Source: Rhododendron vialii (lineage: Eukaryota > Streptophyta > Magnoliopsida > Ericales > Ericaceae). Taken from it: 64,000 bases of DNA. Below, one piece after another: positions 1 to 64,000 of this stretch. The first letter of the stretch is position 1. The number at the start of each line of letters is the position of its first letter. A model generated the notes under the pieces. That model did not search any database. It worked only from the letters and a program-made list of their open reading frames with translations, and had not been told where the DNA came from. The stretch lies in assembly GCF_030253575.1 (NCBI RefSeq), contig NC_080564.1, forward strand, positions 3,020,501 to 3,084,500. Direction: 5' to 3'. The translations under genes were made by a program, and so were the position numbers.

Positions 1-24
1 GGTCAAAATATGTTTTAAGTTTCG

Positions 25-329
25 TATGTATAGTTATTTCAAGATACCATTCATTTTTAATAAACGCATTTTTGGCAAAATAAAATAAAAAAACACGAGC
101 CAAATATTCAGAATTCAAAAATAGACAATCCAGGTTGGAAAACTGCACCGCCGAAACACCCTCTGTTCAATGGTCGAGTTCAAGCTCGGAATCGAGACAT
201 CCATATGCAGAATTTCACTTGGTGTCAATTGTACATTGGAGATATAAAACTAAGTTATTGAGGGTTCCGGAATTAGTCGAGGTACATGCAAGCTGGCCCG
301 AACATCTAGCATTAGAAAGAAAATATGTA
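25..329. repeat. Dispersed direct repeat, copy 1
   Basis: About 305 bp closely matching 3272-3580 in the same orientation. Both copies begin at TATGTATAG and end at GAAAATATGTA. The short open frames inside (for example 135-371) are conserved in both copies only because the DNA is repeated; I recognise no protein. The spacing of about 3.25 kb could suggest two LTRs, but no TG...CA ends, primer-binding site or internal coding region is visible, so a dispersed repeat is the safer call. Confidence 0.75.
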
Positions 330-2451
330 AAAATCTTTTTTAAAAAATTAATTTTTTGGACATTTTCTTGAATATTCCGAAAAATATTCGTATAAAAGTG
401 ATAATTTTTTACTTTTTTGATTCGTTTTTGTTGAGATGAAAAAATAATACATTAAAGTTCGACGCAAAATTAACAAACGGAAGAAAAAATTTAAATGAGG
501 ACAAAACTAAAAGTTGTGGTGCACAAATTATTTGTAGGTGAAAACATCCCTAAATAAGGTTAGCTTCGGAATGGATGCGGGTTGTCTCAAGTTGGGCACC
601 AAATCGCAACGGGTGAAGTCCGACCATTTTCGACCTTTTCAAATCTATTTTGATGATTGAACTCGTTCTTGTGGTACAATTCATCAACTAAATTTGTTGG
701 TGTATAAAAATAAAATCACGTTCATCGTATACCGAATAATTTTTTATTGGAGCATTTTTATCTTTGAAAATAAGTTGAGAATACTGAATTATAACTTGAA
801 AATCCATTTCTTTCCAGATAAATATACTCCTCAACATAGTTCTTCACTCTTTCACACAAGAGTTCTGTAAAGTGATTGAGTCGGAAAGGACCAATCCTCT
901 ACAATTACACATATTCACGTAGTTATATATGTGCGCGTAAACTGATCTGAACACGTAAATATAAATAGAATTACATAAATTGACGGAGAACTTACTATAT
1001 AATAAATCGCGATCCTCATATAAGTGTATAAATAAAGTTGGAAAAGAACAAGAACCTATGCGACGGTGTCCCAACAAAACTCAATAATTTTTACTCCGAC
1101 ACGAATCAATGCGCCCGCGAACGCGATGGTGGGATCCATAAATACTAGTAATTTCCAACATCTGTTAAGTATAGGAGACAACACTTTGTGTGGTGTATAG
1201 TACAACTAATAATTTTGTGACAGGCAACGTGATGTTGAGGGGTCTTCAAACGGGATTAGGAGGGGCTGTAGTGCGGTCAGTCCTATTGTTCATCTCAACA
1301 TGGAGACTTAGATTTAATCCGAACTTCAAGAAATTCGAGCCGTCTATTATTTGAATTAAAATTCGAACCGTCTATTACCGAGATGGACGGTCGAATCGGC
1401 CACATTACACGTGTGGTCCGTTTTTTTCATTTTTAATTTCGTGAATTGGCCTAACCACCCAAATCATTTGAAATCTACACCAACCTTTCCAACGGACACG
1501 GACAGATCATCTGTCACTTAAAAGATGTTTTTCTTCCAAAGATACGACAAATTACACAATCAATGTTACTAAGGCATGTTTGGGAGATATTTATGAAGGG
1601 TTTTGCTAGTTGCTGCCCAGTGGGCAGCACCTCGGTACAGGGTAATTCCCACAATTGTACAGCAAAGTCTACTTGTAAGTCTTTTACTCCGGTTCCTTTC
1701 TCCTTTTGTCAACTTTTATGACACTACTTTTCATATTTCTCTAAATGCAGAATTTAACCTTAGAGACTATGCGCAAACTTTGATAAGCACCCAGGCTACT
1801 TTTTGTTTACTTTTCTCTCTCCTATTTCTTTCACTTTTAAATTTTCGTACGGTGCTATGCACTCTAATTTTATTTTACGGTTTATTTTTTGTGGGATCTA
1901 CTTCAGATCTTACAAAAATGATTTGAACTGTTTATTTTCTAAATTTTTTTAATGAATTTCTATAGAAAATGAACTCAATCAAATATCGAGAAGGATTTTT
2001 TTTTTTTTAAATTCATAGTGCAAAACTGGGGGTTTGCCCTATAAATTTTGAAAAGATTCTTATTGATATTTAATTGACCTGATTTTTTTACTGTACCCCA
2101 AAAAAAACATTTAAAGAAAAATGAATAGTTCATATCATTTTTAGGGGACCCGATGTGAGCCATAAAAAAAATATGTGCATGATCTATCAAGTAGAATCTA
2201 TGGCAAAGACCTTTTGTCCATTTTTGCCTTGAAATCACAAGAACCACACCGAACATACCATAACAATTCTAGACTTGACACCTACGGTTTTTATATTATT
2301 TTAATTTTAATTTTTTATAGCAGACCACTCAATGTTTACACCATTGTTTCCAGCAACATTTTAAAAGCCTAAGCCGGATAATCAACTACAAAAAAAAAAA
2401 AAAAGCCTTAGCCGTAAAATCGAAGAGTACAAGTAGTTTGCTTTGCATAGA
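330..2451. other. Intergenic, no gene seen
   Basis: AT-rich sequence without a supported gene. Around 1240-1430 there is a stretch with repeated 'cgtctatta' words that resembles a stretch near 22730-22920, probably an old dispersed repeat. A weak hydrophobic frame at 1603-1926 is AT-rich and matches nothing I know. Confidence 0.5.
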
Positions 2452-2783
2452 TTTGTGCAAAGATTTTTTATGGGACCTACTTTTGTGTCTCATACAAATG
2501 ATTCAATTCGTTTATTAATTTTAAAATAGTTTTTGAGGGACTCTGTAAAAAATCACCTCAATAGGATATATGTAAGTGTTTGATCCAATCTTACAACTTT
2601 CAATCAGAATTTTAATCCGAAATTCTGAATGAAAAGTTATAAAATTGGATCAAGCACTTACATGTAGTCTATCGAGCTGATTTTTTACAGGATTCTTTAA
2701 AAAATATTTTAAAATTAATGAACGAATCGGATCATTTGCGTGAGATCCAAAAATAGGTTTCGTAAAAAATCTGTGCAAAGGTA
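2452..2783. mobile_element. Foldback (palindromic) non-autonomous element
   Basis: The two halves are inverted repeats of roughly 160 bp each: the left arm from GTGCAAAGATTTTTTA pairs with the right arm ending CTGTGCAAAG. Shared words include TTAATTTTAAAAT, the AAAAAATCA motif and a GTAAGTG...TTGATCCAAT motif. Related foldbacks occur at 33072-33380 and 33509-33782. No coding capacity. Confidence 0.75.
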
Positions 2784-3271
2784 TTTGTGTCAATACTCAA
2801 TAGCACTCTAATTAAAGATCAACGGTTTGGAAACTAGTGAAAAATGGGAAAGTAAAAAAGGTAAAGAAAGGTGGAAAAAAGAGGGCTACTAATGTCTTTT
2901 TAAGCAAAACCTTTACATCATGTTCCACTGCCATTTTACTGTGTGTTGCAGATACACGTGTTAAAGCCATAACTCTTTAGGACCCATATCTAAGCTGCCC
3001 AGTGGGTGGTTTGTAGATATTGCCATTTATGAATTCTGGATTATAGATATAGGTTTGTAGACAATGTTTATCATTTGTGAACATGCTTAAATGATATGTG
3101 CAAAATAATATTTTTTTGGAAATTATTGTGTTCGAAAACATAATGAGGGTGAGTTTTCCTACGGGGCTATAAGTGGGCTTATTTCCCTTTGTATTGTTAT
3201 GTGAAGGAAAATAAGTCCGTATAGATTATGTTGCGTAGGAAAACTCGGCCCGAGAATCCAAGAAGCTTATA

Positions 3272-3580
3272 TATGTATAGTTATTTCGAGATACCATTCA
3301 TTTTTAATATCGCATTTTTGGCAAAATAAAATCAAAAAACACGAGCCAAATATTCAGAATTCAAAAATGGACAATGCATGCAGGACGGATAATTGCACCG
3401 CCGAAGCACCCTCTAATTCAATGGTCGAGTTCAAGCTCGGAATCGAGACATCTATACGCAGAATTTCACTTGGTGTCAAATGTGAGATACGAGTATAAAA
3501 CTAAGTTATTGAGATTTCCGAAATTATTTGAGGTACGTGCAAACTGGCCCGGATATTTGGTATTAGAAAGAAAATATGTA
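3272..3580. repeat. Dispersed direct repeat, copy 2
   Basis: Second copy of the repeat at 25-329, same orientation, with scattered substitutions and small indels. The flanking sequences of the two copies are unrelated on both sides. Confidence 0.75.
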
Positions 3581-3655
3581 TATTCAATGACCATTCGATA
3601 TCCGAATGAGTTGATATTTTGAAAAACCATAACAGTAATATCTAAATAAATTATA

Positions 3656-3870
3656 CTACCTCCGTCCCAAAATGTTTGTCTGGTCCGTAAAACGATGACT
3701 AAAAAATAATGCATTTTTTTAAAGAAAAATCTAAACTTTTTTCATAAATTAAAAGAACTCATCGATATCTAGTGAATAGTTAAAAAATAAATAAATTGTT
3801 CTTGTAAAAATTGTATTATTTTGACGTCATTGTTTTACGGACCGGACAAACGTTATGGGACGGGAGGAAG
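3656..3870. mobile_element. Stowaway-type MITE (Tc1/mariner)
   Basis: 215-bp element with long terminal inverted repeats: CTACCTCCGTCCC on the left and GGGACGGGAGGAAG on the right, extended by paired GGTCCGTAAAACGATGAC and GTCATTGTTTTACGGACC. It is flanked by TA on both sides, the mariner-type target duplication. The CTCCCTCCGTCCC-type terminus is the hallmark of plant Stowaway elements. Confidence 0.85.
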
Positions 3871-4081
3871 TACAGTTTCCTAAGTATTATTGGTATGGGA
3901 CTCGGAGATGAATCTCGTGATGTGTTTACATTTGGTGCACTGGTGTGATGTGCCCATCGTTTGAGAAGTATAGGGCCCAAGGGTGATGATGTTTTCAAAA
4001 GAAAAAAACAACTTTGAGGGTGACTTTGCATGTGCACCTTAATAGAGTGTGGACCTCCAGCCGACACTTCGGAGACCGTGA

Positions 4082-4322
4082 ACGTGGAGAAGTTTTTGGG
4101 TACCGGGCGGTACCACACCCGGTATTCGTATGCCATTCAGCAGTCAAAATATGTTTTGGACGGTCTGAATTTTAGAGAGAAAAAGAGGAGAGAGAGTGGT
4201 GGGGGTGAGGGAAGAGAGGAGGAATAAATCTGAATCGTTCAAAACAAATCTGGACGATTGGAATTGCCGATAGGTACCGTCGCATGGTACCCGCTCGGCA
4301 CCTGAAAATTTCTCGTGAACGT
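4082..4322. mobile_element. MITE-like insertion inside a 31-bp direct repeat
   Basis: The ends are imperfect inverted repeats of about 35 bp, from ACGTGGAGAAG...GGTACCA to TGGTACCCG...CTCGTGAACGT. The block lies between two near-identical direct repeats of about 31 bp (4012-4041 and 4342-4372, starting CTTTGAGGGTGACTT). The inside is purine-rich. Family unassigned. Confidence 0.55.
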
Positions 4323-5220
4323 TTTAAGTTTTTTTCCCCCTCTTTGAGGGTGACTTCTGCATGTGCACCTTACTTGTTTTCATAGTCCTTAACGAACCTG
4401 TGACTTGTGAGTAGTCTGATAATGGGATCCGATCTTCTGTATTCCGAAAATTTATGTTTCATTATGTTGAGAGATTTTTCGGCCGTTGATTTTGTATAAT
4501 TTTTTTTTTTAAATTTAACGGCCAAAAAACTCCTCGCAAGCACTGGGGTTTCGGCACAAAGAATCTTGCCTTCTGATAATGGGACCTCAATCTAGCTGTT
4601 TGTTTGAAATTTGAATTGCATTAGGACAATTTTTTTAATTTGATTATCTGGCTTTGATGTCATGTCTCATTTTTCCTTTTTAGAAGTTGGGAGATCTTGC
4701 AATAATTAAGTTGATTTACACATCCACCTTTCTTTAGTTGAACTGGTAGCCCAACCAAACAAGCTTATTGCTTAAACTTTTGAAATTTGCTTACAACAAT
4801 TTCTTAAACCCGAAAATGGAAAGAAAAATAAAATATTCAACCCGATTGTCCTAAACAATAAAGGTTATGTCCAACTCTCCTGTGGTCTTTATGAAAGGCA
4901 TTGAGATATTATGGTTATGATCCAAACCGATCATTTTTCAAAAGAAATCTTTCAGAATATAAATTTGTTTTGTATACGAGAAAGCTCCTAACCAAATTAC
5001 CTTAGCATAAAAAAAAAAGGCTTGAGATTGGGGTGGGGTGGCACCTACCCCACCCTGGCACCACCTACCTCCGCCCCCGAGCGACGCAACCAATGGTTAA
5101 ATCTTTCATTTTATGATCCCTTCTTTGGTGATGCCACTATAAAGACTTAAAAGGAGTTGGCCTAGTGGTTAAAACTTGAAACTTATAAATTTACTCTTTC
5201 CCAATGTATTAGTTTTAAAA

Positions 5221-6059
5221 GGGGACTGATAATGCCACGAAGTGTTTTCTTAATGCCACGACTATTCATGTTGTTTGACAAAATTACCCATGAGCGATAA
5301 TATCATAACCATTATCTTCTTTTTCCCCTCTTTCTCGCCGCTTTGCCCCCCTCCTCTTTCTCGCCGCTTTGTCCCCCTCTGTTTTCGCCGACCGTTGAGC
5401 CACCCACATCTCTCTCTCTCCAGAGGCCATTGGAAAAAGGGTGCATGTCGTTCTCTTTCATCTATTTCGCGACCAATCCGTTGTCTGGATTCTGGATCCA
5501 ATGTTTTCATTTCATCACCAATGGTGATTGCAACACTGTAGTACCTGTCACTCAGTCTCCTGTACTTAATCTATATAGAAATCACAGGCTTAATTTGTAG
5601 AATAAAGACGATATGTCACAACTGGGTTGTGGCATTGTTGGTTTGATGTGATGTGATTCATGTAACTCTCGTCTTCATCCTCTCGAAAACGGAAAATCTG
5701 ATTCAGTTTTAGAGAAAAAACAAAACATAAGTGTGTTATTTGCATTCAATACTGTCAATTTGTACCTATACAATGGGCTAAGCAGAGATCGCTGTCTAGA
5801 GAGAAAATGAGATGGAAGGAAAATGGACATGAAATGTTGGATGGAGGAGGTGGATCTCGTGGTGGGTCAAAATTTCGGGGATTGATGGTGGGTGTAATCG
5901 AAGCAAGAAAGCCGGAGAAGAGAGGGAGGAGATGGAGGTGGGTATGCCCTGTGTATGAGCGGCAAGGAATGAAGAGAGAGAGATGGCCATGGGTAAAATT
6001 GTAAGATCACTTCATTTGTCGTGGCATTAAAATAAAGGCTCGTGGCATTAACCACACCC
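5221..6059. mobile_element. Non-autonomous Mutator-like element with 9-bp TSD
   Basis: 839 bp flanked by a perfect 9-bp direct repeat GTTTTAAAA (5212-5220 and 6060-6068). The termini are imperfect inverted repeats starting GGGGACTGATAATGCCACGA on the left and, read inward on the other strand, GGGTGTGGTTAATGCCACGA. A second subterminal TTAATGCCACGAC repeat lies just inside each end. A 9-bp target duplication is typical of Mutator/MULE transposition. The interior holds CT-rich and GA-rich frames but no recognisable transposase or captured gene. Confidence 0.8.
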
Positions 6060-6419
6060 GTTTTAAAATCACCTAAATTTTATTTATTCTAATGGGCCCA
6101 GTTTATACTGGACTTTGCCACGACTTTAATCAAACACTCCACTAGTAGATGATAGGATTGGGTCCATAGAAATTAATAGAGATGCATGTGAACTGACTCA
6201 GTCACCCTGAGACTTAACAAAACTCTTTAAGACTTAACCTAACTATTACCCGTCTAACTTCGAAAAAAAAATTAATTTTTTGTCATAAAATTTCAAAATG
6301 CTTCCATAAATTACAACGATAAATTTCTTCAATTTGTGAATGAAATTTTAAAGTCCTCGTTTTGCGGATTGTACTCTCTTCCGGTGACGGAGGCAGTATA
6401 TGAAGCGGGCTTAATAATT

Positions 6420-6646
6420 CTATTGTTGGGCCCTTTATGACCTAAAACTCAACATCTAGGCCCAAACATATCATCAAAGCCCAAATTAAAATCTCCTTCT
6501 CGATCCATGTGCCAGAGTGTAGGTTGACAAGGTCCGAGGACTACCTTTTTGCCTTCCACGTGTCCAAGTCACTTAACGGCTCTTTCCCCCACTCCCCCTT
6601 CTTCATCAGGTCGGTGCCTCCACTCCACTCCCCCTTAATTGTCTCG

Positions 6647-6686
<40 letters not shown>

Positions 6687-6690
6687 AGCG
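6420..6690 (+). promoter_or_regulatory. Putative promoter and leader of the IST1-like gene
   Basis: Upstream of the first coding exon lie three GGGCCC/GCCCA-type words (about 6429, 6456 and 6479), the class bound by TCP factors in plant housekeeping promoters, and a CACGTG G-box core at about 6558. A CT microsatellite (about 6653-6685), common in plant 5' leaders, lies just before the start codon. Transcription start not determined. Confidence 0.45.
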
Positions 6691-6701
6691 GACCGTTACG
6701 C

Positions 6702-6710
6702 ATGACATAA
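6702..6710 (+). other. Minimal upstream ORF in the IST1-like leader
   Basis: ATG-ACA-TAA follows the CT tract and precedes the main start codon by about 90 bases. If transcription starts within or before the CT tract, this two-codon uORF would be in the leader. Function is inference only. Confidence 0.3.
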
Positions 6711-6795
6711 AACCCTTTTCTCTCTCCCACTCTGGAATCCATTGGGGAAAGACATGACTGCTGCAAGTGTAGCCAGTGGGCACTGGAAGAAAGCA

Positions 6796-9700
6796 ATGAA
6801 GATGGGTCTCTCTCTCTTCCGCAGCGGCTTCAACTCCTCCAAATGGTTCTCTCCCTCTCTCTCTCTCATTTCTTTGTTGATTTCATGGAAAACCCTAGTC
6901 AATTCGCGTTGTGTTTGTGGGTTGATATTTAAGGGAGGGAGTAACTTTGTGTTGAGAATAATGAAATGAAATGAAAACAGCAAGACGATGACGAAGATGG
7001 CGGTGGCGAGGATAAAGCTGCTGAGGAACAAGAGAGAGGCGGTGGTCAAGCAGATGAGGCGCGACATCGCTTTGCTTCTTCAGTCTGGTCAAGACGCCAC
7101 TGCTCGCATTCGGGTATTTCTTTTTATTTTAGGAGTAGTCGATTTTAGTGTTTACTCCTATTTCCCCCCATTTACCTCACATTTTCCCTTTAATTTCCTG
7201 TTCTCTTTCGATCTAATTTCCCCGTTCTATAACTGTTGTAATGGACATTGGATCACTTAATCAAAATCGATAAACACCCTAAGCGGGTTGGTCTCGTGGT
7301 CAAGGCCAGGGACTAGGGTTTGCTCCCTCCCAAAGTCTCAGATTCAAAACCTCTAAGGTGTTATCAACTCCTTTAGCGTTAGTCCAAAGCTCTGGCTTTA
7401 ATTGGGACCCCCACAAGTGAGCAGTGGGATTGGTCACCCATGATTAGTCAGGGTGTGCGAAAGCTGGCTTGGATACCTGAGTTATAATTTGAGAGAGAGA
7501 GAGAGAGAGAGAGAGCATATAATCGATATTTCATGAACATGGTTTTTGATGGGGTCAATGTTCTTGACGAAGTTCTAAAAAGTGAAACTGAAGTGAACAG
7601 TTCGATCGTCGAGATGGGCTCGAGAAGGGCTCACGTTGGGCTTCCAATCCTACCCATGGAGTGGAGAGGATTTGCATCCCTTGAACTTGGTTTTGGGTGC
7701 CAATTGACATGGAAAACACATCATGTGGAGTATTCTTCACCTGTTCATGTAAACTCTTTTTTTCCCTGTTCCTCGCATTTGCCTCTAAATTTCTTGCTGT
7801 AGTTCGATCTAATTTTCGAAGTTTAGAACTGATGATCTATATGGAAGTATTCCCAAATTGGTTTAGGTAATTGCCATTGTGAGAACTGCATACTGTATTA
7901 CCTTTCCCTAATTCCATGTCTACTGTTTTCGAGCTTAAGTTCTGTGTCTTTGCGATGGAATCATGTGATGTATTTTCTTCTCTTCCACTGTTATCTCATC
8001 CTCATTTTGGGCCATCAGAATTTTCTGTTTGCATTAACTTGAATTTGGTAGAAGATGTAATGGCTTAACAGGGTCACTTGGCCCAATGGTTTTGTTTCTG
8101 CACGCCTGCACTTAGGTGCAATGAGCTTGTGGGTTCAACTTCTATGGGGAAGAAGTTGAGACCTTGTTTATGGGTGTGGGTAACATTTATGGTAGTAAGA
8201 GTCTTCTAACTTGTTACCAAAAAAAATATAAATATATATTGTGGCCTTTCTCCATCGTTGAAAGTAATCACTCTCTGTTCTAGGATTTGTACGATCAGAG
8301 GATATGGATCTCAATAGTTGCGCACAAAATACTATTGTTTTACAGATTTAAAGTCACTTCACTTATTTTCTTTAGTGTGAAGGCAAGTAAACCACACTGG
8401 GTTTCGGGCTGGTGGTCTTTAAACCATTTGGTGCCTAGAATAGAAGATGATCGATGAATGACGTTGCGTGCAGAGAGTGCCACTCTGCACAGAAAATGTT
8501 CTTTTGAGGGAATTTTTTTTTGTATAAAATCGGTAACAGAACAGTTCAAAAGTAGCTCAACCAACCTAGATGCCGTGAATATTTCTTAGATTCCATTTGA
8601 TATTGAAAGTTGTTTGAACGGATTGCTTACCATAAAGCCTTTGGCTTACCATAAGGTTGATTAATTTCAGTTCCACCTCATCATATCTTATGATAAACGA
8701 TGCTTTATGAGAAATTTATATGGTCGATAATATGTGTTGTGTAAGCAGGCTTACCCCAGGTTAATGACAGTAGTATGGAATGTTAGGTAACAGTAACACT
8801 AGTGGGTGGTGGTGATGAAAAATAAGGATGCTTCTTGATTAAACTACCACTGCAGTGTAAAGGTTTGTTCCATCCATGTGGGTATGTTGACCCCTTTTCA
8901 TGTATGCATAATTGCGCATACTTATTGAAGGTGTTGCTTCCTTTTTTGGAGGTTTGTCTCAACATTCCCGGCTTTGAGGCTATGTAAATAAAACTGAAAT
9001 TGACTTAATCAGTTGCGGGGAAAACGTACATAGGACTAAATTATGCTTATGTTTGTAGTTTGAACAAGAATTATATCAGTGTAGCAGCCAATTGTTGACA
9101 AATAGTCTCCCTCTGATGACGTCATTGCGCTCTTGTAGGTTGAGCATGTGATAAGAGAACAAAATGTTATGGCTGCAAACGAGGTCCTTGAGCTATTCTG
9201 TGAACTAATCGTGGCGAGACTTACCATTATTGCAAAGCAAAGGTAAGAGAAGACATGATTCCCTTGCCAAAATTTGATGCTTACAAACTACAAAGACTGA
9301 TTGGTGCCCAATGTATTCAGGCAATGCCCAGAAGATCTGAAAGAAGGGATAGCGAGCCTAATATTTGCAGCCCCACGGTGCTCAGATATTCCGGAACTTT
9401 TGTCGATTCGGGACATATTTGAGAAGAAATATGGAAAAGATTTTGTGTCTGCGGCTACCGATCTACGACCCAACGCTGGTGTAAATCGAATGGTAAGCAC
9501 GTCTCACTATTGAAATTTGGAACCATGGCTGTGATGACAAACAATTCCTAATTTACAAATCAGCAGTAGTACTTTTTAATCACTGATCTTTTTCAATAAA
9601 GAGTATATGAACTTCCACTATGCATCAAGTGATATAATTGAATTCCATCCCAATTACACTGTCCATTTATGTTGAAAACTTTGTATCAAGAACTATGAGA

Positions 9701-11220
9701 TCTTTTGATTGGTGGGAATTCATGAAAATATGACCCAATCAAAAGGCTACGAATGCCACAAAGAGACGAACAAATTGGGACAGCAGCAGAAGGATTTTTT
9801 TACCTTAGTTATTTTAGTCAGTAGTGATATGGATGTAGATTTATGCTCCTACTTGAGTTGGTAAAAGATTCAAATAAAGTGCTTGCCTTTTCTTAACAGC
9901 TTATTGAGAAGTTGTCTGTTAGAACCCCTAGTGGTCAAGTAAAACTCAAGGTCATGAAGGAAATAGCCAAGGAACACCAGATTGAGTGGGATACGACGGA
10001 GTCTGAGATTGAGCTTCTGAAGCCTCTGGAGGAACTCATAGTCTGTTGTTCTCTCTCTCTCTCTCTCTCATCAGCTTGTTTTTCCACTTACTAATCTGTG
10101 GTTTTGTTGATCAGGAAGGACCGAATAATTTTGTGAGTGCCACCAGCCTACCCATCAAGCCTTTACCAAGGCAATCTTCTGAGCCAAAGAATCAAACCAC
10201 CAGGTAATTTTGTTTGTCCATTTTTTGGCAGTCGTGTCCTTTCAGTGGTTTTCCAATATTTAACTACCAATCAAAAGATCTAATTAGTTCCAGTAGACAA
10301 GGTATTCAAAATCATCTTAAAATATGGGAGGTTTTTTAAAATATCCTGATATTGAAAACAGACGAACAAGTTGGAATTGGGGGAGTACTTTACTTTAGAT
10401 TTTTTTAGAGTGCTAAAAGTAGTTTGGCATTTTAAGTTCCTCTCAGCCTTTTTTTGACCTAGAGGGTTTCTATGAAATCGTGTATTCGTTGTACCACATT
10501 CTTTCTTTCTTTTGTCCTTACCAGATATTCAGGTAACACGGAAAGGGACACTAGAGGATTTCTATGAAATCGTGTATTCGTTGTACCACATTCTTTCTTT
10601 CTTTTGTCCTTACCAGATATTCAGGTAACATGGAAAGGGACACTATGGATTTTGAAGACACTGCATCAGCTGCTGAAGCAGCTGCTGAGGCAGCTAAGAA
10701 AGCAATTGCTGCAGCAGAAGCCGCAGCCTATCTGGCCCAAAAAGACCAGAATCAGGTCTCTGAAAAATCTGGGTATTGGAGTAACAACACAAGTGGTTAC
10801 AACAATCGTAAGCCCATATATGGGACTCTTTCTGGAAATGGTCCTCCAATTAACTCCCAGCATATGGGTGATAATTCTGAAGTCCCAGACCATGCGTATG
10901 AGTCACATAGTTTTGGAAATTCTCATTATTCGAGCAATGAAGAAGACATTGTACCCCCTAACGTTGGTTCAAGAATGGTTAATAGGAGACACAGCATCCC
11001 ATCTGCACATTCTAATATAAAGTTTGATGAATCAGACTGTGATGAAGAAGAGATTGACATGGAAGAACCTACCGATGGTGGTAATTTTCCACCATGCCGC
11101 CCTGCTCCTCAAGTACCTCATGTTAAACAGGATCCAGTTCCTCGAACTCATCCGAATTTGCCAGATTATGATGCACTTTCTGCGCGTTTTGAAGCTCTCA
11201 AGCATCGCAAGTCGACTTAA
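6796..11220 (+). CDS. IST1-like protein (ESCRT-III / VPS4 regulator), 7 exons
   Basis: Exons 6796-6845, 6981-7113, 9139-9242, 9321-9492, 9900-10040, 10115-10203 and 10617-11220 join in frame to 430 residues with GT-AG introns. The N-terminal ~175 residues form the IST1 domain (family words SKCKT, ARIKLLRNKREA, QMRRDIA, ATARIRVEHV, APRCSDIPELL, KKYGKDF, GVNRM). This helical ESCRT-III-like fold binds CHMP1 and VPS4 at multivesicular bodies and tunes VPS4 disassembly of ESCRT-III. The C-terminal half has an Ala-rich helix (about 242-268), then an acidic, Ser/Pro-rich disordered tail. ATG 6796 fits the family start; an in-frame ATG at 6754 would add 14 residues. Intron 2 (2 kb) holds two SINE-like insertions. 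The exon 7 acceptor is duplicated (see 10461-10644). Its 3' end converges on PAT10. Confidence 0.9.
7282..7515 (+). mobile_element. tRNA-derived SINE-like insertion in IST1 intron 2
   Basis: Starts with a box-A-like TGGTCTCGTGG, followed about 45 bp later by a box-B-like AGATTCAAAACCTC, then a tRNA-unrelated body, and ends in a GA simple-repeat tail (about 7491-7515). This order is that of plant tRNA-derived SINEs. It is not a functional tRNA: no cloverleaf can be drawn. Confidence 0.55.
8070..8228 (+). mobile_element. Second tRNA-derived SINE-like insertion in IST1 intron 2
   Basis: Box-A-like TTGGCCCAATGG near the head, box-B-like GGGTTCAACTTCT about 55 bp downstream, and an A-rich 3' tail (CCAAAAAAAATATAA). 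Body distinct from the SINE at 7282. Family assignment would need a repeat library. Confidence 0.5.
10461..10644 (+). repeat. 92-bp tandem duplication spanning an intron/exon boundary
   Basis: Two head-to-tail 92-bp copies (10461-10552, 10553-10644) differing at two positions. Each contains the polypyrimidine tract and AG acceptor of IST1 intron 6 plus the first bases of exon 7. The downstream acceptor (exon from 10617) gives the full-length frame. The upstream acceptor (exon from 10525) reads the same codons but meets TGA at 10565-10567. Confidence 0.95.
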
Positions 11221-11418
11221 AGATGATTAGGTTGATTTTTGCATTTTTTGTCTCAGCCTTTGTACTTCGTATAGGTATTACATTTGTCTATTCAATCATA
11301 CTGATCCTAAATAACTTGGGTTGCGAAAGTTTGTTTTGGTGTACTGTGATTGACAGGAAACTGTTTTGTCGATTTGATCTTTATGGGTAATGAAATATAC
11401 GGGGTTTATACGGAGGAT

Positions 11419-11704
11419 GGGGAAGTGCTACAATACACCCCCTTATTTGAGTGTGTACCATATGCACCCTCGTTAAAACACACTAAAATGTTATAATTCC
11501 CAAAATGTTATGAATGTATTACTCAAAAGTTACGAATCATATGATGAAAAGTTACGAATTTTTAGTATAAAAGTTACGATACGAAATAAAATGTTATGAA
11601 TGATCGGTTCTACAAGTAATTTTTTTATAAGGTGGCACAATATGAACCACACAATAGGTGCATATGGTACACACCTTAAAAGGGTGTGTATTGAAGACTT
11701 TCCC
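11419..11704. mobile_element. MITE just downstream of the IST1-like gene
   Basis: Imperfect terminal inverted repeats of about 45 bp: GGGGAAGTGCTACAATACAC on the left pairs with GTGTATTGAAGACTTTCCC on the right, and both contain GTGTGTACCATATGCACC in inverted orientation. About 285 bp, no coding potential. It sits between the convergent 3' ends of the IST1-like and PAT10 genes and could supply 3'-UTR sequence. Confidence 0.7.
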
Positions 11705-12364
11705 ATACGGATGTAGTGTTTAGCTGCTTCTTTGATCATCTCTTCATTTTGCAGCTCTGCAGTTGGACCGCAAATAGGTCTTTGCATTCAACAGTCCCAA
11801 TTCAATTTTAAAAGGACTCTTCCTGGAAAAAGTCTTTTTAAAACTTGGACAATTAAAGACACTAAAATTTGAACTATTAAAAAACACTTTTGGATGGCTA
11901 ATATCACACGAACGCCTACAGTCCAACACAAGACTGTAGGAAAGCTAGATTCTTTGCAATTAATCAGTGGAGATGGATATTTGTATTAGATTGTTGAAAA
12001 CTAATTCATTACTTTCATATTGTACGCACCTTTGAGCAAAAATTGAATTTAGAAGATATGATATTGAAACTTGTTTGTGAAAGAACAAATAACACATAGC
12101 CAAATAGAGGGAGCTTGCAAAAAAATATTTGTCGAACCTTTGGTGTCATTAGGATTAATCAATAGTTCACAACTGTCATGGTTGAACGTTTCTGAACAAG
12201 GCAATACAAAGTAAAATTGGTGTGGGAAATTTTCCAACACACATTTTGGATACCCATCTACTCAGAGTCAACAGAACAAACAAATCGATTCTACACGAGG
12301 ATCACCATATACTATGCTGGTGAAAATTTTCTAATGTCGATGGACGAAACAATGAGCAAAACTA

Positions 12365-15300
12365 TCAGCAACAGCAGCGACAACATAAAACATCGATGCA
12401 TGTGTAAGGTTTTGCTTTTTCTTCAAGCTCTTGAGCTGTTGGAAGCGGTTCTAGCTTGTATAAGCCGCTCCAATCACAGCAAAAGTTGGACAGATTTCTG
12501 CATGTTCCTTTACTGAATGGATACACTCTTTCAGGAATTCCCCTGCAGATCAATGAAAGTGTTCAAATAAGCTGCTGCTTCTATCACAGCCAAACTGGTG
12601 TATAAACCCCTACAAGCATTCCAGTAACTTTTCTTTTTTGCTTATAACTCAGTAGATAGGACAAGTTCTACAGTTTCTTCAGCCGATGAAGCTTTTTTTT
12701 ACTGAAAGTACTTCAAATTGGCTTATTTCGTTAACCATCTGTACACATTGTGGCTTTATTTTCACAGTCTCCATCTCCTTGCCCTTTCACCACATATCAT
12801 CCAATTTCAAGAAACAATAAAAGAACATATGAAAGACTAACCTTAGATATGAGATGCGCCGTCGTCTTACAAGTTCATATGTTGTTTGGTTCGTTAGGAC
12901 AAGATAGCTGTCACATATGGAGGGGGAAAAGGTGTTAAGACTAGGAAACGAAAATGGTTCCGTCAAGGTTTGAGGCTGCTAGATGAAGGAAATAACAGCA
13001 AACAAAAACCCATGAAGAAACAAGTTAAACAACACAAAGTTACGCCACTTTTTCATCAAACTCTCCATAATCTATCATTCAACCAAAAATCTCAAGCTTA
13101 ACAATCAATCAGCCAAAAATGATACCATTCCCCAAGATATTTCAGCCCTTATTAGAATAAGATACACATGCATATCCACATTACCGTATCCACTGTAGCG
13201 GAAAGTTTAAAAACAATACTATATTTGGAAGAAAAATAAACCATAGATTGCACAGAGAGTTCATCTCCATGAAGATTGAAGACTAAAATCAAGCAGGGAA
13301 AATTTGGGGATGGGGTGGTTCAAAAGCAAAAAACAAACAAGCTTCCTACTATATCAGTCAGAGAAAGCAATAATTTGCATCGTAACCTCAGATTTCATCT
13401 GTGAACAACAAGATCCATAAATCACAAGCCATCATTCCTCAACTCAATCTCTTCTTTAGCCGAGGTCCTTCTATTTTAGTCAAACCATCAAACTCAAAAG
13501 TCAAAACCAATTGGCTACGAGCAAAGAGGTTGCCCAGGCTCATATACTAGTTTGGCAGGTAGTATTTGACCAATATAGAACAAGCTCCTAACAATCTGCC
13601 ATGCAAGTGACCGTCAACTTGCCCATGGAGGTAAATAATAGATCCAGAACATAGGAATCACAATGAAACAAAGTGTACTTATGGCACAAATAAAAGAGAA
13701 TCAGAAATCTTGCCCAAAAGTCTTTGAAAACCTGCCTTTGATACCATCTTAAAGCATCCAAAAGGACCAAAACAATACCACTTGGCAATGAGTTGAGAGC
13801 CCACGCAAGCTCGTATACTAGTTTTGGAGGTGATACTAAACAATGAGGCCCAAACTATAATAATCTCCTCCCTTGTGAATGGGCTGCCCTTATTCAGTTA
13901 TTTGTCTTTAGAGTCTTTGCCCATCTTCAATTTCTACCTTTATTACACGCACTTGTGAATGTTAGGAAACGAGATCAAAAAAGATTCTAAAATCCCATTT
14001 TTCCTCCTAACACATCTGAACTTGCATTTGGTGTCCTCCTCTGATGTACTAGTTCCGAGATGGTTCAAATCTGCAAGTGTCTTAGTATCTCAAGTCATCA
14101 AAACTTGGCAACACAAACATGAATATCATTCTAGCATAACCCTGTATTTCATATATCATTGACATTTAGTAAACATGACAAGTACATCGCCAAGACAGAA
14201 TGCAAGTTACACCAGTTAAGGTGCCGTTCCGCTTTCTTTTTAAACCTTCTTTTTCAAAAAGAAGGTAATTTCAAGCTCAAATATAATGAAAATGAAAAAT
14301 ATTTTTTTAATTTTTTTTGCACCATTTAAAAGATCTCAATGAGATCTATCAAACAAGATCCATATTGCTAGGAAAATTATTTGCGTAAACACATGATTTT
14401 TGAGCTTGAAATTACCTTCTTTTTCTAAAACTTCTTTTTTTACAAAACTGGAACACCCCCTAGTCACATGGCTACAACGATGTAACCAAACTCTGCTAAT
14501 AGGTCTGAACCAATGAATGATGCTGGGAAGAACAAAGGTTACCTCCTCAAAGTAATGATTATACTTACCTATGGAAAAGGAGGAGGAGGACCAGAAAGAT
14601 AAGGGAAATAGATAATGTCACTAATAGCGCGATCATGATTACATCTATCCACCTGAAACCCATTACAGAATCATAACTTAGATTCAGTTGAAAAGAACAC
14701 AAGAACAAAATTCTAAAAGCTATATAAAGGATGTCTGGACATGGGGAGATGCCTACCATGCCTTCGATATATTGATCTTTAGGTATGTAATGTACAACAT
14801 ACAGGTCCAAAGGCACAATGCTGTTTCCTCACAAATGTACCACCTGGTATATCAATTTGTAAAAAGGCAAAAAAATGAAAAGGACTTAGTATTTATGAGA
14901 ATGAAATCACGGGTCACAACTCGGATACTTACACAAAATATCTGAACCATAACTAAGGATTCAGATATGACTTCATCGACACACACCCACCAACGACCTG
15001 CTTCCCATAGACATGCTAACGTGACACCACATATGCTAACCACACCCTGAAACTACTGTCTCAACCTCTTAGACCTGGTCCCAACCACCACCAGAGAGAC
15101 AGAGAAGGGGAAAGAAAATCTCAAATGAACTACCGAATCATTGCTGCTTCCATTATTCGATATTAAATTCAAATATTATAGGAGTAAGTAATTCTTTGGA
15201 TTTTTGAACTCTATTAAGCAGACATATTCATCTCCCGAAAGCGTGCAGATGTATATGTTTGACCAAATGTTCCAAAAAGAGAACCCCCACCAACATAACC

Positions 15301-18300
15301 AAAAACAAATACAAAGTGCATACTTCCTCAACCCAACTAGAACTTTGCCATTAAATGACTACTGATAAGTTGTCCACCCCATTGCAGATATTGAATAAGC
15401 AGATTACCATCACACAATCACAATTGTTGCCGTAAAAGCTCTAATAAAAAAATAAGCAAACAAAATCTGTTAGTCAAATTACCAGTTTAAAATAAACAGA
15501 GAGTAATCTTCTTTCCTTTCTCTGACCTAAAAATAGGGTTAGGTTTTTGTGGGAACCAGAGGTTCAAGTAAGGTGACCACATAGCGCCAAGACTGTCCTA
15601 TGGTCCTACTACAGCAGTGGCAAAAGAGACTAAACATGAAAAGCAATGAACACAAACAATTAATGACATGCTAAAGGCTAAAAACAATTTCACTTACCAA
15701 AATCGACAGTGGTTAGCCTGGCCTATGCATGTCCCAAGCCACAAACAATGGTGATCAAACTGAAGAACGCATTTGTCACAATCATTACAATGCTTCGCTC
15801 TTGGGGGCTGCAAGATTGCCAAATGCCAAGATAAGAAATAACTATTAGTTACACAAACTTTCCTAAAAGCTTCAACGAAACCTGTAAATGAGCACCCATA
15901 TGTATACTCAAGACGTTAAGTAATTTTATGAAGCTAACATGAAACTATACTTCTGTGTAAGGCAATTTCTAGAGAACTATCACATCAAACCAAACTAAGT
16001 CTTGTGTCCTATTCAAAAATCAAATTGCTGACGAGATAAGTGGCGAATTCAGGAGTGGCATATAAAAGAAAGCTAAAAACTTGAGAAAATTTTACCTGCA
16101 CAACGTTACAGTAAGTGCAAGTATAAGATCTGCAAAAACAAAGAGGAAGAAGAATTCAGTCATCAATACCTTTTTAATAACATATCTTGTCATGTCAGCT
16201 CATTCATTGACAAAACTATAAACATGCACTTTATGCCACAGAAATTGAGTACTACGCTGTGAGACGAGATTTAACAACACAATGAACCTAAGGGCATTTG
16301 AACTGAAAAGAAAAAGATAAGCCAGATTTTTTTTGTGATTAGATAAACCAGAACTATTGCAACTAACCCAATACAAGTTGGAATATCTCACTAGTTTTAC
16401 TTGCAATGTACTTTCATACCCACAACCCACTCAAATTTCCCAGCACACGTCCATATCTCTTTCCCTGCATATTGAGATTCATCCTTCACCTACATTAACT
16501 TATAAAGTCCCCTCTATTTCGCACAGATACTCATCACCCCCACCCCTCTCAAACCAATAGAAGCTATGAAGCACCAATGTTTACGTATCCGTGTCAGCCA
16601 AGTATGGACACAGGCAACCAAATAAAGTTTATGAGTACTTGTGAATAAAGGAAACAATAGCGATTACAAGCATGCTTTAATATGCAAGATGTTTTGCTCT
16701 GCTCAATCCAATCAAAAGCGTAAAATTATTTGTTTTACCTAACAGATGATCCAGGAGGGTACATCTCCATTACCAGCTTTGTCCATGATGTTGCATTACT
16801 CCCTAGAAGATTTCTTCCCACTTGGTTGCCTTCCACAGTAACAACAAAGCTGCCATTTTTGCTTGAAGCAGGTTGTCTTCACTTGACCATTATAAAATTA
16901 AATGAGTGATACCATATCAAACATGAATTTCAAACTATGAAAGCTGCTAGAATACTCATATATACCAAGAAAGGACAAAACTAATGTACTTTGGACAGAC
17001 TTTTCTCTCTCTTTCCTGAGTCTTTCTTTGTAGAAATCATAAACCAAATACAAATCAAAACTAGTGCTTACTTTGATGTCATTGTTGCCTTTCTGAATAA
17101 GGCATCTCTCTCATTAGCAACCTTCATTGCATCAAGTACGTAGCTAACAATATGGGAAGAACAAAGCAATCATGTTACACAGCTAAAGGCGTAATTGGCA
17201 TATGCTGCAAGGTTATTTTGTAAATCATTGACGTTTACCCAGGAGAAGAACAAGCGGTCAAGAAGTATTGAGCCAGTGTAGCGACAAACAACAGCAAATA
17301 TAAGGCTGTGTACCTGACAGAGAGGAGGGGGAAACAACAATAAGCAATAACGCCAATGCAAACCAGTCTTCAAGTTAGCCAGAAACAATTTTAAAAAAAA
17401 ACAAGACATCTGTAAATAACTAACAATCCTTTTCGTAACTTTTTATCATATCGCTACTTCCTTGAAGATGTTCAGACTCATATTGGCCCATATGACTCTC
17501 GTATAATATGAGGATCTTTGGTGTAGTATGTACTCCAGTGCTTTTGATGCAAGAAACAACAATAACAGTACAAATGTAATTCTCAATCACTGGGGAATGG
17601 GCAAGGGAGGACTAGAGACAATCCTAAGCTTTAGCAATATATACAAAAAGTAACTACTCAGAAAATTTCAACACTAAAATAGGGGCCCCCTTACACCTCC
17701 AAAAATCAAGGAACTCAAGGGATGTTATGCCGTGAGAAATAAAAGAAAAATAAATAAATAAAATTAGCCAAAAGTTTGTATGATACTGTCAGCTGCATTC
17801 AGAAGATTATAAATCAAACTTTTGTCTATAACTTTACATGAGCTGAATTTCGTTAGTCACTGTCCAAGTAAAACATCAAGCTCTAGTTCAAGACTACTAC
17901 CATTGTTTCATCATCAACGTAATGTATGATACTACAATATATGTACTTGTTCCTTCAGCATGCAAGTGGAACTCTTTCCCTACGTGCAAGAAGCCACAAA
18001 CTGAAACTAAGCACTAGTGTTTCATCGTTCCTTAGTAGCCCGAGGTTGACAACATTTGGTCATTTCCCCACACCATATATGTTCCCCTTCAATTAACCAA
18101 TTCATTCTAGCTGCTGCCATAGACAACCACAAGAAATGCTACTTCAGTACTTCACTACCCTAAATCTTTAATGAGTTCTTCATAGTTTCCATTTTAACCT
18201 TCCATAATAGTACCTGAACTCATTTACTCTCCATTATATACATACTGTGCATATCCACAAACAACCGATTAGTCAATTCATTGTTATAAAATGTGTGTTT

Positions 18301-18918
18301 AAGTAGCACTCCATGCCTTGAATGGTAAAACCAAGCTCAGTAAACACGACAAAACCCAATCTCGGAATTATCGCAGTTCTATGCTTTATTGCACTTACCA
18401 TAAAATTGATCACAAAAACGGCAAATGCATGCCGCAGCCTTATGGCAATGGATAATGCGTAAAATATATTGACATCCAAGAAAAGTGCCGTGTATTGATA
18501 TCCGTGTGAATTAAAATTCTAAATTGTTTGACATTATGCCGCCTAGTGGGCAGCCGTTAGCAAGACCCTACAAAAGTACATACGATACAAAATTAACTAG
18601 GTCTATTATACCATACCATGGTTGCCGCCTGGTTCTGTCAATCAAATCCCCATCGAAAAGGAAGAGAAGGCCGACGTAGATCAGATGCAACGCCACCAGA
18701 GCCGCTCTCAAACAAAGCGCAGATCTCCGAGCTAAATCCAAAACCCCCAAATTGCAACATATCAACATACGAGTACGAAATTCTTACAAATTCTCCAATT
18801 GCGAGAAGTTGGGAAAAAGGAGAAGAGGAATGAAGGAGGTGAATTACGTACCGGGATCGGAGAGGCAGGGGAAGAAGTGGAAGCAACGTTCGGAAGCGTA
18901 GTCCCATAGGCCCCCCAT
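12365..18918 (-). CDS. PAT10: DHHC protein S-acyltransferase, PAT10 type, 11 exons
   Basis: Exons (minus strand) 18918-18852, 18731-18612, 17305-17239, 17143-17072, 16876-16739, 16129-16096, 15807-15698, 14843-14757, 14652-14569, 12907-12842 and 12542-12365 sum to 1023 nt, 340 residues, the length I recall for Arabidopsis PAT10. Four hydrophobic segments lie at about 29-46, 64-80, 201-225 and 233-258. The cysteine-rich domain runs from C159 through PPRAKHC to the catalytic DHHC at 184-187 in the cytosolic loop. The TTxE motif (TTYE, 268-271) follows TM4, and the Cys-rich tail ends CCRCCC. The enzyme transfers palmitate to cysteines of target proteins; PAT10 in Arabidopsis acts at Golgi/tonoplast, for example on CBL calcium sensors. 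No frame lesions. A MITE (14220-14460) lies in intron 9. The leader has a CT tract (GA at about 19099-19118 on the plus strand). Confidence 0.92.
14220..14460. mobile_element. PIF/Harbinger-like MITE in PAT10 intron
   Basis: Same family as 21318-21555: shared internal words TCAATGAGATCTATCAAAC, AAATTATTTGCGTAAACACA and TTTTTGAGCTTGAAAT. Ends GGTGCCGTTCC and GGAACACCCCC are inverted, flanked by TAA/TAG. The paired AAGAAGGT and ACCTTCTTTT motifs extend the inverted repeat. Confidence 0.7.
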
Positions 18919-19318
18919 AGTCAGTGACACGCCAACATCAAACAGGGAAACAGTTGCATCACGCGATTAAGGGGGGAAATGGGATTACCTGAAGGAAAGT
19001 GGAAAGAGATGAATTTCTTCTCCCTCCTTTTGTTGCGGAACGGGGAAACGCAGGAGGAGAAGGGGTGGAGAAGCCGGGAAAGAGCTACCAGTGTGTGCGG
19101 AGAGAGAGAGAGAGAGAGAGGAGCGCGGCGGAGTCGTGTTGGATCGAGGAAGGGAGAGGCAGACGGTGGGACCAGGTGGGCCAGACCAGAGAGTTGGTTT
19201 CGAGTCTTTCGACACGCGGGTGGTTTTGAGTAAAATGGGACGGGATCGGGTGCGGGCAGCCCCATCCTGGTACTGTTTACTCGGAAATCAAATTCGTTAG
19301 ATAATTTGTTGAAGATTA

Positions 19319-20034
19319 GAGCATTTACAGTGAAATAAGCAAATGTGAATAATCAAAACATGACATATCAGATTTTGATTATGCATTTAGAGGTTTCTAA
19401 ATTTAACAATATAAAATTTCACATTGATTATTTTTTGCCCATAATCAAACCAATGGATGCTCCAAACTTTTTCCCTTCATTTCACTCATATTTTTTGAAA
19501 AAACAGTTTTTGAAGGAAAAAAAAAAACAGTTTATGTTAAAAATAGTTGTATAAAAAAAAATTGGAAAAAAAAACAGTTTTTTGAATCAAAAAACAGTTT
19601 TTCAAAAAACCCACTCTGTTCACTTAAAAACTGTTTTGAAATTTCAAAAACCATTCACCAAAACACAAGTTTTTTAAAAACAATTGTGTAGAAGAATTTT
19701 GAAATTTCAAGAACAATTTTTTAAAAACACACACGTTATAAACAGAAAAAAATCTGAAAATATAATTTTTAAAATTATTTTTTGAAAACATTGTTGAGAG
19801 AGAGAAAGAAAAGGGAAGAGAGAGAATGTTTTTGTGTAATGACGGTATACTTGTTTGAGAGAAAAAAATTTTAATTATTGGGAAAATGTTGATAATTTTG
19901 ATTATGCAAAAGCCAAAATTTGATGAGCTGCTAAGATGTTGCTAAGTTTGGTTATTCCAATGTGAGCACTTTTTTGGGCAAATATTAATAACCTTAACAA
20001 CATTTTGGTTTTGATTATTCCACTGTTGATGCTC
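19319..20034. mobile_element. Non-autonomous TIR element, TTA target duplication
   Basis: 716 bp. Left end GAGCATTTACAGTG and right end CACTGTTGATGCTC are inverted, both followed by AATAA-(A)TCAAAA words, and TTA flanks each side (19316-19318, 20035-20037). The interior is rich in AAAACAGTTTTT blocks. The same architecture is at 57287-57877, so this is a family. A 3-bp TWA duplication fits PIF/Harbinger. It lies just upstream of PAT10. Confidence 0.75.
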
Positions 20035-20461
20035 TTAGATATATACATACCTCAATTAATCTGAACCCCTAAGATTAACCACCACCGGATAAATCTCTCG
20101 TAGCCTCAAAGTTTTTTCTCGGCAATAACAGTCGAACTTACGAGTCCTATATTATAAGCCAATCGTGACAGTCATGTTCCTACTCGATTAATCCTTTGAA
20201 AGTATAGCAAATTTTTTTCCTGCTTAAACGAATTTCAAACATAATTAACGGTGTCGAATCAAACTAAATTTTTACTACTTGAATAATTATACACTAGATG
20301 TACTGAGAGGTAAAGTTTTAATGAGTGAAATGAAAGAGAAGTGAACCCAAAGAAGGTGATCCAATTTTGGATGAGCTGCTTCCTTCTGAAAATGACAATT
20401 ACTTAAAAGGGATTATATTGTCGTTATATAAGTTGATCCCAAGTATATAAATACTTAAATA

Positions 20462-20823
20462 GAGGGGTGGTTCTGGGAATAACTAATGAGACATCTAAAA
20501 AAATACCTTATAGTTTCCGATCAAATTTTAATGATCAGAACGTGATTTTAAAGATATCTACGAGAAATTAGAGAAAAAAAAAACCCCGGAAAGGACTTGA
20601 TCTGAGCAGTTTTTAGCTTAGATTTGATGAACAGTTTAATTAAAAACTTCTCGAAACAAGTACTTTCCGGTCATATTTTTTACTAATTTCTCACGAGCAC
20701 CCTTAAAATCACATTCTGCACACATTGAATGGTTTGGATCATAAAAATTTGATCGGAAACTATGAAATTAAAATTTAGAATATTTTTTTAAGTGTTTAAT
20801 TGGTTGTCTGCGGAATCGCCCCG
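20462..20823. mobile_element. Foldback element with 8-bp direct repeat flanks
   Basis: Long inverted repeat: TAGTTTCCGATCAAATTTT on the left pairs with AAAATTTGATCGGAAACTA on the right, with outer ends GGGGTGGTTC and GGAATCGCCCC. CTTAAATA occurs on both sides (20454-20461 and 20824-20831), a likely 8-bp target duplication. No coding sequence. Confidence 0.7.
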
Positions 20824-21317
20824 CTTAAATACTAGTTTGGTGGTGTATATGGGCACTCATAACCTCAACCAAATTGGTTCAAGTTTTTGTCGGGCGAAAA
20901 TAATTTTAAGAGTCTACAAATATAACAGTACATATAGGAGTTAATTTGCCCGTCATGCTAACGTGACAATGCATGATTTGCAATCTAGTAGATTAAGTAG
21001 TATATTCACTATATTGTAATCACCGATCATGCATGCACTGCCACATCATGCATATTGTACAAATTATTACGCATGTTATTAGTATTACGTTAGTAGACCT
21101 TCCCTTAATTTAATCTTGCTCTGCAGCTGTCACTAAGGCAATCAGTCTAGTTGACCTCTCTTGGGAGTGACCATGGAGGAACCCACCCGCATTGAAATTT
21201 TTGAATTTGAGCCATTGCTGACCCATCGGGGAAGACCCAAACCACATCGCAGCACTATAACTCCACCGAAATACAAGTGAACATGAGGCCCCCTACAACC
21301 CAACCATATGGTGCTAA

Positions 21318-21555
21318 GGCCCCGTTTCAGAACACTTTCTTAAAAAATAAGTACTTATTTCATATTTTTAAATTCAAAAATAATGTAAATGAAAAATAAT
21401 TTTTAAATTTTTTTTGCACCGTATAAAAGATTTCAATGAGATCTATCAAACTAGATCCATATTAACAGAAAATTATTTGCGTAAACACATTATTTTTGAG
21501 CTTGAAATTGCCTTCTTAAAAAATAAGGACTTATATTGAGTTCCGGAACGGGGCC
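21318..21555. mobile_element. PIF/Harbinger-like MITE, TAA duplication
   Basis: 238 bp with inverted ends GGCCCCGTTTC and GGAACGGGGCC, flanked by TAA on both sides (21315-21317 and 21556-21558). Paired AAAAAATAAG motifs lie just inside. Related to the MITE at 14220-14460. Confidence 0.8.
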
Positions 21556-21559
21556 TAAG

Positions 21560-21655
21560 TCACTCGAAATCAAGACCGGTGGGAGGGAAGGGTTTTAATC
21601 TAATTGCCTCAACCACTTGAACTACCACCCCAGTGGTATATAAATGTTGGAGTCG
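21560..21655 (-). mobile_element. SINE head fragment
   Basis: On the minus strand a box-A-like TAGTTCAAGTGG is followed by a box-B-like GGTCTTGATTTCGAG. The rest of the element is not recognisable. Directly abuts the MITE ending at 21555. Confidence 0.4.
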
Positions 21656-21659
21656 GTTT

Positions 21660-23750
21660 TTTATTAAATGCTCGGTTTGGTTTGGTTTGGTTTCAAGATA
21701 GATTTTTTTATCGGTAATGAATGAAGAGCGATAGATAGAAAAATAAAAAGAATAATTTGAGAAAAAAATTTGTTGAAGATCGTGCGCCGAAAAAGAGTCT
21801 GGTTTTAGAGGCCCAAACGCCCCAACTACAATGAAGTATGTGACTATTTGGCAACATCTAACAGACATTCCACAGAAGATAGTCAAACATCACACCCACC
21901 TAACTATTTAGTTATAGTCTAGTACTATATAACGAAAAGTGGACCAGAGAACTATGGTTTTTTTTTTTTACTGTACCAGAGAATTGTTGTTGGCCTCACT
22001 TTATTTGCTTTTACCTGATTTCTTGGCTCTCTTTTCCTTTCTTTGTCCACAAAATAATACTCATACATGGACTTTATTAGCGAATGCTTCGCGGGAAATT
22101 TGTAAAGACGCCCAAAGTATGTATATCGTATAAACAATCTGAAATTATTCCAAGATTTTTTTTCAATCAACGTCCATAGAACACTCGTTGCCAAGAGTAA
22201 AAGAGACAACTGCCCTGCGAAGACTTTCTTTCGCTGCGGTATCGGTGGATTTCCTTAACCACGTCACTGCCTACAAGTTCCCGGCTCATTCTTCAACAGG
22301 CACACGGTCAGAGCCCTGGGCTCTTCCCTTTCATGTGAACTAATTGGTTCTTGACGGAGCTTGAATGAAAGTGGTGAGTTTTTTTTTTCTTTTTCCCCCT
22401 TTTTTATCTGGTCATGAGTGAATAAAATAAAAGTTCTCTTAAAAATATTGTCATGAAAAAAGTCCCCCGTAATATGCATAAACTCGTGTTTGAGTTTTGA
22501 ATAAGAAATTAAAGTCTTCAGCCTTCACCCAATTATTTACATTATAGGACCCAAAAAAAATTCTTTATACACATGGGCGCCACGATTAGATATTAAAAGA
22601 AAAACAGTGTCGGCATAGATTATACATCCAAATATCAATACTTAACAGCCGTCAAGCTCCCACGGGAAAGGTTGTTGCCTCCTTCGGGATATGGTTGAAA
22701 GATCACAAAGTGCAGTGTGCCACGGATCAACTTGGGGTTTCTGTATGGTAGGGGGGCACTACGAAAGTGTAGTGCGCGATTCAAATTGTCTATCTCCATA
22801 ATTCATGGTCCAAATTCCAACTCAGCTTTTGCAAATCCAAAACCGTCTATTGTCGAGCTGAAATCTAAACCGTTGATAGCCGTCAGCCGAGATGAACGGT
22901 TCGAATTCTGCACCACTCATGCGCTACAAGAACTAGTTCCCGCCACGGACATGTGTTTGAAGTTATCCAATACATGCGTATACCGCATGATGTACGCAGG
23001 GCCGATCCTGATGTTTGGATTGCTCAAGCTCGATCCCAAACTTAGTTGCCCCCACATACTATTAAGTCATAAAAAATAAAATGACATACAAGTCCAAAAA
23101 AATCAACATTACATTATGTTTTTAGCTTAAATTACATCAAAAAATAAAATACAAAATGTAACTTCGATTATATTGCTTTATGGTTACCGCGATCTGATTC
23201 AAAAAAAATAACTTCTCCTTGGAATAGTAAAAGTATCAAACTTTATGGGACCGAGGGAGTAGTAGTATTATTTGATACGGCCGGCACAAATTCGGGATTA
23301 GACTGATACAAAATTAAGGAGTCAAGGTTAGTTTTCCTTAAAAAAATTGGCACATACTAGTAATTGTTACGGTACAATATTAAAAACCTTGTTTTAGAAC
23401 ATTTTAATATCAAATTTGTTCTTTTTGTTACTTTTACCACTAGTAAAAGCGAAAAAAATTACAGTAAAAAGGGGAAGGGCGGGGGCGGGTCTTTTTTTTT
23501 TTTTTTCTAAAGATATAGACTATCAACCTATGCTGTCATTGGTCTAACTTTTAGTCACGACCTTTTCAAAATCAGAAAAGCTTCTTCATAGAAGTTGCCG
23601 TAAAGAAAAGTTAACTGAAGTAAATTGCGACCAATCAAAAGTGTTTAGAACGCTCCGGAGTTTAATGAAATTTTTCCTGAAAAAAGTTAATTTTTCCTCG
23701 GAAAGATTTCATTAAATCCAAACCGTCCAAAACCGAAATGGACGCGTGAG
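21660..23750. other. Intergenic, no gene seen
   Basis: AT-rich with simple A/T runs. A block at about 22730-22930 (words such as 'aaaccgttgatagc' and 'gatgaacggttcgaat') recalls 1240-1400 and is probably an old repeat. The 120-codon frame at 22717-23079 lies in this block and resembles no family I know. Confidence 0.5.
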
Positions 23751-23752
23751 AT

Positions 23753-24330
23753 TGAACACTTCTGTTGGTCCAAATAGCAACCCAAGAGGGGGGTGAATTG
23801 GGTATTTCAAATTTAACGCTCAATTTTAAAAAACTAATTGCAATCTATTCCACTACAAATGCAATTTCAATGATATACTATTCTACTCATGCAATATTAT
23901 TGATATGAAAAACGGAAAGTAAAGAGAGTAGGGAAGAGAGAATCGAACGCAAGGATTTATAGTGGTTCGGTCCGCAACTTCACGGCCTAGTCCACTCCCC
24001 AAGTGTCCAACTTGAGATTTGCTGCACTATCTCCAATAGTTACAATCTTCTAGCTTCACGGGTGCTAGACAACCTTTACAACGAGCAATCTATCCCCAAT
24101 CGCTCCGACTGATTTTGACTCCGGTGTTAGTCACACCTAACCCAACTAGTTCTGACTCCGGTGCTAGTAACACCTAACTCTCAAGTGATTTTCTCTCCAA
24201 AACCACTCACAAAAAAATTAACTCTCACAAGAGAATAAATAGGGATGTACAATCCCTTTTACAATGAATATCAACTCACAAATAACACTCTCTCTAAGTG
24301 TGGATAAAACCAGTTTAGCTCACGATTAAT
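23753..24330. repeat. LTR-retrotransposon-like noncoding repeat
   Basis: Contains the phrases AAGAGGGGGGTGAATTGGGT and GTGGTTCGGTC...GGCCTAGTCCACTCC, which I associate with Copia-type LTR sequence common in eudicot genomes, plus duplicated GACTCCGGTG(T/C)TAGT motifs. No gag, pol or primer-binding site is found next to it, so it is probably a solo or truncated LTR. Boundaries approximate. Confidence 0.45.
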
Positions 24331-25255
24331 TTCTTCTTTACAATAAGCACTTTTCTTCAATCTCTTTTTCTATTTTCGTGCATGCCTCTTCTCTTCATTA
24401 TATGCTTGAAAAAATAACCGTTGGAGAATAATCTTGTAGCACAAATCTTGCCTTTCCAACTCTTTCCATTTTCTTCTTTGATTGGACTTGAATGAAGCTC
24501 CTTCCAAAATGCAATATATAGATATAATCTCCAGCATTTCCTTTTCTTTTCCCAATGAATAATACTTCCAAAATTCGTGGCCTTCAATCATGTATTCAAA
24601 TCCTGAAAATGAGCAGACTCAATTCTTCTAGAGCTGACTCAATCAACTGGTAAAAATCTTGCATGCTTTCAAATTCGGATTCCACCACCTAGGGAACGAT
24701 TTTCCTTGTATCTTGATCAATCAAACCACATACTTTCCATTGAGAGAATTCTCTAGCCATTTATGTTAGAAGAAAATTTGTCCTTAATCTTCTTCCTTCC
24801 AAAATAAATCTTGACTATTGAAGATAGGAATTTGATGTAGAATCTTTCTTTGTGTACCTCAATCAAATCCTACAAAATAAACATATCAATAGCAAATATC
24901 ATACTATTAATTATATGTCAATTACAATAAAATATGTTTTGTTATCATCAAAATCAATAAGGTATTCCATAGAAACCTTTGGGCTAACAACTTCTGCAAA
25001 CAGTACAACCTCTTTCTTAATATATAGGGTTTTGTGGACCCGGGTTTTTTTCAATAAAAAAGAACAAGGACGGTTTCAATATTACTCATACGCAATCTTT
25101 GTAGTGACGTTGGGGCGAGGGGACGCTTCCGAATAGTTTTTTGGTTGTGCGGTGGGGGAACCCAACTTGCGTGTATACATAAAGTGATACTCCATCGAAG
25201 AGGCCCTGTTAACCTAGCTGCATGTGAATGATCAAAAAAAAAACCTAGCTGCGTG

Positions 25256-25679
25256 CTATGTAGCACGGACACGAATACGGATATGGATACGGACACGAGA
25301 CACGGCAATTCTAAAAAAATGGGGATACGGACACGGTTGGGAACATGCCACGTGTATAAATAAATAATAAATAAATATATGTACATATATATTAAAAAAA
25401 TTATGAACCATTGTATATGAATAATTTCACAAATTGTATAAAAAAATTTCAAAGGAAAAATTACAATTTAACCCAAATGTTTTGAATAATTTCATATTAA
25501 CCCCCAAAAATTTAAAAAATATTACATTTTGACCCCTAGCCGTGTCCCCGGCATGTCCCCTATCAAAAAATAATAAAAATTATTGGACACACCACGTGGC
25601 GTGTCCAATACGTGTCCCCTCCGTGTCCCCGTGTCCAATACATGGACACGCGCCCTTTTGGAGTGTCGGTGCTACATAG
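25256..25679. mobile_element. Non-autonomous TIR element with imperfect 8-bp TSD
   Basis: Ends CTATGTAGCACGGACACG and its inverted partner CGGTGCTACATAG, followed inside by degenerate GGACACG/CGTGTCC repeats. Direct repeats GCTGCGTG (25248-25255) and GCTGCATG (25680-25687) flank it, one mismatch in eight. 424 bp, no protein. Inner CCACGTGG and CCACGTGT G-box words are present. Confidence 0.7.
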
Positions 25680-25705
25680 GCTGCATGTGCCGTAACCTCG
25701 ATAGG

Positions 25706-25731
25706 CTATAGTAGTCGTCGTCGTCGTCGTC
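25706..25731. repeat. GTC trinucleotide microsatellite
   Basis: Six uninterrupted GTC/TCG units beside the TIR element. Confidence 0.9.
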
Positions 25732-25800
25732 ATAATCCACCAACGGACAACAACGTCGGCAAGGTACATTCTCTCACTGTTAGATCCCATCTCTCCGCCA

Positions 25801-26050
25801 CCAGGGGTCGTAGCCTAGTGGCTCACAACTCCCACATGGTTTGGGTGGCCAGAGGTCACGTATTCAAGTCGTGCTAACGATGTCCTCTTGAATTTGGCCT
25901 TATTGTGAAGCCCGACTGTGGTCCACTAGTCCTTGGTGGGGTGGTAGTTGCAATGGCTCCTTGGTCCCTTTCGGGGCCACCGCAGGTCTGAAGTCGATCC
26001 CTATAATTGCGCTCAGGTTAGGGTTGTGATGCCCAATCGCCCCCCTAATT
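25801..26050 (+). mobile_element. tRNA-derived SINE
   Basis: Head with a near-consensus box A (GTAGCCTAGTGG) and a box-B-like GTATTCAAGTC about 50 bp downstream, then a body of about 170 bp containing GGTGGGGTGG. It resembles the other SINE-like heads in the window in organisation but not in body sequence. Confidence 0.55.
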
Positions 26051-26282
26051 AGAAGATCATAAAGCTACTAATAATATTAAAATGTCTAGATTTCAATAAT
26101 AAAAAAAATTAATTTACTGCTATGAACTTGGTGAAAAAGGAATGGGGAGAGGATATAATTGTTGTAGGATTGTATTTTGTGGATTTTGTTTGAGGACAAT
26201 GAGGAGGGAACTTAGTGAGCATAGACAGATTGTACCTGCAACAGCGGAAAAAATTAAGGGCGAACACTACTTTTATTACTAC

Positions 26283-26325
26283 ATATCAGATTAGATTAGA
26301 TTAGATTTGATTTGATTTGATTGTA
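26283..26325. repeat. GATTA/GATTT pentanucleotide repeat
   Basis: Alternating GATTA then GATTT units upstream of the kelch frame; a simple-sequence repeat. Confidence 0.85.
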
Positions 26326-26604
26326 GATTACCATGTCCTTCAATTTGTCTTTGGCTAACTGTTGAACTAGTTACACTTTTTTTTTTTTTTTGAAACGACA
26401 AAATATTATTAAGAAACTTGATAGACATTGCATGAAAAATTGAACCCTTACTATAAGGCCCTCGTTGGTATTTTCAGGCGATGTGGCTCGGTAGCGGCGG
26501 CTGTCCGTATAATCTTTCTCTTGAGATGTAGTCACCCTTGCGTGAACACAAGGGACGAGAGGTGAAGAAGAATATACCATTTCCTTGCTGCTTAAAACAG
26601 GATC

Positions 26605-27804
26605 ATGGAAAGTTTTGGAGTGGAGACGGAAGAAGGCGTGAAAAATCGGAATCTTTACTTGTTCTACCAGGATGTTTGCTCGAAGCACACCCTGCATGTT
26701 TACGCGATAGATTCGAGTTCACTTTTAATGTATCTTGTTACCAAATTGTCTCGAGGAAATTCGTGTGACATGGGTTGCATCGCGCATGGGTCAAAACTTT
26801 ATGCTATTGGCGGGGTATTCCGTGATAGCCATGCTCAGGGATACCCACAAGATGTCTTGGTTTGTGATCTCAGCAAAAGAAAGGGAAGAGAAGGTGATCA
26901 GTATAAGTGGAAGGCCGGCCCCGCGCTGAATGGAGGGAAGCCTTATCCCATGGTAGTAGCAGTAAAGGGGAAAATTTATGCTTTGGCCGGACATGCTTAC
27001 CATGATGTACCCGTGGCCATAGACCCGACGTAAAAGTTCTTGGATCATCAAGGAGTTTGGTACCCGCTGCCTGAACCTCCCTTTTATTCCTGGTATAAAA
27101 CACATCCTGGCCCTACGTTGCTCTGTTACACCGTCAATGACAACATCATCTATGTGCTGGTGAAGAAGCCGGACGACAATCAGCTTGTGGAACTCTTGTA
27201 CTCGTTCAGTGTTCTCAAGAAGAAATGGAAGGAGCATCCACGTGGTGTTTTGTGTGGCAATCGCGTAGGGGATAATCTATCAAGTCACAAATGGTTCAAG
27301 TGGGCTGATGTTGAGGACGGCAAGCTGTATCTGTCTGAAGCTTTTGGTGGCAATTGTAGACTGTATGCTCATGACTTGATCACCTCTAAGAAGAAAAAGT
27401 TCGCGGATGAAATCGTCTCTGATGCCTCTGCTTGCGAGATCTACGGTGGCCTCCCGTTATCTTGGGACGTTCAGTCTTCTTACCTTGAGTGTGGTTGCAA
27501 TGGGGTTCCTTATGTCCGTCTGCCAGTGAAATAACTGAAAATTTTGGATGTGTCCAAGCAATCTCTCGTAGCACACGTCGGGAATCGAATGTTGCTTGTG
27601 GTCTGTGCGTACAAACCCCCGCTGAAATTTCCTTATGATGGGCGCTTTGTTTACACATGCTTGTTAAAGCTTGTGAAAATAGAGAACAACATTTGCAAAG
27701 CCAGCTGCAGTAAAAAATTGAGAGATTGCGCTGTAATTGTGAAACAGCAGTACCATAAAATCAACAGGCTTTTCGACGACATCAACGCATGGTCTACAAT
27801 GTAA
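26605..27804 (+). pseudogene. Kelch-repeat protein, single exon, two in-frame stops
   Basis: One 400-codon frame starting at ATG 26605 (an in-frame TAA lies just upstream) and ending TAA 27802-27804, interrupted by TAA at codon 143 (27031-27033) and codon 310 (27532-27534). No other frame shift is needed. Kelch-like blades are visible: GSKLYAIGGV, KWKAGPALNGGKPYPM, KGKIYALAGH, ADVEDGKLYLSEAFGG and LPLSWDVQSSYLECG. No N-terminal F-box is present. Plant kelch proteins of this type are usually single-exon and act as substrate adaptors or have unknown roles. The clean frame with only two nonsense codons suggests recent decay, or a sequencing or allele difference. Poly-T just upstream (about 26379-26391) marks a repeat border. 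Confidence 0.8.
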
Positions 27805-29570
27805 ATTGTTCTCTCCCTTCTTTCCCCCCCTTTTTCCTTGTATTATGTCATGGTTTGTTTCCTATCGTAAAACTTCATGCTTGCGTTTTATTTTTTTAAA
27901 TTTTGGTGAGCTTGTGTACTCGTCTGTTTTTGTGTTTGCACTACGCCTTTTGTCGACTTTTAATTTCTCTCTTTGGTTCATCGTAGTCAATCCGCAGGCT
28001 GATCAATGGGTTGCTAGTTTTTTCTCTTTTTTTTTGTGTGTGTGTAGTTTACACAAGTTTAAGTCCCTTGTTATAACTTATTGCCTTTTTCCCCCTCTTC
28101 TGAATTATGCCATTTCACAACTCATTAGATACAACAATTGATGATTGAATACATAAACTATTCTTAATTTGATGGGAGAATGTTAAAACGCAAATAATAA
28201 AATAATTTTGTTGTTGCCGAATGCCCAGAGCATTTTCAAACTTATGTCAGTGGGGTTCTCGTATAGTGTAACTGTTCATTTATATGATCTGGTACATCAA
28301 TTATAGACAAACAATTTTAAATTTAATTTGTATTTATGGGATTTTCTGTTTTAGGGAATTGGGTATCTAATGGATGATGTGCCAACCAAATTTATGGAAG
28401 GAAATCTACTATGCTATGTGTCATTGGAATAATATACCTGGAGATTATGTTGATGTAAAGATATGGCTGTTTTTTTTATAAGCTGATGGGCTTGTGGCAT
28501 TATTTCTATGCCCTTCATACTTGAAATTTCTATCACGTGGACGTTTACTTGATGATGTAGGTGAAAAGGTCATGGATGAGATGGTACAAGGTTCTAACCA
28601 AGGGGCTGCTATCTTTGTGGTAAGGTTATGCATGTTGTAAATCTCTTTTTTGAAAGTCTATTAACTGTGTTTGTGTGTATTGGGTAACCATTTTAAATCA
28701 CTTATTTATAGAGACGAAGAATTCTTTGTTGAATCCAAAGAAGTTTCCTAGGTTCCAGTATGTAGGTTTTTACCTTTTCTGAAAATTTGGCCGAATAGTT
28801 GGAGTGAAGCTACATCTGAAATCTGAATTTGATGACCTAGCGATCACCAAGTAAACTTGCTTTTTATATGACAATAGTTCGGATCTGTTGACTTTTTGCT
28901 AGCCGCGTTAATCTACATTTTCTTAACAAGTTGAAATTTGAATAAGATCTATTATTAACTTTGTAAGGCTTCCAATGACATAATGGGTTTGCTAAATGAT
29001 GTCCGATATGTTCTTGCTCTGGTGTTTATTACTACATGTTGTAAACTTTTTTTTTCTTTGTTTTTCAACATGTGTTGTTCCAGCCTTGGAAAACATAGAG
29101 AGTTTCTCTTTCCCTTTATGTTAGCTTGGGTCGAGGCTAGAGTAAACGACATGTGTATTTGTTTTCGTGTACTCGTGTTTCTTAGAAATTTCTCTCCATG
29201 TCTACATCATATCTTGTTTGTGTCTCATCTTTGCATCCTTGATTCTGATGGCAAAACAAAATTCTAACTAAAATCATACTAATCTTTTTTGTGCCTATTT
29301 GTTATTTCAGTTGGTAATTTCGTTCCTTGAAGAAAGTGTCTGCTTACTAAGTTCTATGTTTGGAAGCATAACTGTTAAGTTTTGTGTTCTGTTTTTTGGG
29401 AATTCAAGAAACAGTAGGATATATAGATATTTAATGGTATTTTATGTACCTTTTTGGTTCATTTTTATCCAGAGGCATGAGGATGACATTGTGGTAGTAG
29501 TTTTTTTTTTTTTGGTCTACAAACTAGAGCTAAAAACAGCAATAAACAACATATCCACTGCGACAAAATC
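27805..29570. other. Intergenic, no gene seen
   Basis: T-rich sequence downstream of the kelch pseudogene. Around 28445-28640 the composition is more codon-like (a frame with GSNQGAAIFVV), but it is too short to assign. Nothing else supportable. Confidence 0.4.
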
Positions 29571-29574
29571 TAAG

Positions 29575-29945
29575 GCCTCTCAAAGGTCAGTCTCGCCATG
29601 TCCACTGCGACAAAATCTGCAATCTCATCAGGAGGCATAGACAAATTGGCCATTTTCTTTTCTTGGTCTACCCATAGTTTGCAATCATATCAACAACTTT
29701 GTAACCCTCACAAAGAGTGTGCCTAATCTGACCATTACATCTGGCTAGAAAGAAGTGATCTGCATTCCTCCACACTAGTTGTCTGTTCGGGAAATGGAGG
29801 TTTGGCCCATCCTTCTGTAGACTTGATGGAGCTTCTTAGCCTGTTTCGACTTCAAACTGGTTTAGTCTTTGCCCGAATAGAAGTTTGCCCTTGAAAATGG
29901 TCCAAAGCTCCACTTCCAAGCTAGTGCAACCCGGTAATTGACTGT
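29575..29945 (-). pseudogene. LINE ORF2 C-terminal RNase H fragment, frameshifted
   Basis: On the minus strand, pieces in more than one frame resemble the plant L1-type RNase H tail: GQIRHTLCEGYKVVDMIANYG, then PPDEIADFVAVDMARL in a shifted frame, preceded by LWTIFKGKLL. Stops and shifts separate them, so this is a dead retrotransposon 3' fragment. Confidence 0.6.
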
Positions 29946-30235
29946 AGAATCCCATGATATAAGTGCCTTTATCATATGCAAGTGTTGTATAGATTGTTAT
30001 ACATCGTGGAGCCATTTCCCACTACAAAAATGCTACTCACAACAATCCAAATACAACACCAAACACAACCTCTCACATACATGTGGGCTCTACACACACT
30101 ACTATGTGTAGGCCCCACGTGTATGTGAGAGGTTGTGTGAGTTGTGTTTGAATTGTTGTGTGAGTAGAATTGTCCTTCCCATTAGCTTAAGCTTTTGGGA
30201 GAGTTGGTGCCATAACATGGTATCAGAGCTTTGGT
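29946..30235 (+). mobile_element. LTR remnant with tRNA-Met primer-binding site
   Basis: TGGTATCAGAGC at about 30219-30230 is the standard initiator tRNA-Met primer-binding site of plant Copia and other LTR elements. It directly follows GTTGGTGCCATAACA, an LTR 3' end. An LTR start TGTAGAATCCCA lies near 29943. No downstream gag/pol is seen. A hairpin MITE (30033-30167) is nested in this LTR. Confidence 0.6.
30033..30167. mobile_element. Hairpin MITE nested in the LTR remnant
   Basis: 135-bp near-perfect palindrome: CTACTCACAACAAT...ACAACCTCTCACATAC on the left pairs with GTATGTGAGAGGTTGT...ATTGTTGTGTGAGTAG on the right, with a loop of about 25 bp. No coding capacity. Confidence 0.85.
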
Positions 30236-30320
30236 TTTGAGTGGTCTTGGGTTCAAGTTTTTTTCGTGAACGGGCAGTATTTCCTTAGGCCCCATTTGAT
30301 AACAGTGATAGATTAATGCC

Positions 30321-30466
30321 TTTTGCTTATATAATATTTTAATTATCAAAAAACATTCTTGCAAATAAGTCTGATGAAGTGAGAACAAGCTTTTTGCTTA
30401 TATAATATATTTACTTATAAAAAAACATTCTTGCAAATAAGTCTGATGAAGTGAGAACAAAGGAAT
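30321..30466 (+). repeat. Tandem duplication, period about 72 bp
   Basis: Two copies of a unit from TTTTGCTTATATAATAT to CTGATGAAGTGAGAACAA, differing by a few bases and one indel. Confidence 0.9.
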
Positions 30467-30900
30467 GGATGAACATGGAAGAGCTAAAGTTTTGTATGTC
30501 TGATAGCTTCCAGAAATCTGTGATAGTAGCATGTACGTAATTTATATGTTTTTTGGAGCTTTGCATGCTGGAATGGTTCGTACGGGATGATAATATGTTG
30601 TTATGAGCAAGGGGTTGTGCATTGGGATATGTTCATGCAGCTTCAACATGTTTGATGTTTCGATCAATGCCAGCATTACTCCCTTAATTCTCTTTCAAGT
30701 AATGCATTTTGCATTTTGTCTTGTTTTTTTTTTAAAATTTTATAGGGTGATGGCATGTATTGGGATGTGACTCCTTGTTCTCTTTCCACAGGTGTTGCGG
30801 AGTTGATGCTGTGCTCTTGTCATTTTAAAGTCATCTTTGGTTCCATTAGCTGTTTTGAGATGATCCTTAATCGGCCGGCAACTTTGTTGTTTAATTTATA

Positions 30901-31171
30901 CTTCCTCCGTCCCTTTTTAAGTGTCCTGTTTCGTAATTCAAACTTATTAAAAAGACATCATCATTATACCTTTTACATCAACTTTTTCTTCCACTTTTCC
31001 TACTTACCCATCATCATTACACTTTTACTCACTTACTTTTCAAAAAGAAATTTACTTTTAGGGATAAAATAGACAATACACCAACTTTTATCCACTAACT
31101 TTACAAAATGGACACTTATTAAGAGACAGTCCAAAATGGAATACTGAACTCTAAAAAAAGGACGGAGGGAG
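30901..31171. mobile_element. Stowaway-type MITE (Tc1/mariner)
   Basis: Ends CTTCCTCCGTCCC and GGACGGAGGGAG are inverted and TA flanks both sides. Inner paired words AAGTGTCC and GGACACTT extend the inverted repeat. 271 bp. Confidence 0.85.
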
Positions 31172-31173
31172 TA

Positions 31174-33071
31174 TGTAATTAAGACTGTACTCTGCATGTC
31201 GACTTTACTAGCTACTAGGATGCACTCGTTTGAACAATGTTTATTACTGCAAACTTTTAAGTGTCCGACCCTTGTGTGGTAAGTTAGTGGATATTTTGAT
31301 ACTTAAGGTCTTACTAATTATAATCCACCTGTCCTTGTTTATATATTTCTTACCGTGTAAATGAGGTCGGCATTTAATTTACCTTCGCCATCTAACATTA
31401 TTCACGGATGTTTGGAAATATAGTGCAGTTTTTCAATCACCAAGCGGGGACTTGCTTCAGAGTTTTGAATATACTGCAGTTTCTCAACCCCACTTTCTTT
31501 TCTATGTCTTTCCTCAGATTGATTTTTGAATTTTAATTAGGTTGGAAAGGTATGAGATCGTCGGATGGCCAGACTACGGTGGGGCAAGCTAGACGCCTGT
31601 GACGGAAAAACATTGACGCAAAAATAGAGAAATGCAATCTTCCCCTTTTTCTTCTTTCATTTTCGTGAATCATCTTTTGTAGTGGGAAGTCCAAATTCTC
31701 GTTCTTCATTAAATTGATCATTGCACTGAATTTTTTCTCACGTCCTTGAGTGGTGGAATCTCTAATTGCTTTTTCAACTCAAGACCCTAGATGATTTGGT
31801 TTGTTTGAACTTTGAACAAAGCAATTATTTACTTCGGGGAATGCCTTCCACACTCCACTTTCCTACAAAAACTCTCTTCTTTTTTTTCTTCGGTCGTGGA
31901 ATTCATGCATAAGAAGGAACTCTTCACTGCCAGAATTGGTAAAATTGCCTCAATAGAGGCAAGTATGCATAACCAAGTGCCGGTATTCTATAATTTAAAA
32001 TGGTGTATCTTCCTTCCTTGAAAATAGCTATCACTACTTTGTGTTAGGGGTGCACACCGGCCCACTAGCCCGCTCAACCCATTTTTTCAAGGGATGGGGA
32101 TATGTATTTAGGCACATCGGGTTGGGTTGGATTGAGTTTTTAATTTACTCCCATTTAGTTAATAGGATGGGCTTGAAAATATTTATTTAAGTCTAGTTCG
32201 GTCCAATAAAATAATGACAATGACTTGCATTATATATTTATACTATCAAAAAATATTGAGAAGGGAAAATAACTACTCCATTATATATACCAATATATAC
32301 ACAAAAACCATCTTTTTAATGCTTACAATTACATCTATTCCTTAATCTTCAGATGACTATAATTATTATGGTTGCAAACTCTAATCTTATAATAGTGGAG
32401 ATGATTAATTTATATTTGGACTATTGGACACTATAATTTAGAAAATTAAATGGGCTACTTGGACAGGCTACACTATATCCGTTTGTTATTCTGTTGAAAA
32501 GATCAAACAAAATACGGTTTTCTTTTTTTGAAAGTGAAATACGGTATTCAAATTTATACTTACTGAAGAACGTTTGTAACGTGGAGGATTAAAACATGGA
32601 AAATCATGACTACATTAATTTTCATGTAATCCGTCCTTGAGATTAAATTGTTGTCTTCTAGCGGTTGCCATTGACAAAACAAAAGATTGGAACGAGAACA
32701 TGGGTCCTCGAAAATGATTGTTAAGGATCAATGTAAACAAAGAAGTTAAGCATCAATGTAAACATAGAAGAATAGGGAGCTAGGGTAGAAAGATATGTAA
32801 AAGAAGATATATGTTTTGTTTACCCACAGGGTTTGCATTGGTTTCTATTTTATTTTATTTTAATTTATGGTTTTTAATAAATCAAGAATCAAACTACTAT
32901 GTACGAATTATGAATTTGAATAAACAAACCAACTTATAAAATTCATAGATCCAATCCAATCGAAACGATTAAAATATGGTTTGGTTTCGGTTTTGAACCA
33001 CGATTCACTTGAAATTGCAATATCATCTCCAATTGAAAAGATAGTGATGGGATACCAATTCATTGTGGGGG
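31174..33071. other. Intergenic, no gene seen
   Basis: AT-rich, no supportable gene or structured repeat. The frame at 31812-32021 is isolated and unrecognised. Confidence 0.45.
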
Positions 33072-33380
33072 TCATGGGGCCCACTTCGGTGTCCAACGCA
33101 AATGATCAAAACCGTTGATTGTTTTTCAAATATTATTTTTAGTACCCAATCCAATTTCAGCTTTATGGAGTACATGTAAGTGCTTCATCTAATGCTGACT
33201 TTTTTTCTTTCTTTTATTATTATTTTAGAATCCTAAATTCTGCAAGAAAAATTGGACATATGATCAAGCACTTATATTTATCCAATTGAGATGAAATTTT
33301 ATAGGGATATTCAAAGAATATTTAAAAAATAATCTATGGTATAGATTATTTGTATGAGACCTCTAAGTAGGTCCCACAAT
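33072..33380. mobile_element. Foldback element, same family as 2452-2783
   Basis: Left TCATGGGGCCCACTT...CAAATGATC pairs with right GATTATTTGTATGAGACC...AGGTCCCACAA. Near the centre, GTACATGTAAGTGCTT is inverted against AAGCACTTATATTTATCC. The shared GTAAGTGCTT and TTGAGATGAAA/TT words tie it to the copies at 2452 and 33509. Diverged. Confidence 0.6.
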
Positions 33381-33508
33381 TGACCAGTACCCCATCGGTA
33401 CTCTTTCTATTGGTACCTGTAGTGTCTTTGGTTTTTAAGAATGGAGGTTGATCATCAACCCTAATGCTAAGGGGACAGACCACTCCATACCAATGGGGTA
33501 TCGGCGAG

Positions 33509-33782
33509 CACGTGGGGCCCATTTTGGGTCCCGCATGTATGATCCAACCCATTCAATAATTTTTTAGAAAAGAGTGGACCTGTGAAAAATCAGCTCAATC
33601 GATGTGTGTATGTGCTCGATCTGATCTTTCATTTTTTCATTTAAATTTCAGAAAAAATGAAAGATTGAATAGAGTACCTACATATATCGGATTAAGCTGA
33701 TTTTTCATGGGCTCATTCGATTTTGTTTTTAAATTATTTAACAGTTCGAATCATCTGTGCGGAATCTAAAGTGAACCTCGTG
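33509..33782. mobile_element. Foldback element, same family as 2452-2783
   Basis: Inverted arms of about 125 bp: TGTGAAAAATCAGCTCAATC pairs with GATTAAGCTGATTTTTCATG, CTTTCATTTTTTC with GAAAAAATGAAAG, and the outer end CACGTGGGGCCC with the degenerate AGTGAACCTCGTG. The arms meet at the short AT-rich centre near 33650. Confidence 0.7.
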
Positions 33783-35868
33783 TGCTCGTTAATACCCATC
33801 CATATGCTATTGGTCGGTACCAATGCAGGGTGCTTGATCTTTGCGTTTCAGCATGAAAAAGTCAGTACTAATTAATATGGTCCACCTATATCTTGATCTT
33901 GCGTTCCAGCACGAAATAGTCAGTACTAATTATTATGGTCCAACTGTATCTTAATTTCAGTAAAAGGAATTAAAGAAAAAACATCCTAGCAGTTTACAAA
34001 GACTTTCTTTCTTTGAATCAAGGACCACTGTAAAAGAAACACAAAGCCCATTTGCCACCCTACTGACTCCTGCATAAGCTAAGCTAAGCTAAGCTAGGCT
34101 GAGCAAGGCTGGAGTACATAAAGATGGTAGTACTACTCTTACTAAAATAGGAAAATGGGCAGACCTCGATGAATTACTCTCCCTGCTTCCCCCTTTCTTC
34201 TCTCTCATTCCCTTGTTGTTGTTGACCTTGCTTTGAATACCTGCATCTCTTCTTTCCTTCCCAAAGTTCTATCCGGACGTCTTTACATTTTCGGTCTGTA
34301 CAATCCTTAGGTGACACGTCAACCTAATACCAGATGTTGCTCAAAGGAATGCTTGGACAATTGGACCTTAGTTTGCTTTTTTACGTTGGTTTCCGACGAT
34401 CCCAATTCCAACATTATGATACTCGATCCAGTTGTTTTAACTTTTAACCCGTAGTTATCCCCAAAACAATTAAGCTCTGCAGATTATATATTATTATGTG
34501 TACATTCAAATGTTTTAAACTATCAATAAAAGAAGCATGGTAATGTTCACATAAATTGATTTGGGTCTCTATGTATGCCTTCTCTGATGCCATTTGGTTT
34601 TCATTTGGGGATATGGTTCCGCAGTAAAACAAGTATAATGGGGCCACTATTTCAATGGCAGCCATTTTGTGCATATTTTCAAATATTAGGTCTGTTTTCA
34701 ATCCTCTCCCGTCCATATCCCCAATGATTGGGGACTAAATGAGTTTTGCTTTTGTTGTAAAATATAAGAAAATACATAATAATAAGTGAACCATTTTTTT
34801 TGGGTTATTTGAGTTTGAATTTTTAATATAAATGAAGTATTGATGATGAATATATTTTCAATTATGAAAATATTATTATTTTTTGATCCGCAAAACAGAA
34901 TTTATGAAAATATTTGAATACTACTATGTGTAGAACAGATTTTTGCAACAGATTATTACTTATAATAATTTCTAAAGATCAGAAATTGAATCTCTATTTT
35001 ACTTTTTTTCTCGTTTCCCAGGACTCATTATCTTTGCATATAAATTTTTATGAAAATATTTTCACAACTGTGGAGAATTAAATGCATACATAATTATAAA
35101 ATCAGTGTAACTTATAGTTAATACACTAAATCTAAAGGTAAAAGAAATTCAAGAGTTTGTCCGAGTGAGCATGAGATAGCAAATCAAAGGACTTGCGTAA
35201 TCCTAAGAGGATGCAAGCTTTGTTCTTTCTCAATTGTTATTCGATATGAAAAAATAAAATAAATTTTAGTTAGAGCGGAGCCAAATTGGGGCTTCTTATC
35301 CTTCATTTTGCGATATTTTTCGTTTGGGAGCCAAATTCTAATAATGCATTATTTCACAATGCATTCTCAAAACTACACTTTAGATGCGCAATTTGAGAAT
35401 CAGCTATGGAAGAGGTTTTGCATTCTTATTTTGGATTATCTTCTCAAACACATAATTATTTTTAGCATTATCCACAAAATACTCATTTATAATCTATTTT
35501 GAGGATTATCCTCCCAAACACTACTAGATATTGCAAAATCGGTTCCACACATATCTTCTAATCTCTCTACTAGATTTATAAGATCTTTTGGTAACAATCC
35601 AAAATCAATAACTTATTACAATTTAAAATGCAAAAATAACTAGGCTCTTAAACGGGCCCTAGTAAATTGGACCCTATATTAACATATGGAACATGTTTTA
35701 TGTTTACTGACGAGTTTGGATGGAACTCATTTTTTATTTTAATTAGCGACCATTCCCCGCTCGTAGTGTCGCTTTGAAAAATTAAAAGCCATAAAAAAAA
35801 AAGTTGAAGATTAGACGAAAAATTTCAGCATTATATTGAAGGGAAACCAAAACCATGAATTCGTCCGG
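33783..35868. other. Intergenic, no gene seen
   Basis: AT-rich. Contains a short AAGCT-type tandem stretch near 34078-34100 and CT-rich sequence at 34180-34260, but no supportable gene. Confidence 0.45.
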
Positions 35869-36817
35869 GATGCCACGTGGCAGTCCCTTACTCCTCCTTT
35901 TCATTTCTTTTACATGCAGTAGTATCTTTACCCCGGGCCTCGTTCAGTTGTCAGGAAAGTACAAAAAATGATGGAAAAATCAACTTTTCCATAACTTTTT
36001 GTAGTGTTTAGTTGCCAGAAAAGTAGTGGGAAACATGTTCTTAAGTTTTTCTGCAAGATTTACTTTCTTGCAAAAGTGATTCGACCAAAAGCATAGGATT
36101 TTGCAGGAAAGTTTTCTCTATTATGGGGGCTAAAATAATTGGCGGGTAAGAAAAAAAGCAAATGACGCCAATACCAAAAAAATACGAATTAAATTATTAG
36201 AAAGTCACTTTGAGATTTACGTGAGTAACAACAATTTTGACTTCTGTGGTATTTTCTGAGATAATTGTTGTGGAACAAAATTAGTAATTGATTTTTTTAT
36301 CTTGTCATTAGTCTTCAGTTTTGTTTTGTACTTACTAATCATCAGTTTATCAATGAGTTTTTGTATTGGCAACTAATCAAGCATAGTTGTTTAAAATTTA
36401 TTTATTTAGTTATCATCTACTTATTTTTTAAGCTTCATGTTAAGGCTTTGCATTAGATAAAATACATTTTTTGGTATGTGTTAGCTTTCAAAGTTACTTT
36501 AAGCCATGAAAAATAAAGAAGTTTTTCATAAGTGTCTTTTCTCAACAAATAAACCACTAAATTTGAGTTTTTCTGCAAAAAAATTTTGTCAAATGAACAA
36601 TCACAGGAAAATAGATTTCTTTTTCCTTTACTTCACTTTACTTGAATTTTCCTGAAAATAACTTTTTTGTACAACATTCCTGACAACTGAACGGAAAGGA
36701 AAAAAGGCCGGAGAGAAAAGAAATAAAAATGCAAAAGGGAATTTTCTAAAAGCGATTTTACTAGTAGTACTGTGAAAGAAATGGAAAGGAGGAGCAAGGG
36801 ACTGCCACGTGGCATCC
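35869..36817. mobile_element. Foldback element with G-box palindromes at both ends
   Basis: Roughly 950 bp. Left GGATGCCACGTGGCAGTCCC pairs with right GGGACTGCCACGTGGCATCC; the next 30 bp (CTCCTCCTTTTCATTTC) are also paired. A second inner inverted pair, CGTTCAGTTGTCAGGA (35941-35956) and TCCTGACAACTGAACG (36678-36693), lies about 60-120 bp inward. Each outer end therefore holds a perfect 12-bp palindrome TGCCACGTGGCA (35871-35882, 36803-36814). The interior is AT-rich without coding. Whether this is one element or a second element nested in a first is unclear. Confidence 0.7.
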
Positions 36818-36984
36818 TGATCGTTCCTGGTGCGTACGATTTCTATAGTACGTACTCCAGTAGCTGGTAGCTACCAGCTATTACTCCTAACGTAAGAACG
36901 GCTAGTTCGGTTCAGGCTCCGTTCCACTTTTTAAAAAAGTGACTTTTTCTAGGTCCAAAAAGGAGGCCTGTTCCAGACATCAAG

Positions 36985-38392
36985 AACCTCCTCCTCGGTT
37001 TCTGAAATGACACTGGCCTCCCTTACTTTTGCTAAGAATGTACATTTTCCCCCTTCTGTTAAGTTGAGCCCTAATGGCTTTATTCGTTTGTCATTTTAGT
37101 TTTGTTTTTGTTTTGTTTTTCAATCATTACCCTACTTCTTTTTCCAATCATTATCCTATTTTTTCAATTATTACTTTCACATTTCTCTCTATCTCTCTCC
37201 AATCATTACCCCTATCTTTAATCATTACTCTATTTCTCTCTTCACCTACTACCAAAACTGAATTAAACTAAACTCTCAACCAAAACACAACAAATGTTGT
37301 TAATTTTGATGGCTAAATGACATGGATGCCCATTCTCTTCATATATATGTCGTTAACAATGGGGAGTTATTTTGTCCTAATCCAGCATTACCATTGAAGT
37401 GCAAAAACTCTTTTTAGTTTGAACTAAATACTAATCCAACGAAACAATTAATTTCTTTTTTTTATTTGGTTTACTATTATTTTTTGAAAGAGATATCGAA
37501 ACTATTTATCTTGTAAAGAGTAAATACACAATGAAAGAGAATTTTTATTTTAAAAATGCCCCATAAAAGAGGAAAAAAAATAGTATGAGACTTCTACTTG
37601 AACTCTCATATGAGAGCCCTAAAACCAAATAAATTAAAAAGAAGAAGAAAAGGTCAAAAGTTCTGCAACCGTACCATTTGTCGTCTTGTACTTGGCTGGC
37701 TACAAGTGACTAGCGAGAGTGGCCTGGGGTATTTTGCTTAGTTGATTGTCGTGTGAGTTGGATGGGAAAATAAAACAAAGGCTCGTTACTATTACCAACA
37801 AGGGCTCGATTATATTATTGAGCCTGTACCAAAAAGTGGTTTAAGGATATAACATGCTCTATATTAATCCAGTGATTTGTAAAATCTAAAATAAGGGAAT
37901 TAAAAATACAAATTTAAGAAAAAAAATGTAAACCCAATGCACAAGGCTCCCGCTATTGCGGTGTTTGGAAAAGGGTTAGTGGAACTCCACCTTATAATAT
38001 AATTATCATCTCAAATTTAAAAAAAATATAGTCATCATCGTCAAGTTTTTTTTGGATACAATAGTCTTATTTGAAATTGAAATCTCAAATATTAGTTTAC
38101 TCAAATTTTTATGTTACAAGAAGGACCAATAAATTTTATTATGGGAGAATAAAAAATCTTGACTACATTATAGTTTGGGAAAAAAGAGGTCTACAATAAC
38201 AAGAGAGGCCAAAAGGGTATTTTGGACACTTTAATCACCGAATTTTGTGAAAATATTTAACAGCCATGTAATGGAAGGGGGCATCTTGATAAAGTCAGAA
38301 AAAACAAGGGAAGGCAGTGAAATTTCAGAAACCTGAAGGGAGGTCAGTGCTTGTGTCAAAAACCTCAGGGGAGGTCAGTGAAATTTACCCTT
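36985..38392. mobile_element. Probable degenerate TIR element
   Basis: Inverted end segments of about 75 bp: GGTTTCTGAAATGACACTGG...CCCCCTTCTGTTA on the left and TAATGGAAGGGGG...GAAATTTCAGAAACCTGA on the right. The right side has a repeated AAACCT(C/G)A(G/A)GG GAGGTCAGTG unit. No transposase frame inside. Boundaries approximate. Confidence 0.5.
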
Positions 38393-40089
38393 CAAGTTTT
38401 GAGACTGGAAGTTGATCAGAGAGTTGACTGCCCCACACCCAACATATTTAAACAAAGCTGCCCCACACCCACCATATTTAAGAGAAGCTTTAAACATCGC
38501 CAGATCGAGGACTGAAGAGAGAGAATGAAAATGTAGATAACATACGAGGGAAATATTTGCTGCTGCCTGCTGGGAGATACGTTCAGTACTTGGTTTCAGA
38601 AACGTACTTTAATACTCCCTCCGTCCCATTTTTATTGTTCATTTTCATTTTTCGTGTCGTTCTTTCAATGCTTTAATTTTTTATCATAATTTTTTAACAA
38701 TTAACCCCAAAAATTTTGATAAAAAATTAAACAAAAAGTTATGAAAATTAAAAAATACAAAAATAAGTTTAGAAGAAATTAAGCATCCTAAATTTCAGTG
38801 AACTATATCATCTATTGTTCATTTACTGAAATTTATAGTGGAGCCTATTGATAAGTACTGATACTTTCATGCTAGAATGCAAATATACAAGGACATACAT
38901 TAATTAGTAGGGGTGATTTCGGTTTGGTTTGGTTTGGTTTGGTTCGGTAAGGTTTGGAAATCGGTCCAGTCAGGGATTCCAGTCCGTCCGAAATATAAAG
39001 TTTCAATTTAATTTAAAGTATATAAACCAAGCTTCTACTAAGGGCTTCCTTAACTTGAGTAGCATTTCTCTCTTTTACTTTATATTTCACTTGTTTCTCT
39101 CTTTTATTACCTTTAGTCTTATTTCCTCCATGTTTTGAGGGTCTTTTTCCCAACAAAAAAAAATTCAAATATTCGAGGCAATTGATTGCTAAATTATAAC
39201 AATAATATACGTACTCACATTAGTTTCTCATTTTAGAAGGATTTTTGAAACAAATTCTTGAATTTTTGGTTCTAATCTAAAACTCTTAATAAATTTTGTG
39301 TCTGTGTCCCTTTGAAAAAAAATTGCCCTTGCATAATTGTTTTGTGCCATTAGAGAAATAAATTTTGTAAATGCACTTAGATTATGGGACGAAGGGATTA
39401 ACCTTTTGAATGCCCTGCAAAATAATTCTGAACCCTCCACTGACTCCGAACACTCAGTAGTGTTGGTGGCGGGAGTATTGGCAAATATAACACGGAGAGA
39501 CAAAAGTCCACTTTGATTCATGTGATTTAGACTACATACGGATCCTTCTTTTATACTTAAAAGTGTGCATATAATTTTTTGTGGTTTTAAAAATGTGCGG
39601 ATAGACTCTCTGCTATCATGTATTTTTTCCATATTAATGGATACAACACTAAAAGAACGATATGCACTCATCCTCTCCCTTGATTCTTCTTCTTCCGTAA
39701 ATAGTTTAACAAATACTACATTCATGTCAAAATTTGATAAAAAACCTCAAGGTAGAATTGAATTTATTAAGTATGAAATTAAAATTTTAAATTTGAATTT
39801 ACAAAGAATTTGATCATTAGGTAATTGATGCCTGATCGAGATGATTTTTTTATTTTTTTACAGAAATGCTCAATTCTTTATTTAATACATTACGAATGAC
39901 TTAGATTAGATTCTAGAGATGTGTGAAATACACATCTGTTAATATGGATAAAAAATATGACGGTAAGGAATCTATCCACTCCTTTTCAAAATCATGGTAG
40001 ATTATGTGTAGAATTTTGAATTATAGAGGGTGTATCTGCACATACCCAAATCACAGGGGGTAAAAGTGGACTTTTCCTCACAAAAATTA
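38393..40089. other. Intergenic, unknown ORF and small repeats
   Basis: A 33-bp unit starting GCTGCCCCACACCCA is duplicated in tandem at about 38428-38488. A single CTCCCTCCGTCCC terminus at about 38614 is a truncated Stowaway MITE. GGTTT repeats occur at about 38922-38945. A 165-codon frame on the minus strand (39228-39725) has no family I recognise and AT-rich composition; I would not call it a gene without transcript support. Confidence 0.45.
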
Positions 40090-40311
40090 CTCTCTCCGTC
40101 TCTACTTGTTTGTCCATTTTGGGAGTCCGTACCACTTTCAATTGATTATATTTTGCAATCTATAATGTTTTAGGTTATTTTAAAAATATCGTTTAAAAGA
40201 GTTCAGAGAGATCTATCAAATAAAATTCATATTGCATATAATCGGTATTTATAATTAGTTTTTTAACCGTTTAAGATAGAATGATGGACAATAGAATGAG
40301 CACGGAGGGAG
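40090..40311. mobile_element. Stowaway-type MITE (Tc1/mariner)
   Basis: 222 bp, ends CTCTCTCCGTCTC and GAGCACGGAGGGAG inverted, flanked by TA. Inner TTTGTCCATTTTG and ATGATGGACAATAG are partly paired. Lies about 215 bp upstream of the start codon at 40529. Confidence 0.75.
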
Positions 40312-40528
40312 TACTAGTCTCACTTCATTGAATCAGTACCCACTTCAAATTACTAACACTCTTTCACTCTTTTAGTTAACCAAGCGCGAGGAGGGGGAAC
40401 TTCGTCTACGTCACCGAAGTTGATCACCACCGGCAACCTACGCCCTTCCCGCCGCCTACCACAAAAGCTCATCAAAAAACAGTTCACTTGAGTATCCTCT
40501 CTCTCTCGGAGCACACCTCACGTACGGA

Positions 40529-41272
40529 ATGGAAGGTGCTAACTCCACCGAACCTCACGGAGAGAAAAAAGTCGATACCTTCACTGACAAACTTAGGAAG
40601 GCATACGAAAAAGCTGTAAGAATACAGTCGGGAGTACATGCCGATGCCAAGCAGCAGGAACCGGCTGAGCCAGAAGTCGCTAAGCCTGCAGACGTAGGAG
40701 CCGCGGTGGATGATAGCTTAAAGGCTCAGCGGCGACGACGGCAAAGGGAAAGTGACAGAGCCGACAAGAAAGAGAAAAGAAGGAAGGACAAAGCAATGGC
40801 TGTCCAAGTAAGCCAAGGCATGCTTCTGGAAGCCGCCTACCGAATAGGCGAAAAAGAAGCTGAAGACATGGTAACCTTGATGCATGCCTCTTCTCGGTTC
40901 GATTTGAGTAATCCTGGTTACTCAAATCTACGGGGACGGGCTTCAAGGAGTGGTTTTACCCATGACGAGCTGAATATTGTTGGGGAATTTGGATCACGTC
41001 TGACTCCTAAACAAGAGAACTGGAACAATTCCATTGAGGAGAACATACAAGATTCCGTCACCCATGTACATTCCAGGAACCCAGTCCACATGTAAGTAAA
41101 CATGGTATTTTATCTTGTGTTAAATGGCTAAATTTTCTTGCAAAAAAAAAAAAAAAAATCTTCATTAATTTAATTTTTTTTGTTCATACAGATGCAGAAG
41201 TTAACCACTTGAAAGAGAGAATGTGGGAGTCCCTGAATCTTAAAAAGACGAAGCTACAATTTGCCGGACAAG

Positions 41273-41306
<34 letters not shown>

Positions 41307-41329
41307 GAAGCTACAATTTGCCGGACAAG

Positions 41330-41367
<38 letters not shown>

Positions 41368-41523
41368 TCCTTTTTAATTTCTGTGTCATCTGAATCCTCC
41401 AACGCCGTCTACACACCTCTTAATGATCTTCACAAAAGCTTCCATCCTGCAGCTAGCATAGAAATGATGGAAGGAGTTAAAAGGCAAACCTCAAAATTAC
41501 GAATAAAAGAAGTAGAAATATGA
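40529..41523 (+). pseudogene. Unrecognised gene, 5' exon plus frameshifted 3' exon (left arm)
   Basis: Exon 1 runs from ATG 40529 to about 41091 (donor GTAAGT) and exon 2 from about 41192 to TGA 41521-41523. The first ~90 residues are charged, with a basic Arg/Lys-rich segment (QRRRRQRE...KKEKRRKDK). The conserved part follows (GFTHDELNIVGEFGSRLTP, WNNSIEENIQDSV). I do not recognise the family. Relative to the right-arm copy, 29 bp are missing after codon THV, so this copy runs out of frame to a stop at 41093. Exon 2 has a duplicated block of about 56 bp with two CT microsatellites. The palindrome begins inside exon 1 at about 40931, so everything 5' of that is single-copy. Exon 2 up to LQFAGQ ends at a possible donor in phase 0, matching the phase of the kinase-like exon at 43477, so the two could be one gene (inference). 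Confidence 0.6.
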
Positions 41524-41606
41524 TATAACCGCCTTGAAACAGAGAGAATTAACTTCTCGTGTGTTGTGACCACAAAGAGGACTGAATTTTTGTGGTCTTG
41601 ATCAAG

Positions 41607-41842
41607 AGAAATTTTTTGTAGCAAATTGGGTACCACGTGGTACCTAACGCACACATTCAAGCCGTCCAAAAATGTACCTGACGGTCCGGATTGAAAGTTC
41701 CGAACGGATTTTCAAAAAAAGAAAAAGAAAAGGAAAAGTGTTTTCAATCCGGATCGTCGGTTGTATTTTTAGACAGCCCGTATATGTGCGTCGGGTACCA
41801 TGTCAACAGTACCCTATTTGCACCCAAAAAAATTTCCTTCAT
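41607..41842. mobile_element. MITE in palindrome arm (mirror at about 49992-50227)
   Basis: Ends AGAAATTTTTTGTAGCAAAT and ATTTGCACCCAAAAAAATTT are inverted, with inner GGGTACCACGTGGTACC and GGGTACCATG words. The interior has paired CCGTCC and CCGGATTGAAA motifs. Present in both arms, so it predates the inverted duplication. Confidence 0.65.
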
Positions 41843-41962
41843 CAAAATAAAACCAATTAACTAACAGAGAAAGGGGTCCTTGGTACCACTAACATAGTAT
41901 TTACAAAAATGCTTCAGGCAATACTATATATGTACTGATCATGTGCCTAATTTTTCCAAGAG

Positions 41963-42245
41963 TAGTGTTATATGTACCGACCACCACCATCTTAAAATCG
42001 TACTGACGGCCTTGCCGGGCCCACTCTGGCCACCATACATATATATGCGAAAATATGGTGTTTTGATTGAGCACCCTACACGCATCGGATGCCGTTGATT
42101 CCCGTGAGAGCCCCCTTATTTTTTTTTATTATAAAATTTAAGACGGCTCAGATCGACCGTCTGGTGGCCGGAGTGGGACTGACAAGGCCATCGATACGAT
42201 TTCGGGATGGTGGTAGTCGGTACCAATATCTTTACTATTTTTCCA
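41963..42245. mobile_element. MITE in palindrome arm (mirror at about 49589-49871)
   Basis: Terminal inverted repeats of about 65 bp: GTACCGACCACCACCATC...CACTCTGGCCACCA pairs with TGGTGGCCGGAGTGGGAC (approximate) ... GATGGTGGTAGTCGGTACC. Present in both arms. Confidence 0.7.
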
Positions 42246-43476
42246 AGTTAGGAAGTCTAATTAAACAAGCCCTATTTCAGGCCCAAGTTCAGTACTAAAC
42301 TAAAATATGCTAACAAACAAGGCAAGAGGATGGTAAAGCTCGGGTCAGCTTGAATAAAACTATTGCGATTTGATTGAACCACAAACTATTTTGGTCAGCT
42401 TGGGGTGCTTAACTATTTGGAACTTTAGGCAATCCATGAATTTAATTGAACCACAAAAAGATGTTTCAAAATATATGCTTGCAATTTCAATGATATTAAT
42501 TTAACCCCTTAGCTTTTTTTAATTAATAAAGTGTATAAGGATAACAACCTAGATTAGACCCATGTTGATTGGCGAATTCGTATTGAAACCATGACACTTT
42601 TTAGTTTTGATTTGATGAAGTTTTGATAGTATTCCTGATTGGTCCATGCACATGAACCATTTATACACAAACATTTTTATTGTATTGGAAGATTATTGCT
42701 TCATTTGCATATATACATCTAATTGTTGTTTGGTGTTACATGCACCTAAACTTAGGAGATAGACACAAATGTCATATTATTTGAAGGTATTGTTCCAAAA
42801 TATTTTAGTTGGCATCTTGCCGATATAGGTACGTATTTCTAGCTAGGGGGTTGAGAATTAAGCACATGCATGATTGGCCGGAGTGTAGTGTAGATATCAA
42901 CTTGGCTAGCTAGTGGGAATTCACATTCTTTAGCAATGATGCTACTTACCGCTCACCAATTTAAGAAGTACTTGACTAATCTTCTTGTCGACATCAAAAG
43001 AAAAAAGGAACTTCGTTTTTAGAGTACTCTTATTTTCTTAATATGCTTCCTACTGTTTTAGGTAGGATCTCTCTTTTTACATCATTTGGGCATTCTTTAT
43101 GCATAGTTTGTTAAAGGAACTGATATGTGTTAAAATGATCAGTCTCAAATATGCACACGTGTATGAAAAATATTCTTCATTTGTTAGGTTTAAATAGGTT
43201 TCATTGGAGACCAATATCTCCAAATTAAGTGGTTGTTTCACACAAGTGATCTCATCTAGCAAACTAAGCTGTAGGATTATTGTTGCTTTGAGCTATTTTC
43301 AAGTAGGTTTCTCTTGGGAAATTTGTGTGTTAAAAGACCACGAAACACACCACTTTAGTTGCTCTGATCCGGCTAACCCACATTGTAATATCAATTAATT
43401 AAATTACAAATAACTCACACATGGAGCAGTGTCCATAATTCGATTCTTATTTTTTAATTGTTTCGCATTCTTTTAG

Positions 43477-45704
43477 GGTTGGGGTGGAGGCAGCTTGAGT
43501 GAATGGATTCAAGAACACAGAAACCTGATTGTTCAACCCCTCAATTGTGAAACCTTTATGGAATACCGGCTAACCGATCTTGCCCGAAATGTACTAAGGT
43601 TAGTACTACTCTTGAGATTATTGCATTTAATTGTTTCCCACAGTTTTCACACTTCTTCGACGAACAAACTTATCCCATTGTAAAACAGAATTAAGTTACA
43701 TACATTGTAGAGCCGTTCTAGCCCTTACATGGGCTGCTTTCACTACCAGCCTAGCTACCTTAGCAACCTTTATACATAATTAAAGGAGGAACACAAAACA
43801 CAAAAGTCCATAAGAGCTTCTCGTAGACTAACATCAGCTCCTAAAGGATTACAAAGACTCTGAATAGATACAATACAATCAGTTTGAATACACCGATCAC
43901 AAGCACGTTGAAGAGCCAATAATTCTGTTTGCAACTGGAACTTTGGCCACAAACCCAACCTTACCCCATTTATCAAAACCAAACTGATTTACTAAATAGG
44001 CAAATTTAACCGAAAAAACTCCATTTGTATTAAACTCCCTAATTATTTCATCCTCCACGTTGCGAACAGGAATATGCAAGCTCTTAATCCTCTGAGCTAC
44101 CTCACTAGGAAATGGCATAGAAACGAGAGGATCCCTCCATTGTCTCGAATGAAAATCAAACAAATCTGCCACTCTAAAATTAATGATGTAACTCTCCATA
44201 CTTCTTCCCTTGTAAGGGTTAGCCACTTTAGTTATCCGCTCATCTCTAAATAAATTAGTAGTTAACCCATTACCCATTTTGAACCTTTCAACAACAACTT
44301 CCGACCCTATAAAATACTCCGCCAACCCCATGACGAAATTGAGACAACTTCTGTATCTAAAACCCTTATTCGATTACAATATTTTTCCAACAAAACTGCA
44401 GCTAGCAAACCGTCAGTGTCTTTAAGAATCCTCCAGGCCATCTTAGCAAGTAACGCCTAAGTGTCTTTAAGAATCCTCCAGGCCATCTTAGCAAGTAACG
44501 CCTGATTCAGGCAAGCAAGATCACGTAAACCTAACCCTCCCTTACTCTTTGGCAAGCAACAAACCCTCCAACTTCGCCAAGCTAAGCCTTTCTCCTTATC
44601 ACCATATCACAAAAAACGAGCCACCATACTCTTAACTTTATATAAAAAATACAAAGGAGCCCTAAACACTGATAACAAATAATTGGGGATAAGGCAACAT
44701 AACATGCCTTCACACTTTGATAGGCTCTACTATTTGTTTGTATTTTGCAGGCAAATCATGAAAGAGGTTCGATACTTTCATGAAAATAAGTTGAAACCTT
44801 ACGGCCTCGATGAAGAAAACATCTTCGTATCGACTACTCATGAGGTCCACATTGTGGAACCTAATTCTCAAAAGGGTCACGATAGTACTTCTTGTGCAAA
44901 AGATTGTGCAGCGTTGAGGAAAGTGATCATTTCAATGATTGGTGGCAACCAAACTCCAAAAGATGTTGCACATCTTAAAAATTTGTTGAACCAAACCAAT
45001 CCTTTGTAAGAAATCTTCAACTTTTGCTTCCTTTGTGTATGTTATAAGTATTACCTAAAATTAAAAGTGCATCTATATAAACCAATTTAATTCTTTGATC
45101 CATGCCGCTTGTCAAATTTGTAGGAAAAATCATGACACCATTTTTAACCATCCGTGTTTGTGGAGCCAACAGGAGATGATGAGGAACATTTTTATTTTTC
45201 GAATGGTACCTCGAACTAAGTCAAAGGAATTAGTGGAGCATTTTTTTGATAATGCAAGTCGTATACCCAAATACGAAACATCAGATTGGACAAGTAGGAT
45301 ACCCATAGGATCAACCTATGAGCGCAGCTATAAAGAATGGCAGAATGATTTGGAAGGAGAACTCAAAAAGGATTTTCGGCATGAAAAAGGAAAAAAAAAC
45401 TACGTCCAGTTGATTTCTACATTTTAACCTACATGAGGAATTGCGTGCAGCATGCATATCGAGAAGTGGTAAGCCATTGCAATTGTGTTTGTTTTTTATT
45501 TTGATTGTTTCGTTGTGATCTCTCACATTTTCATTTTTGTAGGGTATCCGGTACCGGTACCGGAAGACACCGCTAGAGATTGAGAACGAACTCTTCGTGA
45601 TGTTCCCAACAATCATGTGTTGTTTTGTAGAGCACGCGATCGGTGCGACCGGCATTGAAAAAGGTAGTATGAGTCATGGCATGCAATTTGAGTTACCTTT
45701 GTAG
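43477..45704 (+). pseudogene. KEN-domain (IRE1/RNase L-like) pseudokinase gene, left arm
   Basis: Exons 43477-43598, 44751-45005, 45124-45468 and 45543-45704 (TAG). Exons 1-2 give a kinase C-lobe-like segment (SLSEWIQEH, VLRQIMKEVRYFHENKL, DEENIFVS, KDCAALRKVI). The HRDLKPQN region is replaced by KLKPYGLDEEN, so the catalytic Asp is absent. Exons 3-4 match the KEN ribonuclease fold: HPCLWSQQEMMRNIFIF, then YMRNCVQHAY, which keeps Arg-Asn and a His five residues after the Arg, as in the IRE1 active site, then ENELFVMFP. Exon 3 needs a 1-nt shift at an A-run (about 45391) to join its two halves. Known KEN proteins (IRE1, RNase L) cleave RNA in stress or antiviral responses. No lumenal sensor, transmembrane segment or kinase N-lobe was found. 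Intron 1 carries an antisense LINE fragment. Confidence 0.7.
43760..44630 (-). pseudogene. LINE ORF2 fragment inside the KEN-gene intron, left arm
   Basis: On the minus strand the typical L1 3' region is seen: KSKGGLGLRDLACLNQALL then KMAWRIL (end of RT), SSWGWRSIL, then FRDERIT...HSRQWRDPLV...NAEDEII-like (zf-RVT region), then LQTELLALQRACD (RNase H). Several frame breaks. A 45-bp unit (GTGTCTTTAAGAATCC...) is tandemly duplicated at 44416-44503. Confidence 0.75.
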
Positions 45705-45860
45705 TTTTAGCATGGAAATTACATACTAAAATTTATTTTTCATTAATACTAAAATTTATTTTTCATTAATTGACAGGAAACTGGGAGATTTAAAACAAAT
45801 TTGATCGAGGGTATCTACTGGTGGTATTGTCTTTATAGTTTGTAGATGGGCAACTTCGCT

Positions 45861-45967
45861 CTCAACTTAACTCAACTTCGCTCAATTTGATCTAATCAGA
45901 TAATTTCCTCTCTAGTCCACTAATAATTTCAATGACAAAACCTCCTAACATAGTAAGTGTTAAGTTG
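45861..45967. other. Spacer (loop) at the centre of the palindrome
   Basis: About 107 bp between strict arms, or about 87 bp if a 2-bp offset is allowed (CAACTTAAC pairs further). It contains imperfect internal repeats of CAACTTCGCTC and CAACTTAACTC. No gene. Confidence 0.85.
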
Positions 45968-46123
45968 AGCGAAGTTGCCCATCTACAAACTATAAAGACA
46001 ATACCACCAGTAGATACCCTCGATCAAATTTATTTTAAATCTCCCAATTTCCTGTCAATTAATGAAAAATAAATTTTAGTATTAATGAAAAATAAATTTT
46101 AGTATGTAATTTCCATGCTAAAA

Positions 46124-48357
46124 CTACAAAGGTAACTCAAATTGCATGCCATGACTCATACTACCTTTTTCAATGCCGGTCGCACCGATCGCGTGCTCTA
46201 CAAAACAGCACATGATTGTTGGGAACATCACGAAGAGTTCATTCTCAATCTCTAGCGGTGTCTTCCGGTACCGGTACCGGATACCCTACAAAAATGAAAA
46301 TGTGAGAGATCACAACGAAACAATCAAAATAAAAAACAAACACAATTGCAATGGCTTACCACTTCTCGATATGCATGCTGCACGCAATTCCTCATGTAGG
46401 TTAAAATGTACTCTAGAAACCAACTGGACGTGGGTTTTTTTTCCCTTTTTCATGCCGAAAATCCTTTTTGAGTTCTCCTTCCAAATCATTCTGCCATTCT
46501 TTATAGCTGCGCTCATAGGTTGATCCTATGGGTATCCTACTTGTCCAATCTGATATTTCGTATTTGGGTATACGACTTGCATTATCAAAAAAATGCTCCA
46601 CTAATTCCTTTGACTTAGTTCGAGGTACCATTCGAAAAATAAAAATGTTCCTCATCATCTCCTGTTGGCTCCACAAACATGGATGGTTAAAAATGGTGTC
46701 ATGATTTTTCCTACAAATTTGACAAGCGGCGTGGATCAAAGAATTAAATTGGTTTATATAGATGCACTTTTAATTTTAGGTAATACTTATAACATACACA
46801 AAGGAAGCAAAAGTTGAAGATTTCTTACAAAGGATTGGTTTGGTTCAACAAATTTTTAAGATGTGCAACATCTTTTGGAGTTTGGTTGCCACCAATCATT
46901 GAAATGATCACTTTCCTCAACGCTGCACAATCTTTTGCACAAGAAGTACTATCGTGACCCTTTTGAGAATTAGGTTCCACAATGTGGACCTCATGAGTAG
47001 TCGATACGAAGATGTTTTCTTCATCGAGGCCGTAAGGTTTCAACTTATTTTCATGAAAGTATCGAACCTCTTTCATGATTTGCCAGCAAAATACAAACAA
47101 ATAGTGGAGCCTATCAAAGTGTGAAGGCATGTTATGTTGCCTTATCCCCAATTATTTGTTATCAGTGTTTAGGGCTCCTTTGTATTTTTTATATAAAGTT
47201 AAGAGTATGGTGGCTCGTTTTTTGTGATATGGTGATAAGGAGAAAGGCTTAGCTTGGCGAAGTTGGAGGGTTTGTTGCTTGCCAAAGAGTAAGGGAGGGT
47301 TAGGTTTACGTGATCTTGCTTGCCTGAATCAGGCGTTACTTGCTAAGATGGCCTGGAGGATTCTTAAAGACACTTAGGCGTTACTTGCTAAGATGGCCTG
47401 GAGGATTCTTAAAGACACTGACGGTTTGCTAGCTGCAGTTTTGTTGGAAAAATATTGTAATCGAATAAGGGTTTTAGATACAGAAGTTGTCTCAATTTCG
47501 TCATGGGGTTGGCGGAGTATTTTATAGGGTCGGAAGTTGTTGTTGAAAGGTTCAAAATGGGTAATGGGTTAACTACTAATTTATTTAGAGATGAGCGGAT
47601 AACTAAAGTGGCTAACCCTTACAAGGGAAGAAGTATGGAGAGTTACATCATTAATTTTAGAGTGGCAGATTTGTTTGATTTTCATTCGAGACAATGGAGG
47701 GATCCTCTCGTTTCTATGCCATTTCCTAGTGAGGTAGCTCAGAGGATTAAGAGCTTGCATATTCCTGTTCGCAACGTGGAGGATGAAATAATTAGGGAGT
47801 TTAATACAAATGGAGTTTTTTCGGTTAAATTTGCCTATTTAGTAAATCAGTTTGGTTTTGATAAATGGGGTAAGGTTGGGTTTGTGGCCAAAGTTCCAGT
47901 TGCAAACAGAATTATTGGCTCTTCAACGTGCTTGTGATCGGTGTATTCAAACTGATTGTATTGTATCTATTCAGAGTCTTTGTAATCCTTTAGGAGCTGA
48001 TGTTAGTCTACGAGAAGCTCTTATGGACTTTTGTGTTTTGTGTTCCTCCTTTAATTATGTATAAAGGTTGCTAAGGTAGCTAGGCTGGTAGTGAAAGCAG
48101 CCCATGTAAGGGCTAGAACGGCTCTACAATGTATGTAACTTAATTCTGTTTTACAATGGGATAAGTTTGTTCGTCGAAGAAGTGTGAAAACTGTGGGAAA
48201 CAATTAAATGCAATAATCTCAAGAGTAGTACTAACCTTAGTACATTTCGGGCAAGATCGGTTAGCCGGTATTCCATAAAGGTTTCACAATTGAGGGGTTG
48301 AACAATCAGGTTTCTGTGTTCTTGAATCCATTCACTCAAGCTGCCTCCACCCCAACC
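46124..48357 (-). pseudogene. KEN-domain pseudokinase gene, right arm
   Basis: Mirror copy with exons at about 48357-48236, 47083-46829, 46710-46360 and 46285-46124. Proteins are almost the same as in the left arm. Specific damage: the acceptor of the second exon reads TTGCTGG instead of TTGCAGG, so normal splicing into the kinase-like exon should fail. The exon 3 A-run region differs by several bases and is also out of frame between the two KEN halves. The active-site-like RN...H and the ENELFVMFP tail are retained. Confidence 0.7.
47204..48074 (+). pseudogene. LINE ORF2 fragment, right arm
   Basis: Mirror of 43760-44630; the 144-codon zf-RVT frame (47503-47937) and the RNase H frame (47852-48064) are residue-for-residue the same as on the left, and the 45-bp tandem duplication is also present. 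The insertion and its decay therefore predate formation of the palindrome. Confidence 0.75.
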
Positions 48358-50310
48358 CTAAAAGAATGCGAAACAATTAAAAAATAAGAATCGAATTATG
48401 GACACTGCTCCATGTGTGAGTTATTTGTAATTTAATTAATTGATATTACAATGTGGGTTAGCCGGATCAGAGCAACTAAAGTGGTGTGTTTCGTGGTCTT
48501 TTAACACACAAATTTCCCAAGAGAAACCTACTTGAAAATAGCTCAAAGCAACAATAATCCTACAGCTTAGTTTGCTAGATGAGATCACTTGTGTGAAACA
48601 ACCACTTAATTTGGAGATATTGGTCTCCAATGAAACCTATTTAAACCTAACAAATGAAGAATATTTTTCATACACGTGTGCATATTTGAGACTGATCATT
48701 TTAACACATATCAGTTCCTTTAACAAACTATGCATAAAGAATGCCCAAATGATGTAAAAAGAGAGATCCTACCTAAAACAGTAGGAAGCATATTAAGAAA
48801 ATAAGAGTACTCTAAAAACGAAGTTCCTTTTTTCTTTTGATGTCGACAAGAAGATTAGTCAAGTACTTCTTAAATTGGTGAGCGGTAAGTAGCATCATTG
48901 CTAAAGAATGTGAATTCCCACTAGCTAGCCAAGTTGATATCTACACTACACTCCGGCCAATCATGCATGTGCTTAATTCTCAACCCCCTAGCTAGAAATA
49001 CGTACCTATATCGGCAAGATGCCAACTAAAATATTTTGGAACAATACCTTCAAATAATATGACATTTGTGTCTATCTCCTAAGTTTAGGTGCATGTAACA
49101 CCAAACAACAATTAGATGTATATATGCAAATGAAGCAATAATCTTCCAATACAATAAAAATGTTTGTGTATAAATGGTTCATGTGCATGGACCAATCAGG
49201 AATACTATCAAAACTTCATCAAATCAAAACTAAAAAGTGTCATGGTTTCAATACGAATTCGCCAATCAACATGGGTCTAATCTAGGTTGTTATCCTTATA
49301 CACTTTATTAATTAAAAAAAGCTAAGGGGTTAAATTAATATCATTGAAATTGCAAGCATATATTTTGAAACATCTTTTTGTGGTTCAATTAAATTCATGG
49401 ATTGCCTAAAGTTCCAAATAGTTAAGCACCCCAAGCTGACCAAAATAGTTTGTGGTTCAATCAAATCGCAATAGTTTTATTCAAGCTGACCCGAGCTTTA
49501 CCATCCTCTTGCCTTGTTTGTTAGCATATTTTAGTTTAGTACTGAACTTGGGCCTGAAATAGGGCTTGTTTAATTAGACTTCCTAACTTGGAAAAATAGT
49601 AAAGATATTGGTACCGACTACCACCATCCCGAAATCATATCGATGGCCTTGTCAGTCCCACTCCGGCCACCAGACGGTCGATCTGAGCCGTCTTAAATTT
49701 TATAATAAAAAAAAATAAGGGGGCTCTCACGGGAATCAACGGCATCCGATGCGTGTAGGGTGCTCAATCAAAACACCATATTTTCGCATATATATGTATG
49801 GTGGCCAGAGTGGGCCCGGCAAGGCCGTCAGTGCGATTTTAAGATGGTGGTGGTCGGTACATATAACACTACTCTTGGAAAAATTAGGCACATGATCAGT
49901 ACATATATAGTATTGCCTGAAGCATTTTTGTAAATACTATGTTAGTGGTACCAAGGACCCCTTTCTCTGTTAGTTAATTGGTTTTATTTTGATGAAGGAA
50001 ATTTTTTTGGGTGCAAATAGGGTACCGTTGACATGGTACCCGACGCACATATACGGGCTGTCTAAAAATACAACCGACGATCCGGATTGAAAACACTTTT
50101 CCTTTTCTTTTTCTTTTTTTGAAAATCCGTTCGGAACTTTCAATCCGGACCGTCAGGTACATTTTTGGACGGCTTGAATGTGTGCGTTAGGTACCACGTG
50201 GTACCCAATTTGCTACAAAAAATTTCTCTTGATCAAGACCACAAAAATTCAGTCCTCTTTGTGGTCACAACACACGAGAAGTTAATTCTCTCTGTTTCAA
50301 GGCGGTTATA

Positions 50311-50462
50311 TCATATTTCTACTTCTTGTATTCGTAATTTTGAGGTTTGCCTTTTAACTCCTTCCATCATTTCTATGCTAGCTGCAGGATGGAAGCTTTT
50401 GTGAAGTTCATTAAGAGGTGTGTAGACGACGTTGGAGGATTCAGATGACACAGAAATTAAAA

Positions 50463-50501
<39 letters not shown>

Positions 50502-50871
50502 GTCCGGCAAATTGTAGCTTCGTCTTTTTAAGATTCAGGGACTCCCACATTCTCTCTGTCAAGTGGTTAACTTCTGCATATGTATGAACAAAAAAAATTA
50601 AATTAAGGAAGATTTTTTTTTTTTTTTTTTTGCAAGAAAATTTAGTCATTTAACACAAGATAAAATACCATGTTTACTTACATGTGGACTGGGTTCCTGG
50701 AATGTCTGCACTAGACATAGTCATCCACTCCTTCACATGGGTGACGGAATCTTGTATGTTCTCCTCAATGGAATTGTTCCAGTTCTCTTGTTTAGGAGTC
50801 AGACGTGATCCAAATTCCCCAACAATATTCAGCTCGTCATGGGTAAAACCACTCCTTGAAGCCTGTCCCCG
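50311..50871 (-). pseudogene. 3' part of the unrecognised gene, right arm
   Basis: Minus-strand exon from the arm border (50871) to a donor near 50680 and a second exon from about 50579 to TGA 50313-50311. Here the frame is intact through THVKEWMTMSSADIPGTQST and continues in phase into YAEVNHLTERMWESLNL, ending TSKLRIQEVEI. The first ~134 codons seen in the left copy are absent because the palindrome ends inside exon 1. So this copy has a good frame but no 5' end. Confidence 0.6.
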
Positions 50872-51220
50872 TGTATACTGCATTTTACACCCAGGTTGAC
50901 ACCATCCGCTAAAGAAAAACGTGTTGATTGCCCATGGAGCACGAAAACGTGGTAATTAATAAGCTACAGATGAAGTGACATAGAGTAATAAAATCTCGAA
51001 GACCTGTGACTTTTCCCGATTTTCTACAGAACTAGAAAACTCTTCTTGTTACTATATCTATAGGTAACAATTTTGTATCTACAAGACTACAAGGTCAAGG
51101 TACCCTCTCGAGATGTCTAAGTAATTTTGCTTTCTAGCTTGTTAACTTTTTGTAGGAAGAGTGATCGAGGAGAGCAATTTCTCTAGTAATACTAACTAGA
51201 GACCGGGTTACACGCGATGC
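50872..51220. other. Unique junction between right arm and F-box/LRR remnant
   Basis: About 350 bp with no recognisable gene; no F-box coding sequence was found here on either strand. Confidence 0.5.
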
Positions 51221-53547
51221 ATGAGCAAGTTGAATTTTGACCAATATATTTCACGTGTCACAAATCATTTTGGCTCTAAATCATTGACTTTTCTATTGTT
51301 AAGAAACTGCAATATGACAAACCTTCTTATTAGTACAAAGTGTTGCTCCCTGCGGGAGTTAATTTTGTTGGGTGTTTATGTAACCGAGGACATTCTTCAA
51401 ATGATCATATTTTGCTGTTCTTCTTCCCTTATCAGACTAGACCTGTCTTGTTGCAAATTGTTGAAGAATCTTCATATCTCCGATGTTCAAAAACTCAAGA
51501 AGGTTGATGTGCATGATTACGCTGGTGAACTTGAAAGAATTGAGATTAAAGCACCCAATCTTGGTTCTTTTGCCTATCACGGATATAGAAGGACATTGAA
51601 CGTTTGTTTGGCTTCTTGTGTGAATCTACAAGAGTTGTGCATAGATTGTCCCCTCATTCCGGAACAATTTACTCGAGATGTTGGTTCTAGATTTCCACTC
51701 CTTAAATAATTGGAGCTACATGGTTATGGGTTGAAATCGTTTGAGATAACAAGTCTTCAACTTGAAAGATTATCGTTAAGAAGTTTGCATCCTATTATTA
51801 TTATTAAGGCTCCAAATCTTTCTTCATTTGCATTTGATGGTGATCTTACGAGTGTATCACAATTATCCATGGAAGTTTCAAGGGAATGTGAAATTGGGCT
51901 CACAAGCCCCCAGGAACTAGACACTCTATGGTTCCTGAAATTGAAAGAATGGGTTACAAAGTTAGGTGTCAACAACGTGGTTTTTAAAGTAGCTGATTTT
52001 TCTAGTAAGGTATGGTTACAAAATAAAGTTTCGTGTAGTATCTTTTTTTTTTTTTTTTTTCAGTTTTTGTTTCTTGTCTTTTGTTGATAGTAGTAGTTTG
52101 AAATTATTTGTTGGCAGAATTTTTGCCTCTGGATAATGAAGATAACTTTCAGTTTCGAAGTTCTGAGAAATATTTCGATTCCTCCACCATGTCATGTGAA
52201 GCATTTGAAGCTATCGGGACGATCATATCGGGTTGGAGTTCTCAATTTAGATGCTCTTGTGGATGGCTTACCTTGGAGTTGTCGTCCTGAAACACTATCG
52301 ATTGCAGAGGCACCGGATATTGGGACAAAGTTTGCAAAGGTATATTCTCTCTCTGTCCCTTTTATAGTGTTCCCCTGGTAATCGTGTATTTTCTTGGGCG
52401 TAAAAAAAAAGGTGTATTTTCACCAAATTAAAGTACTCTTTGAACCAAGATTGTGGATCCCGTATCGTACGCCTGCATTGTTTCAACCTAAAACCGGTAC
52501 TTGAAGCTCCCTTTTCCGTTTCATTTGAATTACCTGAGGTTGCCGTTGGTACTAGAGGATTCCGGTCATTTTTCGGTTACCAGAGCTTACCATTTCGTTT
52601 TTCAAAACGGAGAATAAAAGATTGGGTTGAGTAAAAGGACTACTGTGTTTTCTGCTATCCTACCCTGTCAAAAGGGCAACTATTGTGGTTGGAAAGGATG
52701 CAAGTCTGTCTATTTTTATTTTTATTTTTAAATTTGTTTTCACATCTTAGCTGTCCTTTATTACATAGTAACATATTTACTTTACTAATATAGCTTTATT
52801 ATTATTTATCGGAAATATAGAGTACCATCTCAAGCTGTCCTTTTTTCACTCCATTTCATCGTGCCTTGAGCTATATATGCATATGACATTTACGAAGCAC
52901 CTTAATATATAAGTGCACATTTAGATAGTTGGACTTAATTAATACGTGTACACATGTATATAACAGTTTGCATATTCATTATATTATAACGAAAAATCCG
53001 AAACGGTATCCGAATCATTTTGGTACCGGTACGTACTGTACTGTACCATAACAAAAACGGTACCACAACTCGTACGGTATTCAGAACCTTGCTTTGAGCA
53101 CTTCAATTTGGTGCAATAAAAATAATATAGAGAGATACAGTATATATTTTAAGGGTTTGAAAATGCACATATTCCTAATGTGGACATTTAAAAAGGGACA
53201 GATGGAGTACCTGGATAGAAAGGGGATCAAAAGATAATTTTGTAGCATTCTTTACTGTTATATTTATTTGTCAAATTCCCCTTAGAAAAGCATGTGCCGT
53301 GTTTGGTACTCCAAAACACTTATTTGTTTGATCAATGCAGGCTCTGTGTGAGAAGCTTGTGAGCCAAAAAAGTAGGCAACGCTGTTGTGGATCTTCTCCT
53401 GTCGCATGCTGGTTGCACTGCCTAAAAGATGTTAAGATCGCGTTGCTTGCTGGGACAGATAAAAAAGCTCTCGACTGCCATTCTTTGTTACAGGCATTGC
53501 CAACTCTCATAAGACACCATCATATTAGTTTTAATTTTCGTTGGTGA
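51221..53547 (+). pseudogene. F-box/LRR (FBD-type) gene lacking its F-box, one in-frame stop
   Basis: Exons 51221-52009, 52118-52339 and 53341-53547 (TGA) join in phase, 406 codons. Exon 1 holds LRRs typical of plant F-box/LRR proteins (LTFLLLRNCNM, LRELILLGVYVT, LIRLDLSCCKLLKNLHI, IKAPNLGSFAYHG, LQELCIDCPLIP). Exons 2-3 hold the family's C-terminal region (EVLRNISIPPPCHVKHLKL, VDGLPWSCRPETLSI, CWLHCLKDVKI). Codon 163 is TAA (51707-51709) between FPLLK and LELHG, where homologues continue without a break. No F-box precedes the LRRs; the sequence stops resembling the family about 350 bp before the palindrome border, so the 5' half may have been lost in that rearrangement (inference). Intact relatives recruit substrates to SCF ubiquitin ligases. 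Confidence 0.75.
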
Positions 53548-53560
53548 TCCGTTTATTACA

Positions 53561-53562
<2 letters not shown>

Positions 53563-53626
<64 letters not shown>
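53563..53626. repeat. CT dinucleotide microsatellite
   Basis: Thirty-two uninterrupted CT units just after the F-box/LRR stop codon. Confidence 0.98.
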
Positions 53627-53630
<4 letters not shown>

Positions 53631-54748
53631 AAGGATTCAAGATTCAAAAAAAAGTTTTATGATTTATCACAAGTACTATAACACTTCTAGTAGATTATAA
53701 CATAGTTCATCACTTGTTAGCTTGGCTTACATGTTCATGTAACATGTCTAGTACGTGCTTTTTATGCTGTATTTGGAGATTGTGTTGTGGAATTAATTCA
53801 TACGAGTAGATAAAGCTTTTAACTGACAGCGATGAGGATTATTTTGAATGAATGATCCAGAGTGAAATTTATATCTTATTTGATGGTGTCCTTGCGTAAA
53901 TTCCATCTTGAGCCTGCTGTGCTTGATGTAGATTTGAATTGAGTGAATGAAAGGGTAGTGTTGGATAGAGTTTCATCATCTCTCCTGAAATCAATTGGGA
54001 TATAATGTAAGGGTTGTGAGGTATTTTGATTATTTTGTATGTGGAGGGGTATTTTGGTCCTTTGATAATGTAAGGATGGTAGGGGCATTTTGGTTATTTT
54101 GTACAAACGGGATATTGTGATCATTTTGAGAACGTATGAGTTTTAGAGGTATTTTGTCTTGTTTTTTTAAAACAAGGGAAAACACCTTTTCCATATTTCC
54201 ATAATTTCTTAAAACATCAAAAAGTATTATTGTATTCCGGTCGTATTTGTTGGAATTCAATTAACACTCGAGTCTTGACTAGAAAAACAGCAGAACTCTT
54301 AAACGAACGGGGTCTTGATCTCCGAAGATACTACACCTTCCACTCTAAAATATTTGTACAGTGTGCGATTCGAAACAAGAATTTAAAAACAATGCTTTTT
54401 TTTAAAGAAAAAATTTCAACTTTTCTCATAAAAAAAACTCGTTGATCTACTCATAAATTATTAAAAAATTAATTTAGTTTTAAGCAATCGTATTGCGAAC
54501 CAAACAAAACATGAATGAAAAGAGACGGTAATAAAGAAGAAAGTGAGGTCATCAATTGTCCACGCCAAGAGTCTTCCAAGAGAGAGGCCAATCTTTTGCT
54601 CTAAGCTCTCCACACAAACACAAACGTGCCTCCCTTATCTTTCCTCAACACCAGAACCCTCTGCAACTCCAGCAACATTATTTGATTTCTGTAAAGACCA
54701 CACATTCCTTACATTCCTCTCTCTCTCTCTCTCCAAAAACACTCTGCC
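53627..54748. other. Intergenic and promoter of PrxQ copy 1
   Basis: Direct repeats of TTTTG(G/A)T(T/C)ATTTTGTA-type words occupy about 54020-54150. From about 54271 (CTTGACTAG) the sequence is homologous to 57063 onward, marking the start of the tandem PrxQ duplication unit. The leader before the ATG is CT-rich. Confidence 0.55.
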
Positions 54749-56748
54749 ATGGCTTCTCTTTCTCTCTCTCTCCAAAAACACCCACTCCCTTCTCTCCTTC
54801 CAAGACAATCCCCCAAACCCCTTTCATCATCTTCTCACAACCTCTTCATTCTCCCCAAATCATCACATTCCCATTTCTACGGTACCGTCAAGCTCTCTTA
54901 TCCTCCCTCCCTCTCACTCCCATCTTCCAATTCTTCTTCAAGGAAGCAGACTCTGATTTTTGCCAAGGTAAACAAAGGTGGGGTGCCCCCGAGTTTCACA
55001 TTGAAAGATCAAGAAGGAAGGAATGTGACCCTCTCCAAATTCAAAGGGAAGCCTGTGGTTGTTTACTTCTACCCTGCTGATGAAACCCCTGGTTGCACCA
55101 AACAGGTACGTACTCTTTCCTTTTTTCTTTTCTTCTCTCTTTCCCTTCAATTACTGTTACATAAATTACGAATCGGTTTTGCAGTTGTTGTTCAGGATCC
55201 CTTACATTTATGATGTCCTTATCCCCTGATCAGTTGTAACGAACCACAATTTCGTGTAATACACGTACAGACTAAGGATTTTCCAGTGTTCTAAAAATCG
55301 GATTAATTGCTAGCGGGGTCTATCCGACTAGATCCGACTAATTGCTATGTGCCAATTACTGGGCCTCGAAGCTCGAAGGTGACCGCCCACCCGACTAGTG
55401 CCTACCGACTCTTAGAACATTGGGATTTTCTTATTAAACATGCATAGGCTTATGTTGGAAGCTTGTGATTCATTAGGTGCGCTTTGTTGGGGAATAATCC
55501 TAAAATCCCTTGGAATGTGGCAAAATCTGCTAAAGAACAACTAGTGATAATGTCAACAAGGCCACCTTTTTCTTCTAGTTATAGTAGCTTTCTCATCTTA
55601 AGCTAGAAAGGCGATCCTTGGATTGTGAAGGGGGGAAAAAAGGTTCTCAATCAAATCAAAATACGTGCTTAGAACCTTCCGAACAAATGCATCATTTTCC
55701 AGGCTGGCTATTAGGTATTGCCAATTCAACCACTTGGGGCTTTGGAAACTTGGATTTCTCCAACGTGTCTCCATACGCCGCTATATCTCTGCTGTAACAC
55801 AATTCCAATTTCATTGCCTTATTTTGATTGTCACATGCTACTGCCTTCGAATTTTAACTGGCACGAGGGATGTTAGCTAGACTGGATTTCACTCAGCTTC
55901 ATCTGAAGATGAAGATGCTAACCAGCTTTTTGATACTATACCCCAGGCTTGTGCCTTCAGGGACTCCTATGAAAAGTTTAAGAAAGCAGGAGCTGAGGTA
56001 GTTGGAATCAGTGGCGACGACCCATCATCCCACAAGGTAATAGTGAAAAAAATCTGCACCGCCTGAACGGCATTCTTCAGTGCTGCAACCAAAATATGAA
56101 AAATAATTGTCATTAACAGTTCTACATTTTCCTCAACCTTACCGACTCAGAAAAACCACTTTACCACTGATTGCTTAACGTTCAGGGGGAAAAAACTATA
56201 TATTTTTCCGTGCTTGTTTAATTATAGTCAGTCCAGTTTTTGTTCATCTGAATTCATCTTTATTGGTAATTTTATGTACGGAAGCTCTATTAGCTTGTCA
56301 GCCATTTTTATATCAACCTCAGCATTTTGAACCTGGGGAGACTTCTTTGAATTATGAAGCAGTTTCTGATATCAATTTTTATGTACTGATCTTTTCTTTT
56401 TAGTTATAATTTCATAGTGGTAGAAAAGTCATGATGTGAATTGAAATCCTACTCCGTTCCTCTGTTACGAATTAGCTTGTGATTGCGTCCCAAATCTTGT
56501 GGATGACCAAAAGTCGAGAATGAATGCAGGCATTTGCAAAGAAATACAGACTTCCATACACATTGCTGAGTGATGAGGGAAATAAGATCAGGAAAGAGTG
56601 GGGAGTGCCTGCAGATCTGTTTGGAACACTGCCCGGAAGACAGACTTATGTTCTAGACAAGAATGGAGTGGTTCAACTTATCTACAATAACCAATTCCAA
56701 CCGGAAAAGCACATCGACGAGACCTTGAAGATTCTTCAAAGTATTTAA
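54749..56748 (+). CDS. PRXQ: Chloroplast peroxiredoxin Q, copy 1 (3 exons)
   Basis: Exons 54749-55105, 55947-56036 and 56530-56748 give 221 residues (Arabidopsis PrxQ is about 216). The Ser/Leu/Pro-rich N-terminus (about 1-68) looks like a plastid transit peptide, [18 protein letters not shown] being near the family start. The AhpC-TSA fold follows: [67 protein letters not shown] and [18 protein letters not shown]. Peroxidatic Cys116 and resolving Cys121 (C-x4-C) form the intramolecular disulfide typical of PrxQ and straddle the exon 1/2 junction. The enzyme reduces H2O2 and alkyl peroxides in the thylakoid lumen/stroma using thioredoxin. Unlike copy 2 there is no intron after IFAK. Intron 1 holds a 139-bp hAT-like MITE. 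Confidence 0.95.
55284..55422. mobile_element. hAT-type MITE in intron 1 of PrxQ copy 1
   Basis: 139 bp flanked by a perfect 8-bp duplication GGATTTTC (55276-55283 and 55423-55430). The ends CAGTGTTCTAA and TTAGAACATTG are inverted, starting with the CA...TG of hAT elements. The orthologous intron position in PrxQ copy 2 (about 58929) lacks the element, giving an empty-site comparison. Confidence 0.9.
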
Positions 56749-58296
56749 ACCTTTTTTCCATACTTTCCGTCTGTGTTTTCTTTAATTCCTCTCCCTCCCT
56801 GTTTGTTTACCGTAATTCATGTTTTGGATTTAGATCATTGACCTCTCTTATGAGTTTGGCCTCGTGTATCGTTTACGTCTGTGTAATCAAAAAAAAGAAA
56901 AAAAGAAAGCATTTTGATGAGATGTACAATGTGAGCGGAACAGATTATTATGTTAATATCCGGCAAGCGACCAAAAAATAGCCGACTGTACATAGTGATT
57001 TTTCTGCTCAAGTGCAGTTACAGTTAATAGCCGGATAACTTTGGGTTGCCTGCGCAAAACACTCTTGACTAGAATAAAAATAGTATTTAGACATTGCAAA
57101 ATGTCAAAAATAGCAGAACCGTAACTATCTGATTCAGGAATATACTACTCCTTCCACTCCAAAATATCTGTCACGTGTGCAAAACGAGAACTTAAAAACA
57201 ATGCTCTTATTCAAATTTTCTCAAAAATTAATGCTATATTTTGATTGGTGTTTGAAATTTTTTTTGAAAAATAATAGGGGTAATAAGAGTATTCACAATG
57301 CTATAATCAAAAGTAAAAGATTTTTAAAGTTAACAACGTCGGTGCAAAATATGGCTCATAATGCTATAATCAAGCTTAACAACCTTCTTAGAAATAATCA
57401 AATTTTGGGTTTTGAATAATCAAAATTAGCAACATTTTGACAATAATCAAATTTAATAGACTTTATATATTCTCAATCAAATACACCAATTATTATACAA
57501 AAATGTTCTATCTCTCTTCCCTTTTCCTCTCTCTCTTTCTTTTCGAAAAAAAATTTCGGAAATTTTTTTTTTTTAGAAAACAGTTTTTTTAAAATAGTTT
57601 TTTTCCAAAAAAAAAGTTTCAAAAACTATTTTCTATTTCTGGTAAATAATTTTTATTAGTTTCAAATCTATTTTTAAAAAAACTATTTTCTACTATTCAC
57701 AGTTTTTAGTTTTTTTGTAGTTTGAAAAGATGATGTAACAAGTTCTGGTGATCCAATTTTGATTATGTCATTATAAACATCTACATTGCTAATCTTAGCA
57801 ATCTCTTAAATGAATAATCAAAAGCTGATGTGACAACTTTTGATTATCAATTTTTGATTATAGCATTGTGGATACCCTAAGTGGAAAGAGATAAAGAGAG
57901 AAATGTTGAAAATAAGGAGAATCTACAGTAAATTTTAAAAAAAATCCTTTTTGAATTGTAAAGAGAATAAGACATAAATAAATCATTGATAGCTACTCAT
58001 AAATTGTTGATTTTTTTTCTTGAAAAAAATAAATTAGTTTTAAGTAATCGTTTTTGCCGACAAACATGATGGGAATGAGGGTGGTAATAAGAAGAAAGTA
58101 AGGTCATCAATTGTCCACGCCAAGAGCATGGCCAATCTTTTGCTCTAAGCTCTCCACACAAACACAAACCTGCCTCCCTAATCCAAACACCAAAGCCCCC
58201 CGCAACCCCAACAAGGCAACAACATTCTTTGATTTCCGTAAAAACCACACATACCTCTTTCTCTCTCTGTCTCTCTCTCTCCAAAAACACTCTGCC
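56749..58296. other. Intergenic between PrxQ copies
   Basis: 3'-UTR homology with copy 2 ends near 56888; the second duplication unit starts near 57063. The space holds a TIR element (57287-57877, listed separately), a Stowaway-like single end near 57150, and the promoter/leader of copy 2 (CT-rich from about 58256). Confidence 0.6.
57287..57877. mobile_element. Non-autonomous TIR element, TAA target duplication
   Basis: Ends GAGTATTCACAATGCTATAA and TTATAGCATTGTGGATACCC are inverted, flanked by TAA (57284-57286, 57878-57880). Inner ATAATCAAAAG words and AAAACAGTTTTTTT blocks match the element at 19319-20034. 591 bp, non-coding. Inserted in the promoter region of PrxQ copy 2 and absent at the same place in copy 1. 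Confidence 0.8.
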
Positions 58297-60330
58297 ATGG
58301 CTTCTCTTTCTCTCTCTCTCCAAAAACACCCTCTCCCTTGTCTCCTTCCAAGACAATCCCCTAAACCCCTTTCATCATCTCCTCACAACCTCTTCATTCT
58401 CCCCAAATCATCGCATTCCCATTTCTACGGTACTATCCAGCTCTCTTCTCCTCCCTCCCTCGCCCTCCCATCTTCCCATTCTTCTTCAAGGAAGAAGACT
58501 CTCATTTTTGCTAAGGTGCTTACACTTTTTTCATTGCTGCCTCTTCTACTGTAACTACTATTAATCTTGTAATTGTACCCGAAATTGCTGTATTGATTCA
58601 ACTTGTCTCTCTGCGTATAAAGGTAAACAAGGGTAGGGTGCCTCCAATTTTCACATTGAAAGATCAAGAAGGAAGGAATGTGACCCTCTCCAAATTCAAA
58701 GGAAAGCCTGTGGTTGTTTACTTCTACCCTGCTGATGAATCCCCTGGTTGCACCAAACAGGTACGTACTCTTTCCTTTTTTCTATCTTTCCCTTCAATTA
58801 CTGTTACAGAAATTACAAATCGGTTTTGCAGTTGTTCAGATCAGAATCCCTTACATTTATGATGTCCTTATATCCCCTCAGTTGTAATGAACCACGATTT
58901 CGTGTAATTATACATGTACAGAGTAAGGATTCTCTAATAAAACTTGCATAGGCTTATGTTAATAGGTTGGAAGCTTGTGATTCATTAGGTTCGCTTTGTT
59001 GGGGAATAATCCTAGAATCACTGGGAATGTGGCAAAATCTGCAAAAGAACAACTAGTGAATGTCAAACAAGGCCGCCTTTTTCTGCTAGTTATGGTAGCT
59101 TTCTTAGCTTAAGCTAGAAAGGCGATCCTTGGATTGTCAAGGGGGGAAAAAAGGGTTTTCAATCGAATCAAGATATGTGCTTAGAACCTTCCGAACAAAT
59201 GCATCATTTTCCAGGCTGGCTATCAGGTATTGCAGATTCAACCACTTGGGTCTTTGGAAACTTGGATTTCTCCAATGTGTCTCCATATGCTATATCTCTT
59301 CCGTAATACAGTTCCATTTCATTGCCTTATTTTGATTGTCACATGCTACTGCCTTTGAATTTCACTCAGCTTCATCTTAACATGAAGATGCTAACAAGCT
59401 TTTTGATACTATACCCAGGCATGTGCCTTCAGGGACTCCTATGAAAAGTTTAAGAAAGCAGGAGCTGAGGTAGTTGGAATCAGTGGTGACGACCCATCAT
59501 CGCACAAGGTAATAGTGAAAAAAATCTGCACCACCTGAACGGCATTCTTCAGTGCTGCAACCAAAATATGCAAAAATAATTGTCATTAACAGTTCTACAT
59601 TTTCCTCAACCATACTGACTCATAAAAACCACTTTACCTCTGATTGCTTAACCTATTGTTCAGGGGAAAAAAACTATATCTTTTTTTGTACTTGTTTAAT
59701 TATAGTCGGTCCAGTTTTTGTTTGTCTAAATTCATCTTTATTGGTAATTTCATGTACGGAAGCTCTATTAGCTTGTCAGCGATTTTTATATCAACCTCAG
59801 CATTTTGTACCTGGGGAGACATCTTTGAATTATGAAGCAGTTTCTGATATCAACTTTTATGTCCTGATCTCTTCGTTTTGGTTATAAATCTCATGGTGCA
59901 TGATGTGAATTGAAATCCTACTCCGTTCCTCTGTTACTTTAAGCTGTCAGCCCTGATATCATAGTCTATTTGGTTTTTTGTTATAACAACATACTTAAAT
60001 AAAGCATGCGGAGATTCGAAGAGTGTATTTCTTTTGATACAGTTGTCGTAGAATTGGCTTGTGATTGCGTCTCAAAGCTTGTGGATGACATAAAGTTGAG
60101 AATGAATGCAGGAATTTGCAAAGAAATACAGACTTCCATACACATTGCTGAGTGATGAGGGAAATAAGATCAGAAAAGAGTGGGGAGTGCCTGGAGATCT
60201 GTTTGGAACACTGCCCGGAAGACAGACTTATGTTCTAGACAAGAATGGAGTGGTTCAACTTATCTACAATAACCAATTCCAACCGGAAAAGCACATTGAC
60301 GAAACCTTGAAGCTTCTTCAAAGTATTTAA
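58297..60330 (+). CDS. PRXQ: Chloroplast peroxiredoxin Q, copy 2 (4 exons)
   Basis: Exons 58297-58515, 58623-58760, 59419-59508 and 60112-60330 give 221 residues, closely matching copy 1. Transit-peptide-like N-terminus, Cys116/Cys121 pair, and [12 protein letters not shown] tail all intact; substitutions include Gln-Ala to Gln-Glu at the start of the last exon (EFAKKY) and GDLFG for ADLFG. The extra intron (58516-58622, 107 bp, GT-AG) splits the transit peptide from the mature enzyme after IFAK. Same enzymatic role as copy 1: thioredoxin-dependent plastid peroxidase. Introns 2 and 3 align with copy 1 introns 1 and 2; the last intron is about 100 bp longer here. Both copies look functional. 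Confidence 0.95.
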
Positions 60331-60740
60331 CCTTTTTCCATACTTCCGTCTTTGTTTTCTTTAATTCCTCTCCCTCCCCGTTTGTTTACCGTAATTCATG
60401 TTTTGGATTTAGATCATTGACCTCTCTTATGAGTTTGGCCTTGTGTATCGTTTACTTCTGTGTAATCAATAGAGTTATAAGTTACGTCAGGGCACCAAAC
60501 CATGCCTACGCTTTTGGAACACAACTTCGGTCTTGCAGTAAGTGTTATGCACAAGAAGTCATGCTTTATTCATAAATATATACTATCATTGCTCGTATAC
60601 AGGATGAGGTGTCTAACAATTCTGCCTATAACGTTCACTCTGCTTTCTTATTGAATCGACAACATAAATCAAATACTCCATATAATTGCGTATAAAAGTA
60701 GATATAATTAACAGCAAAGAAGACTAGTGAGCAACTAGCT
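60331..60740. other. 3' flank of PrxQ copy 2
   Basis: 3'-UTR homology with copy 1 runs to about 60468; after that the sequence is unique up to the LINE. No gene seen. Confidence 0.6.
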
Positions 60741-60878
60741 AGAGTGTGAAGGCGGCAAGGCCTAATTGCCTAAAGCGATTTTTTTCCCCCCTTCTTTGAG
60801 AAACCTTAGGCTAAGATCAGCGAGATCAGCGATCTCCGGAGCTCTCTGATCAACTTCTCGCCCTGCAGTGACGGGAAC

Positions 60879-62576
60879 ATGGCGTCCGAGGCTCGTTTCT
60901 CACTTCCGATGGCTTCTGTGATCCCTGGTAAAGATTTTGATTCTTGTTTTCCTCCTTTGGGGTTAAGCTGCTCTACTTCTGCTTCGAAACTAGGGTTTTC
61001 TACATCGCTGAAACGTGATAATCTGGTTTCCACTGTTGTGAATTCTGATTCCGACCTTGTAGCTGTCTTAGAGAAGGATAAGGTTTTGAATACTGATGTT
61101 AATCATAAGGCATTGCCTAGGGCAAATTTGTTTGATATTTTGGAAGCAATTACGGTTCCTAACAATGTTCATCTTGAGAAACAAGAGGGTGATACTCCTC
61201 CGGTGACACAGATCAAAGGCCTATCGAAGGAAATTATTGCTCTCCGTAAGGAGCTAGATGATAAAAATAATTTGATTGAGTCTCTGCAAGTTCAAGGTAA
61301 TTCGACTCATGGTGGTCTGAACTCTGGGGTTTCATGGAAGGATAAGGTTGTTCCGCCTGGAGAGTCTCATTCTAGGATGAATCTACGTTACTTTCCTCCA
61401 GAAGTGGATGGCGAGAATATTAGGGTCTCACCTCCTAAACACGTTGAAGTCCATGGTTCTAAAAAATGGAGAGATTGTATAGTTGGCCACTTTGTGGATA
61501 AAAAGCTGCCATTCCTATCGGTTAAGTCAATTGCATGTAGAATTTGGGAAAAATATGGAATCAAGGATGTTCTTTGTAATGAGAAGGGTTTTTTCTTTTT
61601 CCTATTTGGTGCTGAAGGTGCATATAGGAAAATTTCTGAGGTTGGTGCTTGGCATTTTGCTGGGCGTTTGATGGTACTGCAGGAGTGGCACTCTGAAATG
61701 GACTATGAGAAGGAGGGAATGAACAAATTACCTCTATGGATTCAATTGCATAATGTTCCCCTTCAGTACTGGACTGAGGAGGGCCTTAGTTATCTTGCAA
61801 GTGCAATTGGGAAGCCCCTGTATGCGGATGAAATGACTGAAGCTACTAGCAGGATTAGTTATGCAAGAATTTGTGTAGAAGTAGATGTTCAATCGGTCTT
61901 ACCTCATTCCATTGATCTCATTACTTCATCTGGGAGGTTAGTCAAGATTAATGTTAAATATCCTTGGAGACCGTTGAAATGTGTATCTTGCAAAGTCTTT
62001 GGCCACACTGATTGTAGTCAGCAAGTTAAGGATCCATTGCAGGTTGATACTGTGGTTCGAGCTCAGGTTCCAATGAAGCCCAAAGTCTGGGTTGTGAAGA
62101 GTGGAAGGCCTGAGGTTGGTATTAGTGTTGTTCCTGAAAGTTCAGGGGTTCCGGTTGCTTCTAAGGTGCCTGAGGTGGATGTTCCCTGTGCTAACCAATT
62201 TTTGACCTTGCAAAACATGGAGGTTCTGGTTTCTGAAGTTGATAGCACAGAGCAAGGGCTGCCTGCTGATCTTGGAAGTTCCTCTTTAAGTATAGGAGGT
62301 AATCTGGTTACCAATACAAGCAGCTATGAAGGGCAATCTCCTGCCCCTCCTTCTATTGTTGATGAACAAACTCCTAAGGCCTTGGGCTCGAGCAGATTTG
62401 GTAAGGGTACTGCAGTCCCTGTTGACTTTGATTTCCTCCCAGATAGTCTTGGCGTTGGTATAAAGGACCCTGAAGCAGTGTTCAAAGCCTTAAATGTTAT
62501 GGGCTCTTTGACGAAGGCTAGTGGGGGGAATAACCCTGGGGCAAGGAAGAGGGGCAGGAAACCTAAGAAACGATGA
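60879..62576 (+). CDS. LINE ORF1 (DUF4283 and zinc knuckle), nucleic-acid-binding protein
   Basis: 565 residues from ATG 60879 to TGA 62574-62576. A DUF4283-type region lies at about 190-335 (WRDCIVGHFVDKKLPF, KGFFFFLFGAEGAY, WIQLHNVPLQYWTEEGLSYLA). It is followed by a zinc-knuckle-like CVSCKVFGHTDC at about 367-379, with His-to-last-Cys spacing shorter than the usual CX2CX4HX4C. The tail is Val/Pro/Ser-rich and ends in a basic RKRGRKPKKR stretch. In plant L1 elements ORF1 binds the element RNA to form the retrotransposition particle. A coiled-coil-like segment (EIIALRKELDDKNNLIESLQ) lies at about 117-136. The stop overlaps the ORF2 start. Confidence 0.9.
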   Translation: MASEARFSLPMASVIPGKDFDSCFPPLGLSCSTSASKLGFSTSLKRDNLVSTVVNSDSDLVAVLEKDKVLNTDVNHKALPRANLFDILEAITVPNNVHLEKQEGDTPPVTQIKGLSKEIIALRKELDDKNNLIESLQVQGNSTHGGLNSGVSWKDKVVPPGESHSRMNLRYFPPEVDGENIRVSPPKHVEVHGSKKWRDCIVGHFVDKKLPFLSVKSIACRIWEKYGIKDVLCNEKGFFFFLFGAEGAYRKISEVGAWHFAGRLMVLQEWHSEMDYEKEGMNKLPLWIQLHNVPLQYWTEEGLSYLASAIGKPLYADEMTEATSRISYARICVEVDVQSVLPHSIDLITSSGRLVKINVKYPWRPLKCVSCKVFGHTDCSQQVKDPLQVDTVVRAQVPMKPKVWVVKSGRPEVGISVVPESSGVPVASKVPEVDVPCANQFLTLQNMEVLVSEVDSTEQGLPADLGSSSLSIGGNLVTNTSSYEGQSPAPPSIVDEQTPKALGSSRFGKGTAVPVDFDFLPDSLGVGIKDPEAVFKALNVMGSLTKASGGNNPGARKRGRKPKKR

Positions 62577-64000
62577 TCAAGCTGGCTTCTTGGAATGTTA
62601 GGGGCTTGAATAACCCCATTAAGCAGGCTGAAATTAGAAAATTTATTCATGCAAATAGTTTATCTCTTATAGGGATTGTTGAGTCAAAAATTAGAAAGGA
62701 AAATATGGATCTCTCTATGAAGCATTGTATTCCTGATGGTTGGGATTATGTTCACAATGGGAATATAGGGTCTGTCGCTAGGATTGTTGTGGCTTGGAGG
62801 AAACAAGGGGCTGTGGTAAGTAAGTTGTTTACATCAGATCAAATGATCCTCCTCTCTGTTGATATAGATATGAAGTCTTTTTTTGTCTCAGTTGTCTACG
62901 GTTCTAGTCAAGTCAGTTCTAGGAAGCAACTCTGGATTGATTTAAGGAGCTGTTTTGGTTTAGTAGGCTCCAATCCTTGGATCCTAGTTGGTGATTTCAA
63001 TACTGTCCGAAGACAAACTGAAAAATCTGATCCCAGTCACTTTGATGCAAGTGCAGCTTCTGACTTCAACAGTTGCCTTGAGGACATCGAAATGGAAGAT
63101 CTTAACTCTAAAGGACTTTGGTTCACATGGTCAAACAAGAGAACAGGTCACGATCATTGCAGTAGTAGACTGGATAGGGCTCTTGTCAATTCTCACTGGA
63201 AAGATTTGTACACAGAATCTGAGGCTGCTTTCCTTGTTCCAGGTATATCTGATCATAGCCCTTTGGTTGTTTCAGTTCTCCCTTACCGAGGTGGGAGGAA
63301 ACCATTCAAATTCTTTAATTTCTGGATGAATCATAAGGGGTTTGTTCCTCTTCTCCATCATTCTTGGGAGCAACCTGTCGAGGAACTTCTATCACCCATG
63401 CTGATGCTTTATAAAAAGTTACGTAGACTAAAACCTTGTTTGAGATCTTTCAATAAGGAATTTTATGGAGACATTCAAAAAAGGGTCTTGCATGCTAGGG
63501 ATGAGCTCCTCACTATTCAAACTCGTATTGCTAATTCCTCAGGAGATCCAATTCTTTTAGCTTATGAAAGGTTATGCTTGCTTAAATTCAATGAGCTTAG
63601 TGTAGCTGAAGAGGCCTGGTGCAGACAGAAATCTAGAGTGAAGTGGCTTGAGTTGGGTGATAATAACACAAGTTTTTTTCACAAAAAAGTTGCTAGTCAC
63701 AGAATGAGGAACAAAATTTTATCAATCTGCAATGAGGCTGGTACTAGATTGGAGGATCCTAATGATGTTAAAGGAGCAATTTTGGGGTTCTATCAGAAGT
63801 TGTTGGGTACTAGCTTTGATCACAAGATGCAAGGGGAGAGATTAGTCTTCACCAATACTGTTCCTCCATCCTTCCAAGATCAGCTAGTATTGCCTGTAAC
63901 TCCTGAAGAAGTGAAAGTGGCTATTTTTTCTATTAACGGTGATAAATCACCTGGTCCGGATGGATTCAATGCCAGTTTCTTTCAAAGGAATTGGAGTTTG
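62573..64000 (+). CDS. LINE ORF2 (endonuclease / reverse transcriptase), partial at window end
   Basis: Starts at ATG 62573, overlapping the ORF1 TGA as ATGA, and stays open for 476 codons to the window edge. APE-type endonuclease signatures: WNVRG (about 7-11), VESKI with catalytic Glu (about 38), GDFN (about 139-142), RLDRAL and SDHSPLV with the catalytic Asp-His (about 225). A linker with KSRVKWLELGDNNTSFFH follows, and the reverse transcriptase begins with KSPGPDGFNASFF (about 457-469). The endonuclease residues are all intact. The protein nicks target DNA and copies the element RNA. The YADD active site and RNase H lie beyond the window. Confidence 0.93.
   Translation, partial: MIKLASWNVRGLNNPIKQAEIRKFIHANSLSLIGIVESKIRKENMDLSMKHCIPDGWDYVHNGNIGSVARIVVAWRKQGAVVSKLFTSDQMILLSVDIDMKSFFVSVVYGSSQVSSRKQLWIDLRSCFGLVGSNPWILVGDFNTVRRQTEKSDPSHFDASAASDFNSCLEDIEMEDLNSKGLWFTWSNKRTGHDHCSSRLDRALVNSHWKDLYTESEAAFLVPGISDHSPLVVSVLPYRGGRKPFKFFNFWMNHKGFVPLLHHSWEQPVEELLSPMLMLYKKLRRLKPCLRSFNKEFYGDIQKRVLHARDELLTIQTRIANSSGDPILLAYERLCLLKFNELSVAEEAWCRQKSRVKWLELGDNNTSFFHKKVASHRMRNKILSICNEAGTRLEDPNDVKGAILGFYQKLLGTSFDHKMQGERLVFTNTVPPSFQDQLVLPVTPEEVKVAIFSINGDKSPGPDGFNASFFQRNWSL

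Follow-up and report, generated by a model that had tools for sequence, protein, structure and literature searches.

In the 64-kb stretch of DNA that was analysed (hereafter the window; 37.2% G+C, 0 N), two arms of about 4.9 kb face each other in inverted orientation around a short spacer (Table 1). Comparison of the window with its own reverse strand by BLASTN recovers the inverted repeat as three blocks, of 4574 bp (99.3% identity), 238 bp (96.6%) and 138 bp (99.3%), which chain into the two arms with a top score of 8257 bits, a level at which chance similarity is not an issue. Global alignment places the arm borders at the same positions and delimits a loop of 87 bp that has no second copy in the window at an E-value of 1e-10. 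An earlier note on this DNA had described a palindrome of ~10 kb with a ~90-bp loop and ~4.9-kb arms, and both methods bear this out, the outer coordinates having been correct to within one base. The constant sum of 91834 that it gave for paired positions likewise holds from ~41366/50468 to 45391/46443 (e.g., 41808 + 50026 and 45103 + 46731), and shifts beyond these points because of indels.

Table 1. Features of the palindrome; positions are those of the window.
Feature	Coordinates	Strand	Evidence and remarks
Exon of a gene with a UBA-carrying relative (P0002)	40529..41091	+	Crosses the left border; GTAAGT next; 29 bp missing after 41067
Left arm	40930..45871	+	BLASTN and global alignment; continuous with the older left flank (P0001 and P0002 span 40929/40930)
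Probable splice acceptor CAG in left arm; CAT in right arm (50580)	41191..41191	+	Putative exon, phase match with P0002; direction of change presumed
57-bp tandem duplication with CT tract	41247..41360	+	Single in right arm; self-BLASTN and alignment
Difference-free block; probable gene-conversion tract	42198..44727 (partner 47107-49636)	.	Alignment
LINE-like reverse-transcriptase C-terminal remnants, antisense	43900..44606	-	ORFs; the longest has its right-arm copy at 47461-47937
Putative exon of the gene earlier called KEN	44751..45005	+	Acceptor TTTTGCAG in left arm, TTTTGCTG in right arm (47085); limits putative
Putative last exon of the gene earlier called KEN	45124..45427	+	C-terminal frame differs in right arm; limits putative
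11-bp perfect inverted repeat, left loop edge	45861..45871	+	2-bp indel directly outside; presumed priming role
Loop/spacer, single copy, 87 bp	45872..45958	.	Global alignment
Partner of the 11-bp inverted repeat, right loop edge	45959..45969	-	
Right arm, inverted copy	45959..50872	-	BLASTN and global alignment
29 bp retained in right arm, missing in left arm	50706..50734	-	Codons match P0001 and P0002
Right outer border, new junction	50872..50873	.	Exon truncated and joined to unrelated sequence

The surroundings of the palindrome contain several other features. Just right of the new junction lies a leucine-rich-repeat ORF of the AtMIF1 type (51200-52087; PF23622, E 9.8e-14), and the 327 bp between the two gave 0 Pfam matches in the one frame scanned. 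Farther to the right, a tandem direct duplication (54463-56890 and 58023-60469, with pieces 85-95% alike) carries an AhpC-TSA (peroxiredoxin-type) domain in its first copy, and it is followed at 60810-64000 by LINE-type sequence, with a 588-codon frame containing DUF4283 and then an endonuclease domain in frame from 62579, which probably extends beyond the end of the window. To the left, an H/ACA snoRNA, snoR100, is found at 34524-34631 (Rfam RF01219, 70.9 bits), and two adjoining ORFs split by a stop at 26596-27534, the first of which has a Kelch motif (E 9e-5), are perhaps a single broken gene. Four self-complementary stretches (74-81%; 2456-2777, 3627-3898, 30029-30171 and 33583-33707) resemble foldback/MITE elements or young microRNA-type hairpins. 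Finally, a weak inverted match (74%) pairs 19797-20037 with 57284-57536, distant from both borders of the palindrome.

The two outer borders of the palindrome differ in age, as judged from the gene that crosses one of them. An ORF spans the left border (40929/40930), and a protein search with the border exon yielded 368 candidates, of which two relatives reached E<=0.1: P0001 (E 1.4e-78; source 'lgn', a 900-bp contig) and P0002 (E 3.4e-36), a protein with a UBA domain from Rhododendron molle, a member of the Ericales. To judge from this one gene, the DNA of the window probably comes from a related plant. Both relatives continue uninterrupted through the left border, and the 29-bp segment that distinguishes the arms, an indel already reported in the earlier note and confirmed here, codes for KEW-type residues present in both of them. 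Thus, the arrangement of left flank plus left arm is the older one, the junction at the right border is new and the right arm is a truncated copy, an ordering that relies on these two relatives, one of them from a 900-bp contig. Furthermore, since the right arm and the relatives share the residues of the 29-bp segment, it was the left arm that lost it later. Short matches of 9 to 11 bases nearby might recall templated filler, but the relatives identify the segment as old sequence that the left arm no longer has, and we rejected the filler interpretation. At the sole substitution within the shared exon (40938/50864), both relatives have the glutamine of the right arm, and the left arm has arginine. 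When the exon frame is read outward into the right flank, it meets a stop within 30 codons and bears no resemblance to the relatives there. The claim that homology ends inside an exon at both borders holds insofar as both ends fall within one exon, both being the same arm end, but only the left flank can be shown to continue that exon. The palindrome accordingly combines one ancestral border with one new junction, the arrangement expected of a fold-back duplication, and its right outer border is a breakpoint under every reading, be it one in the chromosome or one in the assembly.

Within the arms, the border exon apparently ends ACAT/GTAAGT, and a phase-matched next exon would follow ATACAG, the last G of which lies at 41191. 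Closer to the loop are two putative exons of the gene earlier called KEN, a name based on a short motif. Pfam, PDB, protein search and pairwise comparison lend this label no support: queries with the two exons of the probably degenerate gene gave no match to a kinase or KEN domain in Pfam, PDB or the protein collection, Pfam returned for these exons only two DUFs, both below the cut-off, and BLASTP against a stretch of human IRE1 gave an E-value of 0.16 over 12 residues. An IRE1-like kinase-KEN identity, for which none of the four comparisons recovered the domain, was set aside as unsupported. Provided that the exon calls hold, the acceptors at 41191 and ahead of 44751 would both have been lost in the right arm; the changes were noticed, and the exons called, after inspection, and no statistical test is attached to them.

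The antisense remnants, which we take to be LINE-like from their motifs, likewise found no database match for the label that the earlier note had given them. The longest antisense ORF produced 16 candidates in the protein collection, with 0 relatives at E<=0.001, and 0 Pfam matches. A Pfam scan of the six frames of the left arm detected 0 domains at E<=0.01, with limited power, given that it also missed the LINE-like pieces. A perfect 45-bp tandem duplication lies within the remnant, identically in both arms (44415-44503 and 47331-47419), and it either predates the palindrome or was copied from arm to arm.

Alignment of the arms reveals 24 clear substitutions, 18 of them transitions, a count that omits a T/C difference next to the 1-bp indel at 45399-45401, a site of ambiguous alignment, but includes the pair 41366/41367 in a CT tract, possibly a single slippage event. 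Six of the 18 transitions fall at CG sites, and CG sites account for 12.5% of the arm cytosines. Indels in the global alignment measure 63, 29, 5, 2, 2 and 1 bp. The 63-bp gap corresponds to what had been called a duplication of ~56 bp and proves to be a tandem unit of 57 bp, accompanied by a CT tract, in the left arm; the supposed 6-bp indel is present near 45399-45417 but consists of 1 bp plus 5 bp. The two 2-bp indels, at 41141 and, adjoining the loop, at 45859, are additional to those described before.

The substitutions are clustered at the two ends of the arms. The outer 1268 bp contain 13 and the inner 1144 bp 11, amounting to an arm difference of ~1% on each side, and the intervening ~2530 bp contain 0. 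A substitution-free stretch as long as the longest observed (2531 bp) arose in 0 of 200000 simulations and has an exact P of 8.2e-7, both computed with 24 substitutions. Given a real palindrome, the plain explanation of this difference-free stretch inside otherwise diverged arms is probably arm-to-arm gene conversion. Notwithstanding, a tract common to two haplotypes would give the same pattern.

Taking these observations together, we propose that the palindrome is a young inverted duplication generated by fold-back in a plant nuclear genome, a reading that the borders and the loop make reasonably probable. Under this scheme, the chromosome would have broken next to the present loop, on its right side, and the broken 3' end would have folded back via a short inverted repeat, for which the 11-bp repeat at the loop edge, as it stands part of the arm homology, is the candidate. 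The folded 3' end could then have been extended for ~4.9 kb along its own arm, stopping inside the exon of the UBA-type gene, and the extended end would have been joined to the right flank. The left arm lost its 29 bp later, and the arms would have been partly homogenised by gene conversion between them. An inverted copy with a non-duplicated spacer, here the 87-bp loop, is what such an event is expected to leave behind. Given the ~1% arm difference outside the identical block, the arms would have split roughly 0.7 million years ago at a substitution rate of 7e-9 per site per year, only if they are paralogues. With the same proviso, the split would date to roughly 2 million years ago at the slower 2.5e-9 per site per year, the rate given for Populus tremula (PMC7023750).

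That the palindrome truly resides in the chromosome appears quite probable when all readings that place it there are summed. The opposing possibility, that two haplotypes, or two dispersed 4.9-kb copies, were joined head to head by an assembly error, is unlikely but has to be taken seriously. The difference of ~1% outside the identical patch could reflect heterozygosity combined with a shared tract, since two haplotypes of one plant may likewise be identical in patches, and artificial long-read palindromes have been documented after whole-genome amplification (PMC6218980, PMC13265396). On the other hand, the adjoining flanks (30001-40929 and 50873-62000) have 0 BLASTN matches to each other at E 1e-3, and the arm naturally continues into the left flank. 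Hence, a haplotype join, which the earlier note had listed as an alternative and which these two observations weaken, presupposes that a second junction, the one at 50872/50873, is false or rearranged as well. Moreover, the arms are connected by the single-copy loop in a window free of N. A plain foldback read would have duplicated the left flank too, and the loss of 29 bp in the left arm and the presumed acceptor losses in the right arm would give each arm its own changes, unlike a foldback read of a single molecule. The earlier conclusion that this is not a simple foldback-read artefact therefore stands, and we reject that explanation on the strength of the old coding sequence found only in the right arm and of the differing flanks.

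Two further mechanisms would place the palindrome in the chromosome by another route. Replication template switching, in the form of origin-dependent inverted-repeat amplification or microhomology-mediated break-induced replication, is rather improbable. Its product would look similar, with an inverted copy, a short spacer and a short inverted repeat at the turn; models of template switching are described in PMC10766183 and PMC4689423. The origin-dependent model as presented in PMC4689423 concerns inverted triplications, whereas the BLASTN self-comparison of the window shows the arms in two copies and no third; on present evidence, template switching and fold-back are not separable. Insertion as a unit of a mobile element with very long terminal inverted repeats, of the foldback or Mutator-like kind, might be suggested by the long inverted arms about a short centre and the LINE-like pieces inside. 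It is nevertheless extremely improbable: 40929/40930 and 50872/50873 show no target-site duplication (TCAAATCT before, GTATACTG after), the left end falls within an exon whose relatives run on across it, and the Pfam scan of the left arm, limited in power, was empty. Such a transposon was accordingly set aside, chiefly because of the missing target-site duplication and the continuing exon.

In plants, new hairpin-siRNA and microRNA genes have been proposed to arise from inverted duplications. The central 991 nt are predicted to fold with -808 kcal/mol, whereas 20 shuffled versions average -213, so that a transcript of this central part would have the long near-perfect intramolecular pairing of a hairpin-siRNA locus, and the earlier prediction of a multi-kb hairpin RNA from read-through is structurally right. 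The putative gene copies nearest the loop converge on it from both sides, and it is possible that a transcript crossing the loop from either side would form a near-perfect 4.9-kb hairpin. One might envisage a newborn hairpin-RNA locus at ~1% arm divergence, in which the converging gene copies would be transcribed across the loop into 4.9-kb dsRNA, giving rise to small RNAs that silence related copies of these genes and of the LINE; gene conversion would keep the central part of the stem identical, and the splice sites of the newer arm would decay; we regard this scenario as distinctly doubtful. The CpG observed/expected ratio of the arm (0.667) is not below that of the flanks (0.600); hence, there is no extra CpG loss and no support for old or long silencing, and long-term methylation decay of the arms was rejected. 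Poly(A)-like hexamers, present throughout the arms on either strand, decide nothing, and a scan for bacterial promoters and terminators around the loop, which is not meaningful in a plant, found none. With an older and a newer junction that can be told apart, arms ~99% alike and a conversion-like block, the locus allows the birth mechanism, conversion and silencing each to be tested separately.

Several known systems offer parallels to individual aspects of the palindrome. Fold-back duplications in humans and yeast share with it the inverted copy, the non-duplicated spacer, the short inverted homology and the non-homologous outer junction (PMC3907307, PMC7467729). In the human cases, the reported signature is a spacer edged by short inverted homology, and reported spacers range from 766 to 70,466 bp (PMC3907307), so that the human set, with spacers of at least 766 bp, counts against the likeness of a palindrome with an 87-bp spacer. 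The human cases are, moreover, mostly large and located beside terminal deletions, whereas the present palindrome is interstitial, measures 10 kb and belongs to a plant. In yeast, hairpins with loops of at least 15 nt form a class, and with intact MRE11 and SAE2 the median loop is 36 nt (PMC7467729). With respect to the difference-free block, the palindromes of the Salix purpurea W chromosome have arms more than 99% alike on average and a 3-kb stretch lacking arm differences (PMC7023750), although the gene-converting palindromes of the willow W and the mammalian Y are much larger than the one described here.

As for the predicted RNA, Arabidopsis IR71 is likewise a kilobase-scale inverted repeat, from which ~3-kb dsRNA is processed by DCL2 and DCL3 and secondarily by DCL4 (PMC12825306), and its small RNAs are active in cis and, as seen with reporters, also in trans (PMC2902426). 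The present arms, by comparison, measure 4.9 kb and are ~99% alike. The Arabidopsis PAI1-PAI4 tail-to-tail repeat (PMC3203196) differs from the present palindrome in that the genes of the latter look degenerate. Like the present palindrome, PAI1-PAI4 is an inverted gene duplication with the genes directed at the centre, and a transcript running through one PAI copy into the other yields fold-back dsRNA (PMC3203196).
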